Part shown: positions 1-64,000 of the stretch, piece after piece
How the letters are laid out: each line of letters starts with the position of its first letter
Numbering within the stretch: position 1 is the first letter of the stretch
Origin: Lachnospiraceae bacterium JLR.KK002
Lineage (GTDB): Bacteria > Bacillota > Clostridia > Lachnospirales > Lachnospiraceae
Reading direction: 5' to 3'
DNA: 64,000 bases
Assembly (NCBI GenBank): GCA_036941025.1
Contig: JAYMNP010000001.1
Location: forward strand, 3,888,001 to 3,952,000
Notes under the pieces: generated by a model
Databases searched by the model: none
Seen by the model: only the letters and a program-made list of their open reading frames with translations
What the model was told of the DNA's origin: nothing
Position numbers and translations under genes: made by a program

Positions 1-3000
1 CTGCGGAAGTATCTGAAGCAGAGTCGGCAGGAGAGCGCCGGGAGGAAAATCACCCGGATGCAGAGCCGGAAAAACGGACAGAAGAACCGGAACAGGAAGA
101 AACAGTACGCTTTACGGTTACGGAAACTTCGGATGCCTTTACAGAGCCTTATGCGGTATGGGACAGCGAAACACAGGATTATTATGTGACAGGCGATGGC
201 ACAGTGCCGACATTTGACACACCGGAGGAAGCGGATGTTTTCTGCCAAAATCTCAACGGAGATTTACAGGGGAAAGAAGCAGAAAATATTATTACAGAGC
301 CGGGAACTGTTTCAGAATTAAAAGATATTGTATCAGAGCCGGAAAATGTTACAGAGGAAACGGAAGATGTTTCTGGCACAAAAGATACTGCTGAAAAAGA
401 TGATTTCCCCGACATTGATACGCAGGCTGTCCGGGAAGGTCTGGAAAAAGCCGGGATTGTGGACGGGCAGTTAGTAGATGAAACCGCCTTAGAAAACAAT
501 TTGTTTATCCGGCAGGTCATGGGCGATGTGGAAACGCTGACCGGGGGCAACCCGCCAGAGCCGGGAAAAGCATCTCAAAAACAGCCGGAAATTGATAAAA
601 CGGGCGCAGTCAATTACCGTATCTCTTTCAATGAAGCGGAGAATACCGGAAAAGGATTTGCACCGAAAGAGAAATTCCGGCAGAACGTGGAAGCCATACG
701 AACCCTTGAAAAGATTGAAGGTGAACGCCGCACTGCCACACCGGAGGAACAGGAAATTTTAGCAAAATATGTGGGTTGGGGCGGTCTTGCCGATGCCTTT
801 GATTCTTCCAAAGCGAACTGGGCGAATGAGTATCAGGAATTAAAGAGCCTGTTATCCCCGGAGGAATACGCTTCCGCAAGGGAAAGCACGTTAAATGCCC
901 ACTACACAAGCCCGGTCATCATTCAGGCAATCTATGATGCAGTGGGGAAAATGGGATTTACAAAAGGTAATGTGTTAGATCCCGCCGCAGGCATCGGGAA
1001 TTTCTATGGCTGTCTGCCGGAGAAAATGGCGGGAAGCAGGCTCTACGGGGCGGAACTTGACGGACTTACCGGGCGCATCGCAAAACAGCTTTACCCTCAT
1101 GCGGATATTAAAATCACAGGCTTTGAGAATACCAGTTATCCCAATGACTTTTTTGACGTGGCGGTGGGAAATGTGCCTTTCGGACAGTATAAAGTGTCTG
1201 ACAGGAAGTATGACAAGCATAATTTCCTCATACACGATTATTTTTTCGCAAAGACTTTGGATAAAGTACGTCCGGGCGGCATTGTTGCCTTTGTCACTTC
1301 AAAGGGGACTATGGATAAGAAAAACCCGGAAGTGCGGAAATACCTTGCACAGCGGGCGGAGCTTTTAGGGGCAGTCCGGCTTCCGAACACAGCATTTAAG
1401 GAAAATGCGGGTACGGAGGTCACTTCGGACATTTTATTTTTAAAGAAGCGTGACAGGGTATTAGACATTGAACCGGACTGGGTGCATCTGACGGAAAAAG
1501 ACGGTATCGTGATGAACCAGTATTTTGCAGACCACCCGGAAATGGTACTCGGAAAAATGGAGATGGTTTCCGGGGCGCATGGCATGGAAAGCGCCTGTCT
1601 GCCGGATACTTCCCTCCCCCTGTCGGCACAGCTTAAACATGCGCTCTCTTATGTGGAGGGCAGCATCGAGCAGGCGGATTTTAACGAGATTGAAGATGAA
1701 CTGGCAAGGGAGAACATACCCGCCGATCCGGACGTGAAGAATTACAGTTATACCGTAGTGGACGATAAAGTGTATTACCGGGAAAATTCCATAATGAAGC
1801 CTGTGGACGTTTCGGAGAAAGCGGAGCAGCGCATGAAGGGCATGGTGGCAATCCGGGACTGCACGCAGGAATTGATAAACTTCCAGTTGGAAGAATACCC
1901 GGATGATATGATTAAAAACAAACAGACGGAGTTGAATCAGTTATACGATGATTTCTCCAAGAAATTCGGTCTTATCAGCTCACAGACCAATAAAAGGGCG
2001 TTCAATCAGGATTCCAGCTACTGTCTGTTATGTTCCCTTGAAAATCTGGACGATGAGGGGAAGTTTATTGGCAAGGCGGATATGTTCTCGAAGCGTACCA
2101 TTAAAAAGCAGGAAGTTGTGACGAGCGTGGACACAGCCAGCGAAGCGCTGGCGGTATCACTTAGCGAGAAGGCGGGCGTGGATTTAGCCTATATGTCGGA
2201 GCTTGCGGACAAGAGCGTGGAGGAAATCACGAAGGAGCTTGCCGGAGTAATCTTCCAGAACCCGGTCACAGAGGAATGGGAAACCGCAGACGAGTATTTA
2301 AGCGGGAACGTGCGGGAGAAGCTGTCAGTAGCGAGAACCTTTGCGGAAAACCACCCGGAATATGCCATTAACGTATCCTCACTGGAAAGCGTACAGCCGA
2401 AGGAGCTTGACGCATCGGAGATTGAGGTGCGTATCGGCGCTACATGGATTTCCACAAAATATATTGAGGACTTCATGCGTGAAACTTTTGAAACGCCGGA
2501 ATACCTGTTTGACCGTAAGACAATGGGCGTACAGTTTTCCAATGTGACCGGGCAGTGGAACGTAAAAGGGAAAAATGCAGACAGGGGAAATGCCCTTGTC
2601 AATATGACCTACGGAACAGGCAGGGCAAACGCATACAGGATTTTAGAAGATTCCCTGAACCTTCGTGACACCCGTATCTTTGATGTGGTTACGGAGGACG
2701 GAAAGGAAAAGAGAGTCCTCAATAAAAAAGAAACCATGCTTGCAAGCCAGAAGCAGGAAGCCATAAGGGAAGCATTTAAGGACTGGGTATTTCGTGATCC
2801 GGAGCGCAGGCAGGATTTATGCGCAAAGTATAACGAGCTTTTCAATTCCACAAGACCGAGGGAATATGACGGTTCGCACTTAAAATTCCCCGGAATGACG
2901 CCGGACATCGTACTCAGACCGCACCAGCTTAACGCTGTGGCGCATCAGTTATACGGGGACAACACGCTCCTTGCCCATTGCGTGGGTGCGGGAAAGACCT

Positions 3001-3812
3001 TTGAAATGATTGCGGCGGCAATGGAAAATAAGAGGTTGGGATTGTGCCAAAAGAGCTTATTTGTCGTGCCAAACCATTTGACGGAGCAGTGGGCGAGTGA
3101 CTTCCTGCGCCTGTATCCGGGGGCGAATATCTTAGCGGCAACCAAGAAGGATTTTGAACCCGCAAACCGGAAAAAGTTCTGCTCCCGGATAGCGACAGGG
3201 GATTATGACGCTGTGATTATCGGTCACAGTCAGTTCGAGAAGATTTCGCTTTCCACCGAAAGGCAGATGGCAATGATTGAAAGGCAGATAACAGAAATTG
3301 AAATGGCGATCGAAGCCCTCAAAGCGGAGAATGGCGAGCGTTACTCCATTAAACAGATGGAAAAGACAAAAAAATCACTTTCTACCAGATTAAGCCGCTT
3401 AAACGATTCCAGCCGGAAAGACAATGTTGTGACCTTTGAACAGTTGGGCGTGGATCGGCTGTTTGTAGATGAAAGCCATAACTATAAGAACCTCTTTTTA
3501 TACACAAAGATGAGGAATGTGGCGGGCATCGCACAGACGGAAGCGCAGAAATCCTCGGATATGTTTGCCAAGTGCCAGTACATGGACGAGCTGACCGGAG
3601 GGAAGGGCATCACGTTCGCAACGGGTACGCCGATCAGCAACAGCATGACGGAACTCTACACCAATATGCGTTATCTCCAGTACAACACCTTACAGCGATT
3701 GGGGTTAGGGCATTTTGACAGTTGGGCGGCATCATTCGGGGAAACCCAGACAGCCATAGAGATAGCACCAGAATTAGAGGTACATAAACAAATCCAGGGA
3801 GAAATACGCTAA
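1..3812 (+). pseudogene. ICE DNA methylase/SNF2 helicase, 5' part (interrupted; starts before window)
   Basis: The frame is open from base 3 with no stop, so the real start lies upstream of the window; the GTG at 186 is only internal. The first ~200 codons are acidic and low complexity. A methyltransferase fold follows (DPAAGIGNF near base 979; GNVPFG, an NPPY-like motif, near 1168). A superfamily 2 helicase comes next: Walker A-like HCVGAGKT near 2976, DESHN near 3470, GTPISNS near 3626. These fused methylase/helicase megaproteins are typical cargo of Firmicutes ICEs. Host coding ends at the GA core 3759-3760; the last 17 residues are read from an inserted element. The missing 3' part resumes in the same frame at 17370. 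The gene is therefore split, not merely truncated. Confidence 0.9.
3742..3789 (+). other. attL of the 13.6 kb element
   Basis: Host half-site to the left, core GA at 3759-3760, then the element arm. On the reverse complement the arm reads TTTATGTA-C-CT-C-TAAT-T-CTGG (about 3769-3789). The mirror arm is at attR. Confidence 0.8.
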
Positions 3813-3842
3813 AAAGAGCAACCATAAATGGATTGCTCTTTT
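3812..3842. terminator. bidirectional terminator-like hairpin
   Basis: AAAAGAGCAA (3812-3821) pairs with TTGCTCTTTT (3833-3842), T-rich on both strands. It lies just inside the left end of the element and would insulate the cassette from helicase transcription. Confidence 0.65.
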
Positions 3843-3859
3843 AACATATTTGGAAAGTA

Positions 3860-3887
3860 TTGCATAAAAAACTCAGTTTGCTATAAT
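3860..3887 (+). promoter_or_regulatory. sigma-A-type promoter of the Bce-like regulator gene
   Basis: -35 TTGCAT at 3860-3865, 16-base spacer, -10 TATAAT at 3882-3887, about 57 bases before the response regulator start. Confidence 0.65.
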
Positions 3888-3943
3888 AAAACGCAAGAAT
3901 GAAAAATTGGTAAGCAGATATGAAAGGTCAGGAGAGATGCTTC

Positions 3944-4432
3944 ATGTATTATATTGTAATCATAGATGATGATCTATCTGTTCAAAGAGAACTTAAGTTA
4001 TTGTTGGAAAATGCCGGATATCGTGCAGATGTTGCGGAGGATTTTGCTAACATTCCAGAATATGTGCAGAAACTGCAGCCGGATTTGCTTCTTCTTGATG
4101 TTGCTCTGCCGGGAGCCGATGGAATTACTCTGTGTTCTAAAATACGGATGATATCGGATGTCCCTATTATTTTTATTACTTCACAAAGTTCCTCTTCCGC
4201 AGAATTAGAATGTATGATGACGGGTGGCGACGATTTTATAGAGAAACCTTACCGTCCTGCAGTATTACTGGCACACATAGCCGCAATATTGCGGAGAGTT
4301 TCTGGAAAATCACAGAATAAAGTGCTTGTCTTTGGAGGAATAGAGCTGAATCTGCTTAATGGTACAGTGCGGTGTGAAAAAAAGGAAGTTGAACTTTCCA
4401 AAAATGAAATGCATATACTGTCCTATTTTTAG
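3944..4432 (+). pseudogene. Bce-type response regulator, receiver half (split by IS110)
   Basis: OmpR-family receiver domain beginning MYYIVIIDDD, with the phosphoacceptor region LLLDVALPGADG and the usual K in FIEKPY. The start at 3944 is preferred over 3920 because AGGAGAG lies a proper distance upstream. The protein stops after ILSYF at a TAG created by the IS110 left end. The winged-helix half resumes at 6019, so the original would be about 225 residues, normal for BceR-like regulators. Next to a BceS-like kinase and a BceB-like permease, it was probably the activator of this cassette. As found, the receiver and DNA-binding halves are separated and probably inactive. Confidence 0.88.
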
Positions 4433-4434
4433 TA

Positions 4435-4625
4435 CCATATAAGTGTAAGAGATAAGGCATATCAATAGTGCTTTACCTTCTGCACTTATTTTTTTATGAT
4501 AAGGGAGTAATTGGTCTGGCGAAGCGATTTTTGGATTAACCACATCCGTCATAAAAACCGTCAACCATCCCTTATTATAAGCAGTCGTTTAAGCAGGTTG
4601 AAACCCGTAAGGTGCTTTCGTGTAA
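4435..4625 (+). ncRNA. putative IS110 bridge RNA
   Basis: The non-coding left end folds into a 5' stem-loop (AAGTG near 4440 with CACTT near 4485) and a large hairpin closed by ATAAGGGA/TCCCTTAT. The hairpin interior holds ATTTTT (4527-4532), matching the left target TATTTTT, and CATAAAAA (4550-4557), complementary to the right target TTTTTATG. A second loop region holds AGCAGGTT (4592-4599), identical to the right IS end, and GGTGCT (4611-4616), pairing with the left-end AGTACC with one G-U. That is the guide layout known for IS110 bridge RNAs. Boundaries and fold are inferred by eye. Confidence 0.6.
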
Positions 4626-4689
4626 CGAACTAAAATGAGTGGTAATAAGTGTGGATGGGACAATTACAGATTTATTTTGGAGGTTACAG

Positions 4690-5892
4690 ATGATAAGTGT
4701 AGGAATTGATGTGTCAAAAGAAAAAAGTACCGTATGTATCTTAAAGCCTTATGGTGAGGTTGTGAGCAGGCCTTTTGAAGTCTGTCATGTGGAGAAAGAA
4801 CTGTCCGAACTGACTTCCATGCTGCTGCGTCTGAATGATGACATCCGTGTGGTCATGGAAGCTACTGGGATCTACCATCTGCCTGTATTAAGCTATCTGA
4901 AAGAAAAAGGGCTGTTTGTGGCAGTGATTAATCCATTTGAGATGAAGGAATACCGCTGTCAGGGGTTAAGACGTGTGAAAACGGATAAGCAGGATGCCAT
5001 TACAATCTCTAACTATGGGATTGACCATTGGTACAGGCTGAAGGACTATGAGGCAGAAGAAAGCGTCTATGCGGAGCTGAAGCTTTTGGGAAGGCAGTAC
5101 CGTCACTATATGCGGATGCGTGTGGAGAGCGTGTTGGAACTGACTCATCTTCTGGACTATACGATGCCTGGGATCAAAACGCTGCTGAAAGGCTGGAATG
5201 AAACAAATGGGAAAGATAAGCTGGGGGATTTTGCGGAAGAATACTGGCATTATGACAATATCACGAAGAAACCGGAGGAACAGTTTATAGAGAGCTATCT
5301 GAAATGGGCAAAAGAGAAGGGATACCATCAGAGCCAGGATAAAGCCGTCAAGATCTATGCACTGGCAAAAGAAGGCATCCCCACAGTACCCTCCGATACC
5401 CCATCGACCAAAATGCTGGTACAGGAGGCAGTACGGGTGTTACGAGAAGTCGATAACACTCTGATGACCATTCTAACACAGATGCAGGCATTAGCCAAGA
5501 GTCTGCCGGAATATCCGGTTGTCAGGGCAATGGGAGGTGTTGGAAATGTCCTTGCGCCTAAATTGATTGCAGAGATTGGGGATGTGAGAAGATTCCATAG
5601 CGGAAAAGCCCTGATAGCCCACGCAGGAATCGACGCGCCGCCCTATCAGTCAGGGCAGTTTATGGGGACAGAGAGGAAAATATCCAAGAGAGGTTCTTCC
5701 AGCCTGCGAAAGATTGGATATGAAGTGATGAGATGTCTGAAAACCCATAAAGAGCCAGCAGACGCAGCAGTGTATAGATTTATTTTGAAGAAAGAAAAAG
5801 AAGGAAAGTCAAAACGTGCAGCAAAAATAGCGGGATTAAATAAATTCCTTAGGATTTATTATGCACGTGTGATGGAAGTATACCAGAAGTAA
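4690..5892 (+). CDS. IS110 family DEDD transposase
   Basis: 400 residues. The N-terminal RuvC-like DEDD fold starts ISVGIDVSKEKS (first D), with VVMEATG (E) and KTDKQDA (D, D). The C-terminal Tnp_20 domain contains GGVGNVLAPKLIAEIGD and the serine segment KRGSSSLRK. The start is the ATG at 4690, with TGGAGG about 8 bases upstream; a GTG at 4639 in the same frame lacks such a site. These enzymes recombine DNA under guidance of an RNA made from the element end, and the required leader is present. The gene looks full length and intact. Confidence 0.93.
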   Translation: MISVGIDVSKEKSTVCILKPYGEVVSRPFEVCHVEKELSELTSMLLRLNDDIRVVMEATGIYHLPVLSYLKEKGLFVAVINPFEMKEYRCQGLRRVKTDKQDAITISNYGIDHWYRLKDYEAEESVYAELKLLGRQYRHYMRMRVESVLELTHLLDYTMPGIKTLLKGWNETNGKDKLGDFAEEYWHYDNITKKPEEQFIESYLKWAKEKGYHQSQDKAVKIYALAKEGIPTVPSDTPSTKMLVQEAVRVLREVDNTLMTILTQMQALAKSLPEYPVVRAMGGVGNVLAPKLIAEIGDVRRFHSGKALIAHAGIDAPPYQSGQFMGTERKISKRGSSSLRKIGYEVMRCLKTHKEPADAAVYRFILKKEKEGKSKRAAKIAGLNKFLRIYYARVMEVYQK

Positions 5893-5976
5893 AAAGAACT
5901 AAAACAGCGGATACGGCAGACCGGATTTTCCACCGGTCTAATTGTCGTAGGAAAAATTCATACGAAAAATATATTT

Positions 5977-6018
5977 AAAAACCTGCTAAAAAGTCTTGAC
6001 TTTTGTTAGCAGGTTTTT
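5977..6018 (+). terminator. strong hairpin with T-run at the IS110 right end
   Basis: AAAACCTGCTAA (5977-5988) pairs perfectly with TTAGCAGGTTTT (6006-6017), and the second arm ends in TTTTT. It lies directly before the surviving regulator C-terminus and would block read-through from the transposase. Confidence 0.65.
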
Positions 6019-6216
6019 ATGCATAAAGATGAAATAATATCAAGAGAAGATTTAATGAATAATTTGTGGGATAATGAAAGCTTTGTAGATGATAATACAT
6101 TGAGTGTCAACATCAGAAGAATCCGCCAGAAGTTAGAAGATATCGGAGTACAGGATCTGATACAGACAAAAAGGGGAATGGGCTATCAGTTAAAAGCAAG
6201 AGAGGGGACGGTATGA
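6019..6216 (+). pseudogene. Bce-type response regulator, DNA-binding half (downstream of IS110)
   Basis: 65 residues of an OmpR/PhoB winged helix: ISREDLMNNLWDNESF, DDNTLSVNIRRIRQKLED and the closing RGMGYQLK, the typical end of BceR-like regulators. It continues the receiver half that stops at 4432. The ATG at 6019 is fortuitous, with no ribosome site because the IS hairpin precedes it. The last codons overlap the kinase start by 4 bases (ATGA), so the original pair was translationally coupled. Confidence 0.85.
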
Positions 6217-7229
6217 AACTGAAAGATTACTGTAAGGATAGAGTAACAAGGTTATTAGGGACACTGGTAGTTTTATTTATTTTATCTGAATTTTTATATA
6301 TCGTAGGTAATACTTTTGCTTCTATTTTTTTGATTGATTTAACAATTATCAGCATACTATTCATAAAGAATCTGATAGAGTGGTACAGAAGAAAAGAATA
6401 TTTCAAAACAATCCGGGAGCGGGTAGAAGGTATGGAGCATCCTTGGCTGATCGCTGAGCTTCTGCCCGTTTCTTATCGTGCCGAGGACAAATTGTATCAG
6501 GAATTATTAAGGCTGGTGGGAAGTTCAGCTATAGAGCAGATTCATAAGATAGAGGATGAAGAAAGGGAGTATGAGGAATATATTGAAGAATGGATACATG
6601 AAGTAAAAGCGCCGATTACCTCAATGCAGCTTATGATAGAAAACAGGGCTGGAGATAATCCCGTCTTGAAAAAGGGGTTGAACATAGAATTGGGAAAAAT
6701 TGAAAATGACGTAGAACGTGCGCTATATTATGCTCGTTCAGAACAGGTATATAAAGATTATTTGATTCAGAAGCTGAATTTACACCGTATCTTAGTCAGG
6801 GCAATTAACAGAAACCGTACTATAATTATGAATAGCTGTGTCGGAATAGATTTTAAGTGCGAGGATGATATTTATATTTATGGGGACGAAAAGTGGCTTA
6901 TCTTTCTTATAAGCCAGATTCTTTTAAACTCCGTAAAATACCGGCGCAAGGAGGATGCAAAGATTATCCTGTCATCTGAAAAAAAGAGCAAAAAAGTTAT
7001 ACTGAAAATATGGGATAATGGGACAGGGATAAAGGAAGAGGAATTACCGAGGATTTTTGAGAAGGGGTTTACCGGGAGCAATGGAAGGGAAAACGAGCGT
7101 TCTACGGGAATAGGCTTATATCTGGTAAAAAAATTATGTCAAAAGCTGGATATGGAAGTATGGGCAGAATCTTTGTTCAAAGAATATACTTCTGTTTATC
7201 TATCGCTTCCGGCAAAACAAAACATCTGA
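6213..7229 (+). CDS. BceS-type intramembrane-sensing histidine kinase
   Basis: 338 residues. Two N-terminal membrane helices (about 14-34 and 38-56) are joined by almost no extracellular loop, the signature of intramembrane-sensing kinases that read the state of a Bce-type transporter. The H-box is EEWIHEVKAPITSMQL, with HATPase motifs in LLNSVKYRR, WDNGTGI and STGIGLYLVKKL. The gene is intact and overlaps the regulator remnant. Known family role: flux sensing of peptide antibiotics through BceAB. Here the partner permease is the next gene. With the regulator split by IS110, signalling output is probably lost unless another regulator substitutes. Confidence 0.9.
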   Translation: MKLKDYCKDRVTRLLGTLVVLFILSEFLYIVGNTFASIFLIDLTIISILFIKNLIEWYRRKEYFKTIRERVEGMEHPWLIAELLPVSYRAEDKLYQELLRLVGSSAIEQIHKIEDEEREYEEYIEEWIHEVKAPITSMQLMIENRAGDNPVLKKGLNIELGKIENDVERALYYARSEQVYKDYLIQKLNLHRILVRAINRNRTIIMNSCVGIDFKCEDDIYIYGDEKWLIFLISQILLNSVKYRRKEDAKIILSSEKKSKKVILKIWDNGTGIKEEELPRIFEKGFTGSNGRENERSTGIGLYLVKKLCQKLDMEVWAESLFKEYTSVYLSLPAKQNI

Positions 7230-7326
7230 TTCTAAAAGGCAAATTCATCACAAATGGATGTGGGGAGTTTGCCTTTTCAAATGGAGAACAGCATATTTCC
7301 GGATATATGACAAAATTGTAAGATTC

Positions 7327-7372
7327 AGGTAATGAAAATCAATAGGTAATCTGTAGGGGGCAGTGTTATACT
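7327..7372 (+). promoter_or_regulatory. candidate activator-dependent promoter of the permease-RiPP operon
   Basis: -10 TATACT at 7367-7372 but no -35-like hexamer at the expected place. Instead AGGTAAT occurs twice (7327-7333 and 7344-7350), 17 bases apart. This fits a promoter needing the Bce-type regulator, but the operator assignment is inference. Confidence 0.4.
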
Positions 7373-7408
7373 GACTACATCAGGAAGAGATATAAAGGAA
7401 GGATAAAA

Positions 7409-9310
7409 ATGTTAAGCAAAAATCAGTTGGCCAGGAGAAATGTAAAGACTGCGATTATAAGAGAGCCAGTATATTTTTTTACAATGATATTGATTGCAGC
7501 GCTAATGTTTGCGTTTAATTCTCTGTTTTTTTCAGAAGATGTCAGGAGAGCCTGCGAAACGGCATCGGTTCTGGCTGTGTTTTTAGGAATAGCATCTGTA
7601 CTGATTGTTATGATTACGGCGTGGCTGATCCAATATATGATGCGGCAATCGCTGAAAATCCGCAGCAGGGAATTCGGGCTGTATATGCTGTTTGGCATGA
7701 AAGGAACAGAGGTATTTCAGATTTTCCGAAAAGAAACGGTATTTATGGTTGGAATGGCATATATACCTGGAATCCTGGCAGGGGAATTGCTGAAACAGTT
7801 TTTGATGGTAATTTTTTTCCATATGTTCCGGACGGAATATGTGCTTAAAATGGATTTTCAGCTTGTAACGGTGTGTTTGACAGCAACTTTATATTTATTT
7901 TGTTATTTAGCCGCATTGCTTAAAGTGAGAAAACAATTTTCCAAAATGAATATCCGTCAGTTAAATGAAATGGAGAGGATAAATGAAGCCGATGAAAAAA
8001 TATCTGGAAAGAAGAAGCAAAGGAAAAGAACTAAAAAATGGCTTTTGAAAGGAAACCGGCTATTTTTATGCAGGGCAATAGAATCTGAACTATATTCTAT
8101 GCGGAAAATAATCATATTTGTTATGTCCCTTTTAGTTGTTTCTATTTCAGGAAGCGCAGTTGCCATGATGTATACCGATTATCAGAACCACCAGATTGAT
8201 TCGGAATATCCGTTTGATGTCATGATATATCATCAAGCCCCCAAACCTGAATTCCAGCGTGAAAAAGATATATTAGAAAGTGAAACTGGAATACAGGAAT
8301 CCCATGAATATGTGATATATCAAAATGGCGTCAGTATGATGAATGAATGGCTTTATACACATCTGATGTATTTTGGGGATCGATTTATCAGTGGAGAGGG
8401 TGCATTCGATGCAGAAAAGCTGGACGCTGATGAAGAGGGATATGACGTCTACTATGAATATGATACTTATATGAAAGTGAGCGACTATAACATACTTCGG
8501 AAAATGCTTGGCCAGAAGCCTGTCAAACTCCGGGCAGATGAGTATATTTTACAGATTAAAAGAAGGTTAGAACCTGAACTTACTAATGAAATCCGAAGCA
8601 GGACGCTGCTATGTGATACAAAAGAATTGCACTGCAAAGAAATCAGTACTGTAGATTTTGAACAGAATGGACATAATGGAGCTGACTATGTTTTGGTAAT
8701 CCCGGATGATGCGGCAAATCATATGACACCATATTACTCTGTATTTGCGGCATCTATAAAGAAACAGGCTGCAGGAACAGTGTTTGATAAATTAGATGAT
8801 GCGTCCAGTGGAAATGACGGGCTTTATTGGGGCAGTAACCACAGTATTTTATATGTCAGTCCGATTTTGCTGAAAAAGCAGGTGGAAACAGAATTGAAAG
8901 CAACGCTTGTGCCATTTATATTTGCGTTTGCCTATGTAAGTATCGTGTTTTTATGCGTGGCAATTTCTTTCCTTGCATCCCATCTGATCAGCACTTCGGA
9001 ATCAAACAGACGCCGTTACCTGCTTTTAGAAAAACTGGGAATGAATCAAACAAAAATTGATACGGTGATACATGAACAGTTGGCAGTTAATTATCTGATT
9101 CCGCTTTGTATGGCGCTTATTCCCGGATGTCTGATTGCGAACCATGCAAGCAAAGGTTTTATTCTGGCTACGGGACTTCGTGCGGTATGGGTAAAATATG
9201 TGTTCTTGTCGTTATTGTGGATTTTAATGCTGTACATTATTTACTTTATACTTACGGATATATTTTTTAGGAGAAATATTCATCATCGAAAGGAAGGAAA
9301 ACTATCATGA
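7409..9310 (+). CDS. BceB-like FtsX-family ABC permease
   Basis: 633 residues with the Bce-permease plan: one N-terminal helix, a first FtsX bundle (about residues 55-190), another helix near 235-255, a large extracytoplasmic domain (about 260-500) and three C-terminal helices (about 510-610). AAGGAAGG precedes the ATG. Known role: with BceA it frees membrane targets from peptide antibiotics and signals to BceS. It overlaps the radical SAM gene by 4 bases (ATGA), tying immunity to maturation. Its ATPase partner is not adjacent but sits at the far end of the cassette (12844), an unusual split of the pair. Confidence 0.88.
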   Translation: MLSKNQLARRNVKTAIIREPVYFFTMILIAALMFAFNSLFFSEDVRRACETASVLAVFLGIASVLIVMITAWLIQYMMRQSLKIRSREFGLYMLFGMKGTEVFQIFRKETVFMVGMAYIPGILAGELLKQFLMVIFFHMFRTEYVLKMDFQLVTVCLTATLYLFCYLAALLKVRKQFSKMNIRQLNEMERINEADEKISGKKKQRKRTKKWLLKGNRLFLCRAIESELYSMRKIIIFVMSLLVVSISGSAVAMMYTDYQNHQIDSEYPFDVMIYHQAPKPEFQREKDILESETGIQESHEYVIYQNGVSMMNEWLYTHLMYFGDRFISGEGAFDAEKLDADEEGYDVYYEYDTYMKVSDYNILRKMLGQKPVKLRADEYILQIKRRLEPELTNEIRSRTLLCDTKELHCKEISTVDFEQNGHNGADYVLVIPDDAANHMTPYYSVFAASIKKQAAGTVFDKLDDASSGNDGLYWGSNHSILYVSPILLKKQVETELKATLVPFIFAFAYVSIVFLCVAISFLASHLISTSESNRRRYLLLEKLGMNQTKIDTVIHEQLAVNYLIPLCMALIPGCLIANHASKGFILATGLRAVWVKYVFLSLLWILMLYIIYFILTDIFFRRNIHHRKEGKLS

Positions 9311-10632
9311 AACCATCTTATTACAATTACATTATTGAGAATAAAACAGGAAATGGGGAAGCGTTATATTACAATATGCGTACAGGCAGTCTTGCACATA
9401 TAGACGCAGAAAAGCATAGACAGTTCCAGGAATATGCTGCAAAAAAGAAGGAAATTGTAGATGTTGATTTTTTAAAGAACCTAAAATATTGTGGTTTTTT
9501 GGTTGAAGATAATTTTGATGAAAAAAAGGATATCAAAATGCGTATGTTGAATTCAAAGTTTGATACATCGGTATTGTCTTTGACAATCACGCCTACAATG
9601 GCTTGTAATTTTCGCTGTGTATATTGTTTTGAAAGCGGACATTACAGCAATGGGAGCATGACGGAAGAGGTCAGTGATGACATCTGCAAGTTAGTGGAAA
9701 AAGAAGCCTCTCATTTGGAAAAACTGGTAATTACATGGTATGGCGGAGAACCACTGTTAGCAATCGAACCAATAGAAAGCCTAACAAATAAGATGAAAAG
9801 CATCTGTAGCAAATATAATATAGAATATTCAGCAAGCATTATTACGAATGGCTATCTGCTTACTGAGGAAGTCTGCGATAAACTGCTGGAATTGGACATT
9901 ACAGATGTCCAGATAACACTGGATGGGGATGCCAATACACATAATGGCAGAAGACCATTAGTAAACGGTGGAAATACATACGATACAATACTTGCAAATT
10001 TAGAGAAAATTCATGGGAAAATTGGGATTGCAATCCGGATTAATGTAGATAAAGGAAATCAGAATGAAGTTCAGAATGTTATCGAGGAATTGAAGAAAAG
10101 AAATATTTATGAGGATGTTTTCTGTTATCTTGGTTTGGTAACATCTACAAACGGAACGTGTGAGAACTGCACATGTATGTCGGCAGAAAAGTATTCAAAA
10201 TTTAATCTTAATTTTTGGCTGAACAATGGAATGCCTTTGGAATCCTTTTATCCTCAACCGATGGGAAATTACTGTGGGGCAGATTATGCACAGGGCTATG
10301 TTATTGACGCAAAAGGAAATATATACAAATGTTGGAGTGATGTTGGAATTATGGAACGCCGCATAGGAACTGTTAATGAATGGGTAAATCCTCAGAAGCA
10401 ATCGGATATTACTGATTCACAGTCACAGCAGGTAACGTCGGAATATATGCTGTATGACCCAACGGAAGATGATGAGTGCGGCAAGTGTAAGTTTATGCCA
10501 ATATGTATGGGTGGATGCCCTCATAGCAGAATAGAAAAAAACCAATTATGTGAGCAGTACCGTTACAATGTAGGCGAGTATATGCAGGCATATGCGGCAG
10601 AAGTGTTGAATGAAAGGAGGGAAGATGTATGA
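9307..10632 (+). CDS. SPASM-domain radical SAM peptide maturase
   Basis: 441 residues. Residues 1-85 form a small lead-in domain that could bind a leader peptide. The radical SAM cluster site is CNFRCVYC (Cys100, Cys104, Cys107), followed by WYGGEPLL. The C-terminal SPASM-type region has Cys-rich segments NYCGADYAQG, YKCWSD, CGKCKFMPICMGGC and a late LCEQY. Such enzymes install thioether or other crosslinks in ribosomal peptides; Cys-rich-peptide maturases of Clostridia are the closest known type. It overlaps the permease upstream and the 57-residue ORF downstream by ATGA. Two Cys-rich 33-mers follow and are its likely substrates. The exact chemistry cannot be read from sequence. Confidence 0.9.
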   Translation: MKPSYYNYIIENKTGNGEALYYNMRTGSLAHIDAEKHRQFQEYAAKKKEIVDVDFLKNLKYCGFLVEDNFDEKKDIKMRMLNSKFDTSVLSLTITPTMACNFRCVYCFESGHYSNGSMTEEVSDDICKLVEKEASHLEKLVITWYGGEPLLAIEPIESLTNKMKSICSKYNIEYSASIITNGYLLTEEVCDKLLELDITDVQITLDGDANTHNGRRPLVNGGNTYDTILANLEKIHGKIGIAIRINVDKGNQNEVQNVIEELKKRNIYEDVFCYLGLVTSTNGTCENCTCMSAEKYSKFNLNFWLNNGMPLESFYPQPMGNYCGADYAQGYVIDAKGNIYKCWSDVGIMERRIGTVNEWVNPQKQSDITDSQSQQVTSEYMLYDPTEDDECGKCKFMPICMGGCPHSRIEKNQLCEQYRYNVGEYMQAYAAEVLNERREDV

Positions 10633-10802
10633 ATATCTTAGTTCAGCCTCAAAACCAGAAGAGGAATTCAGAGTCCTGTAATTATACTTGTCCAGTATAT
10701 AATACTGGAACAGAAGGATTGGAAAAACTCATCAAGAAGTTAGTTAAGAAGAAACATAAGAGCGGAAAGCACCGGGGAAAAGTCTGCTGGTATGACAATT
10801 AG
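10629..10802 (+). CDS. 57-residue cationic Cys-containing peptide, RiPP precursor or accessory
   Basis: Starts in an ATGA overlap with the maturase stop, so it is translationally coupled. Cysteines lie at 17, 21 and 53. The middle (about 31-50) is rich in Lys and Leu/Ile, potentially an amphipathic helix, and the end is CWYDN. It is unlike the two following 33-mers in length and Cys spacing. It could be a third precursor, a leader-binding helper or a cationic immunity peptide. No family is recognised. Confidence 0.6.
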   Translation: MNILVQPQNQKRNSESCNYTCPVYNTGTEGLEKLIKKLVKKKHKSGKHRGKVCWYDN

Positions 10803-10886
10803 AGCAGCTTCTGTCCTAAACAGAACAGAAATTTTCATGAGGGATGATGACAGCATATTGGAAATAAAAGTCAGGAGGAAAGACAA

Positions 10887-10988
10887 ATGGAAGTATTAAA
10901 TGCGCCAGCTGAACTTGCAAGCAAGAAAGCATGCAACACGAAAGGCTGTAAGAAATACACCTGTATTTACCACATTTTTGGCAAGTAA
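10887..10988 (+). CDS. RiPP precursor peptide 1 (33 aa, Cys-X4-Cys-X4-Cys)
   Basis: AGGAGG lies about 8 bases before the ATG. The N-terminus MEVLNAPAELA looks like a short leader. The core has Cys16, Cys21 and Cys26, evenly spaced, in ACNTKGCKKYTC, and ends IYHIFGK. It is highly similar to the next ORF across both leader and core, and immediately follows a radical SAM maturase, so it is almost certainly a modified peptide precursor. There is no double-glycine cleavage site and no peptidase in the cassette. Confidence 0.85.
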   Translation: MEVLNAPAELASKKACNTKGCKKYTCIYHIFGK

Positions 10989-11025
10989 GACATATTAACC
11001 ATATAAATATAAGGAGGAAACAGAA

Positions 11026-11127
11026 ATGGATGTATTAAGAACACCAGTGGAAGTAGCAGCGAAAGGTTCATGCCATGCGAAAGGATGCAAGAAGTATACC
11101 TGTTGGTATCATATCTTCGGCAAATAA
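11026..11127 (+). CDS. RiPP precursor peptide 2 (33 aa, paralogue)
   Basis: AAGGAGG lies upstream of the ATG. The leader-like part is MDVLRTPVEVA. Cys16, Cys21 and Cys26 are at the same positions as in its neighbour, and GCKKYTC plus YHIFGK are conserved. It differs mainly at residues 5-18 and by Trp for Ile at 27. Two near-equal peptides suggest a two-component or variant product. The function (bacteriocin or signal) is inference. Confidence 0.85.
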   Translation: MDVLRTPVEVAAKGSCHAKGCKKYTCWYHIFGK

Positions 11128-11138
11128 AAAGCAGCTTC

Positions 11139-11165
11139 GGTCAATGCCCCGATGGGGCATTGACC
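11139..11165 (+). terminator. perfect hairpin between precursors and exporter (attenuator)
   Basis: GGTCAATGCCCC (11139-11150), GAT loop, GGGGCATTGACC (11154-11165): 12 perfect pairs, then only AGTTTTG. A weak T-run suggests a partial terminator or RNA-stabilising end that would favour precursor mRNA over exporter mRNA. Confidence 0.6.
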
Positions 11166-11203
11166 AGTTTTGCCACTATCTGATAAGAGAATGGAGAAAA
11201 GAT

Positions 11204-12829
11204 ATGAAAGTTCAGATTCTTTTAAAGAAAGAAATTTTATCTATGAAGAAGGCTCTTGCCGCTTATTTTTTAGTTTCATTGGGAACGTTGCTTCTGCAGC
11301 TTTTGGTTCCATATGTAAGTGGCTCATATATTGATTCCTTAGTAGGAAAGCAACCTATGATTTTAGCATTTGTGGGGGCAATGGCATTTCTTAATATATT
11401 TTCTATACTGATGGAATATGGGATGACATACCTTATGACAAAATTGAATAATACATTTTTGTACAAAATATGCAACAAAATGTTCCAACATGTATATGGT
11501 ACATCCCTCTCCTTTTTTCAAAGTCATGATGCGGCCTTTTTGACAGATCAAATTACCGGAGATGCAGCTACTATTGCGGAATTTGTGTTGAATAGTATTC
11601 CAGATATTGCATATAATATGCTCCTTTTGATTGTAAGCGCTTTATTTGTACTTCGTGCAGATTTGATACTGGGATTACTTGTTATGCTGACAATTCCAAT
11701 ATATCTATACATATATTGGAAATTGGAAAAAAGAATGTATGAAAACGAGCATGAATATAAGGAGGCAGGGAATGATTACACATCTAAAGGAATGGAACAG
11801 ATACGATGCACGCAATTTGTAAAAGAAAATGCAATATCAAAAGAAATGGAAGACAGGTTTGCATGTTCGTTTCATAGGATGTTAAAAAGCGCAGTCGGTC
11901 AAGTAAAGACACAATATCTTTTTTCCAACTTAAATCGCCTTATTATGGTACTATGTTATCTGTTGATATTAGGGATTGGTGGATATAATGTTGTGATTGG
12001 AAAAATATCAATTGGATATTTTACTATTATTAATAGCTATGTAAATATGATATTGTCTGCTGCTTCGGACATTATCGACTTCTCTGGAAGCTACCCTAAA
12101 GTAAAAGTTGCGGCAGATCGTATGAATGAACTATTGGCAGAGTGCCAAACGGAAACTTTATGCAATAAAAGATTAAGAAATTTAGAGGAAAATGAAATTA
12201 AGACAGTAAGACTTGAGAATATTTCTTTTTCATTTGGAAAGAAAATGCTATTCCATCAATTATCTGCAACGTTTGAAGTAGGAAAAATTTATGGAATAGT
12301 AGGTGAGAATGGTGCAGGAAAATCTACATTGTTAGATGTAATATTGGGATTGTATCCGAAAGAGTATGGGGGAGAAATTCTGTATAACGGAACCAATATA
12401 AAAGAACTGTGTAGTTCCGAAATACTGAAATGCAACATTGCTTTTTTGGGACAGCAAACAGAACGAATTAATATTTCACCTAAAGAATATCTGCATTTTG
12501 GGATTGAAAAATATAATCCGGATATTGAGCAGGAATTGATTCGGCAGTTTCTTCTGAATCAAGATTTTGATATGGAGCAAGAAGAAAACATTGTGCATTG
12601 TTCTGGTGGAGAGATGCAAAAATTAGCCTTAGTGCGTACTTTTCAAAAGAATTGCACACTGACGATTTTGGATGAACCGACAAACGGATTGGATATGGAA
12701 ACAGTACAACGATTAGTTCAGTTGCTTATACAGGAAAAAGAACATCACATATTTATTATTGTATCGCATGATAAAAGAATATTGGATATTTGTGATGAAA
12801 AAATAGATCTTAATATATTGGGAATGTAG
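11204..12829 (+). CDS. ABC exporter (fused membrane and ATPase domains), likely for the RiPP
   Basis: 541 residues from the ATG at 11204, with GGAG 7 bases upstream; an earlier in-frame ATG at 11075 falls inside precursor 2 and is rejected. The N-terminal half has about six membrane helices. The ATPase half has Walker A GENGAGKST near residue 366, signature CSGGEMQK near 465 and Walker B ILDEPTNGLD. No C39 peptidase domain is present, so leader removal needs another protease. Position right after the precursors makes export of the modified peptide the likely job. Intact. Confidence 0.88.
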   Translation: MKVQILLKKEILSMKKALAAYFLVSLGTLLLQLLVPYVSGSYIDSLVGKQPMILAFVGAMAFLNIFSILMEYGMTYLMTKLNNTFLYKICNKMFQHVYGTSLSFFQSHDAAFLTDQITGDAATIAEFVLNSIPDIAYNMLLLIVSALFVLRADLILGLLVMLTIPIYLYIYWKLEKRMYENEHEYKEAGNDYTSKGMEQIRCTQFVKENAISKEMEDRFACSFHRMLKSAVGQVKTQYLFSNLNRLIMVLCYLLILGIGGYNVVIGKISIGYFTIINSYVNMILSAASDIIDFSGSYPKVKVAADRMNELLAECQTETLCNKRLRNLEENEIKTVRLENISFSFGKKMLFHQLSATFEVGKIYGIVGENGAGKSTLLDVILGLYPKEYGGEILYNGTNIKELCSSEILKCNIAFLGQQTERINISPKEYLHFGIEKYNPDIEQELIRQFLLNQDFDMEQEENIVHCSGGEMQKLALVRTFQKNCTLTILDEPTNGLDMETVQRLVQLLIQEKEHHIFIIVSHDKRILDICDEKIDLNILGM

Positions 12830-12843
12830 AAAGGAAAAATGAA

Positions 12844-13584
12844 ATGGAAGCATATATAAAGGTGAAAGATGTTGAGAAATATTATGGGAGTTCAGGAAAC
12901 ATTACTAAAGCAGTAGACAGAGTTAGTTTTGAAATATCAAAAGGGGAATTTGTTGGGATTATGGGGGAATCCGGTTCTGGAAAAACATCGTTACTGAATG
13001 TGCTTGCCACCATTGACACAGCTACGGCAGGGCACATATATTTTGAAGGAAAAGATATTACAAAAATGAGCGAGGACGAGAGAAGTGGATTTAGGAAGGA
13101 AAATTTAGGTTTCATTTTCCAAAACTTCAATCTCTTAGATACCATGACATTGCAGGAAAATATTTATATGCCCCTGATTCTTAATGAAGAAAAAAGTAAC
13201 GACATCATAAAACGAACGGAAGAAATCATAAATATATTGGGAATCAAGGAAGCTGGAAACAAATATCCATATCAAGTATCCGGTGGACAACAGCAGAGAT
13301 GTTCCTGTGCCAGAGCGCTCGTAAATAATCCTAAATTGATTTTAGCTGACGAACCGACAGGCGCCCTTGACGCACAGAATTCAGAAAATTTAATGGAATT
13401 GCTTTTAGAAATCAATAAGAAATTCAAGACAACTATTTTGATGGTTACGCATGATTCTTTTTCTGCAAGCTACTGTAACCGTATCTTGTTTTTGGAAAAT
13501 GGGAAAATATCTTATGAGATATATCGGGGAGCTAGGAACAGGGAGGAATATCTCCGAGCAATTTTGGATGCGCAAAAAGCATAA
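12844..13584 (+). CDS. BceA-like ABC transporter ATP-binding protein
   Basis: 246 residues of the MacB/BceA class: Walker A GESGSGKTS near residue 40, Q-loop FIFQNFNLLD, signature VSGGQQQR near 144, ADEPTGALD and a late THD switch. It starts 14 bases after the exporter stop. It is the natural partner of the BceB-like permease at 7409, but the two are separated by the maturase, precursor and exporter genes, so the detoxification pump brackets the biosynthesis genes. Confidence 0.9.
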   Translation: MEAYIKVKDVEKYYGSSGNITKAVDRVSFEISKGEFVGIMGESGSGKTSLLNVLATIDTATAGHIYFEGKDITKMSEDERSGFRKENLGFIFQNFNLLDTMTLQENIYMPLILNEEKSNDIIKRTEEIINILGIKEAGNKYPYQVSGGQQQRCSCARALVNNPKLILADEPTGALDAQNSENLMELLLEINKKFKTTILMVTHDSFSASYCNRILFLENGKISYEIYRGARNREEYLRAILDAQKA

Positions 13585-13647
13585 TGCCCATGAATTTTAA
13601 GAAAATATTTTTATCAGAGTTATTCTGATGGTGCGAGGAAATATGTC

Positions 13648-14082
13648 GTGGAAAAAATCAGTGAAGAATATCAAAGACGCATTGAGCATGAGTTTAATGC
13701 CCTATGTAAGATCATCATTCATCATTCGTCAGCAGAAGCTAAGGGCAAAGCTTCTAAAAGATGGAAGCAGGAAATATCTTTTGAGTATTTAGTAGAATCA
13801 GGAGTGATACCAGCATATAGTTGTGGGGGATTTGAGAATGGAATAGAAGCCAGATATCCACTGTTGCTTTGCGGACATACTGTAATTCTAGAAAATGAGC
13901 GGCTTTCCAAGGCATTATCCTCATTGGAAAGGGAGAAACAAGAAATTGTATTCTTATATTTTTTTAAACATTATACTTACCAGGAAATTGCAGGGTATTA
14001 TGGTCAGGCACATAGTAGCGTTTGGAGCAGGATGCAGACGGTAATGAAGCAGCTAAAAAGAGAAATGGTGAAACAGGAATGA
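13648..14082 (+). CDS. sigma-70 region 4-like regulator (Tn916 ORF7 type)
   Basis: 144 residues from a GTG start with GAGG upstream. The C-terminal half has the region 4 helix-turn-helix: ALSSLEREKQEIVFLYFF, YQEIAGYYGQAHSSVW. Proteins of this size with a following small HTH gene occur as a pair in Tn916-like ICEs. The gene overlaps the next by ATGA. Probable role: control of element genes. Confidence 0.8.
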   Translation: MEKISEEYQRRIEHEFNALCKIIIHHSSAEAKGKASKRWKQEISFEYLVESGVIPAYSCGGFENGIEARYPLLLCGHTVILENERLSKALSSLEREKQEIVFLYFFKHYTYQEIAGYYGQAHSSVWSRMQTVMKQLKREMVKQE

Positions 14083-14285
14083 AGGGAAAGAATCTTATTT
14101 CGTATGGAACGATTGTAAAAGCTGCCAATGGTGATCCGGGAGCAATCGAAACAGTATTAGAACATTATGGTGGATATATCCGATATTTTTCAAAAATGGA
14201 TGGTTATGTGAATACAGATGTAGAAAACCATGTAAGGGAACGGTTAATAGACGGTATATTGAAATTCCGTTTTGATAAAGAATAG
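14079..14285 (+). CDS. small helix-turn-helix protein (Tn916 ORF8 type)
   Basis: 68 residues, starting in an ATGA overlap with the sigma-like gene. LISYGTIVKAANGDPGAIETVLEHY and the ending DGILKFRF resemble the HTH-domain protein paired with ORF7-like sigma factors in conjugative elements. An earlier in-frame ATG at 14022 would overlap the previous gene by 61 bases and is rejected. Confidence 0.78.
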   Translation: MKGKNLISYGTIVKAANGDPGAIETVLEHYGGYIRYFSKMDGYVNTDVENHVRERLIDGILKFRFDKE

Positions 14286-14321
14286 ATCTAACAATAAAAC
14301 GTTGTTTTGCATAAATGTAAG

Positions 14322-14354
14322 AAAGCAGTAAGTCTACAAGATTCACTGCTTTTT
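14322..14354 (+). terminator. terminator after the sigma/HTH pair
   Basis: AAAGCAGT (14322-14329) pairs with ACTGCTTT (14345-14352), followed by further Ts. Confidence 0.6.
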
Positions 14355-14402
14355 GAATTTAAAAACAGAATCATAGGAGAATGTTTGCGCAATGGCAGGC
14401 TT

Positions 14403-14442
14403 AAAACGGCGAATCCATGTAGGAAAGGGTTTGCCGTTTTTT
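14403..14442 (+). terminator. second terminator hairpin, intron landing site
   Basis: AAAACGGCGAATCC (14403-14416) pairs with GGGTTTGCCGTTTT (14427-14440), then TT. A group II intron 5' end begins at 14445, as expected for group IIC introns, which insert just after terminators. Confidence 0.65.
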
Positions 14443-14444
14443 AT

Positions 14445-14735
14445 GTGCGCCCAGTATGGGCGCAATCTAATCGGTGAAAGTCCGTGACACACCCTGGTAG
14501 TGGGAAGTGTATAGCCAAGAGCAAGTTTCGCCAGAGTAACTCAAAACCCACTTTGTGGGTTTTGCTTACCCGGCAACCTTGATGGGGATTCTGTTTCCCC
14601 ATACCCTCAGTTCCTGCATATTTTCTAAATATGCAGATTGGCTCCTATTAAAAATAGTCGCAGCGTGATTGCTTTACATCACGGAAGATAAAAAAATTCT
14701 AAAAATAATCCAATTTCCTTTCCCACTAGCGTTCT
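14445..14735 (+). mobile_element. group II intron 5' fragment (domain I relic)
   Basis: Begins GTGCGCCCAGTATGGGCGC, the classic group II intron 5' boundary, followed by GGTGAAAGTCCGTGACA, TGGTAGTGGGAAG and AGCCAAGAGCAAG, typical of domain I. No reverse transcriptase/maturase ORF and no recognisable domain V appear before the next gene, so only the 5' part survives. The 3' limit is uncertain. This accounts for most of the gene-free stretch 14286-14811. Confidence 0.7.
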
Positions 14736-14811
14736 CCAATTGGCTTATATAGTAGGAAGCAAAAAACAGCTTCCCCTGATCAGGCATTATGAAAAAAGCA
14801 AGGAGGGATTC

Positions 14812-15333
14812 ATGCGATTTACAAAGAGTGAACTGGAGATGGTTTACAAATATGAAGCGACAACAAAAGAGGACACAGTGAAAGCTATGAGGGACGGGCA
14901 GTCAGCAGCCAGGGACGACCTGACACGGATTATCATAAGGAATGCCGCAGACAAACTGGAGAAACTTCCAGAACCGGAATGCAGCCGGTTCATAGCGGAC
15001 AATAAGGCACGTTTCATAGGACAGGGCAGAAGTTCTGTCCTGCGGAGACTGAATGAAGCAAAGGAACGGTTGAAACAGCCGGTCTTACAGGGGCATGACC
15101 TGTCAGGGAGGGAACGGTTCCAGCCGGACACAAGACATATGATCGTCCTTGATGTGCTGAATAATGACAGCCCCGTAGGATTTAAAGGGGAGAGATACCG
15201 CTTCTTTCTCTCAGACGGGAGATACCGCAATGCCATAGAAAGTGAAAAGCGTGGGGAAATCAAAATCCGCAGCCATGCGGCGGTAGTTTCCGGGAAACTG
15301 TATCCAGATAAGAAAGCGGAGCATAACAGATAA
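14812..15333 (+). CDS. conserved mobile-element protein of unknown function
   Basis: 173 residues from the ATG at 14812, with AGGAGG correctly placed. An in-frame extension to 14740 runs into intron-derived DNA and is not used. Soluble and charged; ends RSHAAVVSGKLYPDKK. Segments FIADNKARFIGQGRSSVLRRL and DTRHMIVLDVLNNDSPVGFKG stand out, but no enzyme motif is recognised. Position before the recombinase makes an element-maintenance or directionality role possible, without direct evidence. Confidence 0.6.
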   Translation: MRFTKSELEMVYKYEATTKEDTVKAMRDGQSAARDDLTRIIIRNAADKLEKLPEPECSRFIADNKARFIGQGRSSVLRRLNEAKERLKQPVLQGHDLSGRERFQPDTRHMIVLDVLNNDSPVGFKGERYRFFLSDGRYRNAIESEKRGEIKIRSHAAVVSGKLYPDKKAEHNR

Positions 15334-15432
15334 CAGTCCCTTGATAAAAATAGGAACTGCACAAAAGCTGAAAGGAAACATAACAGGGGAGTGGAGAAAG
15401 CTGAAAAAATATTGAAAGAAGGGAGGGAATCT

Positions 15433-15612
15433 ATGCAGAGAAAGAAAAAGGGGAGAAAGGATACGCCGATCCGTTATGTGGTAGAGCATGTATATTCCGG
15501 CACGGAAAGTATGGAGGGATTACTGACAGTAGTGAGCGAAGAAGCCGCCCGTAAGAACGTGGAGGAAAAATTAAGGAACGGAAGTATGGGGACAGAGAAG
15601 AAAGCTGTCTGA
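15433..15612 (+). CDS. small basic protein upstream of the recombinase
   Basis: 59 residues, start chosen at the ATG with GGGAGG upstream. Basic N-terminus (QRKKKGRK), then IRYVVEHVYSGTESME and EEAARKNVEEKL. Small proteins of this sort sit beside Tn4451/TndX-type recombinases, sometimes called TnpW; similarity here is only suggestive. It is a candidate recombination directionality factor by size, charge and position. Confidence 0.5.
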   Translation: MQRKKKGRKDTPIRYVVEHVYSGTESMEGLLTVVSEEAARKNVEEKLRNGSMGTEKKAV

Positions 15613-15708
15613 AAAGATGAATTGACGGTTGATACCAGAGACAGAAAAGGCTATAATGAAGTCAGCGTATTTCTGTCTCTGGATATTGAGTGAATATAGG
15701 AGGCCAAT

Positions 15709-17334
15709 ATGCAGAATACAGAAAATAAAGAAATATGGACAGCACTCTATACGAGATTGTCAATGGATGATGGAAACGTCGGGGAGAGCATGAGTATCGG
15801 GAGCCAGAAAGCAATCCTTAAACGGAAAGCGGAAGAAATGGGAATCCACAGCTACAAGTTCTACGTAGACGATGGGTACTCTGGTACGAATTTTAACCGG
15901 CCATCTTTTCAACAGATGATTGCAGATATCGAAGCGGGGCATGTGGATTGCGTCATAACCAAAGATTTATCAAGGCTCGGCAGGAATTATCTGGAGAGCG
16001 GGGCGTATATCGAGGTATTTTTCCCGAACCACCATGTCCGCTATATCGCTGTCAATGACGGCGTAGATTCCGCAAACAGCGGTGAGATGGACATTACTCC
16101 GTTCAAGAATATCCTGAACGAATTTTATTCGAGGGATATTTCTAAAAAGGTAAAGACGGGAAGGTATATCCGAGCCAGTCAGGGGAAATTTATGGGGGCG
16201 TATGCACCGTTTGGTTATAAAAAAGACCCGGCAGACAAAAATCATCTGATTGCGGATGAAGAGACAGCGCCGACTGTTCGCTATATTTTCCAGCTTGCGT
16301 TGGAAGGTTACGGAAACAATAAGATCGGGAAAATTCTTTATGAAGAAAAAATTCCGAAGCCAGCTTATTACAATCAGGAAGTTTTCGGGAAGTTTTTGAT
16401 TGCTGAGGATGATATTTATAATTGGAAACAGTCTACGATAATTCGTATACTCCGGAATCCTCTGTATAAAGGTTATTTTTGGGTACAGAGGTATGACAGG
16501 AAGCATTTTAAACAGCAGTCAAGAGGTTATATCCCGATTAAGGAACGTGTAACTATACCCAGCGACCATGAAGCCCTAGTAGACGAGCATACATGGAATA
16601 CCGTTCAGAAAATTCTTGACAGGCATACAAAAGTAAAGCCTTGTACTTCTGGTTATGATAATAAGTTCCGGGGAATTTTAAAATGTGCCGATTGTGGCAA
16701 TAATCTGACAATCCATACGGACGGAAGGAACCCGGACAGACCTTTGCTTGAAAAGACGTATTACCTGTGCCGGATTTACCGTGCAAGGGGAGCGAAGTTC
16801 TGCAGTAAGCACCGCATCAGCGCCGGGGATTTGGAAGAACTGGTACTTTCTGATATCCAGTTCCATGCAGGGAAGGTCATAAAGGATCGAGAGAAATTTA
16901 TGCGGAAAGTGCTTGGTCAGATGGACATATCATCTGCAAACAGCAAGGCGAATATTGATAAGAAAGTGGCTGTCTTAGAGAAAAAGTTAAAAGAATCTGA
17001 TAAACAATTCATCAAGTTGTATGGGGACTGGTCAAAGCAGTTGATATCAGAGCAGCAGTTCCGGTTGCTGTCTGCCCACTTTGAGCAGGAAAAGAAAGAC
17101 TATACAGAGCAAATCGAAAAGTTAAGAGCGACGGCTGAAAATCTGGAGGACAGTGCAGGTAAAGCGGAACGCCTTGCCGATGAGATGGCGGAATGTGCAG
17201 AGATTAAGGAGCTGACTACAGAGATTGTCAATCGCCTGATCGAAAAGATTGAGGTTTCGGAACCTCAGACCGTCAACGGGGAGAAAGTCCAGAATATCAG
17301 GATTTTCTATAAGTTTGTTGGGGAAATCAATTAA
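15709..17334 (+). CDS. large serine recombinase (TndX/TnpX class integrase)
   Basis: 541 residues, AGGAGG before the ATG. The N-terminal resolvase domain has ALYTRLSMDD (catalytic Ser) and KDLSRLGRNYLESG (arginines), followed by the recombinase domain GAYAPFGYKKDP. A zinc ribbon has CADCGNN and, later, YYLC and FCSKH. A long C-terminal coiled coil follows (about 400-500). It catalyses integration and excision between att sites with a 2-base core; the GA core and arms flank the element. It ends 8 bases before attR arm DNA, the usual position for such integrases. Confidence 0.95.
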   Translation: MQNTENKEIWTALYTRLSMDDGNVGESMSIGSQKAILKRKAEEMGIHSYKFYVDDGYSGTNFNRPSFQQMIADIEAGHVDCVITKDLSRLGRNYLESGAYIEVFFPNHHVRYIAVNDGVDSANSGEMDITPFKNILNEFYSRDISKKVKTGRYIRASQGKFMGAYAPFGYKKDPADKNHLIADEETAPTVRYIFQLALEGYGNNKIGKILYEEKIPKPAYYNQEVFGKFLIAEDDIYNWKQSTIIRILRNPLYKGYFWVQRYDRKHFKQQSRGYIPIKERVTIPSDHEALVDEHTWNTVQKILDRHTKVKPCTSGYDNKFRGILKCADCGNNLTIHTDGRNPDRPLLEKTYYLCRIYRARGAKFCSKHRISAGDLEELVLSDIQFHAGKVIKDREKFMRKVLGQMDISSANSKANIDKKVAVLEKKLKESDKQFIKLYGDWSKQLISEQQFRLLSAHFEQEKKDYTEQIEKLRATAENLEDSAGKAERLADEMAECAEIKELTTEIVNRLIEKIEVSEPQTVNGEKVQNIRIFYKFVGEIN

Positions 17335-17341
17335 AAATCCA

Positions 17342-17390
17342 TTTATGTATCTATAATACTGGGGGCAGTGAACTTGCGCCGGAGGGAACT
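17342..17390 (+). other. attR of the 13.6 kb element
   Basis: Element arm TTTATGTA-T-CT-A-TAAT-A-CTGG (17342-17362), 11 bases from CTGG to the core, GA at 17370-17371, then host ACTTGCGCC. Joining it to attL through GA restores the helicase frame. Confidence 0.8.
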
Positions 17391-18131
17391 GGATATAGGG
17401 CAAAAACAAGGTTTGCCAAGTTCTTCAATCTGCCAGAGCTGATTGCGCTATTCAAGGAAAGCGCAGACATTCAGACACCGGATATGTTAAAGCTGCCTGT
17501 TCCGAAAGCGGATTATGAAAATATCGTGTTAAAGCCGAGCGAATACCAGCAGGACATGGTTCAGTCCCTTGCGGACAGGGCGGAGGCGGTGCGTGACCGT
17601 AAAGTAGATCCCTCACGAGATAATATGCTAAAGATAACCAACGATGGAAGAAAGTTAGCGTTAGACCAGCGGCTCATCAATGATATGCTTCCCGATGAAG
17701 AAAACTCCAAAGCCACAACCTGTGTGGAGAAAGCATTTGAAATATGGGAGCAGACCAAAGAGCAGAAATCGGCGCAGCTAATCTTCTGCGATTTATCCAC
17801 ACCGAAAGGGGATGGGACATTCAACGTATATGAGGACATCAGGGATAAACTTATGGCGAAGGGAGTGCCGGAGAATGAGATAGCATTTATTCATAATGCC
17901 AATACGGAAACAAGGAAAGCGGAGCTGTTCGCAAAAGTAAGAAGCGGGCAGGTTCGTTTTTTGTTAGGCTCAACCGCAAAAATGGGAGCCGGGACGAACG
18001 TACAGGACAGGCTCATCGCATTACACCACCTCGATGTGCCCTGGCGTCCGTCTGATGTAGGACGGATTTTGCGGACATTCAAAATAAAAAAGAATGTGGA
18101 GGTAACAGACAATGGCAAAGACGATTTTTGA
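17373..18131 (+). pseudogene. ICE methylase/helicase, 3' part (downstream of inserted element)
   Basis: Continues the gene cut at 3760 in the same frame: LAPEGTGYRAKTRFAKFF, then the helicase C-terminal domain with IFCDLSTPKGDGTFNVYED and LLGSTAKMGAGTNVQDR. After WRPSD the expected helicase motif VI is deleted (GRILRTFKIKK instead) and the frame runs into the start of TnpV. The gene had therefore lost its 3' end, possibly independently of the 13.6 kb insertion. Confidence 0.85.
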
Positions 18132-18486
18132 GGAACTGGGCGGCAGATACGAAAGGCAAGGTGACTATTTAATTCCATGTATAGCTTTACCCGCCGAAGA
18201 AGAACAGCCAATAGGCACATGGGGACAGCGGCATCTGGACTATCTGAAGCAGTACCGAAAGGTTACATACACCAATCTGCTCACAAGTGGCAGGCTCAAT
18301 TCTTACCTTGCCGACATTGACAGGCAGGCGCAGGAACGCTTTGAAAGGCTCATAGAGGGCATGAAACAGGCACAGGGCATAACGGAACGCCTAAAGGAAG
18401 AAAACGCCTTAGAATGGACAGGACGGCACAATGATGTGAGGGCTTGTGCAAGGGAAGTTGTGGAAAGGGAAATCATATATTCATAG
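18112..18486 (+). CDS. tnpV: transposon-encoded protein TnpV
   Basis: 124 residues matching the TnpV family of Tn4451-like elements: MAKTIFEELGG, GTWGQRHLDYLKQ, YTNLLTSGRLNSYLADID and a C-terminal VEREIIYS. GTGGAGG lies just upstream. It is fused by deletion to the helicase tail, with a 20-base overlap. The function of TnpV is not established. Confidence 0.85.
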   Translation: MAKTIFEELGGRYERQGDYLIPCIALPAEEEQPIGTWGQRHLDYLKQYRKVTYTNLLTSGRLNSYLADIDRQAQERFERLIEGMKQAQGITERLKEENALEWTGRHNDVRACAREVVEREIIYS

Positions 18487-18511
18487 ATTTATATATTGCA
18501 AATAATAATCA

Positions 18512-18540
18512 GGGGGCGAGGATATTTCCTTGCTCCCTTT
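18512..18540 (+). terminator. terminator after tnpV
   Basis: GGGGGCGAGG (18512-18521) pairs with CCTTGCTCCC (18528-18537), then TTT. Confidence 0.6.
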
Positions 18541-18637
18541 GTATGTAAAATGTTGAATAAAATGGTATATCTTTATGAAATCTTCAAAACTGTACAGTAC
18601 CCTTTTCCTATCAAAATCAAGAAAGGAAATGAACACT

Positions 18638-19333
18638 ATGGATTTCATATTGAAAACAACAAATCTTAGTAGGAATTTTGGGAAACATTCTGCTGTAACG
18701 GATGTATCAATCCATGTACGGGAAAAAAGCGTTTACGGACTATTAGGTCCGAACGGGGCAGGAAAATCTACAATCCTAAAGATGGTAACAGGTATGCTCC
18801 GTCCAACATCTGGCACGATTGAATTTGCCAGCCATGCATGGAACAGACAGGACTTAAAGCATATTGGGGCTTTGATAGAAAATCCCCCGTTATATGAAAA
18901 TCTGACGGCATTTGAAAATTTAAAAGTAAGGACTATTTTGTTAGGCTTACCAGAGCAGCGAATAAATGATGTATTAAAAATTGTGGATTTGCAAAATACA
19001 GGAAAGAAAAAAGCAGGACAATTCTCAATGGGGATGAAACAGCGGTTGGGGATTGCAATAGCATTGCTGAATCATCCGTCTTTGTTAATTCTGGATGAGC
19101 CGACAAACGGATTAGACCCGATTGGTATCGGAGAATTGCGAAACTTAATCCGCTCATTTCCACAGCAAGGGATAACAGTTATATTGTCAAGTCATATTCT
19201 TTCAGAGGTACAGCTTATTGCAGATGACATAGGCATTATTGCAAACGGTACGCTTGGATATGAGGGCGAAATGCAGCATAGTGGAAATCTTGAGGAACTG
19301 TTTCTCAAAGTCGTTGAAGAAAGCAGGAGGTAA
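18638..19333 (+). CDS. lantibiotic-immunity ABC ATPase (LanF/NukF-like)
   Basis: About 231 residues from the ATG at 18638; AAAGGA is well spaced for it but too close to the ATG at 18629. Walker A LLGPNGAGKST, signature FSMGMKQRLG and Walker B LILDEPTNGLDPIG are those of bacitracin/lantibiotic self-protection ATPases. Two permease genes, a lipoprotein and a regulator follow in order, as in LanFEG-I-R immunity sets. No lantibiotic biosynthesis gene is nearby, so it would protect against a foreign peptide. Confidence 0.88.
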   Translation: MDFILKTTNLSRNFGKHSAVTDVSIHVREKSVYGLLGPNGAGKSTILKMVTGMLRPTSGTIEFASHAWNRQDLKHIGALIENPPLYENLTAFENLKVRTILLGLPEQRINDVLKIVDLQNTGKKKAGQFSMGMKQRLGIAIALLNHPSLLILDEPTNGLDPIGIGELRNLIRSFPQQGITVILSSHILSEVQLIADDIGIIANGTLGYEGEMQHSGNLEELFLKVVEESRR

Positions 19334-19337
19334 CAGG

Positions 19338-20087
19338 ATGAAAAAATATATACGCTCAGAATGGATGAAACACAGACGGACTTTTGTAATGAAAATTCTT
19401 ATCCTTGCCCCTGTTATTACGCTGCTTATGAATGTGTTTGCACCAATGTGGTATCAGCAAAATTCATTTAACTGGTGGTATATTTTGCTTTTCCCAGGCT
19501 GCCTTACTTTGCTTTGTACAATATGCGAGCAGCGGGACGGGGGAAAGATGAAATACAGAAGCCTTATTCCTCTTTCCATAAAGCTTGAAAATGTCTGGAT
19601 TGCAAAAGCGACTGTTATATTGCTTTTTGACATTGCAGCAAACTTAGTATTCTTAAGTTTGAATATGCTTGGCGGCGTGGCAGTTTTCCTTATTTACGAA
19701 ATTCCAATCAGTATATCGCTGATTCAGGCTACAGCGGGCATCTTTTGTATTATTGTGGCATCTATGTGGGAAATACCAGTCTGCTTGTGGCTGTCGAAAA
19801 AGGTTGGTGCATTTGCAACAGTTGTGATAAATGCAGGAATAGGCTCATTCTTAGGGGTAGCACTGGCGAATACTAAGTTTTGGATTTTTTGCCCGTATAG
19901 TTGGATATCCCGTTTAATGGTTCCTGCAATTGGGATATTGCCAAACGGTGTACCTGTTTCTGAAGAAGCAGGTAATTTACCAGTGCCAGTTGCGATGATT
20001 GTTTTAGCATTACTGTTTTCCGTGATACTAAGTTTCACTTTGCTAAGGCTCAGTGCTAAAAGTTTTTCACAGCAGGAGGTAAAATAG
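19338..20087 (+). CDS. lantibiotic-immunity ABC permease (LanE-like)
   Basis: 249 residues from the ATG at 19338, with AGGAGG upstream; an in-frame extension to 19239 overlaps the ATPase and is rejected. Starts MKKYIRSEWMKHRRTF and has about six membrane helices, the normal layout of LanE/MutE permeases. Overlaps the next gene by one base. Confidence 0.86.
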   Translation: MKKYIRSEWMKHRRTFVMKILILAPVITLLMNVFAPMWYQQNSFNWWYILLFPGCLTLLCTICEQRDGGKMKYRSLIPLSIKLENVWIAKATVILLFDIAANLVFLSLNMLGGVAVFLIYEIPISISLIQATAGIFCIIVASMWEIPVCLWLSKKVGAFATVVINAGIGSFLGVALANTKFWIFCPYSWISRLMVPAIGILPNGVPVSEEAGNLPVPVAMIVLALLFSVILSFTLLRLSAKSFSQQEVK

Positions 20088-20830
20088 TGAGAACAATATT
20101 AAGGTGTATAAGAGCGAATTGTCTTAAAACGAAGCGTTCTATACTGAGTGTTATTTATGTACTTGTCCCTTTTGTATTGGCTTTGGCATTTGCAGGCTAT
20201 TTTCATATTTCAAATTGGGACAGGACACTTAAGATAAGTGCTTTTCTTGAAATGATGGGTATCATATATCCGTTTTTGATTGGAATCACCGTGGGAATCA
20301 TTGCACAGCAGGAAAGTCGGGCAGGACAGTATCAATTTATATTGAGTGCTGTCCCGTCAAGGGTAAGCGTTTATATCGGGGAAATATGTTTCTTACTGAT
20401 AAATTCCTTATTATTTTGTGTAGTTGCTGTTGCCTGTTTTTCACTCCTTTTTCCGTTTGCTTCCATAAATGGCTGCATTCAGATTATAGGGCTTCTGCTT
20501 TTAGGTACTGCCCCTATATATCTGATACATTTCCTGTGTGCTTTCATGTTTGGTAAAAGTGCTTCTATGGGGCTTGGAATAGCAGGAAGTTTATTGGCGG
20601 CAATTATGCTCACGGGTTTAGGGGATATATGTTGGCAATATATTCCGTGGGCGTGGAGCGTCCGCTTTATGGATTTCTGGTGTCTTTCTGTCACGGACAG
20701 GAATGCTTATTTGCAGAGTTGCAATTCATTTTACGGTGGGATTATAATAAATGTAATGGTGGTGCTTGTGTTGTTTGCTATCGGCATTATTTGGATTAAG
20801 TTATGGGACGGAGGAAAAGAAAATGATTAA
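20087..20830 (+). CDS. lantibiotic-immunity ABC permease (LanG-like)
   Basis: 247 residues from a GTG start that shares a base with the previous stop. It opens RTILRCIRANCLKTKRS and has about six membrane helices with a PFLIGITVGII segment, as in MutG/NukG permeases. It overlaps the lipoprotein start by 8 bases, so the four genes form one operon. Confidence 0.86.
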   Translation: MRTILRCIRANCLKTKRSILSVIYVLVPFVLALAFAGYFHISNWDRTLKISAFLEMMGIIYPFLIGITVGIIAQQESRAGQYQFILSAVPSRVSVYIGEICFLLINSLLFCVVAVACFSLLFPFASINGCIQIIGLLLLGTAPIYLIHFLCAFMFGKSASMGLGIAGSLLAAIMLTGLGDICWQYIPWAWSVRFMDFWCLSVTDRNAYLQSCNSFYGGIIINVMVVLVLFAIGIIWIKLWDGGKEND

Positions 20831-21191
20831 GAAAATGCTGTTGGTATGTGTATGTCTGATAGCTTTAAGTGTCTGTTTCACGGGCTGCAATAACAATCAA
20901 ATATTGGATACGGCTGATAAGAATAATACGCTGAATGACACTCTTCCAAAATATGAGCTGAATACTGCTGATTATACGGAGATAAGCTTTGACGGAAAGA
21001 CATACGCCATTACAGAAAGAACAACAAAAGCCTCTGATTTAGGTGAAGAAATTGGGCAGGTTTCTCAAAACATCACAACGGTTGAAGGAGATAAATTGCG
21101 GTATGGATATGTTTATATGCTTGAGGGAACAACGGATATTGCAGTAAATATCAATGAAAAATATTTTATTGCAGAATTGACAGATAAATAA
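20823..21191 (+). CDS. lantibiotic-immunity lipoprotein (NisI/SpaI-like)
   Basis: 122 residues from the ATG at 20823, with GGAGG upstream. Signal peptide ending in lipobox SVCFTGC, then a short acidic linker and a domain with YTEISFDGKTYAITERTT and YMLEGTTDIAVNIN. Size, lipobox and position after LanFEG fit SpaI/NisI-type immunity lipoproteins, which bind the lantibiotic outside the membrane. Sequence alone gives moderate support. Confidence 0.72.
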   Translation: MIKKMLLVCVCLIALSVCFTGCNNNQILDTADKNNTLNDTLPKYELNTADYTEISFDGKTYAITERTTKASDLGEEIGQVSQNITTVEGDKLRYGYVYMLEGTTDIAVNINEKYFIAELTDK

Positions 21192-21204
21192 AGGAGGATT
21201 TAAA

Positions 21205-21525
21205 TTGGCACGGTTGTTGGTAATTGACGATGAAAAAGCCATTCTTGACTTAGTTAAGAATGGCTTGGAAAAAGATGGTCATATTGTTGCTATATGTGGA
21301 AGTGCAACGGATGTTGCGGTAGACCGCTTGAAAGATTACGATTTGATTTTGTTAGATATTATGATGCCAGATGTTGATGGATTCATGTTTTGCAAAAAAA
21401 TCCGAGGGCTTGTGGATTGTCCGATTCTGTTTCTTACTGCAAAGGTTTTGGAAACAGACATCATCTACGGGTTAGGATTAGGGGCTGATGATTATATTAC
21501 ACCACTTTACAACTATTATAAATAG
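21205..21525 (+). pseudogene. response regulator receiver domain, truncated by IS (LanR-like)
   Basis: Starts at TTG with AAGGAGG at the right distance. Receiver motifs: LLVIDDEKAILDLV, LILLDIMMPDVDG and LFLTAK. It is cut after GLGADDYIT where the IS begins (21499); the last residues come from the IS. The DNA-binding domain and any kinase are gone, so the immunity genes have lost their dedicated regulator. Confidence 0.85.
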
Positions 21526-22967
21526 CGCTCCTTTTGCTGAACAAGGTATTTTAAGGCTCTCATAAGGGCAGATGATTTTATTATACTTTCGCTCTTTTTC
21601 ACGAAAGTGGCAAAAAATACCTCCTGCCTGATCCGCTCGCTGAGCACAAACCTGAAATCCTGTGCGCTTTCCCTACGGTACTTTGAAAATGCTTCATCCT
21701 GATATGGCAGCAGTTTCATCGCACAATAAGCTATGTTGATCAGATTAACCAGCATTTCAATCCCTTTCCGGCTGCGCACCATATAGCTGCATAGTGACCA
21801 GAAGGTTTTCTGTTCGTAATAGCTGACTTCTATCTTCCATCTGAATGAGTACAGGAACAAGGGGATGTAATCCATCCATGCACTCCCCGTCTGGTTCAGG
21901 GGGGTCTTTTCCTGCCATGCACAAAAAATCTGCAGCTGTGTGGGGAAAACCGTACTGAAGAACAGGCGCCTGGAACCGCCTTCCTTCTCTGTGGCTGTCA
22001 CATAGGCAAAAACTTCCCTTGTGCCGAAAATATTTGTAAGGACACGGCGCATCCCAATATAATAACCGCCTATTTTTTCATCCGAAAGTGTAAAATCTTT
22101 TTCCGCCGAAAGACGTTTCCCATGTTTTGCAGGCCTGCCCCTTTTTCCGGTCGGCTGCGGGGCAAGGTCATAAAGGACAGAGTCATACCTTGCATTTCCG
22201 ATTAGGCCAAGGTTTGGGTATTCATCCACGACAGAAACCAGATCCCCTTTTGTATACCAGCTGTCGCATAGGATAATGACATTCGCCTTTTCCTGTAATT
22301 CAGGCATGGCCTGGCGTACCATGGAAGCAGCCAGCTTTAATTTTGACTCTTCTTTCTGCCACATACGGTAGGAAAGCGGAAACGCCTGGTAAACAATCTT
22401 GCCTTTATCCCACATTGGCACACAGAGCATGACACTTACAAAGCAGTGCCCATTCAGGTAGCCGCTGCCGTTGTGCGCGGAATGGTCAAAGAGTTTTGAG
22501 ACATCCTCAAATTTCTTTCCATATTTGGGAACAATGGTATCATCCATGCATAAAAAAACGGGCTGCGTCTCTAAGGATTTCGGGATTAGTTTCAATGCCA
22601 TAGATGCTGTTGCATTCATAAACCTGGAATAATCCACTTTGGCATAGGAGCAGGCATAGTAAAAGGCATTCAGGGATTTATCTGTTAGCTTTGACAGGAA
22701 ATGTCTGTAAAGGAAACGGATGGAATCCGCTGACTCCAGTGTCAGTATGGACAGCAGGAGCAGGACCAATGTCTCGGCTGTAGGAATGGAACAAGCCTCA
22801 AAATAAATGTAAAAATAATGATAAAGTCTACCAATTATAGTTTTTTCGTTGTATAATAAGTCTGTCGTACAGGATCACTTTCTTTCGTATTTTTTTGTTT
22901 GCAAACTTATTATACATCAGAAAGTCCTGTATGACATTTTTTTTATGGAAAAGTTGTAAAGTGGTGT
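21499..22967 (-). mobile_element. IS4/IS701-superfamily insertion sequence, copy 1
   Basis: 1469 bases with perfect 16-base terminal inverted repeats ACACCACTTTACAACT/AGTTGTAAAGTGGTGT (the outermost base may belong to the target). Its transposase translation is identical to copy 2 at 61589-63057. It has no matching target duplication: left ATTATATTA, right TAAGCATAA. Left is a regulator gene, right a different transposase, so flanks were rearranged after insertion. Confidence 0.9.
21516..22769 (-). CDS. DDE transposase of IS copy 1
   Basis: 417 residues from TTG at 22769. The frame stays open about 30 codons upstream without an ATG, so the true start is uncertain. Motifs: FLCMDDTIVPKYGKKFED (first D), LCDSWYTKGD (second D) and SYYEQKTFWSLCSYMVRSR (Glu region with Y-x2-E-K spacing), as in IS4/IS701-like enzymes. 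TGKRGRPAKHGK is a basic linker. Identical to the copy-2 protein. Confidence 0.85.
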   Translation of the reverse strand: MVLLLLSILTLESADSIRFLYRHFLSKLTDKSLNAFYYACSYAKVDYSRFMNATASMALKLIPKSLETQPVFLCMDDTIVPKYGKKFEDVSKLFDHSAHNGSGYLNGHCFVSVMLCVPMWDKGKIVYQAFPLSYRMWQKEESKLKLAASMVRQAMPELQEKANVIILCDSWYTKGDLVSVVDEYPNLGLIGNARYDSVLYDLAPQPTGKRGRPAKHGKRLSAEKDFTLSDEKIGGYYIGMRRVLTNIFGTREVFAYVTATEKEGGSRRLFFSTVFPTQLQIFCAWQEKTPLNQTGSAWMDYIPLFLYSFRWKIEVSYYEQKTFWSLCSYMVRSRKGIEMLVNLINIAYCAMKLLPYQDEAFSKYRRESAQDFRFVLSERIRQEVFFATFVKKSESIIKSSALMRALKYLVQQKERYL

Positions 22968-23613
22968 AAGCATAACAGAAATGCCCGTTAATGTACATCT
23001 GCTGAATGGCTGGATTGGCGGCAGCATGGGAAGGCATGGAGCCGTAGGCGGCTTTATAAGGGTCAAAGGAATCGTCCATCCCTTTTGCTTTTTTGAAGGC
23101 TTTCAGCTGTTTGATGATACGGTTGGCATATTTGGGATTGTTTTCTGTAACCCATGCCTCAATGCCGGAGGTGTCAAAGAGAAGCATGGAAGCTTTCTGT
23201 GTATCAATACAATGGCAGATTGGTTCGGTCAAGTCAACAAGATGATCGAACATGGATTGTAAGTCCGATAAAAAATCCTGTTTGAACCGGGTGAATTTAG
23301 AGGCATCCGGGACAACATCAAACCCACAGAAGTCCCGCAGTTCCTGGGAGTATTTCAGGAATATGATCAGCAGGGATGTTGTTGGGATTGAGAAGATAAG
23401 CTGTAATAACAGAGCCCTGAGCATTGGATAAAGCAGATGCTTACGGGGCCTGCCAGTGGCAGCATGGAAATGAGAAATAAAGGACACTGGGACAATTTCA
23501 TCTAAGTTGATGGTATTTTCGAGAAGTGCAAGGAACTGATATTTATCATTATCAAATTTATTTTGGCAATCGGTAAAAATATCTGCCAAAGAGAGCTGTT
23601 TATGTGTTATCAT
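22968..23613 (-). pseudogene. IS1182-like transposase, N-terminal fragment
   Basis: Starts MITHKQLSLADIF and has the DUF772-type region TGRPRKHLLYPMLRALLLQ and FDTSGIEAWVTENN. Cut by IS copy 1 at 22967; downstream codons in the same frame (TTLQLFHKKN...) are IS sequence. About half of a normal ~450-residue IS1182 transposase is left. The IS1182 end probably lies just before 23749, where it truncates the next gene. Confidence 0.8.
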
Positions 23614-23748
23614 ATAGATACGACTCCTTTACTGGTGGATATGGTTGATTGTTACTCGGCATCTCAATTTTACCACAAACCAGTGAGGAGTTGTTTTATT
23701 TTGTGACAAAAAGAATCCCGTATTTATGCGGGTTCTGGCGTTTCGCAA

Positions 23749-26553
23749 ATGCCTATTATGTATGAGTGTGAAGGGAGTTTTCTTGAAGAACTGGAAGAGC
23801 CGGAGGTCAGCGTGGAATTCCGGCTGACTGCTGCGGCAAGTATTTCATATGTACTCCTTGCCAGATGCGGCTTTCAGCCAGAGAAATATCTAAAAAGCAA
23901 AGATTTTCAGTATATCCCGGACTTTAACACACAAAGAATCATCAAGGTTCTCGGTGCTGCCGTCAGTGAATACAGTGAACAGATTCTGAGAACGATTGCG
24001 GTCACTATCTATAACCACGAGCATCAGATTCATGTACAGAAGCCGGATGAAGCCAAAACGAATGTTGTTCAAGAAGATGCTAAAAACGAGCCTGATACTG
24101 CTGAATCTGTTCAGGAAGATGCTGCAAAGGAATCTGCTATTGTTGAAAACACTCAGGAAGATGCTACAAAGGAGCCAGAGCCTGCCACTGCTGAAGCCGT
24201 TCAAGAAGATGCTACAAAAGAGCCGGAATCTGCCACTACTGAAACACCAGATACAGAGAACATCAGCCATGATACTTTTGATACTGAGCCAGTCAGCCAG
24301 GAGCCACAACCTGCAAATTATCAGGTGGGCGATACCGTGTATCTGGAAGATACGGCCTACGAGATTACGAAAATTGACATGTATGATGTGCATCTGCGTG
24401 ACCCGTCGCAACGATATCCAATCTTCCGTGTAGAAAACAAAGACCGTTTGAATGATATGCTGCAGCATGATTCACGCAACGCGAAGCATCCCACGCCGGA
24501 TACAGAAGAGCCGGTTCCCACGCCAGATACAGAAGTCGTTCAGGACACATCCGACGTACAGGAAGTATCTGTTCCTGTACCCTGTAATTTCACAATCACA
24601 GATGAACGTCTGGGCGAGGGCGGCTCCAAGGCTAAGTTCCGTATGAACATGGAAGCCATCAGGACACTCAAACAGATAGAATCCGAAAATCGCGTCGCCA
24701 CGCCTGATGAACAGCAGATTTTATCTAAATATGTCGGCTGGGGCGGCGTCCCGGATGCATTCGAGCCGGACAAGGCAGGCTGGGAAAAGGAATATCAGGA
24801 GCTGAAAGATACACTGACGCCGGAAGAATACACCTCTGCCAAAGCCTCTGTCCTGAATGCCCATTACACCAGCCCGGTTGTTATTAAGGCAATGTATCAG
24901 GCTGTCGGCAGTATAGGCTTTACATACGGCAATATTCTGGAGCCTGCCTGCGGCGTCGGAAACTTCTTCGGTTTATTGCCAGAAGGAATGTCCAAATCCA
25001 AGCTGTACGGCGTGGAGCTGGATGGCATCAGCGGACGCATTGCAAAGCTGCTGTATCCCAATGCACAAATTCACATCACTGGCTATGAAAAGGCAGATTT
25101 CCCGGATGATTTCTTTGACCTTGCCATTGGCAACGTGCCGTTCGGGCAGTATCAGGTCAATGACCAGGAATACAACAAGCTGGGCTTCTCCATTCACAAT
25201 TACTTCCTGGCTAAATCCCTTGATAAAGTGCGTCCCGGAGGCATCCTGGCGTTTATCACCACACGTTACACAATGGATTCCCAGAGTACAGATGTAAGGG
25301 AATATCTGGCTGCAAGAGCGGACCTTCTTGGGGCTGTCCGTCTGCCGAACAACGCCTTTAAAGCGAATGCTGGTACAGAAGTGGTGTCTGATATTTTGTT
25401 CTTACAGAAACGCGATACCCCGGCAGACGAAATCCCAGATTGGGTACATATTGAAGAGAATAACGACGGATTTACCATCAACAGTTATTTCCTCAATCAT
25501 CCAGAAATGGTTCTGGGAACGCCATCATCAGAAAGCACGCAGTACGGCAGGCCGGATTATACTGTCATTCCTGTTCCAAACGTTGGCCTTGCCACACAGC
25601 TTCAAAAGGCAGTGTCCCTTATCCACGGAACATACCAGAAAGCTGTACCTGCTGAGCCAGATAATAGCACATTGGCAGACACGCTTCCGGCTGACGACAG
25701 CGTGAAGAACTACTCCTTCACTCTGGTAGACGGTGAATTGTACTACCGTGAGAATTCTATGATGAAGAAAGCTGGGTTAAATGCAACAGCCGAGAACCGT
25801 GTAAAAGGCATGATAGGACTGCGTGACTGCGTACAAAAGTTGATTACCCTGCAGATGGATGAATATATGCCGGATAGTACCATTAAGGCAGGTCAGGCAG
25901 AGTTAAACCAGTTATACGATGCATTTACTCATAAATACGGCCTGATTAACAGCCGTGCGAACCGTCTGGCGTTTGAGCGGGATTCAAGCTATTATCTGCT
26001 CTGCTCCTTGGAAATCTTGGATGAAGACGGCAGGCTGGAACGCAAAGCGGATATGTTCACAAAACGCACTATCAAACAGCATAAGACAATCACCAGCGTA
26101 GACACGGCATCGGAAGCCTTGGTTGTATCCATTGGGGAACGCGCCAGAGTTGACTTGCCTTTTATGTCACAGCTGACCTGTAAAAGTGAATCCGAGCTGA
26201 TTCGGGAATTACAAGGCGTAATCTATAAAGACCCAACGAGTAATATTTGGCAGACAGCAGACGAATATTTATCCGGAAGTGTCCGTAAAAAGCTGCGGCA
26301 GGCACAGAAAGCGGCAATAAAAGACCCGGCATATCAAGCCAATGTCGAAGTCCTGAAAGCTGCACAGCCAAAAGACCTTGACGCATCTGAGATTGAAGTA
26401 CGTCTGGGTGCGACATGGATTGACAAAAACTATATCCAGCAGTTTATGTACGAAACCCTGAATACGCCTATGTATTTGCGGAACAGAATCACAGTAAATT
26501 ACTCCTCATTTACGGCGGAATGGTGCATTTCCAATAAGAAAGCTATTCCATAG
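23749..26553 (+). pseudogene. second ICE methylase/helicase remnant (N-terminal part)
   Basis: 934 residues paralogous to the first helicase: [54 protein letters not shown] and [14 protein letters not shown] align with it. The N-terminus has a different helical domain, then ~80 residues of repeated QEDA-TKEPE acidic units. The start is probably truncated by the IS1182-like end; the ATG at 23749 may not be native. It ends at AEWCISNKKAIP through fusion to a PcfJ fragment, losing the whole helicase domain. Confidence 0.82.
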
Positions 26554-26554
26554 C

Positions 26555-26989
26555 TTTGTCCTGTACCCGAAAGATTTACAGAAATCCCACGATAAAGCGG
26601 CCCGCCGGATAAAGCACAGGAAAGACGCTAAAATAAAACGTGACTTTATCGCTGTATACCAGGAACTTTCCGGGCAGCTGGATTTTGAGAAAGACGGCTT
26701 GAAAATCGTGTATCCTGATACGCCGGATGACGTTATAAAAGAAGGGCATGCACTGCATCACTGCGTAGGCGGCTATGTGGAACGTGCGGCTAACAAAGAA
26801 TGTGTCATACTGTTCCTTCGGAAAAGCTATGACGAATCCAAGCCATTTTATACGATTGAAGTCCGGGGACAAAAAGCGGTACAGGTACGGGGCACAGGAA
26901 ACTGCAGCATGACGCCGGAAGTTGAGGCGTTTATCACAGCCTGGGAGCAGAGGGTGCTTAGCACCCGGCTTCCGGCTGCTGCGGCATAA
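26555..26989 (+). pseudogene. PcfJ-like protein, C-terminal fragment
   Basis: Frame open from about 26531 to a TAA at 26989. The hallmark HALHHCVGGYVERAANK and IEVRGQKAVQVRGTGN match the C-terminal domain of PcfJ-like plasmid/ICE proteins. No ribosome site and no native start; its 5' part was lost in the deletion that fused it to the helicase remnant. Confidence 0.75.
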
Positions 26990-27065
26990 AATGTCAAATA
27001 CAAAACAGCCCTTTATCCGGCTGCGCGGATATGTTATAATCAAACCAAAGAAAGGCGGAAACAGA

Positions 27066-27884
27066 ATGGAAAATCATAATACTAACGCCACAGCGTGGGA
27101 AGAATTACAGATATCGAATGATTTTATCTTTGGAAAAATCATGCAGGACCCAAAGCTGTGCAGAGGACTTTTACAGCGGATACTGCCACAGTTAAAGATA
27201 GACCATATAGAATATCCGGAAACACAAAAAACGATACGTCCTGATATAGACGCCAAAAGTGTGCGTTTGGATGTGTACGTCGCTGATAGCAACAATACTG
27301 TTTATGACATCGAAATGCAAGTCGCTATGTCAAAGGAGCTGCCAAAGAGAACAAGATATTATCAGAGCCTTTTGGATATGCAGATGATTGACAAAGGCGA
27401 ATCGTACAAAAAATTAAAACCGAGCTATATCATTTTTATCTGTCTGTTTGACCAATTTGGCATGGGCAGGCATATCTACACATTTGAAAATACCTGCAGG
27501 GAAGATAAAGACATCTTCCTGGAGGACGGGACAACTAAGATATTCCTAAGCGCCAAAGGGACTATGGAAGACGTCAGCCCGGAACTGAAAGCATTCCTGG
27601 ATTATGTAGCAGGGAAGAAACCAGCAGACCCATTTGTGGATGAACTGGAAGAGGCAGTGAAGAATGCCCGGAAAAACAGAGAATGGAGGCATGAGTATAT
27701 GACATTGTTAATGCGTGACCGTGAAAATAGAGAAATTGGCAGGGAAGAAGGCATAGAGATTGGAATTATAAAAATGGTATCCTCTCTGAGATACTTCAAC
27801 ATACCAGACCATGATATCCTTCTGAAGATACAGGAAGAATACAATCTTTCTCAGGAAGAGGCAAAACACTACATGGAAATGTAG
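27066..27884 (+). CDS. PD-(D/E)XK nuclease family transposase-like protein (Rpn type)
   Basis: 272 residues from the ATG at 27066 (AAAGGCGG upstream; TATAAT at 27035-27040). N-terminal ISNDFIFGKIM, then the nuclease core RLDVYVADSNNTVYDIEMQ (D and ExQ), PKRTRYYQSLLD and YIIFICLFD. C-terminal EIGREEGIEIG and a helical end. This architecture is common in Clostridia, often in many copies, and is related to recombination-promoting Rpn nucleases. Intact. Confidence 0.88.
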   Translation: MENHNTNATAWEELQISNDFIFGKIMQDPKLCRGLLQRILPQLKIDHIEYPETQKTIRPDIDAKSVRLDVYVADSNNTVYDIEMQVAMSKELPKRTRYYQSLLDMQMIDKGESYKKLKPSYIIFICLFDQFGMGRHIYTFENTCREDKDIFLEDGTTKIFLSAKGTMEDVSPELKAFLDYVAGKKPADPFVDELEEAVKNARKNREWRHEYMTLLMRDRENREIGREEGIEIGIIKMVSSLRYFNIPDHDILLKIQEEYNLSQEEAKHYMEM

Positions 27885-27889
27885 TCAGT

Positions 27890-28038
27890 TATGGCTGACT
27901 CCACTGTCCTATCAGCCATAGTTACTGTCCTGTAAAAAGGCTATCGGACAGTGGATAGGACAGCGGCAAAAAACCTGATTTATGAGCTGATTCCCACTGT
28001 CCCACAGCTATTTTACAGGACAGCGGATAGGACAGTGA
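27890..28038. repeat. cluster of GGACAG/CTGTCC repeats with hairpin
   Basis: This gene-free stretch (27885-28269) has a hairpin TATGGCTGA/TCAGCCATA (27890-27920), then a near-identical 18-base unit GGACAG(T/C)GGATAGGACAG at 27946 and 28018. Inverted CTGTCC copies lie at about 27904, 27925 and 27999. Iteron-like spacing suggests a protein-binding region; nothing is recognised in the remainder. Confidence 0.55.
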
Positions 28039-28269
28039 AATGGCCATTATACAGAGGAAATGCCTTAAATCCATTGATAAACAAGCAATTTCTGCCTGTA
28101 CGCTGTCCTTTTCTCCCTGTACGGAACCCCTTGCTGCCCGGATGAAACCCCTGCCCCCGCCATGTGAACTGCTCCCCTGCCCTGAATAATCAAAACGCAA
28201 AATAGCTGCCCTGCAGATTTTAATCTGTACAGGATGGCTGTTTTTTTAGAAGAAACGAGGTAAAGCAAT

Positions 28270-28638
28270 ATGGAAAAGCAGATTTATATCACAGAGGAAG
28301 AACGGGCAAAGTGCCAAAGGGTGGCTGATGCGTTTGCGGAACTGTACGAGATGGAGAATATTGTAGTGCTTGATGCGGGCAGATATGGCTTTGTGGAACT
28401 GAAATATTACAAGCCACTGCATGGATTTGAGGAAGATGAAACTTTTACGGACAGCAAGGAATTATTTGAGGCTCTATGGCAGGAATGGTTCAATACAAAG
28501 CTGTATCTTATGGCAAGAGAGATGCAGTTAGATGATATTCTCTATGAGAAAGTATTTAACAGTCTGCCAAAAGAAAAACAGTCGGTACTTATCAGGGAGA
28601 AAGCCGACTTCGCGCAAAAGGCAGGGGTAAGTCTTTGA
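28270..28638 (+). CDS. conserved hypothetical ICE-associated protein
   Basis: 122 residues, soluble, acidic. ITEEERAKCQRVADAFAELY and VVLDAGRYGFVELKYY, then a helical C-terminus EKQSVLIREKADFAQKAG. ACGAGGTAAAG precedes the ATG. The family is not recognised by name. Normal codon use and an intact frame followed by a terminator support a real gene. Confidence 0.65.
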   Translation: MEKQIYITEEERAKCQRVADAFAELYEMENIVVLDAGRYGFVELKYYKPLHGFEEDETFTDSKELFEALWQEWFNTKLYLMAREMQLDDILYEKVFNSLPKEKQSVLIREKADFAQKAGVSL

Positions 28639-28671
28639 AATGCTCTGTACAGAGAAATAAAACGGTAGTTA

Positions 28672-28702
28672 GGGAAGCTCTGCAATTAGCAGGGCTTTTC
28701 CC
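28672..28702 (+). terminator. terminator after the 122-residue protein
   Basis: GGGAAGCTCTGC pairs with GCAGGGCTTTTCCC around an AATTA loop. Confidence 0.55.
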
Positions 28703-28776
28703 TTGTAGACAAAGATTTTTTTACTTATAATAAAATGGAAGAATGGTTAATAGGGATTCCGCCGGAGCAGGCATTG

Positions 28777-28914
28777 TGGAATTGTTGTATAACTGGCTGT
28801 TTTATGGAACTGTGGAAAACTCTGTTTGCAGGATGTGGGAAAGCTGTCCTTTGCTTTTCCATGTGCTGTGAACGGAGTTTTCCATAGTGAAATAGCTGGT
28901 TATGCACAATTCCA
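28777..28914. repeat. 138-base imperfect palindrome (MITE-like or structured RNA)
   Basis: The left arm 28777-28844 begins TGGAATTGTTGTATAAC and the right arm 28853-28914 ends GTTATGCACAATTCCA. The arms remain complementary over ~62 bases with small gaps (for example GGAAAACTC/GAGTTTTCC) around an 8-base loop. No ORF crosses it and no flanking duplication is obvious. The rest of 28703-29102 shows only A+T-rich promoter-like DNA. Confidence 0.65.
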
Positions 28915-29102
28915 TGATGTAGGTTTTGTTGATTAAGAAGTTTGTATATATTGTGGCTACAAATAATTCTTGTTTGTTAAAGGAATTAAATATGGAGAGT
29001 GCTTATCTGATAGAATAAGATAAAAATATACAGTGTTGAAAAGTCACAGGGTATTTTATATTTCTGAAAATTATAGTGCCTATAGTCATAAAGAGAGGAT
29101 TG

Positions 29103-30128
29103 ATGTGTATGGAAAACGGAAGGATAAGGATTGCTGATATTGCTGAAGAATTAGGCTTGAGCACTGCTACTGTATCTAATGTGATTCATGGAAAAACAAA
29201 GAAAATATCGGACGAAACGGTCAAGCGTGTGCAGGAGCTTTTGGAAAAGCGACAATATATTCCGAATATGGCAGGGATACTTTTGGCACAGAATGATTCT
29301 AAAATTGTCGGGGTGGTTATCAATGACCATGAGAAATATGAGGGGCATACGCTGGAAGACCAGTTTATTTCTGCTTCGGTAAATGCACTGGCAAAAGAGA
29401 TGGAGAAGGCAGATAAATTCCTTATGCTCAAAGTAACTGGAAAATGGAGTGAAATCCCAAAGTTTGCTTCCATGTGGAATATGGAAGGCATGGTGTTGAT
29501 TGGTTTTTGTGAACAGGATTATAAGAAACTGAGGGAACAGATGCATATTCCTTTTGTAGTTTACGATGGGTACATGGAAAGTTCCGAAAATCTTGTAAAT
29601 ATTGAGGTCAACCATTTTGACGGTGGAATACAGGCTGGACATTATCTGAAAAGCAGGGGACACAGGGATGTGCTTTGCATATCGGATAACAATATCTGCA
29701 TGGATTTGGAAAGGTTTAGGGGCTTAAAAAGTGAACTTCCAAGAGCAGAGCTTATGGTTATTCCTATGGAGCAGGAAGCCCGTACTATTTTTTACAGAGA
29801 ACATTTGGAAGAAATTAAAAAATATTCAGCAGTTTTTGCAGTATCTGATTATTATGCAATGGATTTTATTCAATTCCTGAAAAGTGTGGAGTTGTCCGTA
29901 CCGACGGATATGTCGGTAATCGGGTTTGATAACGTGAGGGAATGTGAAAAGTTCGTACCGCCGCTGACTACGATAAAACAGGATTACAATGAAAGGGCGG
30001 CTTTGGCGCTTCAAATGTTAAAACAGTTAAAAGATGGCGTATGCAGGGAGAAAAACGTATTGCTTCCTGTAACTCTTATAGAACGCGACACAGTGCATGA
30101 TGTAAAATTGCACAAAAAATGCAACTGA
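29103..30128 (+). CDS. LacI family transcriptional regulator
   Basis: 341 residues from the ATG at 29103 (GAGAGG upstream). N-terminal HTH IRIADIAEELGLSTATVSNVIHGK is classic LacI, followed by a periplasmic-binding-like sensor domain (IVGVVINDHEKYEG, AVSDYYAMDFIQFL, MSVIGFDNVRECEKFVPP). It lies upstream of AAC(3)-like and MATE genes in the same direction and may control them; the ligand is unknown. Confidence 0.9.
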   Translation: MCMENGRIRIADIAEELGLSTATVSNVIHGKTKKISDETVKRVQELLEKRQYIPNMAGILLAQNDSKIVGVVINDHEKYEGHTLEDQFISASVNALAKEMEKADKFLMLKVTGKWSEIPKFASMWNMEGMVLIGFCEQDYKKLREQMHIPFVVYDGYMESSENLVNIEVNHFDGGIQAGHYLKSRGHRDVLCISDNNICMDLERFRGLKSELPRAELMVIPMEQEARTIFYREHLEEIKKYSAVFAVSDYYAMDFIQFLKSVELSVPTDMSVIGFDNVRECEKFVPPLTTIKQDYNERAALALQMLKQLKDGVCREKNVLLPVTLIERDTVHDVKLHKKCN

Positions 30129-30224
30129 ATTTTAGCATGGGTTATGCGTTTAACCTTTGTAATTTGTCACAGTTCATTTTATTATTATTACAACTGCCTT
30201 AACGTAGATTGGAGGAATAATAAG

Positions 30225-31016
30225 ATGGAAAAGAGAAAACTGGTAATTCCTAATGATATTAAAGCTGCCTTAAAGGAGGTGGGTGTAAAAAAAGGGCAGG
30301 CAATTATGGTACATACATCGCTGAGCAGTCTGGGATATGTATGTGGCGGCGCACAGTCGGTTATTGAAGCGTTACTGGAAAGCGTTGGCGAAGAAGGGAC
30401 TATCATGATGCCAACACAGTCATGGAAAAACTTAGATCCAAAGACAGGGGTTTACTGGCAGGAGCCAGAAGAATGGTGGGCTGTTATACGTGAAAATATT
30501 CCTGCTTATGATAAAAGGGTTACACCAACAAATACGATGGGGGCTGTGTCGGAAATGTTCCGGCAGTGGTCAGGGACACTTAGAAGCGACCACCCTGCAA
30601 GGTCAGTAGCGGCATGGGGGCATTATGCGGGATATTTGACAGAAAATCATGACCTGTCGGATATTTTTGGTGACAGTTCACCTATTGGCAGGTTGTATGA
30701 ACTTGATGGATATGTACTGTTGATTGGAGTTGGCTATGATAAGAATACTTCCTTGCATTTGGCAGATGTACGGGCTGAGTATCCGGGCAAGCATACAGTT
30801 ATCGAAAGCAGTGCCATACGGGTTGACGGGCAGAGGGTATGGAAAGGTTATGAAACACTGGCTGTAGATGGAGAGGACTTTTCAGCAATCGGAGAGGCAT
30901 TTGAACAGACAGGTCAGGTGCGTCATGTATCATTGGGAAACGGTATTCTTTCCATGATGAGCCAAAGAGCATTGGTAGATTTTGCTGTGGAGTGGATAGG
31001 AGAAAACCGAAAATGA
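30225..31016 (+). CDS. AAC(3)-family N-acetyltransferase
   Basis: 263 residues from the ATG at 30225, GGAGG 9 bases upstream. Family motifs: MVHTSLSSLGYVCGGAQ, MMPTQSW, SDHPARSVAAWG and NTSLHLADVRAEY. Members acetylate the 3-amino group of 2-deoxystreptamine aminoglycosides, but many anaerobe homologues are untested or antibiotic-inactive. It overlaps the MATE gene by ATGA, so the enzyme and an efflux pump are co-expressed. Intact. Confidence 0.88.
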   Translation: MEKRKLVIPNDIKAALKEVGVKKGQAIMVHTSLSSLGYVCGGAQSVIEALLESVGEEGTIMMPTQSWKNLDPKTGVYWQEPEEWWAVIRENIPAYDKRVTPTNTMGAVSEMFRQWSGTLRSDHPARSVAAWGHYAGYLTENHDLSDIFGDSSPIGRLYELDGYVLLIGVGYDKNTSLHLADVRAEYPGKHTVIESSAIRVDGQRVWKGYETLAVDGEDFSAIGEAFEQTGQVRHVSLGNGILSMMSQRALVDFAVEWIGENRK

Positions 31017-32350
31017 CGGGAGGCAGAAAAGAATTTCAAACGGAATTGCTTCAAATTGCTGTTCCCGTAACATTACAGTGTCTGATGCAGTCTTCTTTTT
31101 CTGTGGTAGACCAGATTATGACAGGGCAGCTTGGAAGCATCAGCATTGCAGGCATTGGGTTAGGAGGAAAGTTTGCGTCCATTTATTCGGTTGTAATTGC
31201 TGCCGTAGCATCTGTGGCAGGCATTATGATAGCACAATATATAGGGAAGAAAGACATAAAAGAGGTAGGACGAAGCTTTTACACAAATTTAACAGTATCT
31301 TTGATATTAGTGGCGATTTTTACTTCATCAAGTGTGATTATGCCGGTTCAGATTTTGGGATTATACACAAATGATGTTGCTACGGTACAGGAAGGAGTGG
31401 AGTATCTGAGGATATATGCGCTCAGTTTTTTACCTGTAGCAGTCACGTCAATTTTATCTGCATATCTTAGATGCGTGCAGGCAGCAAAAATATCGTTATA
31501 TGCGGGCATTTTTGCCAGTGTAGCCAATACTGTTTTAAATTATGTGCTTATATTTGGCAATGCAGGATTTCCGGCAATGGGCGTCAAAGGAGCTGCATGG
31601 GCATCAGTAATTGCTCAGTTATCGGGCTGTATCATTACAGTTATATTATTTTTCCATTTGTACCAGAAACATTCATGGAAAATTCCATTTGTAATCAGGA
31701 CAGATAAGGTGCATATAAAACAGTATATGGTTATTTTAATGCCGCTGCTTATATGCGAATTTTTTTGGAGTCTTGGAGAAAACGTCTATGCGTCTATTTA
31801 TGGTCATGTAGGAACAAATGCGTTCGCTGCTATGACGCTGACCAATCCTTTGCAGGCATTGGTAATGGGAGCATTAAGCGGCGTATCGCAGGCAGCCGGA
31901 GTGATGATTGGCAAAAGGCTGGGGGCTGATGATACAGGGAGTGCTTATCAGGATTCCAAAAGACTGATGTATACGGGGCTTGCCTGTTCCATTTTAATGT
32001 CAGTGTTTGTAATAGTGTTTCATAAATATTATGTATTGATTTTTAAGGTAGAAGATGATGTAAGGCAGATAACAGGGTATCTGCTTATAGCATACGCTTT
32101 TGTTGCCCCAGTAAAAGTGCAGAATATGATTTTAGGTGGAATTTTAAGGAGTGGAGGCAGGACAACCTATGTAATGGCAGTTGATCTGATTGGCACATGG
32201 ATATTTGGCGTACCTCTTGGGTTGTTTTCTGCTTTTGTGCTTCATTTGCCTATTGCAGCAATTTATTTTGTACTGTCTATGGAAGAGTGTGTGCGTGTGG
32301 TTATTTCATTGGCAATATTCAGAAAAAAGAACTGGATGCAGAAACTGTGA
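31013..32350 (+). CDS. MATE family efflux transporter
   Basis: 445 residues from the ATG in an ATGA overlap with the acetyltransferase. About 12 membrane helices; TLQCLMQSSFSVVDQIMTGQ and GAAWASVIAQLSGC match MATE repeats. Likely proton- or sodium-driven drug export. A further transporter (MFS, broken) follows 28 bases later, so this was an enzyme-plus-two-pumps operon. Confidence 0.9.
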   Translation: MTGGRKEFQTELLQIAVPVTLQCLMQSSFSVVDQIMTGQLGSISIAGIGLGGKFASIYSVVIAAVASVAGIMIAQYIGKKDIKEVGRSFYTNLTVSLILVAIFTSSSVIMPVQILGLYTNDVATVQEGVEYLRIYALSFLPVAVTSILSAYLRCVQAAKISLYAGIFASVANTVLNYVLIFGNAGFPAMGVKGAAWASVIAQLSGCIITVILFFHLYQKHSWKIPFVIRTDKVHIKQYMVILMPLLICEFFWSLGENVYASIYGHVGTNAFAAMTLTNPLQALVMGALSGVSQAAGVMIGKRLGADDTGSAYQDSKRLMYTGLACSILMSVFVIVFHKYYVLIFKVEDDVRQITGYLLIAYAFVAPVKVQNMILGGILRSGGRTTYVMAVDLIGTWIFGVPLGLFSAFVLHLPIAAIYFVLSMEECVRVVISLAIFRKKNWMQKL

Positions 32351-32377
32351 GAATGAAAGAAAAAGGAGATTCCTGAT

Positions 32378-33389
32378 ATGGATAAAAGCTATAATAAAAC
32401 ACTTTATGCCTGTTTTATTGGTTATATTGTACAGGCAATTGTAAATAATTTTGTACCGCTTCTTTTTCTGACTTTTCATAGTAGTTATGGTATTCCGATG
32501 ACACAGATTACGCTACTCATTACATTTAATTTTGGGTTGCAATTGTTGATTGATATTTTGTCGGTTACTTTTGTTGACAGGATAGGTTATCGGGCATCAA
32601 TGGTTATTGCACATGCCTGCGCAGTGAATGGACTTGTTTTTCTGACTATTCTTCCTGACATATGCAGAAGCTCTTTTATAGGTCTGTTGATTGCGGTTGC
32701 CATATATGCAGTGGGTGGCGGATTATTGGAGGTATTGGTAAGTCCTGTAGTGGAAGCCTGCCCTACCCAAAATAAAGAGAAAGCCATGAGCCTTCTGCAT
32801 TCTTTTTACTGTTGGGGGCATGTAGCGGTAGTGCTTTTGTCTACAGTTTTTTTTCAAATTTTTGATATCCAAAGCTGGAAGATTATGTCATGTATATGGG
32901 CAGTTGTTCCCTTCATCAATATGATTTTCTTTACAAAAGTACCTATTGATTCATTGGTGAATAAGGGAGAAAAAGGATTAACGATTGGACAACTTTTTCA
33001 CAGGAAGATATTTTGGGTGCTGATGGTAATGATGATATGTGCCGGAGCAAGCGAACAGGCAGTAAGTCAATGGGCATCTACATTTGCGGAAACAGGGTTG
33101 GGGGAGTAAGGCAATCGGAGATTTGGCGGGACCGATGTTGTTTGCACTTTTGATGGGAAGTGCAAGAGCTTTTTATGGGAAATATGGAGAACAAATTGAT
33201 TTGGAACACTTTATGACAGGTAGTTGCGTTTTGTGCATTATTGCATATCTCTGTATTTCTCTTGTACCAAGTCCGATAGTTGGTTTTATTGGCTGTGCGT
33301 TGTGTGGATTATCAGTTGGTATTATGTGGCCGGGAGTTTTTAGTAAAGCGTCAGCTTCCATTGCCAAAGGAGGGACAGCGATGTTTTGA
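32378..33389 (+). pseudogene. MFS transporter, frameshifted and 3'-truncated
   Basis: Starts MDKSYNKTLYACFIGYI with AAAGGAG upstream. After TFAETGLG the frame is lost at a GGGGG run near 33100; a one-base loss explains it, because the next frame gives SKAIGDLAGPMLFALLMG. The 3' end stops at GGTAMF where IS3-relic DNA begins (~33388). About 335 of a usual ~390 residues are left. Confidence 0.88.
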
Positions 33390-33397
33390 TATTGTCA

Positions 33398-33767
33398 ATA
33401 TTGGTTGACACTTTTTTTACAAGGATATGAACGCCTAAGCTGCAATCCCCAGAGATTCATAATATCTCTGTCGTTTAACCATAGGAGGAAGTCCCTCATT
33501 GGCTGAGCATATCCTCCTGTTATTCCAGTAGCTGATGAAGTATCTCCAGATGAGTGTCTTTAGTTCCTCAATGGTCATTTCTTCCGTATTATGACGGTCA
33601 TAGAGGAGTTCCTCCTTCATCCTCGCCCACATGCTCTCACATCGGGCATTGTCATGGCAGCGTCCCCCTGCACTGTTCATGCTCTGGCGGATGCCATATT
33701 TGGCAGCTGCTTTCCGGTAAGCTTCGCTGGTGTACTGCGTTCCACGGTCAGAGTGGATAATGGTGGA
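33398..33767 (-). mobile_element. IS3-family relic A (orfB C-terminal part)
   Basis: Minus-strand reading from ~33767 to 33435 gives the end of an IS3 integrase core: HSDRGTQYTSEAYRKAA, then MNSAGGRCHDNARCESMW (catalytic Glu in this region follows as KEEL) and FISYWNNRRICS. The terminal repeat-like TTGACACTTTTTTTAC lies at its outer end (~33404). The N-terminal part was removed by the junction with relic B. Confidence 0.8.
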
Positions 33768-33839
33768 TAGGTTACAATAAACTGGACAGATTTTTTAAGG
33801 TCATATAATATAAAACCAGTAAGAAAAGGAGCAGCCAAT

Positions 33840-34136
33840 ATGACCGAATCAAAACAGAACAGAAAACCTCGTAAGTACACAGATGAATTTAAACAGCAGC
33901 TGGTGGATTTATACCATTCCGGTAAACGAAGATGTGATATCTGCCGGGAATACGATATTGCTCATTCCCTGTTTGATAAATGGGTAAAGCAGGCGGAAAA
34001 CTCCGGCTCTTTCCACGAAAAGGACAACCGCACACCAGAGCAGGAAGAACTGCTAAAACTCCGTAAGGAAAACCAGCAGCTTAAGATGGAGAACGATATT
34101 TTAAAACAGGCGGCGCTGATCTCAGGACGAAAGTAA
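33840..34136 (+). CDS. IS3-family orfA (HTH)
   Basis: 98 residues: KPRKYTDEFKQQLVDLYHSG and CREYDIAHSLFDKWVKQ form the transposase helix-turn-helix; a leucine-zipper stretch follows (LLKLRKENQQLKMENDILKQAA). AAGGAG precedes the ATG. Full length. Confidence 0.88.
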   Translation: MTESKQNRKPRKYTDEFKQQLVDLYHSGKRRCDICREYDIAHSLFDKWVKQAENSGSFHEKDNRTPEQEELLKLRKENQQLKMENDILKQAALISGRK

Positions 34137-34138
34137 AT

Positions 34139-34438
34139 GTGATAAAGGCCAATGCCCACAAATACTCTGTATCAGCAATGTGCCGCGTCCTGCAGGTAAA
34201 CAGAAGCACTTATTATTACGAAGCAAAACAAACGCCCGTCGATTCAGAGCTCTCCTCTGAAATCACAGAAATTTTCAAAGCAAGCCGTAACAATTACGGC
34301 ACACGCAAAATAAAGGAGGAGCTGAAATTGAAGTTATGGGATTATGTGAACTGGTATAACCATCACAGAATACATTCCGCTTTAGGATATCAAACACCGG
34401 TACAATATAGGGAAAACAACCTTAAAAAAGTTGTCTGA
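34139..34438 (+). pseudogene. IS3-family orfB with internal deletion
   Basis: 99 residues against ~280 normally. The N-terminal MCRVLQVNRSTYYYEAK and NNYGTRKIKEELK join directly to the extreme C-terminal WDYVNWYNHHRIHSALGY; the D-D-E catalytic domain between is missing while the frame is kept. Confidence 0.85.
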
Positions 34439-34467
34439 AAAAGTGTTGACAATCCAGTATCTCCCAT

Positions 34468-34530
34468 TCGCCATTTGACAAATGGGTAAAACAGGCGGAA
34501 AATTCCGGATCATTCCATGAAAAGGACAAT
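34468..34530 (+). pseudogene. 63-base fragment of another IS3 orfA
   Basis: Encodes S-P-FDKWVKQAENSGSFHEKDN, nearly identical to residues 44-62 of the orfA at 33840 but with silent base differences, so it derives from a sister copy. The surrounding DNA (34454-34655) is otherwise A+T-rich with no gene seen. Confidence 0.75.
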
Positions 34531-34655
34531 GTAAATTTTCAAGAAAACCAATAACAAATATAAACAAATAACAGGAAACCACTTGTTTTCGAATGTAAAA
34601 ATGAACATAATATTATTGGAATATTATATCTACACGCAACTTCGAGAGGTGGGAT

Positions 34656-34850
34656 ATGGAAGATAAGTTAAATGATAAATGGATAAACATTGAAGAAGCT
34701 GCTGAATACTTGGGTATCAAACCGGTCACCCTTTGAGGATGGATACGTAATGATAAGGGGATACCGGCACATAAGATTGGAAAACAGTGGAAGTTTAAAT
34801 GCTCTGAATTTGATGCGTGGGTTAAAAGCGGAAAAAGCGCTATCGAGTAA
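34656..34850 (+). pseudogene. excisionase/HTH_17-like protein with nonsense codon
   Basis: Reads EDKLNDKWINIEEAAEYLG-IKPVTL, then TGA at codon 27, then GWIRNDKGIPAHKIGKQWKF and FDAWVKSG. This is the MerR-like winged helix of excisionase-type DNA-binding proteins. One C-to-T change (CGA to TGA) explains the stop. Confidence 0.8.
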
Positions 34851-34886
34851 TCGATACAGCAAATAAACGACAAGGAGATTCAGGTT

Positions 34887-35133
34887 ATGGCAGTAAAGAA
34901 AACGGAATTATATAGCTCCCTTTGGGCGAGCTGCGATGCATTACGTGGAGGCATGGATGCATTATGATACAAAGATTACATACTTACACTTTTGTTTATG
35001 AAGTATGTAACTGATAAATATAAAGGGCAGAAATACGGAGATTTGACTGTTTTTAATAAAGCAAATGATCAGAATCCTGACCCTGAGAAAAGAACCGGAT
35101 GCTCTTTTGATGACTTCATTGTACTTAAAAAGA
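34887..35133 (+). pseudogene. type I restriction methylase HsdM, N-terminal fragment
   Basis: AVKKTELYSSLWASCDALRGG, a stop (TGA at codon 27), then YKDYILTLLFMKYVTDKY and TVFNKANDQNPDPEKRTG, the typical HsdM N-terminal helical domain. After FIVLKK the sequence switches to an unrelated protein, so most of the ~500-residue methylase is gone. Confidence 0.78.
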
Positions 35134-35591
35134 TGTATAAAACTCCGGAATATTCGTTTGAGTTGAATAAGCATAATAAAACCTTATTGCCACAGATTCA
35201 AGGAGCAAATAAGAGCGCAAATTCTATACGCTTATATCCGGGTGCCTTTTCCGAGACCCTGGTTCAAATGATGAAGGAACGAAAGATTTCCAATAAGAAA
35301 TTAGAGGACTCATCTTTGGTTGGTGAAAAGACAATTTAAAGACTAAGAAATAACGAGGAGTATCCGACAACAGTGTAAACTGTTATGGGCTTATATTATG
35401 GATTACAACTGTCAGTACCGGAAGCTGAAATATTGATTAGTAAGAAGGATTTCAATATAAAATCTGCTAATCCACAGAATTATGCATATAGATGTGCATT
35501 AAGTGCATGTGCTGAAAATAGTATTTACGAAATAAACGAAATGCTGGAGTCCTGCGGGTATGAACCGCCTGGAAGTTCGTCATTAGATTAA
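35134..35591 (+). pseudogene. HTH (XRE-like) protein remnant with nonsense codons
   Basis: Fused to the hsdM fragment. Contains ETLVQMMKERKISNKKLED, a TAA at 35337, RLRNNEEYPTTV, another TAA at 35376, then VMGLYYGLQLSVPEAEILI and EINEMLESCGYEPP. Both stops fit CAA-to-TAA changes within a continuous frame. The family is an uncharacterised regulator with an HTH centre. Confidence 0.65.
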
Positions 35592-35610
35592 CATTGGAAG
35601 TGGAAGTTTA

Positions 35611-36380
35611 GTGAAAGGTTCAGAAGCTAAAATGGCTGGTTTCATGGAAGGCGCGGACAAGCGTTACGTGATTCCTGTATACCAGAGGAAGTATGATTGG
35701 AAATATGAAAACTGCCGCCAGTTATACGATGATTTAAAGAAAATAGTAACAGATGGCAGAAACAGCCATTTCTTTGGGAGTATTGTGTCTGCTGTTGTTC
35801 CTGATGGCAGTAAAATTGAATATCACATTATCGATGGTCAGCAGAGATTGACGACCATTACATTATTGCTTTTAGCGATTCGTAATCTTATAGTACAAAG
35901 AAAGGTGGCAACTAATGAAGGAAAGCTCGATGAGCAGATTAGCCAGCGCTTTCTTATTTCTCCCTGGGCTGGCAAAAATGAGAGGAAGTTCCGGTAGAGG
36001 ATTTATATGCAGCCATTGGTAAACTTGAAATCATCAGCATTACATTAGACCAAAGTGATAATGCACAGCTTATTTTTGAAAGTTTGAACTCAACTGATCT
36101 TGCGCTTACTGAAGGTGACAAAATCAGAAACTATGTATTGATGAGCCTTCCCGCGCAGAACCAGACTAAGTATTACGATATATACTGGGTGAAAATTGAG
36201 AAATGTACAAACAATGATGTCAGTGGATTTGTGAGAGACTATTTAAGTATTAAGCAGCAGGTTACACCAACAGTAAATAATGTTTATAGAGCTTTTAAGA
36301 GCTATGCTGAATCGCTATCTCTTCCTGTCGATATTTTGCTTACTGACTTTCTGCGATATGCGCGATTTTTTGAAAAGTAG
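35611..36380 (+). pseudogene. DUF262 (GmrSD-like) protein, broken
   Basis: YVIPVYQRKYDWKYENC and IIDGQQRLTTITLLLLA are the DUF262 nucleotide-binding motifs; after NERKFR the frame stops at 35995. A later frame carries LIFESLNSTDLALTEGDKI, the next DUF262 motif, up to 36380. Part of the middle is deleted and the C-terminal DUF1524 nuclease is absent. Such genes often accompany restriction loci, matching the hsdM fragment nearby. Confidence 0.8.
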
Positions 36381-36382
36381 GC

Positions 36383-36592
36383 ATTGTTTCACAGGCTATC
36401 CGTTATATCGAAGAACTTCTGGTGTTTTCCGAAAAGCCGATTATGGAGATTGCCCTTATGAGTGGGTATGAAAGCCAGCAGGCATTTACGGATATTTTCA
36501 AGGCGATGTATAAGACTTCCCCTGCGGAATTTCGGAAAACGGAAAACTTTTATCCGTTACAGCTTGAAATTTATCTGAAAGAGGGCCTGTAA
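36383..36592 (+). pseudogene. AraC-family regulator, C-terminal fragment
   Basis: Reads SQAIRYIEELLVFSEKPI, MEIALMSGYESQQAFTDIFK and YKTSPAEFRKTENF, the AraC-type double HTH, ending at TAA 36592. The N-terminal part is lost at the junction with the DUF262 remnant. Confidence 0.78.
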
Positions 36593-36594
36593 AA

Positions 36595-36913
36595 ATGGAT
36601 TTGACAAAAGAACATATAAAATTTGGCACACCCGCAGATGTGGATGACTGGATGGAACTGGTAAGGCAGCTTTCTGTTCTCCGGATGCAATATTTTTTCA
36701 TCCGCTTTGTTTACAGCATTATCCGATGGGAAAGTATCGGCAATCATATCTTTCCTGCGGACGTTTGGATTTATCACGGTGTTCCTTTTGGTGTTGCCGA
36801 AATTTTTAAAAGTAACAGGCGTATGGCTTGCCGTCCCGCTGGCAGAGTTTTTCACGCTTATGCTGACGGTATATCTGATATGCAGGCACAGGAAACAGTA
36901 CCATTATTTTTGA
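36595..36913 (+). pseudogene. GNAT N-terminus fused to MATE C-terminus
   Basis: MDLTKEHIKFGTPADVDDW (36595 onward) looks like the first residues of a GNAT acetyltransferase. From about 36674 another frame gives the end of a MATE transporter: LFTALSDGKVSAIISFLRTFG and WLAVPLAEFFTLMLTVYL, ending 36913. A deletion joined the two. Confidence 0.7.
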
Positions 36914-36952
36914 GAGGCAGGTAAGAAACTGAAACGGACAAGAACAAAGAGG

Positions 36953-36983
36953 TTGACTTTCCCCCTGGGGGAAAGGTTATACT
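36953..36983 (+). promoter_or_regulatory. MerR-type promoter/operator with 19-base spacer
   Basis: -35 TTGACT (36953-36958), -10 TATACT (36978-36983), spacer exactly 19, occupied by the palindrome CTTTCCCCCTGGGGGAAAG (36957-36975). Overlong spacers with a central dyad are the hallmark of MerR-family activation; the adjacent gene is a MerR remnant. Confidence 0.82.
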
Positions 36984-37069
36984 AACAGATAATTGCAAAA
37001 CGGATAAATTATAAGAATTCCATGTACAATTACCACAATTTTATACCTGGACTGGAAGGAGGGGTGCGT

Positions 37070-37919
37070 ATGCTTACCATTGGAGAATTTTCAAACATAT
37101 GCAGGGTATCTGCAAAAACGCTTAGATATTATGCTGAAATTGGATTGATACTGCCGGATGAAGTCAATCCGGAAAATGGCTATCGGTATTATTCCATCGA
37201 GCAATTGGAAAAATGCTGTTGATTAATCGTCTGAAGGCTTATTGTTTTTCCCTGGAAGAAATCAAATCAATATTTGAATCGGAAGAACTCATGGATGAGG
37301 TGCTTTTCACTGCGCTTAATAAAAAAAGGAGATTACAGTAAAGGTACAGAAGTTTGAAGACACACTGCATCAGATAGGCAGGGATATCTCAAATCTGAGG
37401 AAAGGAAAACCCCTTATGTTCTATATGGAAAGTATTGATGTTCAGATGGTTGAGATACCCATGATGTATCTTCTGTCGATACGGAAAAATGTTTTAGAAC
37501 ATGAATTTTCAGCAGAATATGGTATCTGTTTTGGAAAACTGTTTCAGAAAATGGAAGAGAAGAAACTGACAGCGGCTGCCCCGCCAATGGTACTGTTTCA
37601 CGGCCATGAGTATACCCCATTCGGGTTAGATACGGAATTTGCAATCCCCATAAAAGAGTATGCAACGGGAACAAGGGATTTCTGCCCTGGACTGTGTTTG
37701 AAAACAGTTGTGAAGGGGTCTTATTTACAGCTTCCTTCTGTTTATGCAAAACAAATAGAATAGGCAGAAAGGGAAGGGTATGAAAACAGCAATGCATTGT
37801 ATGAAGTATATGTAACAGACCCGGCAGAGGTTTCACAGGAAAGCGAACTTGTTACGGAGGTCTTTTATCCGGTGAAAAAGAGGGTTTCCAAAGACCGGAA
37901 TGGCAGGCGGATATTGTGA
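37070..37919 (+). pseudogene. MerR-family regulator with effector-binding domain, three lesions
   Basis: AAGGAGG then MLTIGEFSNICRVSAKTLRYY, the MerR HTH. The frame is lost at a run of five As after QLEK (37211; six would restore it), again at a run of seven As near 37321, and stopped by TAG at 37760 where TGG fits. The other frames give LLINRLKAYCFSLEEIKSIF, then a GyrI-like domain (MFYMESIDVQMVEIPMMYL; CLKTVVKGSYLQLPSVYA; ALYEVYVTDPAEV). Confidence 0.85.
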
Positions 37920-37938
37920 AGCACGTGAGGAAGAAAGT

Positions 37939-38907
37939 ATGGCTCAGATAAAAATGGAAGAACTGGAACAGATTATAAGCAGCAAATATGGAAATACCAC
38001 AGGTATTGTCATAATAAAAGACGGAGTTGTACTTTGTGAAAAATACTTTCAGGGCTGTACGGCGAATAGCCGCGTTCACGTTTATTCCGTGACAAAAAGT
38101 GTGATTTCAATATTGATTGGGATTGCTCTGGATAAAGGCTATATCAAAAATATGGAAGAGAAAGTGCTGGATTATTTCCCGGAATACAGGGTGAAAAGGG
38201 GAGAGGGGAAAATACGGAATATTACGCTGAGAGATATGATGACCATGACGGCGCCTTATAAATATCGGTTTTTTGCACCTTATATAAAATACTTTACAAG
38301 CAGTGACCGGGTAAAATTTTCACTTGATTTATTAGGCGGTCGTGGGAAGACAGGAGTATTCCGATATGCCCCGTTGATTGGGCCGGATATTTTATCAGGA
38401 ATTTTAGTGAAGGCAACAGGGCAGTCCGTATTGAATTTTGCTACAGAGAATTTATTTGAGCCGCTTGGGATTAGAGTGGAAAAAAGTTTGTCATTCGAAA
38501 GCAAAGAGGAGCAATTGGCATTTAACCGGTCTGTGGATATGAGCGGATGGGTAACAGACCCTGCGGGGATTCATGCGGCAGGCTGGGGACTTACGCTTAC
38601 AGCCATGGATATGGAAAAGATCGGGCAGCTATATCTGAACGGTGGCATGTGGAAGGGAAAACAGATTATTTCCTCAAAATGGGTAGAGGACAGTACGACA
38701 GAACACAGCCGATGGAAAAAAGAAAATCTGCCCTACGGATATCTGTGGTGGGTACATGAGGATGGTTATGCAGCCATGGGGGATGGCGGCAATATCATTT
38801 ATATAAACACAAAGAAAAAGCTGGTGATTTCCATGACGGCTCTCTTTGTACCCAAAGCAGGGGATAGAACAGAACTGATTAAGAAATTCATTGAGCCTGT
38901 TTTATGA
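37939..38907 (+). CDS. serine hydrolase of the class C beta-lactamase fold
   Basis: 322 residues from the ATG at 37939, GAGGAAG upstream. Nucleophile motif SVTK in VYSVTKSVISILIG, Tyr motif in FRYAPLIGPDIL, and a C-terminal GDGGNIIYIN in place of the KTG-like box. No signal peptide, so cytoplasmic; such proteins act on esters or peptides rather than being proven beta-lactamases. The only intact gene between 32350 and 39400 apart from IS genes. Confidence 0.85.
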   Translation: MAQIKMEELEQIISSKYGNTTGIVIIKDGVVLCEKYFQGCTANSRVHVYSVTKSVISILIGIALDKGYIKNMEEKVLDYFPEYRVKRGEGKIRNITLRDMMTMTAPYKYRFFAPYIKYFTSSDRVKFSLDLLGGRGKTGVFRYAPLIGPDILSGILVKATGQSVLNFATENLFEPLGIRVEKSLSFESKEEQLAFNRSVDMSGWVTDPAGIHAAGWGLTLTAMDMEKIGQLYLNGGMWKGKQIISSKWVEDSTTEHSRWKKENLPYGYLWWVHEDGYAAMGDGGNIIYINTKKKLVISMTALFVPKAGDRTELIKKFIEPVL

Positions 38908-38940
38908 GATGAACAGCATTGTATTATCAGCTGACAGAAT

Positions 38941-38976
38941 AAAAACCCCCGGATTAACTTCCGGAGGTTTTGGTTT
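38941..38976. terminator. terminator after the hydrolase
   Basis: AAACCCCCGGA pairs with TCCGGAGGTTTT around TTAACT, followed by TGGTTT. Confidence 0.6.
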
Positions 38977-39037
38977 GCGTACACATGAATATTGCTTTCG
39001 CTGTGCCAGCTGGCATTATAGTATATAAGTGCTGAGC

Positions 39038-39402
39038 CTATAACTGATAAGTGGAAGCCTGGTTGAAACTGTTTTTGAAATCTTCCACATAGATATTTGC
39101 AGAAACCATTGCAAAATTAATGTCAAAACCCAGGTATTTTATTTCATCTGACTGGTATGTAATAATTAAATATTGATGTATACCTCTTTTACAGTTTTTT
39201 TCTTTGCCCTTCCGCCTGTTATCGCGCCCAAAGGCCCAAACAAAACAGCGCCGCCGACGGCACCGCCAACACTGGAAACATATTGCTGTTGAATTTCTTT
39301 GTCAGTTTTAATGCACATATCGGTTATTTTGGATTTTTCCAGTTCAAAATTCATAGTGCCGGATGTAAAAATATATCTGTCGTCAGCCAATTTGTCCCCC
39401 AA
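39038..39402 (-). pseudogene. glycine-zipper protein remnant, frameshifted
   Basis: Minus-strand reading gives GDKLADDRYIFTSGTMNFEL, then VGGAVGGAVLFGPLGAI (a glycine-zipper membrane-type segment). It stops after EVYINI while another frame continues YLIITYQSDEIKYLGFDINF to TAG at 39038. No ATG is present at the 5' end. The family is uncharacterised. Confidence 0.6.
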
Positions 39403-39484
39403 TACAGATATATCTCCCCATACAGGCTCTGTTTCAGAAATGTTCTGTTAAATCTGTTTCTATGCTATTATCATAAAAACATGC

Positions 39485-40795
39485 TTATTCTTTCAGAGAT
39501 TCCTCCTGCAGTTTGTCGAATTCCGCCATACATTCCTCCACAGTTGCTCCGTTTAACAGATTCCGCACGATATTGCAGGTATTTCCCCATTGCTCCACTT
39601 TCATACTGGCATTGGAGCCCAGTACATAAATATTTTCATTGAAACGGTCGTTCAGAGGCTTTAAAGCGTCAATGCAGTCTACCCGCACATTTTTGGAAGG
39701 AGAAATAACGTTATTGGTTTCAGCGTACATCTGGAGAGCTTCATCGGAAAGAATCACGTCCAGAACGTTCATGGTATCTTCCAGATGTTCTGCTTCTGCA
39801 CAGACAGCAAAACCTGTCATGGGTACCACGGGCATCTGTCCCAGCTTACTGGGAAATCCGATGACCTGCATATTAAAATCCGGTTTTCCATAAGCTGTGT
39901 CCGCATTTGCAGCGCCCCAGTAGGCCATGACAATGGGCGTTTTCTGAGCCAGAAAATCAGGGCCTTCTCCCTCAATTGCTTCATAAGTATAAGCTGTTTT
40001 GGCGTCTATATATCCCCGGTCAATCAGCTCCTGCAGAAATACAAAGCCAGGGCGCATGTAATCACTGTATTTTGTCTCGCCTTTGTTTAATGCGGCAATT
40101 TCCTGGTCAGTGGTATCTCCATTATATAAATCAGCGTAGGCCTGTGCCAGAACAAAGTTTTCCAGCCACCAGCGGTTGGCTCCTACGGGAGTTTCAATGC
40201 CGTTCTCTTTAAATACTCTGCAGCATTCCAGAAATTCTTCCGGTGTGTTGGGCAGTTCCAGATTATATTTATCAAACATGTCTTTATTTACAAACAGGCC
40301 GTTTACCACAACTTCCTGAGGAATAGCCACCAGCTTTCCATTGACGGTATTTGCAGTTTTTACAACTTCCCGAAGGTTTTTCGCACAGTCAAGGTCTGAT
40401 AAATCCGCCAGTTTTCCTTCCTCGCCCAGTGCCTGGACAGTGTCCGGATTTAACAGATAGAAGTCGTCCATATGGTTCCGCGCCCGGTCCAGGGACACTT
40501 CATCATAAGTTTTTTCCTGATAATTTTCTGCTGTGTAAGTCCGGTATTCCACCGTTACGCCCAGCTTTTCTTCCGCCATGCCCACGGTTATGTCAAATGC
40601 TGTTCTTGCTATATTATCATTTTCCGGGTCAGATTTCTCCATGGGAGCAAACAGCAGAACCGAATGAATACGGTTTTCATTTTCCTGAGCCAGATTTTTG
40701 TCGAAAAAATTGTTCTGCCCGCAGGATGCTGATGTGACAGCCATAAGCCCGGCCAGCAAAAGGATAACTCCTGCTCTATAAGTTATTTTCCTCAT
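39485..40795 (-). CDS. extracellular solute-binding lipoprotein (family 1)
   Basis: 436 residues with a signal peptide and lipobox TSASC. Family 1 features: KLVAIPQEVVVNGLFVNKDMFDKY, TPEEFLECCRVFKENGIETP and KTPIVMAYWGAAN. These proteins normally deliver sugars to ABC importers, but no permease is encoded nearby. Instead its start overlaps the upstream hybrid kinase by 20 bases, so the two are co-translated and it probably presents a ligand to that kinase. Confidence 0.88.
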   Translation of the reverse strand: MRKITYRAGVILLLAGLMAVTSASCGQNNFFDKNLAQENENRIHSVLLFAPMEKSDPENDNIARTAFDITVGMAEEKLGVTVEYRTYTAENYQEKTYDEVSLDRARNHMDDFYLLNPDTVQALGEEGKLADLSDLDCAKNLREVVKTANTVNGKLVAIPQEVVVNGLFVNKDMFDKYNLELPNTPEEFLECCRVFKENGIETPVGANRWWLENFVLAQAYADLYNGDTTDQEIAALNKGETKYSDYMRPGFVFLQELIDRGYIDAKTAYTYEAIEGEGPDFLAQKTPIVMAYWGAANADTAYGKPDFNMQVIGFPSKLGQMPVVPMTGFAVCAEAEHLEDTMNVLDVILSDEALQMYAETNNVISPSKNVRVDCIDALKPLNDRFNENIYVLGSNASMKVEQWGNTCNIVRNLLNGATVEECMAEFDKLQEESLKE

Positions 40796-43397
40796 TTTCC
40801 GGTTCCTTTCTTTTCATATACTGATTTACGGTCTTCCGCAGCAGACCCATATCTACCGGTTTTGCAATATGGGCATTCATACCTGCATCCAGGGCTTCTT
40901 TTACATCCTCGGCAAAAGCGTTTGCAGTCATTGCAATAATGGGTATTGCGGCGGCATCCTCACGGTTCAGTTCCCGGATGGCTCTGGTAGCTTCATATCC
41001 GTTCATTCGGGGCATCTGAACGTCCATAAGAACTGCGTCAAAGGTTCCTGGCGGCGTATTTTTAAAGCATTCCAGCGCGTCCTGGCCGTCTTCGGCAATT
41101 TCGCAGGCAGCGCCTTCCATTTCCAGAAGCTGTGTCAGGATTTCCGCGTTGATTTCGTTATCTTCCGCCACAAGGAAGCGGCAGCCTTCCAGACCGTACT
41201 GTTCCCCGGTTCCGGCGGCCTCCCCATGATGTTCCGGTTCTGTGCCCACTTCCAGAATTTTTTCTTTCAGTGCTGAGACAAAAAACGGCTTTGCGAGAAA
41301 TCCGTCGATTCCTGCCTGGACAGCTTCATCCTTCAGTTCATCCCAGTCGTATGCGGTAAGAAACAGAATGGGGATGTGATTTTCCACCGAGGCACGAATC
41401 TTCCTGGCTGTTTCTATTCCGTCCATACCGGGCATTTTCCAGTCCAGTAAAATCACATGGTACGGTTCGTTTTCCCGGCTTGCCTGACAGACCATACGGG
41501 TTCCGTCTTCGCCGTTCAGAGCGGTATCCACCAGAACACCTGCATCTTCCATTAATATCCGGACATTTTTGCAGATATCTTCCTCATCGTCCACCACCAG
41601 AATTCTGGAAATATTATGATTTTTCCAGAAGGTTTTATTTGTACGTTCTTCCGGAATACGCAGTTCCAGATCTACCGTAAACAGGCTTCCATGGTTTAGC
41701 TCACTGGTCACGTGAATGGTTCCGCCCATCAGCTCCACAATATTTTTGGTGATGGCCATGCCCAGGCCGGTTCCCTGCACTTTATTGGTAGTACTGTTTT
41801 CTGCTCTGGTAAAAGCGTCAAAAACAGTTTCCAGATATTCCGGCGTCATGCCGTAGCCATTGTCCTCCACTTCAATCCGGAGGTGTTCATACTGGCTGGA
41901 GCGCTGCTCCAGTCCGATAATCCGAAACCAGATGCATCCGCCTTCCTGAGTATATTTTACTGCGTTTGAGAGCAGATTAATCAGAATCTGGTTAATTCTT
42001 GTTTCATCCCCTGCAAGACATTCATTTTTTATTCCGGTTACTGTTACCTCGAAGGTCTGTTTTCTGGATTTTGCCGCCGGACGGATAATGGCGTCCACAG
42101 AAGACACTATATTGCTCAGGGTAAATTCGCCAATATTGAGTACCACTTTTCCGCTTTCAATTTTGGAAACATCCAGTACATCGTTGATCAGGCTGAGCAG
42201 ATGCTGTCCGGATGCAGTGATTTTTCTGGTGTATTCCCGGACTTTTTCGGAATTATCCGCATCTTTTGCAAGGAGTGTGGTAAATCCAAGGATAGCGTTC
42301 ATGGGCGTCCGGATATCGTGGGACATATTGGAGAGAAACATGGTTTTGGATTTGCTGGCCACCTGTGCTGCCTGCAGGGCTTCTGCCAGTTGACGGTTGT
42401 GCAGTTCCCGCTCCTTTTCCCGTTCTTTCCGGGCCTTTATCTGCTGCCTTTCCGTGAAAAAATACAAGGCGCAGCAGAACATAAAAGCGATAAGCATAAC
42501 AGCCACTACCGTGAAAATATTCTGATTTACTGCGCTGCCTTCCCGTTGTATGGCTTCCACCGGTACGTATCCAATCAGGTAAATAGTGCCTTCATTGACT
42601 GCCCACATGTAAATCAGAGATTTTTTTTCCTGCACATCATGGTAGAACATGACATTCTTTCCGTCTTTTATACTCCTGCTAATTTCATTGCGTACATCTT
42701 CTTCCATAATCTGGTTGGCACGGTAGAAATCTTCCAGATTTATATGGCCGGCTTCCCGTTCCCCCATTCCTTTGGGTTTCAGGACAAGCCGTTCGCTTTT
42801 AGCGTCCATAATATAGAGAGAAGCCATACTGTTATAAAACCTGTTGGGCAGCGCTGTGTCCAGAGATTCATAGATATATTCAATATAGAGCATTGCAGTT
42901 TCCTGGTTTTCCTGCATAATCGGGCATTTCAAAGTATAGGCCCATGCTCCCATATGGTTTATATAAGAAGCGGAAACAGGCAGGCCTTCCACTGTTTTTC
43001 CGGAGGAAAAATCCAGTTCTTCCGGATAAAACGGTTCTCCTGTATTAGAAAATCCTTCGGATTCTCCGGCAGGTACCAGAGACAGTTTTACCATGGTTTC
43101 GTTACGGTTATAGGATTGGATAAATTCTTCAGGATTTTCCATCATTTCAATTTCTCTGGCAATCAGTTTCTGGAATTCTGCTTCTTTTTTCAGGATTGCT
43201 TCAATGGTACCCTGAATTAAATCCAGATTTTCGCTCAGGTTGTCAATGGCTGCAGCAGACATTTCCTGAGCGGTTCTTCCGGCAACAGAAAATACAAACA
43301 TGCCCAGGATACAGAAAATTATGACAATGGATACAATCAGGGCCATTGCCTGGCCGGATGCTTCTTTTTTTTCTTTTTTCTTCATCTCATAAATCAC
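40776..43397 (-). CDS. hybrid sensor histidine kinase with two receiver domains
   Basis: 873 residues. Membrane helix about 19-42, a ~250-residue extracellular sensor, second helix about 295-320. H-box FLSNMSHDIRTPMNAILGF, HATPase motifs (LLSNAVKYTQEGG, EDNGYGMTP, GTGLGMAITK), then receivers with LLDWKMPGMDG and LMDVQMPRMNG. No HPt domain or DNA-binding output, so an outside phosphotransfer partner is needed. AAAGGTGA precedes the ATG. The downstream binding protein is probably its ligand-presenting partner. Confidence 0.9.
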   Translation of the reverse strand: MIYEMKKKEKKEASGQAMALIVSIVIIFCILGMFVFSVAGRTAQEMSAAAIDNLSENLDLIQGTIEAILKKEAEFQKLIAREIEMMENPEEFIQSYNRNETMVKLSLVPAGESEGFSNTGEPFYPEELDFSSGKTVEGLPVSASYINHMGAWAYTLKCPIMQENQETAMLYIEYIYESLDTALPNRFYNSMASLYIMDAKSERLVLKPKGMGEREAGHINLEDFYRANQIMEEDVRNEISRSIKDGKNVMFYHDVQEKKSLIYMWAVNEGTIYLIGYVPVEAIQREGSAVNQNIFTVVAVMLIAFMFCCALYFFTERQQIKARKEREKERELHNRQLAEALQAAQVASKSKTMFLSNMSHDIRTPMNAILGFTTLLAKDADNSEKVREYTRKITASGQHLLSLINDVLDVSKIESGKVVLNIGEFTLSNIVSSVDAIIRPAAKSRKQTFEVTVTGIKNECLAGDETRINQILINLLSNAVKYTQEGGCIWFRIIGLEQRSSQYEHLRIEVEDNGYGMTPEYLETVFDAFTRAENSTTNKVQGTGLGMAITKNIVELMGGTIHVTSELNHGSLFTVDLELRIPEERTNKTFWKNHNISRILVVDDEEDICKNVRILMEDAGVLVDTALNGEDGTRMVCQASRENEPYHVILLDWKMPGMDGIETARKIRASVENHIPILFLTAYDWDELKDEAVQAGIDGFLAKPFFVSALKEKILEVGTEPEHHGEAAGTGEQYGLEGCRFLVAEDNEINAEILTQLLEMEGAACEIAEDGQDALECFKNTPPGTFDAVLMDVQMPRMNGYEATRAIRELNREDAAAIPIIAMTANAFAEDVKEALDAGMNAHIAKPVDMGLLRKTVNQYMKRKEPENEENNL

Positions 43398-43425
43398 CTT
43401 TAAATATAACTGTATCTACAAATCC

Positions 43426-43455
43426 ATTTTACCTTGAACGGCCTGTCAAAGTCAA
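43426..43455 (-). promoter_or_regulatory. promoter of the hybrid kinase operon
   Basis: On the minus strand: TTGACT (43455-43450), 18-base spacer, TAAAAT (43431-43426), about 30 bases before the start. Confidence 0.55.
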
Positions 43456-43456
43456 G

Positions 43457-43504
43457 AAAAGGCTGCCTGTCCATGGGTAAAAATCATGGATTTGACAGCC
43501 TTTT
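43457..43504. terminator. bidirectional terminator between secA and the kinase operon
   Basis: AAAAGGCTG (43457-43465) pairs with CAGCCTTTT (43496-43504), with further pairing CATGG/CCATG inside. Confidence 0.7.
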
Positions 43505-43609
43505 CGTTATTTGGGCAATATTTCGCAACATAAAAAGTGAAAATGCTTTTCTGCTGTACAGAGTCAGGATGTATACGTTGCTCCGGATACGGGAAAATAA
43601 TACCGGATT

Positions 43610-46174
43610 CTATTTTCTTCCGCAACACTGTTTATATTTTTTCCCGCTTCCGCACGGACAGGGATCGTTCGGATATACTTTGGCAGATTCACGCTTTTTG
43701 GGACCTTTCTGCATGGATTCGTCACGGTTGGTTCCCGTTACCTTTGCCACCTGTTCCCGTTCTACTTTCTGCTCAATTCTCACATGGAACAGCAGGCGTA
43801 CGGTATCTTCCTGAATATTTGCAATCATTCCGTCAAACATATCATAACCGCTCATTTTATATTCCACCAGCGGGTCGCGCTGGCCGTAGGCCTGCAGGCC
43901 TATGCCCTGGCGGAGCTGGTCCATATCGTCGATGTGGTCCATCCATTTCCGGTCAATGACTTTCAGAAGCACCACCCGCTCCAGCTCACGGACAGCCTCC
44001 GGTTCCGGAAATTCAGCTTCTTTCATTTCATATGCTTTTACAGCCTGCTCTTTCAGGCTGTGTTTCAGCTCATTGGCCTGGATATCTTTCACATCATCCG
44101 GAGTCACGGGCTTTAAGGGGATAATGGGAATCAGAAGCTGGTTCAGCTCTTTCAGATCCCATTCCTCGCTTCCCTGATCTGCTGAAATACAGGTATCCAC
44201 CGTATTTTCCACCCGGTCCGTAATCATTTTGTAGATAACATCCCGCATACTTTCTCCGTCCAGTACCCGGCGGCGTTCCGCATAGATGATTTCTCTCTGT
44301 TCATTCATAACCTGGTCGTATTCCAGCAGGTTTTTACGGATTCCAAAGTTATTGCTCTCAATTTTCATCTGAGCTTTTTCGATGGCATTTGTCAGCATTT
44401 TGTGCTGAATCTGTTCATTTTCAGGCACGCCCAGTGCATTGAACATGCCCATTAGCTTCTCGGAGCCGAACAGGCGCATCAGATCGTCCTCCAGAGAAAT
44501 AAAGAACTGGGATTCACCCGGATCTCCCTGACGTCCGGAACGTCCCCGGAGCTGATTATCAATACGTCTGGATTCATGGCGTTCCGTACCGATGATTTTC
44601 AGGCCGCCGGCGGCTTTGGCGTCTTCATCCAGCTTGATGTCAGTACCGCGTCCTGCCATGTTGGTGGCAATGGTTACTGCTCCGTGCTGGCCTGCCTCAG
44701 CCACGATTTCAGCCTCCAGTTCATGAAATTTTGCATTCAGAACTTTGTGCTGGATACCCCGGCGTTTCAGCATTCCGCTGATTAATTCGGAAGTCTCAAT
44801 GGTAATGGTACCTACCAGTACCGGCTGGCCTTTTGCATGGGCCCTTTCGATTTCTTCCACAACTGCATGGAATTTTTCCTTTTTGGTCTTGTATACTGCA
44901 TCCTGCAAATCTTCACGGATCACCGGCATGTTGGTGGGAATTTCAATTACGTCCATGCCGTAAATATCCCGGAATTCTTTTTCCTCCGTCAGGGCAGTAC
45001 CGGTCATGCCGGCTTTTTTTGTATATTTATTAAAGAAATTCTGGAAAGTGATGTTGGCCAGTGTCTTGCTTTCACGCTTTACCTTTACGTGTTCTTTTGC
45101 CTCAATGGCCTGATGGAGCCCGTCGGAATAACGACGGCCCGGCATAATTCGTCCGGTAAATTCATCCACAATCAGGACTTTTTCATCCTGTACCACATAA
45201 TCCTGGTCCCGGAACATAAGATTGTGGGCGCGGAGAGCCAGAATGATGTTGTGCTGGATTTCCAGATTTTCCGCGTCAGCCAGATTTTCAATGCGGAAGA
45301 ACTGCTCTACCTTTTTCACACCTTCTGCGGTAAGATTAACTACTTTATCTTTTTCATTTACAATGAAGTCTCCGGTTTCTTCCTGTTCCACACCCATAAT
45401 GGCGTCCATTTTGGAAAATTCCGGCATATCCTCGCCGCGGGTAAGCTGCCTTGCCAGGATGTCGCAGGCTTCGTAAAGACTGGTGGATTTCCCGCTCTGG
45501 CCGGAAATAATCAGGGGCGTGCGGGCTTCGTCAATCAGTACCGAGTCCACCTCGTCGATGATGGCATAACAGAGATCCCGCTGTACAAGCTGCTCTTTGT
45601 AAATGACCATATTGTCGCGCAGATAATCAAAGCCCAGTTCATTGTTGGTTACATAGGTAATGTCACAGCCATAGGCTTTCCGGCGTTCGTCGTTATCCAT
45701 GGAATTCAGTACCACGCCTACGGTCAGTCCCAGAAATTCATGTACCTTTCCCATCCATTCCGCGTCACGGTGAGCCAGATAGTCATTGACGGTAACAATA
45801 TGGACTCCTTTTCCTTCCAGGGCGTTCAGGTAGGCCGGCAGGGTGGATACCAGGGTTTTTCCTTCACCGGTTTTCATTTCTGCAATGCGTCCCTGATGGA
45901 GAATGATACCGCCGATTAACTGTACCCGGTAATGCTCCATTCCAAGGGTACGTCTTGCAGCTTCCCTTACTACCGCGTATGCTTCCGGCATAAGCTGGTC
46001 CAGTGTCTCCCCGTCTTCCAGCCGTTTCTTAAATTCCTTTGTTTTGCCTTTTAACTGTTCATCGGGCATTTCCACCATGGAAGGGCGGTAAGATTCAATT
46101 TTTTCCACAATGGGATTGATTCTTTTTAATTCCCGCTCACTGTGGGTCCCGAAAACTTTATTCATAATACCCAT
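43610..46174 (-). CDS. secA: preprotein translocase ATPase SecA
   Basis: 854 residues from the ATG at 46174 (AGGAG upstream); in-frame extension to 46270 lacks a ribosome site. Motifs: Walker [60 protein letters not shown] and [10 protein letters not shown], ending in the SEC-C zinc site [14 protein letters not shown]. It powers Sec-dependent export at the cytoplasmic membrane. Essential, single and intact here. Confidence 0.97.
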
Positions 46175-46481
46175 AATATTTGCTCCTGTTTTCACTCCGG
46201 CAGCGCCGCCGGTTTTATTCCGTTTATAAAGACAATTTCTTATATTGTACCACTTAATGATTTTATTCACAATACTTTATCCCATGAACGAATTATGAAT
46301 TTTTTATGAAATTCCTTTTCCTTCCAGGGGTTTTGTGTTATACTTTTCAATAATATTTTCCGGCGTGCGGCAGGGCATGGTAATTACCGGATGCGATGTA
46401 CCTGCGGGGATATTTCGGAAGGAGGTGCGCTCTCATACCGGAAACAGGATGAGGAATATTTTGGAAAAGGAGATGGATAAC

Positions 46482-46739
46482 ATGAGTTACATGTATAAGA
46501 CCAGAGGAACCTGTTCTACGCAGATTGAGGTGGAACTGGACGGGAATGTGGTAAAATTTGTGAAGTTTACCGGCGGCTGCAATGGTAATCTGCAGGCAAT
46601 TCCCAAACTGGTAGAAGGTCTGACCATTGAGCAGGTGGAAGAAAAAATCGGCGGCATTTCCTGCAATGGGCGGCCAACTTCCTGCGGAGATCAGCTTGCC
46701 AAAGCATGTCGGGCTGCTTATGAAGCAGCACAGAAGTAA
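46482..46739 (+). CDS. TSCPD domain protein (TIGR03905 type)
   Basis: 85 residues from the ATG at 46482, with AAGGAG 9 bases upstream. Compact Cys-containing domain: TRGTCSTQIEVELDGN, FTGGCNGNL and ISCNGRPTSCGDQLA. The same fold occurs at the end of class II ribonucleotide reductases, where it is a candidate metal-binding domain. Function as a free protein is unknown. Confidence 0.88.
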   Translation: MSYMYKTRGTCSTQIEVELDGNVVKFVKFTGGCNGNLQAIPKLVEGLTIEQVEEKIGGISCNGRPTSCGDQLAKACRAAYEAAQK

Positions 46740-46746
46740 ATGTTCG

Positions 46747-46783
46747 GCCCGCTATTTTCATATTTGGAATAGCGGGCTTTCTT
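46747..46783 (+). terminator. terminator of the TSCPD gene
   Basis: GCCCGCTATT pairs with AATAGCGGGC, followed by TTTCTT. Confidence 0.75.
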
Positions 46784-46872
46784 ACTGCCCCTTGAATTTT
46801 CAGAATATTCTACAGCTTATTTATATTATACCAGTTATAAGCAGGTTTAATATAAAATTTTTAAAATAATTG

Positions 46873-47627
46873 TTGACATTTCAGGATTTATTAGATATAA
46901 TGAACTCACAAACAAAACAACAGAGACAACAAACAAAATTCAAAGAAGGAGGTACAGACCACCGAAAACAGAATGTAATATCTCATAATTTAAGAAAGAG
47001 AGGTACGGACCACCAGAAGAGGAAAATGAAATCTTCTCAGTTTACAGGCAGAGGAGATACAGGACAGACAGAAATGAAATCTTTCCAATAAGGAATTTTG
47101 AAATGTATGGTCGGAAGTTGAATTTCTGAAACAGAATTATTTTCAGAAGCTGAAATCAGAAATGGAGTTTTCGGAATGGGAAATTATAATAAGGTTATTA
47201 TCCGAATTGCTGGTATTTAATCTGGATGATTCCGGACGGTTCAGACGTGAAACGGATATGAGCATAAGTGGTAACATCCGAACTTATATTTTCGGAATGG
47301 GGAAACAGGATGAGACGGAAGCGGATATGAGATGTTCTGTACAGGATTTAACAGAGGATTTACAGATTCAGAAGTCCGGACAGAAAGGTTTAAGAAAAAG
47401 GAGAAATCAGGAGGAATTTCAAGAGAAGCCCTGAGTTAGCAATCAAAGAAAAAGAGTGTATGATATTCCAGTTGGATTCGTTCATATATGGATACATACC
47501 ATTTGACTCAGAGGTAGCAAAATTTCCAGGAAAGGAATCAGGATTTCAGAAAGAATGAGGTAGAGTCCCATGGACAACATAGCATAGAAGGCTGCACCAG
47601 ATGAAGTTGATATCGGTGCAGCCTTTT
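46873..47627 (+). other. promoter-to-terminator transcription unit without recognisable product
   Basis: A perfect consensus promoter, TTGACA (46873-46878), 17 bases, TATAAT (46896-46901), and a terminator AAGGCTGCACC/GGTGCAGCC-TTTT at 47588-47627. The ~720 bases between hold purine-rich, internally repetitive DNA: three degenerate ~52-base units near 46945, 46993 and 47044 sharing GAGGTAC-GACCACC and AATGAAATCT. TTTTCGGAATGGG occurs twice (47169, 47290). The only ORFs are low-complexity (MKSSQFTGRGDTGQTEMKSFQ-type, 21 residues, from 47027; a 90-codon frame from 47162). It may be an RNA gene or a decayed gene. Confidence 0.5.
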
Positions 47628-47700
47628 AGTTGTTGGATATTTTTTCTTCGCCAGAACCCAGCCTGCCGGGCAGACTGAGACCGGGCGAAAATGTTTTATT

Positions 47701-49143
47701 CTAATATGCTTTTCCCCAGTAAACCAGTTTATGAGCCGGTTTTCCGCAGCAGACGCATACGTCGGAAACGGCCTTCTGTTCTTCCAGGGGCATACAGCGG
47801 GAAGTTGCTGTTGTGTCTTCTTTTATTTTATTTTCACATTCCGCATTGCCGCACCACATGGCACGTATAAATCCGGGTTTCTGTTCCACAGCGTCTTTGA
47901 AGGCGTCATAGGATGTTACATCTGAAATATGGGACTGCTGATGATTCTTAGCCCGTTCAAACATATCTTTCTGAATGGTTTTCAGAAGTTCTTTTGCAGT
48001 TGCGGCCGTATCTTCCAGTGCACATTCGATTTTTTCTCTGGTGTCCCTGCGTACCAGTACGCATTTTCCGGCTTCGATATCTTTGGGGCCCAGTTCCACG
48101 CGAATGGGGATTCCGCGCATTTCCTGTTCAGAGAATTTCCAGCCGGGACTCTTGTCGCTGTCGTCCATTTTCACACGAATGCCTGCCTGCTTCAATGTGT
48201 CTTTTAATTCGGCAGCCTTGTCAAGAACCCCTTCCTTATGCTGCTGAATGGGAATCACCATAACCTGAACCGGTGCGATTTCCGGTGGGAGCACCAGGCC
48301 GGAATCATCTCCGTGTACCATGATAATTGCGCCAATCAGGCGGGTAGTCATGCCCCAGGAAGTCTGGTGTACATATTGCAGTTTGTTGTCTCTGTCCGTG
48401 TACTGAATGTTGAATGCTCTGGCGAATCCGTCTCCGAAGTTGTGGCTGGTGCCGGACTGAAGAGCCTTTCCATCGTGCATTAACGCTTCAATGGTGTAGG
48501 TTGCTTCTGCGCCGGCAAATTTTTCTTTGTCTGTTTTCCGCCCGCGGATTACCGGCATTGCCAGTACTTCTTCACAGAAATCAGCGTAAAGGTGCAGCAT
48601 CTGAAGGGTTCGTTCTTCGGCTTCTTCTGCTGTGGCATGGGCTGTATGGCCTTCCTGCCAGAGGAATTCTCTGGAGCGCAGGAAAGGTCTGGTCTCTTTT
48701 TCCCAGCGGACAACAGAGCACCACTGATTGTAGCATTTGGGCAAATCGCGGTAAGACTGGATGTCATTTGCATAGAAGTCGCAGAACAGTGTCTCTGAGG
48801 TGGGTCTGACACACATTCTTTCCTGTAACGGATTCAGGCCTCCGTGGGTTACCCAGGCTACTTCGGGTGCAAATCCTTCCACGTGGTCCTTTTCTTTCTG
48901 CAGCAGGCTTTCCGGAATAAACATGGGCATATATACGTTTTCCACCCCTGTTTCTTTAAATCTCCGGTCCAGTTCTTTCTGGATGTTTTCCCAGATGGCA
49001 TAACCGGCAGGTTTGATTACCATGCAGCCCTTTACGCTGGAATACTCAATCAGTTCTGCTTTTTTGACCACATCCGTATACCATTGTGCAAAATCCACAT
49101 CCATGGATGTGATGGCTTCCACTAATTTTTTGTCCTTTGCCAT
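47701..49143 (-). CDS. proS: prolyl-tRNA synthetase (short, eukaryote/archaea-like type)
   Basis: 480 residues. Class II motifs: [37 protein letters not shown] and [13 protein letters not shown]. There is no YbaK-type editing insert between motifs 2 and 3, and the C-terminal zinc-binding domain ends KLVYWGKAY, so it is the short ProRS form found in many Firmicutes. It charges tRNA-Pro. Expression is controlled by the T-box leader directly upstream. Confidence 0.95.
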
Positions 49144-49164
49144 GATGTTTTCTCCTTTTCTTTT

Positions 49165-49460
49165 CAGATTGCAAACAGTTAAGATAAAAAAAGCCGGATA
49201 TCCAATCCCCTCAGGGACCGGAAATCCGGCGGTACCACCCTTATTAACAGCAAAACTGCTGTTCGCTCAATGGCCTTAACGCGGCACTACGTCGTATTTT
49301 CATACGCGGCTCCAGGGCGGGTTCCGGACACTGGTATGGGAAATCTTTCACCGATGATTTCTTCTCTGTACATCTTCCTGTCCGTACTGATCCTTTTCTT
49401 CGCCAGTTTTCTGTGTTTGTTGGTAATGGTTATTCTAAGACAAATTATACGGATTGTCAA
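49165..49460 (-). promoter_or_regulatory. T-box riboswitch leader and promoter of proS
   Basis: Minus strand: TTGACA (49460-49455), 17 bases, TAGAAT (49437-49432). The leader contains an AGAGA motif and the antiterminator T-box AGGGTGGTACCGC (49242-49230), then terminator GCCGGATTTCCGG...GGATATCCGGC with seven Ts (49229-49186). Uncharged tRNA-Pro should favour antitermination. The specifier codon was not assigned with confidence. Confidence 0.9.
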
Positions 49461-50488
49461 GTCACCAGATAGATTTCCTTTATTAAAATGTAGGAAAGGG
49501 GGCCGAGAGCAAATCCCCACAGTCCGTAAATCTCCAGGCCCACATACATGGTTACGATTACTGCCAGGGGATGCATACCCAGTTTATTACCCAGAAGTTT
49601 TGGCTCCAGAATTTCGCGCATGAGGGTACATATGGTGTAAATAATGGTATAAATGGCTGCCAGCATGTATTTTCCCTGCACCAGTTCAATGACAGCCCAG
49701 GGTACAAAAATGGTTCCGGTTCCCAGAAAGGGCATGGCGTCGCAGATACCGATACCGCATCCCGCCAGCAGTGCATATTCATTTCCGGAAAAGTACAGTC
49801 CCGCCACACATATGACCGTGATGATTACCATGATGATGAGCTGAGATCTGACATAGGCTCCTCCGGCTTCGTAAGTCCTGCGGCAGACGTTCAGAGCCAT
49901 GTTTCCTACAGGATGACGCTCCAGTGCCTGGCGCATATTCCTGTAGTCTTTCAGTATCAGAATAGTACTGATGATGATTACAAAAAAGACGCCCAGGAAC
50001 ACAAACAGGTTTTTGGCATACAAAATGGTTCCGTTCATTACCGTGGGAAGCATGTTTGTTTTTGCATGGTTTATGAGTGACGGAAGCTGCTTTTCCACCC
50101 TGCTTTGAATCAGTTCGGCTTTGATACCGGTAATGTTTTCAATCTGGCAGCAGCATTCCTCCCAGAACACGCCGGCCTGTTGTTTGTAGCTCGGAAACTG
50201 TTCCATTATATTCCTGAGCTGCTCCAGGAGGGTTTTCAGGAAAAAGAATACTGCCAGCCCAAGGAGCAATAACAGGATTCCTACCAGCAGGGAAGCCCAT
50301 ATACCTCTTTTCAGTTTTAATTTATTCTCCAGTTTTTCGGTGAGCGGGTTCAGGAGTTTTGCCAGCAAAAAAGCAGCAAAAAAAGGAATTACCAGCGGAA
50401 ACAGCCAGCGGAGGCCGGCGTAAACAGCCAGAGTAATTCCCAGAACTTTTCCTATGCTCCGCATACTTTCTTTTGCTTCTGTTTTCAT
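49457..50488 (-). CDS. AI-2E/YtvI-family membrane transporter
   Basis: 343 residues from the ATG at 50488; a TTG extension to 50581 overlaps the previous gene and was not chosen. About eight membrane helices, with the family's C-terminal pattern YALLAGCGIGICDAMPFLGTG and ILEPKLLGNKLGMHPLAV. In endospore formers YtvI is a sporulation membrane protein; transport substrate unknown. Last gene of a four-gene minus-strand cluster. Confidence 0.85.
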   Translation of the reverse strand: MKTEAKESMRSIGKVLGITLAVYAGLRWLFPLVIPFFAAFLLAKLLNPLTEKLENKLKLKRGIWASLLVGILLLLLGLAVFFFLKTLLEQLRNIMEQFPSYKQQAGVFWEECCCQIENITGIKAELIQSRVEKQLPSLINHAKTNMLPTVMNGTILYAKNLFVFLGVFFVIIISTILILKDYRNMRQALERHPVGNMALNVCRRTYEAGGAYVRSQLIIMVIITVICVAGLYFSGNEYALLAGCGIGICDAMPFLGTGTIFVPWAVIELVQGKYMLAAIYTIIYTICTLMREILEPKLLGNKLGMHPLAVIVTMYVGLEIYGLWGFALGPLSYILIKEIYLVT

Positions 50489-50564
50489 GAAATCAGTATG
50501 CGGTATTTTCCGTCTTTTATGCGGGAAACACAGGCCTGGTTGAATGTTCCATGCCAGGCAGATG

Positions 50565-51242
50565 TTACATGAGTTCTGCAAACAGTTTTCCCATGGGCTG
50601 AACGCAGAATTCCACAGGTGCTCCCGTGGAGGGATGCTGAAATGACGTCCGGATGGAGCAAAGTCCCACCGGAAGATAACCTGGCGGACAGTTTTTGTTG
50701 TATTTTTTGTCGCCCAGAAGGGGATGGCCTGCGTGAGCCATCTGCACGCGAATCTGATGATGGCGTCCGGTGTCCAGACGGATATTCAGCAGACTGACCG
50801 GTCCTTTGGAATAAGGCGTTTCATGAAATACACGCTGTACTTCATAAAAAAGTCTGGCTGATTTAGCGCCTTTGGTGTTTTTGGAAACTACCTGGGATGT
50901 GTTGGTTTTTCCATCTCGTAAAAGCCAGTCCTCCAAAATACCGGAAGACTCTGAAAAGATGCCTTCTGCCAGTGCCAGGTATTCCTTTTTTACTGTTTTT
51001 TCCTGTACCTGCCGGCTCAGTATGGCTGCGGCCTGCCGGTTTCTGGCAAATACCATAATCCCTTCCACAGGCTGATCCAGACGCCGGATAATGAACACGT
51101 CTGAGGATTCCTTTTTGTCTGCAAAATAATTCCGCAGCATACTCACCATATCGGACTGGCTGGTTCTGGCAGTCTGTACGGGGATTCCCGGCATTTTATG
51201 GCAGACAATAATGTCCTGGTCTTCGTATATGATGTCTGTCAT
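50565..51242 (-). CDS. RluA-family RNA pseudouridine synthase
   Basis: 225 residues. Catalytic segment FIIRRLDQPVEGIMVFA (Asp in RLD), KEYLALAEG and RLDTGRHHQIRVQMAHAGHPLLGD are family signatures. The S4 domain is absent, as in short members. Starts 3 bases after the response regulator stop, so co-transcribed with the two-component genes. Target RNA position unknown. Confidence 0.9.
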   Translation of the reverse strand: MTDIIYEDQDIIVCHKMPGIPVQTARTSQSDMVSMLRNYFADKKESSDVFIIRRLDQPVEGIMVFARNRQAAAILSRQVQEKTVKKEYLALAEGIFSESSGILEDWLLRDGKTNTSQVVSKNTKGAKSARLFYEVQRVFHETPYSKGPVSLLNIRLDTGRHHQIRVQMAHAGHPLLGDKKYNKNCPPGYLPVGLCSIRTSFQHPSTGAPVEFCVQPMGKLFAELM

Positions 51243-51245
51243 AAT

Positions 51246-51935
51246 TTATACCTTAAACCGATAGCCTACGCCCCATATGGTTTCGATGTACTGGGGCTTG
51301 GTGGTGCTGAATTCGATTTTCTCCCGTATTTTCTTAATGTGTACGGTGACGGTTGCAATATCTCCCACCGATTCCAGATCCCAGATCTGGCTGAACAGTT
51401 CTTCTTTGGAGAATACGTGGTTGGGGTTCTGAGCAAGGAATGTGAGCAGGTCAAATTCCTTGGTGGTAAACTGTTTTTCTTCATCATTAACCCATACCCG
51501 GCGCGCTGTTTTGTCAATTTTCAGGCCGCGGATTTCGATGACGTCATTTTCCTGAATGCTGCTGTTGATCAGGCGTTCGTAGCGGGAGAGGTGAGCTTTT
51601 ACCCTGGCCACCAGTTCGCTGGGGGAAAAGGGCTTGGTAATGTAGTCGTCTGCGCCCAGTCCCAGGCCGCGGATTTTATCAATGTCGTCTTTTTTGGCGG
51701 ATACCATTAAAATAGGGGTATTTTTATTTTCCCGGATTTTTTTGCAGATTTCAAATCCGTCTACCCCCGGCAGCATTAAGTCCAGAATGAACATGTCAAA
51801 TTCTTCGCTTAACGCCCGTGCGAGGCCCTGATTGCCGTTATTTTCAATTTCCACATGGAAGCCGCTCAGCTCCAGATAATCTTTTTCCAGATCGGCGATT
51901 GCCACTTCATCCTCAATAATCAATACTTTGCTCAA
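51246..51935 (-). CDS. OmpR-family response regulator
   Basis: 229 residues: receiver LIIEDEVAIADLEKDYL, FILDLMLPGVDGFEICKK, ADDYITKPF; winged helix TTKEFDLLTFLAQNPNH and VHIKKIREKIE-, ending GVGYRFKV. Overlaps the kinase stop by ATGA, so the pair is translationally coupled. Likely controls cell-envelope functions; target not identifiable. Confidence 0.93.
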   Translation of the reverse strand: MSKVLIIEDEVAIADLEKDYLELSGFHVEIENNGNQGLARALSEEFDMFILDLMLPGVDGFEICKKIRENKNTPILMVSAKKDDIDKIRGLGLGADDYITKPFSPSELVARVKAHLSRYERLINSSIQENDVIEIRGLKIDKTARRVWVNDEEKQFTTKEFDLLTFLAQNPNHVFSKEELFSQIWDLESVGDIATVTVHIKKIREKIEFSTTKPQYIETIWGVGYRFKV

Positions 51936-53422
51936 TTTATTACCTCCTGGTATTTCCGGATTACAAAATACATAATGGTTCCCGTATCTTCTTTGCTGTT
52001 CGCCCAGATTTTTCCGCCGTGGTCCTCAATAATTTTCTTTACGATGGACAGGCCGATACCGCTGCCTCCGGTGGCTGAATTCCTGGAAGCGTCCGTGCGG
52101 TAAAAGCGGTCGAAAATGTAGGGCAGATCTCTGGCGGCGATTCCTTTACCGTTATCTTCAATCTCAACCTGAATAAAATCCCCCACATCCCGGATGCGCA
52201 TATTGATAAAGCCCTGAGATTTGTCCAGGTATTTGACGGAATTGCCGATAATATTGTTAATGACACGCCGGAGCTGTTCCGGGTCTGCAATAATCAGCAC
52301 GTCTTTGTCTGCATAGTTGATATAGGTGAGCTTGATATTTTTGGCCTCTAAATCCAGACCTACTTCTTCCACACAGTCTTCAAAGTAATCTGCCACATTG
52401 ATTCGGTTAAAATTATAAGGGATTCGGTTGGTATCAATTCTGGAATACAGTGTCAGCTCGTTAATCAGCATGTCCATTTCATTTGCTTTATTGTAAATAG
52501 TACGGATGTATTTGTCATGCTTTTCCGGCGTGTCCGCTACTCCGTCCATAATGCCCTCCACATATCCTTTGATGGCTGTGATGGGGGTTTTCAAATCGTG
52601 GGAAATATTACTGATTAAGACTTTGTTTTCTTTTTCTCCGGCTACTTTTTCTTCTGCTGACTCCTTCAGACGAAGCCGCATTTCCTCAAAGTTTCGGCAG
52701 AGTTCTCCGATTTCGTCCTTTCCTTCGGCATCGACGGTGAAATCCAGGTTGCCGGCTTTGATATTCTGAGCAGCTATTTCCAGCCTGCGAATGGGATTGA
52801 TAATTCCCTGATAAATCCAGACTGTCAGCATTCCTGCGGTGAAAATCAGAATCAGAAGCACTGAAATCATCAAATCCAGCAGAACGCCTTTGATTTCCGG
52901 CAGAATCCGCTCCATGGATGTGACGATAAAGACGCTTCCGTTGCCTCCGTCCTGAAAGTTAAAATCAATCTGTTTGATGAGGGCCTGTTCTTCCCCTTCC
53001 ATATAGAATCCGGAAGCTGCGCTTTGTATGGTATCGCTGTCATATTCCGGCAGATCTTCTTCCAGTATGATTTCAGAACCGGTATTTCCGTTGAAAATCA
53101 GTTCTTTCCCTTTACGGACCAGGAGATAGGAGTATTTATCTGAGAGCTGTCGGTTGACCTTTTCCAGCCAGGCGGGGTCTTCCAGCTGTTCCGGCTGGTT
53201 TTTTGCCACCTTCTGGAGGTCTTCATACGTTGATTTGGTAAAGTGGCTGAGCACTTTAAAGGAATTTACAAAATAGTCATAGGCATTGCCGTCTATATTG
53301 TAAATCTGGCGTACCGCTTTCATCTGGTACTGGCCGAATCCCCATATGGTTGCCACTGCCAGAAGCACCGGCACAAATATAATAATACAGAATGAAATGA
53401 TTAATCTGGTCCTTAATTTCAT
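51932..53422 (-). CDS. HAMP-domain sensor histidine kinase
   Basis: 496 residues. Membrane helix about 7-30, extracellular sensor about 31-185, second helix about 190-212, HAMP (INPIRRLEIAAQNIKAGNLD), H-box LISNISHDLKTPITAIKGY, and HATPase motifs NNIIGNSVKYLDK, EDNGKGI and GSGIGLSIVKKI. GGAGG precedes the ATG, and TATAAT lies at 53456-53451 on the minus strand. First gene of the kinase-regulator-RluA-YtvI operon. Confidence 0.93.
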   Translation of the reverse strand: MKLRTRLIISFCIIIFVPVLLAVATIWGFGQYQMKAVRQIYNIDGNAYDYFVNSFKVLSHFTKSTYEDLQKVAKNQPEQLEDPAWLEKVNRQLSDKYSYLLVRKGKELIFNGNTGSEIILEEDLPEYDSDTIQSAASGFYMEGEEQALIKQIDFNFQDGGNGSVFIVTSMERILPEIKGVLLDLMISVLLILIFTAGMLTVWIYQGIINPIRRLEIAAQNIKAGNLDFTVDAEGKDEIGELCRNFEEMRLRLKESAEEKVAGEKENKVLISNISHDLKTPITAIKGYVEGIMDGVADTPEKHDKYIRTIYNKANEMDMLINELTLYSRIDTNRIPYNFNRINVADYFEDCVEEVGLDLEAKNIKLTYINYADKDVLIIADPEQLRRVINNIIGNSVKYLDKSQGFINMRIRDVGDFIQVEIEDNGKGIAARDLPYIFDRFYRTDASRNSATGGSGIGLSIVKKIIEDHGGKIWANSKEDTGTIMYFVIRKYQEVIN

Positions 53423-53556
53423 AATAATGCTGTAACCTCCGACAGCTTATATTATACCAGTTTTTGTAGAAAATCATATGGAAAATTTATAAAAATTTAT
53501 AAAATTTGTATAAATTCATCGTTTTCCATATCCTGTGGGGAAATATGATATAATAT

Positions 53557-53600
53557 AAAAGCTGAACGGCCTGTAAATCAAAGGCTGCTCAGCTTTATTT
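53557..53600. terminator. bidirectional terminator downstream of murA
   Basis: AAAAGCTGA (53557-53565) pairs with TCAGCTTT (53589-53596), with GGCC-like inner pairing, A/T-rich on both sides. Confidence 0.65.
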
Positions 53601-53680
53601 TTAAAATTCTGTTTAAAGATTTTTCCGGACGTTCCTGAGAGATGGTTCCGTCATATTCCGGTTCTTTACGAAAAAGTTCC

Positions 53681-54973
53681 TCAGCTTACCTTAAACTGGA
53701 ACTTCTGAATCTCTTTCTCGGTGCTGACCTTCTCAATCTGGGCTCCGAGGCCTTCCAGCTTGGTCTCAAAAGATTCATAACCCCGCTGGATATAGTGGAT
53801 ATCGTCAACGATGGTAATGCCTTCAGCGGAAAGGCCTGCAATGACAAGAGCAGCTCCGGCCCTTAAATCCGGTGCGCTGACTCTGGCTCCGGTATAGCCT
53901 TTCACCCCGTTGATAATGGCAATATTGCTTTCTACTTTAATATCTGCGCCCATACGGGTCAGCTCATCCACGTATTTGAAGCGATTTTCAAAGATACCTT
54001 CTGTTACAGTGCTGGTTCCCTGGGCAATTCCCAGTACCACGGACATCTGGGGCTGCATATCCGTAGGAAATCCCGGATAGGGCAGAGTAGTAACCTGTGT
54101 ATGCCGCAGAGGCTTTGAGGCTACCACGCGGACAGCATCGTCAAATTCTTCCACTTCACAGCCTGCCTCCAGCAATTTGGCTGTGGTGGCTTCCAGGTGT
54201 TTGGGAATCACATTCTTGACCGTAACGTCTCCTTTGGTGGCTGCCGCCGCGAACATAAAGGTACCTGCTTCAATCTGGTCCGGAATGACGGAGTATTCTG
54301 TCTTATGGAGTTTCTCCACTCCCACAATACGGATAACATCGGTGCCCGCACCGCGGATATTTGCCCCCATGCTGTTCAGGAAATTGGCCACATCCACCAC
54401 ATGAGGCTCTTTGGCTGCATTTTCAATGGTAGTTTTTCCTTCTGCCATAACCGCCGCCATCATAATATTAATGGTGGCGCCCACAGATACCTTGTCTAAA
54501 TAAATGTGGCTTCCGATTAAACGATCTGCTTCTGCCGCAACTGCGCCGTTGCGGATTTCCACATGGGCTCCCAGGGCGCGGAATCCCTTAATATGCAAAT
54601 CCATGGGCCGGCTTCCGATATTGCAGCCGCCAGGCAGGGTCACCTCCGCACGCTTGTATTTGCCCAGCATTGAGCCCAGCAAATAGTAGGAGGCTCTGAT
54701 TTTTTTCATAGAATCATAGTCTACCGGAATATCTTTTACAAAAGAACCATTTATTTTAACGGTGTGTGCGTCTGTTCTGTCTATTTTTGCTCCAATGTCT
54801 CCCATTGCCTGAAGCAGAGCATTAATATCCCTTACATCGGGTAAATTATCTATCGTTACGGTCTCATCCGTCATGATGGCTGCTGCCAGAATTGCAAGGG
54901 CCGCATTTTTGGCTCCGCTGATTTCCACTTCGCCGACTAACGGATTACCTCCTTTAATCACATACTGTTCCAT
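53681..54973 (-). CDS. murA: UDP-N-acetylglucosamine 1-carboxyvinyltransferase
   Basis: 430 residues. First committed step of peptidoglycan synthesis. ISGAKNAALAILAAA at the N-terminus and the catalytic Cys loop LPGGCNIGSRPMDLH (a Cys, so fosfomycin-type inhibition is expected). GYPGFPTDMQPQ-like LPYPGFPTDMQPQ and DLRAGAALVIAGL complete the signature. Normal length and intact. Confidence 0.96.
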   Translation of the reverse strand: MEQYVIKGGNPLVGEVEISGAKNAALAILAAAIMTDETVTIDNLPDVRDINALLQAMGDIGAKIDRTDAHTVKINGSFVKDIPVDYDSMKKIRASYYLLGSMLGKYKRAEVTLPGGCNIGSRPMDLHIKGFRALGAHVEIRNGAVAAEADRLIGSHIYLDKVSVGATINIMMAAVMAEGKTTIENAAKEPHVVDVANFLNSMGANIRGAGTDVIRIVGVEKLHKTEYSVIPDQIEAGTFMFAAAATKGDVTVKNVIPKHLEATTAKLLEAGCEVEEFDDAVRVVASKPLRHTQVTTLPYPGFPTDMQPQMSVVLGIAQGTSTVTEGIFENRFKYVDELTRMGADIKVESNIAIINGVKGYTGARVSAPDLRAGAALVIAGLSAEGITIVDDIHYIQRGYESFETKLEGLGAQIEKVSTEKEIQKFQFKVS

Positions 54974-55068
54974 ATTGCACCTCTATGCTATATTTTTCGT
55001 ACAGGAAGTTATCATAGTAACATCTTTTTGCCTTTGTCATGTTTTTGACAAAAAAATCTTTATGTACT

Positions 55069-55096
55069 ATTATAACACACTTTGTCGATTTGTAAA
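55069..55096 (-). promoter_or_regulatory. promoter upstream of murA
   Basis: Minus strand TTTACA (55096-55091), 16 bases, TATAAT (55074-55069), leaving a ~95-base leader before murA. Confidence 0.5.
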
Positions 55097-55367
55097 TCTT
55101 TCCTTTTCCGGGGGTCACGTGTCAGCACCGTATGTTCAGTACCGGGCTGTGGTTATCAGCTTATCTTATTTTATGCCGAAATGCCGGAACGGTGCATGAC
55201 CTTTCTGAAAATCACTGTTTTTAGTATGGGCGTTTCCTGGAAATTCATGCGCCTTTTTCCTGTGTTTGTCCAATTTAAGATTTTGCAGTGTTGAAGCCAT
55301 AAAACAGGCTCCGGTTGTTATCTTACCATATTTCTTTCTAAATTCCTACTGTTTTTTTTATAAAAAA

Positions 55368-55447
55368 GAATGCGCAGGCGCATTCTTTGCGCGCGGGCGG
55401 ATTGCGCAGCAATAAATTTCATCTCCGCGAGCTGCGCATCCCGCCCG
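55368..55447 (-). other. GC-rich double hairpin ending in a terminator (possible small RNA)
   Basis: In the gene-free stretch 54974-55487. CGGGCGGATTGCGCAGC (55394-55410) pairs with GCTGCGCATCCCGCCCG (55431-55447) with two mismatches. Then GAATGCGC/GCGCATTC (55368-55385) is followed on the minus strand by six Ts, a classic terminator. Only ~100 bases separate it from the terminator of the lipoprotein gene. The remainder of the stretch shows nothing clear. Confidence 0.5.
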
Positions 55448-55474
55448 GAGGGCTTTCTCTTACAGGAAATTAAT

Positions 55475-55510
55475 AAAAAGCGTGGTATCACTCGAATACC
55501 ACGCTTTTTT
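55475..55510. terminator. terminator overlapping the PrcB-like gene end
   Basis: AAAAAGCGTGGTAT pairs with ATACCACGCTTTTTT; the lipoprotein stop codon lies within it. Confidence 0.75.
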
Positions 55511-55916
55511 CCAGATATTTTGTCTGAATTACAATATAGGGATAAGATTTTACCTGATTGATTTTTTCTCCTTTGGAAGGACCGATTAAAGTGGTGTCAA
55601 AGTAAATGGCATTTCTGGTCAGATAGCAGTCATTGACAGAGATGCTGTAACCGCCGGTTTCCTGTACTCCGTATCCTGCGGCAATGTACAGATATTCTTT
55701 ATCCGTGTAGGTCAGCTTGAATATGCTTTCTTTTTTTTCTTCAATGACTGACAGAAATTCCTCCGGAATGTCTTTTTCTTCCAGTATTTCGTAGGACAGG
55801 TCCTTCAGCTTTTCCGTGTCTGTTTCTTCCAGTCCGCAGCCGGGCAGAACAGGCAGGCTGGTCAGCAGCAGGAGAAGTAGTCCCCGGATGAACAGGCTCC
55901 GATAGATTTTTTTCAT
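55488..55916 (-). CDS. PrcB-like lipoprotein
   Basis: 142 residues from the ATG at 55916, chosen because AAGGA sits 7 bases upstream. Signal peptide with lipobox VLPGC. The C-terminal GYGVQETGGYSISVNDCYL resembles the PrcB protease-complex domain. Anchored outside the membrane; partner protease not nearby. Function not established. Confidence 0.78.
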   Translation of the reverse strand: MKKIYRSLFIRGLLLLLLTSLPVLPGCGLEETDTEKLKDLSYEILEEKDIPEEFLSVIEEKKESIFKLTYTDKEYLYIAAGYGVQETGGYSISVNDCYLTRNAIYFDTTLIGPSKGEKINQVKSYPYIVIQTKYLEKSVVFE

Positions 55917-55979
55917 AAGACGTTCCTTCATTTTTATACATTCTTCCTGAATTTTATGAAAAAATTCTGTTATTTATGA

Positions 55980-56008
55980 TTGTATTTCCCGTTTTCACTC
56001 TGTATAAT
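55980..56008 (+). promoter_or_regulatory. promoter of plsC-like gene
   Basis: TTGTAT (55980-55985), 17 bases, TATAAT (56003-56008), 40 bases before the start. Confidence 0.65.
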
Positions 56009-56047
56009 ATAGAAAGTGAATCATTGATAAGGAAAAGGTAGAATACT

Positions 56048-56785
56048 ATGATACGAATAATTTTGGTGGCGTTTTTTTTGATTACTTTCCTGATTCTTTC
56101 CATTCCGGTTCTGATTGTGGAACAGATTCTGAAGAAATTCAATCCTTATGCTGCGGATATCAGCAGTCTGCGGATTGTTCAGTGGGCCTTTCGGGTGGTG
56201 CTGTTCCTGGCGGGGACGGATATTACGGTAATCGGGGAAGAACATGTGCCGAAAGATCAGCCTGTGCTTTATATCCCGAATCATCTCAGTTACTTTGATA
56301 TTGTGATTACTTATTCCAGATGTCCCGGCCTGACCGGCTATATTGCCAAAGATAAAATGGAGCGCTATCCGTTGCTTTCCACCTGGATGAAACGGTTATA
56401 CTGTCTGTTTCTGGACCGGGAGGATATGCGGGAAGGGCTGAAAATGGTTCTGACAGGGATTGACCATATTAAGCATGGGATTTCCATCTGTATTTTCCCG
56501 GAGGGCACGAGAAATCCCAATCCGGAAGAAGGCATGATGCCTTTTAAAGAGGGAAGTCTGAAAATGGCTGAAAAAACAGGATGTCCTGTGATTCCCGTTG
56601 CCATTTCCAATACCCATAACATCTTTGAAAGCCATATGCCTTTTATCCGGAAATGTCATGTAATTGTGGAATACGGAGAGCCCATTCTGCTCAAAGAACT
56701 GGATAAGGAGCAGCGGAAGTTCTCCGGAGCCTATACCCGTTCCAAAATTGAAGAAATGCTGAAAAAGCATCAGGATATGCTGTAG
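56048..56785 (+). CDS. plsC: 1-acyl-sn-glycerol-3-phosphate acyltransferase
   Basis: 245 residues. N-terminal membrane helix (2-22); acyltransferase motifs NHLSYFD (the H-x4-D pair), FLDREDMR, FPEGTRNPNPEEG and IPVAISNTHNIF. Makes phosphatidic acid for membrane lipids at the inner face of the membrane. Single gene with its own promoter, oriented against its neighbours. Confidence 0.92.
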   Translation: MIRIILVAFFLITFLILSIPVLIVEQILKKFNPYAADISSLRIVQWAFRVVLFLAGTDITVIGEEHVPKDQPVLYIPNHLSYFDIVITYSRCPGLTGYIAKDKMERYPLLSTWMKRLYCLFLDREDMREGLKMVLTGIDHIKHGISICIFPEGTRNPNPEEGMMPFKEGSLKMAEKTGCPVIPVAISNTHNIFESHMPFIRKCHVIVEYGEPILLKELDKEQRKFSGAYTRSKIEEMLKKHQDML

Positions 56786-56819
56786 GAAGTTCTTATGGGG
56801 TTCCTGCAGCATAAAATGA

Positions 56820-58208
56820 TTATTTGAAATGTGCCCGAAGGGCTTCCACAACTTTGGGATAATCCATAAAGTGGGAGGCTTTTACAAGAACGGTATCTCC
56901 TTCCTGCAGGTATTCCAGAAGATGAGACTGCATTTCATCTCTGGAATCAAAGTGGAAGACTTCGCACCAGTCGTTGGTATCGCAGGCGCCTCTGGCAGTT
57001 TCACTGGAAAGAGGGCCGGCGCAGAAGATGGTGTCAATCTGTTTTTCTGCGGCGTAAGCCCCCACTTCATAATGAAGCTGTTTCTCATTTTCACCCAGTT
57101 CACCCATATCACCCAATACGGCTACGGTTCTGGCAAGTCCGTTGCTCAGCACATCCAGAGAAGCTCTCATGGACACGGGATTGGCATTATAACAGTCGTC
57201 TATGATGATAAGGCCGCCTGTCTCAATCAGGTTTGAGCGGCCCCCAATGGTTTCCACAGCTTCGATTCCTGCCCTGATTTCTTCCAGGCTCATATGAAGG
57301 GCCAGTCCGGCGGCCGTGGCTGCCATGGCATTGAATATATTGTGCTGTCCCGGAATGGGAATGTGTACATCCATGGTGCCGCAGGGTGTGTGAATGACCG
57401 TTTCCACTCCTTTTAATCCCAGGTTTCTGATATTGTCTGCGTAAATATCCTGCTGTACGGTCTGATTTTCCCCAAATCCATAAAAGACAGGACGAACGCC
57501 TCTGATTTCTTTCAGGGTGGACAGTTTGTCGTCTTCTCCGTTCAGTATAATAGTTCCTTCCGGTTTCAGAAAATCAAATATTTCACTTTTGGCTTTCAGA
57601 ATACCGTCTCTGGTTTTGAGGTTTTCCAGATGGCAGATACCGATGTTTGTGATAACGCAGAGATTTGGGCGGGCTATTTCTGCCAGCCGGTGCATTTCGC
57701 CGAAATCGGAAATTCCCATTTCCACAACGGCTGCCTGATGTTCTTCCTGAATGCGCAGCAGTGTGAGGGGCAGGCCGATTTCATTGTTATAATTTCCGGC
57801 TGTTTTCAGTACGCTGTATTTTTCTGAGAGCACAGAGGCAATCATTTCTTTGGTGCTGGTTTTTCCTACGCTTCCGGTGACACCGATAATGGGAATGTTA
57901 AGATTGCTGCGGTGAAATTTTGCAATGTCTTTCAGCGCCTGTTCCCCTGACCCCATTAATATGTAGGGTTTCTTACAATTTTCGAGCCTTTTTTCCGAGA
58001 GAACAGCGGCAGCGCCCTGTTCCAGCACATCCGGAATGAAATCGTGGCCGTCCACCCGTGCGCCTTTGATGGGGATAAAAAGAAATCCTGCTTCCACCTG
58101 CCGGCTGTCTGTAACCACACCCCGGATTACCGTATCTTTTTCTGATTCCGGGCCCATATAAATGCCGTTACATGATTCTGCAATACGCGCTAACGTCAAA
58201 TGTTTCAT
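56820..58208 (-). CDS. murF: UDP-MurNAc-tripeptide--D-alanyl-D-alanine ligase
   Basis: 462 residues. P-loop GVTGSVGKTSTKEMI, VVEMGISDFGEMHRLA, ILNGEDDKLS and DDCYNANPVSMRASL are MurF signatures. Adds D-Ala-D-Ala to the muropeptide precursor. It lies 12 bases after ddl, which makes its substrate, so the two are one operon. Confidence 0.96.
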   Translation of the reverse strand: MKHLTLARIAESCNGIYMGPESEKDTVIRGVVTDSRQVEAGFLFIPIKGARVDGHDFIPDVLEQGAAAVLSEKRLENCKKPYILMGSGEQALKDIAKFHRSNLNIPIIGVTGSVGKTSTKEMIASVLSEKYSVLKTAGNYNNEIGLPLTLLRIQEEHQAAVVEMGISDFGEMHRLAEIARPNLCVITNIGICHLENLKTRDGILKAKSEIFDFLKPEGTIILNGEDDKLSTLKEIRGVRPVFYGFGENQTVQQDIYADNIRNLGLKGVETVIHTPCGTMDVHIPIPGQHNIFNAMAATAAGLALHMSLEEIRAGIEAVETIGGRSNLIETGGLIIIDDCYNANPVSMRASLDVLSNGLARTVAVLGDMGELGENEKQLHYEVGAYAAEKQIDTIFCAGPLSSETARGACDTNDWCEVFHFDSRDEMQSHLLEYLQEGDTVLVKASHFMDYPKVVEALRAHFK

Positions 58209-58220
58209 AACTTCCTCCGT

Positions 58221-59273
58221 TTATTGATATTTTTCCATGGAAATCTGAATAATCTTCTCGCAGAGTGCGTCAAAATCCATACCCGCTGCCTGGGCTTCCT
58301 GGGGAAGCAGGCTTACTGATGTCATGCCGGGAAGGGTATTTGCCTCAAGACAGTAAATATGTTCCTGTTCATCCAGCAGAAAGTCCATACGGGCGTAAGT
58401 TTCCAGATTCAGAACTCTGGCCACCTGTTCTGCATAGTCCTGCATGGAGGCTGTAATATGCGGAGGCAGTTCTGCAGGGCAGGTCTCCACTGTGCTTCCG
58501 GCTGCGTACTTGTTTTTATAATCGTAAAAACCTTCCAGCGGAGCAATTTCAATGACCGGCAATGCTTTAAAATCTATAATTCCGACGGAAAATTCCCGTC
58601 CTTTTATATAGTCCTCAATAATAATTTTTTCTTCCCAGCGGAATGCTGCTTCCAGCGCTTTCCGGTAATCTTCTTCTGTGCGGACAATGGACACGCCGAT
58701 ACTGGAGCCGCCACAGCAGGGTTTTACCACACAGGGCAGTTTCAGCCCGGTCTGTCTGAAATCCCGGAGACAGTTGTCCCTGTTCATGGAAATTCCTGCA
58801 GGTGTGGGAATATGGTTGGTGAGGAACAGGCGCTTGGACAGTTCTTTATCCATGGCCAGTGCGCTGCTTAAATATCCGGTGCCGGTGTATTTGATGCCAT
58901 ATAAATCAAAAGCCGCCTGAATTCTGCCGTCTTCTCCGTTTTCTCCGTGGAGAGCCATAAACACAATATCTGCCATTCGGCACAGCTCAATGACATTGGG
59001 GCCGAAAAAGCTGCTGCTCTGGTCTTTCCTGCTCTTTTTCACCGCTTCGAGATCCGGCGTTTCTGCAGATATGCCCGTAACGGTGGCGCTGATTTCTTCG
59101 GAGCGGTCAAAAATGTCTGTCAAATTTTCGGGTTCGTCTCCGTATCCCATAAAGACGTCCAGTAAAATAACTCTGTGGTCGTTCCGCCTTAAGGCGTCCG
59201 CTACATTTTTCCCTGTTACAAAGGATACGTCCCGCTCGGTGCTCAAACCTCCTGCCAATACTACAATATTCAT
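58221..59273 (-). CDS. ddl: D-alanine--D-alanine ligase
   Basis: 350 residues. VVLAGGLSTERDVSFVTG, ALHGENGEDGRIQAAFDLYG, VVKPCCGGSSIGVSIV and LEANTLPGMTSVSLLPQEA are ATP-grasp Ddl motifs. The LxPxEA ending and the typical active-site Tyr region (GIKYTGTGYLSSALAMDK) indicate the normal D-Ala-D-Ala product rather than D-lactate. Upstream gene of the ddl-murF operon; GGGAGG precedes the ATG. Confidence 0.95.
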   Translation of the reverse strand: MNIVVLAGGLSTERDVSFVTGKNVADALRRNDHRVILLDVFMGYGDEPENLTDIFDRSEEISATVTGISAETPDLEAVKKSRKDQSSSFFGPNVIELCRMADIVFMALHGENGEDGRIQAAFDLYGIKYTGTGYLSSALAMDKELSKRLFLTNHIPTPAGISMNRDNCLRDFRQTGLKLPCVVKPCCGGSSIGVSIVRTEEDYRKALEAAFRWEEKIIIEDYIKGREFSVGIIDFKALPVIEIAPLEGFYDYKNKYAAGSTVETCPAELPPHITASMQDYAEQVARVLNLETYARMDFLLDEQEHIYCLEANTLPGMTSVSLLPQEAQAAGMDFDALCEKIIQISMEKYQ

Positions 59274-59345
59274 TTGGAAACCTCCCTGAATTCAATATTC
59301 TGTGGCTATCTTATACTATTTTATTCTTCGTGACAAGAACTTCCA

Positions 59346-59474
59346 CCCATTTCGGCACTTTTTTCCGGAACCGGGCACTTTTTTCCGAAATGGAGTGCAG
59401 AAGACTCTGCGCATCATGAGAAGAAAAAACAGTTAAAAAATAGCTGTCCGAACGCCATTTTTAACTGTTTTTGG
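59346..59474. terminator. two hairpins between ddl and hpf
   Basis: AACAGTTAAAAAAT (59428-59441) pairs with ATTTTTAACTGTT (59457-59469), a terminator for hpf. Next to it CCATTTCGG/CCGAAATGG (59346-59394) encloses the direct repeat GCACTTTTTTCCG. These occupy most of the 270-base gap. Confidence 0.55.
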
Positions 59475-59545
59475 AAAGATACATGATGACAGCCTGTCCA
59501 GGGACAGGCCTGCCGTCCGTATAAAATTATGAAGTGCCGGGAAAC

Positions 59546-60073
59546 CTAAAATTCCGGTTCAATCAGGCCGTAGGTGCTCCCTTTGCGTTTATACACTACA
59601 TTTACTTCTTCTGTTTCCGCATTCTGGAATACGAAGAAATTATGTCCCAGAAGTTCCATCTGAACGCAGGCGTCTTCCGGATACATGGGCTTCATGCCAA
59701 ACCGTTTGGTACGGATAATCTTTACTTCCTCGTCGTCCTCTACTTCCTTTTCGATAAATTCCTGCTGGAAGTTGCCTGCTGCCTGCTGCTGGTCAATAAT
59801 CTTGTTCTTGTATTTCTTCAACTGTCTTTCAATGACTTCTTCCACCAGATCTATGGATACATACATATCATTGCTTACCTGTTCGGAGCGGATGATATTT
59901 CCTTTTACCGGAATGGTAACCTCGATTTTCTGCCGCTCTTTTTCCACACTCAGAGTTACGATGATGTCTGTCTCCGGTGTGAAATAACGCTCCAGTTTCG
60001 CTAATTTTTCTTCTATCGCTTTTCGCAGCCCGTCTGTGATATCGATATTTTTTCCGCTGATTGTTATACGCAT
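59546..60073 (-). CDS. hpf: ribosome hibernation-promoting factor, long form
   Basis: 175 residues from the ATG at 60073, with AAGGGG upstream; a TTG three codons earlier is not preferred. N-terminal S30AE domain MRITISGKNIDITDGLR...VEKERQKIEVTIPV, then a linker and the C-terminal dimerisation domain VKIIRTKRFGMKPMYPEDA and FVFQNAETEEVNVVYKR. It pairs ribosomes into inactive 100S dimers in stationary phase. Confidence 0.95.
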   Translation of the reverse strand: MRITISGKNIDITDGLRKAIEEKLAKLERYFTPETDIIVTLSVEKERQKIEVTIPVKGNIIRSEQVSNDMYVSIDLVEEVIERQLKKYKNKIIDQQQAAGNFQQEFIEKEVEDDEEVKIIRTKRFGMKPMYPEDACVQMELLGHNFFVFQNAETEEVNVVYKRKGSTYGLIEPEF

Positions 60074-60112
60074 GGTGTCCAACCCCTTTTCCGTTTATTT
60101 TTAAGTGTTATA

Positions 60113-60141
60113 ATTATACCATACCTGAATTCTGAATACAA
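60113..60141 (-). promoter_or_regulatory. promoter of hpf
   Basis: Minus strand TTGTAT (60141-60136), 17 bases, TATAAT (60118-60113). Confidence 0.65.
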
Positions 60142-60293
60142 CAAATCTATGGGAATTCCTGACATTTTCCACTGGATAGTATGAAAAATTATTCTGTGTA
60201 TATGGCCGGGGATTCCGGAAGATGCTATACTGAATCCGGAACAGATATCATTTCGGAACGATAAAAAACCGGTTACGGAGGAAAGGAATTTTT

Positions 60294-61028
60294 ATGAAAT
60301 CAAAAACTGTTTTTATTACCGGCGCTTCCCGTGGCATAGGCCGGGCCATTGCAGAGGAATTTGCCCGCGGAGGATACTCTCTTGCTCTTAACTGTAAATC
60401 TTCCGGGGAAGAACTGCATGTATTTGCCAGGCACCTTTCGGATACCTTTCAGGTGCCCTGTCTGCCGCTGGTGGGGGACGTGAGTGATGAGAAGTTTGTG
60501 GAACAGGCTTTTGAGGAGATTCAGCAAATGTTCGGCAGGACGGATATTTTAATTAATAATGCGGGCATTTCCCATGTGGGTCTGTTGTCTGATATGAGCC
60601 TGGAGGAATGGAACCGGGTGCTCCAAACCAACCTCACATCCATGTTTTTATGCTGCAGGTATGCTATTCCTGCCATGGTACATGAAAAATCCGGCAGGAT
60701 TCTGAATATTTCGTCTGTGTGGGGCAGCGTGGGGGCTTCCTGTGAGGTGGCTTATTCTGCTTCCAAAGGAGGCGTGAATGGATTTACCAGAGCGCTGGCC
60801 AAAGAACTGGCTCCCAGCGGTATCACGGTGAATGCCATTGCCTGCGGCGTGATAGATACCAGGATGAATCACTGCTTTTCAGAGGAAGAGCGGCAGCAGC
60901 TTGCAGAGGAGATTCCTGCCGGGCGTTTTGGACTTCCGCAGGAGGCAGCCAGCCTTGCCATGTCGCTGGTCACAGCGCCTTCTTATCTGACAGGGCAGGT
61001 GATTGCTCTGGACGGAGGCTGGATGTAG
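60294..61028 (+). CDS. SDR-family oxidoreductase (FabG-like)
   Basis: 244 residues. NAD(P)-binding TGASRGIGRAIAEEF, NNAGISHVG, catalytic Ser in SSVWGSVGASCEVAYSASKGG with Tyr and Lys, and a typical LDGG ending. In Firmicutes such stand-alone FabG paralogues include the EF-P 5-aminopentanone reductase; acyl-chain reduction is equally possible. GGAGGAAAGG precedes the ATG. TATACT at 60226-60231. Confidence 0.88.
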   Translation: MKSKTVFITGASRGIGRAIAEEFARGGYSLALNCKSSGEELHVFARHLSDTFQVPCLPLVGDVSDEKFVEQAFEEIQQMFGRTDILINNAGISHVGLLSDMSLEEWNRVLQTNLTSMFLCCRYAIPAMVHEKSGRILNISSVWGSVGASCEVAYSASKGGVNGFTRALAKELAPSGITVNAIACGVIDTRMNHCFSEEERQQLAEEIPAGRFGLPQEAASLAMSLVTAPSYLTGQVIALDGGWM

Positions 61029-61164
61029 CAGGCGATTCACGTTTATGAATAAGATTCGCGATTTGAATAATTCCGTTATTTTCCATATATTTTTTCGTAA
61101 AATATTTCTATCGTACCATGGTTTTTACGGGAGAGTTATTTTACAAAAGAGGAATGAGTATAAT

Positions 61165-61518
61165 ATGAAATTATCCAGCAGACTGGAAAATTTGTTAGAG
61201 GAGCACAATCTTACTCAGAAAAAATTATCTACGGAACTTCATATCGCACCGTCTACCCTGAACGGATACCTGAGAAGAAACAGAGAACCGGATTTTGCGA
61301 CGCTGATTAAGCTGGCCAATTATTTTCAGGTGTCCACCGATTACCTTTTGGGCGTTACGGATATTCGCCGGCCATATAATCCTGAAAAATTTTATGATGA
61401 TAATGAGGAGGATTTACTGGATACATACCGGTCCCTTGGACCGCAGGAGCAGATTTACCTGATTAAGCAGGCGCATATATACTGTAATCATGATCTGAGT
61501 TTCCCTCAGAAGAAATAA
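61165..61518 (+). CDS. XRE-family transcriptional regulator (paralogue 1)
   Basis: 117 residues from the ATG at 61165. HTH: LENLLEEHNLTQKKLSTELHIAPSTLNGYLRRNREPDFATL, then YFQVSTDYLLGVTD. A tail without known sensor domain. Strongly similar to the gene at 63105, from which it is now separated by an IS; they probably arose by tandem duplication. Confidence 0.88.
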   Translation: MKLSSRLENLLEEHNLTQKKLSTELHIAPSTLNGYLRRNREPDFATLIKLANYFQVSTDYLLGVTDIRRPYNPEKFYDDNEEDLLDTYRSLGPQEQIYLIKQAHIYCNHDLSFPQKK

Positions 61519-61588
61519 AAAGTACTCAAACTGCATGGATGAAATTACAATCTGCGTATTTCTTTTTTCACCGGGGCATATTCTATTA

Positions 61589-63057
61589 ACACCACTTTAC
61601 AACTATTATAAATAGCGCTCCTTTTGCTGAACAAGGTATTTTAAGGCTCTCATAAGGGCAGATGATTTTATTATACTTTCGCTCTTTTTCACGAAAGTGG
61701 CAAAAAATACCTCCTGCCTGATCCGCTCGCTGAGCACAAACCTGAAATCCTGTGCGCTTTCCCTACGGTACTTTGAAAATGCTTCATCCTGATATGGCAG
61801 CAGTTTCATCGCACAATAAGCTATGTTGATCAGATTAACCAGCATTTCAATCCCTTTCCGGCTGCGCACCATATAGCTGCATAGTGACCAGAAGGTTTTC
61901 TGTTCGTAATAGCTGACTTCTATCTTCCATCTGAATGAGTACAGGAACAAGGGGATGTAATCCATCCATGCACTCCCCGTCTGGTTCAGGGGGGTCTTTT
62001 CCTGCCATGCACAAAAAATCTGCAGCTGTGTGGGGAAAACCGTACTGAAGAACAGGCGCCTGGAACCGCCTTCCTTCTCTGTGGCTGTCACATAGGCAAA
62101 AACTTCCCTTGTGCCGAAAATATTTGTAAGGACACGGCGCATCCCAATATAATAACCGCCTATTTTTTCATCCGAAAGTGTAAAATCTTTTTCCGCCGAA
62201 AGACGTTTCCCATGTTTTGCAGGCCTGCCCCTTTTTCCGGTCGGCTGCGGGGCAAGGTCATAAAGGACAGAGTCATACCTTGCATTTCCGATTAGGCCAA
62301 GGTTTGGGTATTCATCCACGACAGAAACCAGATCCCCTTTTGTATACCAGCTGTCGCATAGGATAATGACATTCGCCTTTTCCTGTAATTCAGGCATGGC
62401 CTGGCGTACCATGGAAGCAGCCAGCTTTAATTTTGACTCTTCTTTCTGCCACATACGGTAGGAAAGCGGAAACGCCTGGTAAACAATCTTGCCTTTATCC
62501 CACATTGGCACACAGAGCATGACACTTACAAAGCAGTGCCCATTCAGGTAGCCGCTGCCGTTGTGCGCGGAATGGTCAAAGAGTTTTGAGACATCCTCAA
62601 ATTTCTTTCCATATTTGGGAACAATGGTATCATCCATGCATAAAAAAACGGGCTGCGTCTCTAAGGATTTCGGGATTAGTTTCAATGCCATAGATGCTGT
62701 TGCATTCATAAACCTGGAATAATCCACTTTGGCATAGGAGCAGGCATAGTAAAAGGCATTCAGGGATTTATCTGTTAGCTTTGACAGGAAATGTCTGTAA
62801 AGGAAACGGATGGAATCCGCTGACTCCAGTGTCAGTATGGACAGCAGGAGCAGGACCAATGTCTCGGCTGTAGGAATGGAACAAGCCTCAAAATAAATGT
62901 AAAAATAATGATAAAGTCTACCAATTATAGTTTTTTCGTTGTATAATAAGTCTGTCGTACAGGATCACTTTCTTTCGTATTTTTTTGTTTGCAAACTTAT
63001 TATACATCAGAAAGTCCTGTATGACATTTTTTTTATGGAAAAGTTGTAAAGTGGTGT
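61589..63057 (-). mobile_element. IS4/IS701-superfamily insertion sequence, copy 2
   Basis: 1469 bases with the same 16-base terminal inverted repeats and an identical transposase as copy 1. Flanked by a direct repeat TTCTATTAA (61581-61589 and 63057-63065; 9 bases if the ends are CACCAC/GTGGTG), so this is an undisturbed, recent insertion between two XRE genes. Confidence 0.93.
61606..62859 (-). CDS. DDE transposase of IS copy 2
   Basis: 417 residues from TTG at 62859, identical to the copy-1 protein. DDE signatures CMDDTIVPKYG, ILCDSWYTKGD and YYEQKTFWSLCSY are intact, so the element is likely active. As in copy 1 the frame is open further upstream without an ATG. Confidence 0.87.
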   Translation of the reverse strand: MVLLLLSILTLESADSIRFLYRHFLSKLTDKSLNAFYYACSYAKVDYSRFMNATASMALKLIPKSLETQPVFLCMDDTIVPKYGKKFEDVSKLFDHSAHNGSGYLNGHCFVSVMLCVPMWDKGKIVYQAFPLSYRMWQKEESKLKLAASMVRQAMPELQEKANVIILCDSWYTKGDLVSVVDEYPNLGLIGNARYDSVLYDLAPQPTGKRGRPAKHGKRLSAEKDFTLSDEKIGGYYIGMRRVLTNIFGTREVFAYVTATEKEGGSRRLFFSTVFPTQLQIFCAWQEKTPLNQTGSAWMDYIPLFLYSFRWKIEVSYYEQKTFWSLCSYMVRSRKGIEMLVNLINIAYCAMKLLPYQDEAFSKYRRESAQDFRFVLSERIRQEVFFATFVKKSESIIKSSALMRALKYLVQQKERYL

Positions 63058-63104
63058 TCTATTAAGATAAAGATACTTCAATTTATCTGAATGGGGGTGC
63101 CCTT

Positions 63105-63476
63105 ATGGATTTCTATATTCGCCTGGAAAATCTGATTGAGGAAAGAAATCTGACACAAAAGCAGTTGTCTCTGGATCTTCATATCGCATCGTCCACTGTA
63201 AATGGATATGTCAACAATAATCGGGAACCGGATTTTGCAACGCTGGTTCGTTTTGCGCAGTATTTTAATGTATCCACGGATTATCTTCTGGGTCTCAGCA
63301 GTGAAAAGAAGCCGTCGCCTTCTTCCTTAAGTCCTGCGGAAGGAGCATTGATACACCTGTACCGTTCTCTGCCACAGGAGCGGCAGGAGTTGATTGTTGA
63401 GCAGGCAAAATTTTATCAGAATCTTGAACAGAAGCGTCAGAAAGCCTCCAAAACACGTTCCGGCTCTCATTCCTGA
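63105..63476 (+). CDS. XRE-family transcriptional regulator (paralogue 2)
   Basis: 123 residues; GGGGGTG precedes the ATG at 63105. HTH LENLIEERNLTQKQLSLDLHIASSTVNGYVNNNREPDFATL, then YFNVSTDYLLGLSS, and a helical tail LYRSLPQERQELIVEQAKFY. Closely parallels paralogue 1 through its whole length. The IS ends 48 bases before the start, so its native promoter has probably been displaced. Confidence 0.88.
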   Translation: MDFYIRLENLIEERNLTQKQLSLDLHIASSTVNGYVNNNREPDFATLVRFAQYFNVSTDYLLGLSSEKKPSPSSLSPAEGALIHLYRSLPQERQELIVEQAKFYQNLEQKRQKASKTRSGSHS

Positions 63477-63515
63477 GAGACCGGATGTTTTGACGGAGCA
63501 TATCTGTACGGAAAC

Positions 63516-63550
63516 AAAAATCAGCCTTTTCTCTGTAAAGGCTGATTTTT
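63516..63550. terminator. bidirectional terminator between converging XRE genes
   Basis: AAAAATCAGCCTTT (63516-63529) pairs perfectly with AAAGGCTGATTTTT (63537-63550). Confidence 0.8.
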
Positions 63551-63553
63551 GTT

Positions 63554-63886
63554 TTAAGGCATTTCCAATAACTTTTTTACTGCGTGTTGCATTTCCGGAC
63601 AGTCACGATACCGCAGAATTAATGTGCGTTCTTCTTCGGAAAGAAACATATTATCCATGGAATCATTATAGCCAAAAGTACCAAGAATGTTATCAATATT
63701 ATATATTTTACAGAGGATCAGCAGCGTATCCGCATCCGGCTGCGTCTGGCCGCTTTCCCATCCATAAATCGTTTTCGGGGCAACAGGCAGATTATGGTCT
63801 TCCAGCCTTATTACCAAATCATTAACGGAAAAATTGTTTAGTTTGCGATATGCCTTTAAAACTTTGGAAATATTCGGATTTTTCAT
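63554..63886 (-). CDS. XRE-family HTH protein (third)
   Basis: 110 residues: VLKAYRKLNNFSVNDLVIRL and VAPKTIYGWESGQTQPDADTLLILCKIY form an XRE HTH of a different subgroup from the two paralogues. Acidic C-terminus LSEEERTLILRYRDCPEMQ, typical of short phage-like or host regulators. AGAGGTGAGAGC lies upstream of the ATG. 63887-64000 holds only its upstream region. Confidence 0.85.
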   Translation of the reverse strand: MKNPNISKVLKAYRKLNNFSVNDLVIRLEDHNLPVAPKTIYGWESGQTQPDADTLLILCKIYNIDNILGTFGYNDSMDNMFLSEEERTLILRYRDCPEMQHAVKKLLEMP

Positions 63887-64000
63887 GCTCTCACCTCTTT
63901 TCTAATCATAGACTACCCGAAAATCCCCGTCAATAAATTAGAAATAATTCTCTGAAACCAAGTAAATGAATGATTGAAATTCTTTTTAAAAGAGAATATA

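Follow-up and report, generated by a model that had tools for sequence, protein, structure and literature searches.

The window analysed here (the whole stretch of 64,000 nt from Lachnospiraceae bacterium JLR.KK002, assembly GCA_036941025.1, JAYMNP010000001.1:3,888,001-3,952,000, forward strand) contains what is likely to be a mobile radical-SAM RiPP island, probably for a bacteriocin, with a Bce-derived immunity pump, the chemistry and activity of its product being predicted. Genes for a kinase, a permease, a maturase, a 57-residue peptide (57-mer), two 33-residue peptides (33-mers), an ABC exporter and an ATPase all lie on the + strand (Table 1), and ATGA overlaps, read in the sequence, link permease to maturase (9307-9310) and maturase to 57-mer (10629-10632), with Shine-Dalgarno-like stretches upstream of every small ORF. 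This gene set, its common direction and its overlaps had been described in a first-pass annotation, and the ORFs were found at the places it gave, with families to match; the kinase that it had included in a block at 7409..13584 exists, but at 6213-7229, just outside that block. The exporter ORF is listed from 11075, with 11204 as the likelier start.

Table 1. Features of the element and its cassette, in window coordinates.
Feature	Position	Strand	Basis or remark
Serine-recombinase mobile element, 13,611 bp, cassette as cargo	3761..17371		GA core at 3759-3760 and 17370-17371
Response regulator, N-terminal (receiver) part	3920..4432	+	PF00072; residues 2-165 of intact 227-aa sister regulator
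IS110-family insertion, ends approximate	4427..6016	+	transposase 4639-5892, PF01548, PF02371
Response regulator, C-terminal DNA-binding part	6019..6216	+	PF00486; residues 170-227 of sister regulator
Histidine kinase, one long N-terminal hydrophobic stretch (10-58)	6213..7229	+	HATPase_c; Bce/intramembrane type
Bce-derived permease, 8 predicted helices	7409..9310	+	FtsX; helices 5-6 of BceB absent
Radical SAM/SPASM peptide maturase	9307..10632	+	Radical_SAM, SPASM TIGR04085, invariant Cys motifs, fold
57-residue precursor, Lys-rich, core SCNYTCPVYNTG...VCWYDN	10629..10802	+	15 homologous clusters, alignment
33-residue precursor a, Cys 16, 21, 26	10887..10988	+	ORF, leader motif
33-residue precursor b, Cys 16, 21, 26	11026..11127	+	ORF, leader motif
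Hairpin, 12-bp perfect stem, between precursors and exporter	11139..11165	+	folding score
ABC exporter, membrane and ATPase domains	11204..12829	+	ABC_membrane and ABC_tran
BceA-like ATPase, apart from presumed permease	12844..13584	+	ABC_tran; nearest PsdA/BceA
Sigma-70 region-4 protein	13648..14082	+	profile match
HTH_16 protein	14022..14285	+	profile match
DUF5720/transposon-transfer-assisting-like protein	14740..15333	+	TTRAP match under its cut-off
Large serine recombinase	15709..17334	+	Resolvase, Recombinase, Zn_ribbon_recom, DUF4368

The maturase carries both motifs of radical SAM/SPASM RiPP maturases, as the cysteines of its CX3CX2C motif (C100, C104 and C107) and the seven of its SPASM domain (C323, C342, C391, C394, C400, C404 and C415) are invariant in 29 sequences; the SPASM domain scored 59 bits against TIGR04085 (cut-off 27), and the Pfam SPASM model PF13186 gave no match to the gene. 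Its predicted structure (pLDDT 87) has its best fold matches in 5why/5wgg, whose titles refer to thioether bond formation in sactipeptides and whose maturase we take to be CteB; the fold is shared over residues 4-434, N-terminal domain included, at 16-17% identity, and the beta3-alpha3 order seen at 7-84 of the model, where a leader-binding (RRE-like) domain may lie, aligned to 5why only as part of a longer stretch. The best NCBIfam matches, nearly full length, were TIGR04334 (Clo7bot, 324.7 bits, cut-off 600), TIGR04463 (256 bits, cut-off 525) and NF038107 (Cys-every-fifth CefB, 235.6 bits, cut-off 600, despite the cysteine spacing of five in the 33-mers). As here, short Cys-containing precursors lie beside maturase relatives; the cassette differs in that its maturase scores under all three cut-offs and the core of its 57-mer forms a family of its own. 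The titles and abstract openings listed from open-licence PMC yielded no paper for 'Clo7bot' or 'Cys-every-fifth', and nothing on the gene combination of the cassette.

All three peptides begin with a common leader, M-x-[IV]-L-x-x-P, which also marks short Cys-containing ORFs next to maturase relatives: of 102 distinct loci, 43 have it on the strand of the maturase and 5 on the opposite one. The 57-mer (12 Lys/Arg against 4 Asp/Glu) belongs to a conserved Lys-rich family whose members have a Cys core at either end; together with its own cluster the family numbers 15 homologous clusters, and 17 alignment columns are invariant. Both the leader bias and this conservation exceed chance. The 57-mer's predicted structure is weak (pLDDT 59), with a likely helix at 28-44 only. 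In the 33-mers the cysteines are five residues apart. A maturase, precursors sharing a leader and a conserved 57-mer family together bear out the RiPP anatomy that had been proposed. Against our preferred reading, the element ORFs scanned include no leader protease and no peptidase domain was matched in the exporter, so that processing of the precursors has no assigned enzyme. Nine viral stretches with the DNA pattern of the 33-mer core were rejected, as they encode no comparable peptide. Downstream of the precursors, region 11125-11200 folds with a z-score of -4.67, and its hairpin, which is absent from the terminator scan's list, is a possible attenuator; neither the promoter scan (37 matches, shuffle mean 41.0) nor the terminator scan (6, shuffle mean 9.0) gave an excess.

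BceAB-RS modules provide resistance to peptide antibiotics and are induced by them, and helices 5-6 of canonical BceB reportedly wall a lipid pocket. The canonical permease is described with ten transmembrane helices in passages of two papers (PMC5786555, PMC12484072). Here the best solved-structure matches were PsdB and BceB for the permease family and PsdA and BceA for the ATPase, and against the three canonical modules in the genus the ATPase is 56-62% identical to BceA and the kinase 39-44% identical to the kinases. Between predicted helices 234-252 and 504-522 the permease has an extracellular domain of 251 residues, in agreement with the ~200-250 residues taken to characterise BceAB-RS permeases ahead of their last three helices. 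It does not have ten helices: a stretch of 53-54 residues, at helices 5-6, is missing from the alignment in 30 of 30 family members, and hydropathy gave 8 helices in 25 of these, 7 in 4 and 9 in 1, compared with ten in all 89 of the more distant permease matches listed. The shortened permeases form one clade (support 100/100; 30/30 without the helix pair). Alignment and hydropathy thus predict that the permease is an eight-helix derivative of BceB, and the earlier label 'BceB-like' is right as to its nearest relatives, PsdB and BceB, but leaves out the loss of helices 5-6. Separation of the pump genes, also reported earlier, was confirmed: the three canonical modules follow the order RR-HK-BceA-BceB, with BceA beside BceB, and here the BceA-like gene lies downstream of the peptide and exporter genes, with maturase, peptides and exporter between it and the permease. 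The hydrophobic stretch of the kinase has room for two helices and none for a sensor domain, which fits the intramembrane-sensing type.

An alternative is that the permease and the distant ATPase export the peptides, the other ABC protein having a different role. Exporters of darobactin and of the lactococcin-972 type use LolD/MacB-like ATPases, and the cassette ATPase also has sub-threshold matches to the LolD, DarD and L_ocin_972 exporter models; permease and ATPase moreover flank the biosynthesis genes. We nevertheless consider this unlikely, as the nearest solved relatives are BceA/PsdA and BceB/PsdB, the large extracellular domain and the kinase lacking room for a sensor domain are features of Bce modules, and a fused ABC exporter is already present, exporters resembling it lying within 4 kb of the maturase (<=4 kb) in 54 of 118 loci.

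A response regulator, absent from the first-pass annotation, is present but split by an IS110 element, the ends of which were placed from three other copies and of which the genome holds nine identical full-length copies, that in the window counted. Because of this split the sensing loop is probably inactive in this genome, and the earlier suggestion that the Bce module of the producer reads its own product is not supported for it. With BceAB-RS and PsdAB-RS systems the cassette shares the ATPase, the permease with a large extracellular domain, the intramembrane-type kinase and the OmpR-type regulator; it differs in the missing helices 5-6, the non-adjacent ATPase, the split regulator and the RiPP cluster around them. 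The peptides might instead be signalling ligands, not antimicrobials, with the Bce-derived module as their receptor, in line with the co-occurrence of permease, maturase and 57-mer, the adjoining kinase and the signalling of Bce modules via transporter cycling described in part of one paper (PMC10314905). Such a role is improbable in our judgement, given that the regulator is broken here with the biosynthetic genes still open and that the charge of the 57-mer suits an antimicrobial.

Maturase, permease and peptides were read together in the DNA of one locus, that of the window, and linkage elsewhere was inferred from matching contig sizes in public assemblies, not from the DNA itself. Contigs of equal size connect maturase with permease in 3 cases, maturase with 57-mer in 3 and permease with 57-mer in 5 (contigs with such pairs include those of 69,338 bp for P0007/P0134, 24,261 bp for P0250/P0137 and 19,961 bp for P0013/P0254), and a control of 103x89 distant pairs gave zero; one distant maturase is also on a contig of 9,279 bp. 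The three genes therefore recur together at several levels of divergence, and the finding named beforehand as fatal to the proposal, Bce genes and maturase never occurring together, was not what emerged. The link may not be strict, since a permease cluster 82% identical to that of the cassette (P0124) is on a contig of 88,660 bp, a length exceeding all those listed for close maturases and 57-mers, unless that permease lies at a contig end. At the locus of a 44% identical relative (L115) the peptide gene is followed by one for an ATPase, and no cassette-type permease was found on its 10.7-kb contig. Some of this would suit chance neighbours, with a single mobile element having picked up a RiPP cluster and a Bce-type resistance module that have nothing to do with each other: such elements gather cargo of diverse origin, another contig bearing a related recombinase has part of an FtsX permease, an ATPase and a regulator domain with no maturase among its ORFs, and among 118 maturase loci, many of ~4 kb, the window's own was the only one with a cassette-type permease. 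The equal-size contigs weaken this explanation, however, as do the ATGA overlap joining permease and biosynthesis genes and the single clade of shortened permeases, and we hold it to be very unlikely.

The earlier term 'self-contained' calls for revision, as the genes are carried by a serine-recombinase element that itself sits in a conjugative one. The former is inserted at a GA dinucleotide in an SNF2-type (SNF2/methylase-like) gene of the conjugative element, with inverted arms around the GA core and, as in serine-recombinase IMEs, short direct repeats at both ends, and a paralogue in the same genome represents the empty site, joining the sequence at window 3760 to that at 17370. From these ends and this empty site, the recombinase would have moved the 13.6-kb block into the gene. 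The sigma-70 region-4 and HTH_16 proteins probably serve the mobile element in an accessory role. Passages of two papers place serine-recombinase IMEs in SNF2-type genes of ICEs and describe a lantibiotic on Tn6104, a precedent for bacteriocin cargo (PMC5704250, PMC7168690); the recombinase, the very short direct repeat and the choice of a conjugative element's helicase/methylase gene as the insertion site are shared with these, and the differences are the cargo of radical-SAM RiPP genes with a Bce-derived pump and the relaxase, none having been found among the element ORFs scanned with Pfam (short ORFs partly scanned).

Given its family and fold and the conserved leader, the maturase would bind the common short leader of the three precursors and install crosslinks at their Cys-bearing cores. 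The ABC exporter would then secrete the products, and the FtsX permease with the distant BceA-like ATPase would form a Bce-derived pump protecting the producer; where relatives have kept the regulator whole, the pump may also feed the intramembrane-sensing kinase. As the permease family lacks helices 5-6, the peptide is probably handled without the classical lipid pocket, and the IS110 insertion in the regulator has probably uncoupled expression of the cassette from its own sensing loop. We tentatively suggest, with more doubt than confidence, that a Bce-type lineage serving self-made radical-SAM peptides dropped the helices of the lipid (undecaprenyl-pyrophosphate) pocket and so recognises the crosslinked peptide itself and not a peptide-lipid complex, peptides, maturase and pump having co-evolved as a transposable antibiotic-plus-immunity unit. 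With helices 5-6, and presumably their lipid pocket, gone, the permease is in effect a deletion mutant supplied by nature, and whether a Bce-type pump works in that form bears on the question of target protection versus direct peptide recognition. The cassette also adds a conserved Lys-rich family of RiPP precursors, which offers clear maturase substrates for assay, and an example of radical-SAM RiPP genes that travel with their own pump by means of a serine-recombinase element lying within a conjugative one.

Own genome included, the maturase was found at E<=1e-30 in 10 of 116 species genomes of relatives, at E<=1e-60 in 4 of 397 family and 18 of 392 order genomes, and at E<=1e-110 in 2 of 371 family genomes (the two family samples seem to overlap heavily); outside its own genome the closest maturase in the species-genome searches was 44% identical (G056, with 1 of 1 genomes in that genus positive). 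Among the 80 loci listed from genome contigs, which may not include the closest, the highest identity was 39%. Permease profiles at E<=1e-60 matched 4 of 29 genus genomes, of which the three besides the own one hold canonical modules with ten helices, and at E<=1e-90 only the own genome among 331 class genomes. Viral contigs gave 4 loci with the maturase (25-30% identity) and no match to the 57-mer or the permease, plasmids a best identity of 34% by protein and no match by DNA, and phages, searched by DNA, one record matching the recombinase end only (77%).

Mutacin cassettes, according to part of one paper, are also inserted, with rearranged immunity genes and a transporter of another type than the Bce-derived pump (PMC9241761). 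The Ruminococcin C cluster of Ruminococcus gnavus, a human gut bacterium, is likewise a RiPP system in which SPASM maturases and more than one precursor are accompanied by exporters and immunity genes; its precursors differ in having 63 aa and four Cys, and 'Bce' is absent from the main text of the paper describing it (PMC6779426). The source organism of the window is a gut-type bacterium.

The 4.28-Mb genome that contains the window carries the cassette laid out in the table, and the ATGA overlaps reported by the first-pass annotation were present at both the permease/maturase and the maturase/57-mer junctions. The cassette is a genuine RiPP locus, for which we infer crosslinking, antimicrobial action, export and immunity. 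Its three precursors begin MNILVQP, MEVLNAP and MDVLRTP, and when short ORFs lying up to 2.5 kb from 102 distinct relatives of the maturase (above 180 bits, the window's own counted) were screened for a strict form of this leader with at least two cysteines, it was found on the maturase strand at 43 of the 102 loci (84 ORFs) and on the opposite strand at 5 (6 ORFs); a looser form was found at 77 of 121 maturase loci, duplicates counted. The cysteines of both 33-mers lie at positions 16, 21 and 26, and a C..YTC..Y-like core is common to these peptides and the 57-mer, which has 15 homologous clusters (its own counted) that retain SC(N/K)YTCPVYN(T/M)G close to the start and end in VCWY(D/G/N)N, with a Lys-rich stretch between these motifs that varies. 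The 44-mer at the fetched locus L115 has the same leader, GCKLSCSY and a tail rich in Lys, and no permease like that of the cassette was found on the L115 contig.

Features located in the window and at fetched loci
Place	Coordinates	Strand	Feature
Window	from 3920	+	response regulator (two pieces), histidine kinase, FtsX permease, radical-SAM/SPASM maturase, 57-residue ORF, two 33-residue ORFs, fused ABC exporter, ABC ATPase
Window	about 4427-6016		IS110 (ends placed from three other copies)
Window	7327-7350		AGGTAAT direct repeat 5' of the permease gene, 17 bp start to start (read by eye); possible regulator site
Window	14440-14700		intron-like stretch
Window	30144-32350		aminoglycoside 3-N-acetyltransferase-like protein adjoining MatE-type transporter
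Window	49210-49409	-	T-box leader
L115	8935-9800		maturase (44% identity), Lys-rich 44-mer, ABC ATPase
L050	8164-9725		precursor array
L074	3997-4932		precursor array
L051	2305-3594		precursor array
Own genome, G000:C1 (L159, L160)	about 1425585-1445113		insertion in the paralogous element
L178 (MT836816.1)	1-8637		MobA/MobL relaxase, FtsX permease part, ABC ATPase, regulator DNA-binding domain

In each of the arrays at three other fetched loci, one or two maturases stand next to five to nine precursors that contain Cys and carry a leader of the cassette's kind.

Of the new facts, the most interesting is the loss of helices 5 and 6 in a clade of RiPP-linked permeases. The shortened family was taken as the 30 closest matches to the cassette permease (P0121-P0150, the fragment P0151 being left out), and in the alignment the stretch corresponding to these helices, which is 53-54 residues long in all six distant permeases aligned, had 0 residues in 29 members and 1 residue in the other. 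Hydropathy gave eight helices in 25 of the family, seven in 4 and nine in 1, compared to ten in all 89 further listed matches (P0152-P0240) and in four canonical loci, and alignment with PsdB put a gap at the same place. In a tree of 60 sequences (the family, 26 further matches and the four canonical loci; rooted by midpoint only, with the loci L141 and L140 on long branches) a branch supported at 100/100 set the 30 shortened permeases apart from the rest.

The best solved relatives of the ATPase are PsdA (E 4.9e-68) and BceA (5.5e-68), and those of the permease profile are PsdB (7.6e-31) and BceB (2.1e-29). Against the canonical modules of three same-genus genomes the ATPase was 56-62% identical but the permease only 31-33%. 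These modules have the order RR-HK-BceA-BceB and so the cassette, with its ATPase gene behind the exporter rather than between kinase and permease, departs from the usual arrangement, bearing out the separation of pump genes noticed earlier. Passages of PMC12484072 place the lipid-binding pocket of BceB between helices 5, 6 and 7, 9 and describe that study's own screen, for which ten helices and a neighbouring BceA gene were demanded, and a passage of PMC5786555 gives ten helices and an extracellular domain for the BceB-type permease; by the ten helices and adjacent gene of these sources, the cassette pump would not be called Bce. Helices 1-4, where PMC10314905 puts the kinase, are retained.

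The first-pass annotation would have been refuted had Bce genes and maturase never co-occurred in homologues, but contig coincidences suggest that maturase, permease and 57-mer do co-occur in public assemblies, and this refutation fails. The measure was an indirect one, the exact match in bp between the longest contigs of homologue clusters, using the best 120 maturases, the best 120 permeases and the 15 57-mer clusters. Among the matches listed, contigs coincided at 4,203, 9,279 and 69,338 bp for the 17 close maturases and 30 short permeases, at 9,279, 13,052 and 19,961 bp for the close maturases and 57-mers, and at 3,811, 9,279, 9,974, 12,176 and 24,261 bp for the short permeases and 57-mers, compared to zero coincidences in the controls (103 distant maturases with 89 distant permeases, close maturases with distant permeases, and distant permeases with 57-mers); the 9,279-bp size was also borne by one distant maturase. 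Counting against strict linkage, permease clusters P0124 (82% identity, 88,660-bp contig) and P0127 (62%, 54,793 bp) had no exact contig partner among the matches listed, where no 57-mer cluster is as long as either contig and no close maturase cluster as long as that of P0124. Along with P0122 and P0125, they are shortened permeases (62-91% identical, contigs of 14.5-88.7 kb) with no exact partner among the listed maturases or 57-mers, and these four may represent immunity without production, or contig ends. At 118 fetched loci with a maturase above 180 bits, some duplicated and many only about 4 kb, absences being lower bounds, the window's own was the single one where a cassette-like permease was found, exporter-like ORFs lay within 4 kb of the maturase at at least 54, and ORFs best matching the cassette ATPase occurred at at least 19.

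The proposal that the Bce module reads its own product is not supported for the JLR.KK002 genome on present evidence, as the regulator is split by IS110: compared with an intact sister regulator of 227 residues, its N-part matches residues 2-165 and its C-part matches 170-227. Nine identical full-length copies of IS110, including the one in the regulator, and a single broken copy are present in the genome, and therefore the insertion looks recent. The kinase's own regulator is probably nonfunctional, and another, such as that of a second, canonical Bce module (L141), could stand in for it; autoregulation may hold in relatives with an intact regulator.

The vehicle of the cassette is visible at base level. 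Elsewhere in the genome, a paralogous conjugative element aligns with window positions 1-3589 (96%), 3588-3760 (97%) and 17370-18485 (92%), with 3760 and 17370 adjacent in the paralogue; the junctions read CAGACAGCCATA-GA-element-GA-ACTTGCGCC in the window and CAGACAGCCATA-GA-ACTTGCGCC in the paralogue. The arms around GA are imperfect inverted repeats, an arrangement expected for serine recombinases, 35 bp lie between the end of the recombinase gene and the right core, and the target gene has an SNF2-related match and an Eco57I-like match below the cut-off. In the paralogue, the same SNF2-type gene holds a different insertion of about 19.5 kb, which has a serine recombinase of its own and lies at another GA 171 bp upstream of the window's site. 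No match to window positions 1-4000 or 7300-18051 was found in another genome of the species (G741), and no relaxase was found among the scanned ORFs of the element. Parts of PMC5704250 and PMC7168690 describe integrative mobilizable elements (IMEs) that have serine recombinases and sit in SNF2-type genes of integrative conjugative elements, and lantibiotic synthesis among the cargo of Tn6104, and so both vehicle type and bacteriocin cargo have precedent. A fecal contig filed as bacteriophage (L178), whose recombinase end shares 77% identity with that of the window, looks like an IME from its gene content.

The intron-like stretch, which resembles a group II intron in its 5' portion, had no Rfam match at gathering scores, and the T-box leader was matched by Rfam at 114 bits.
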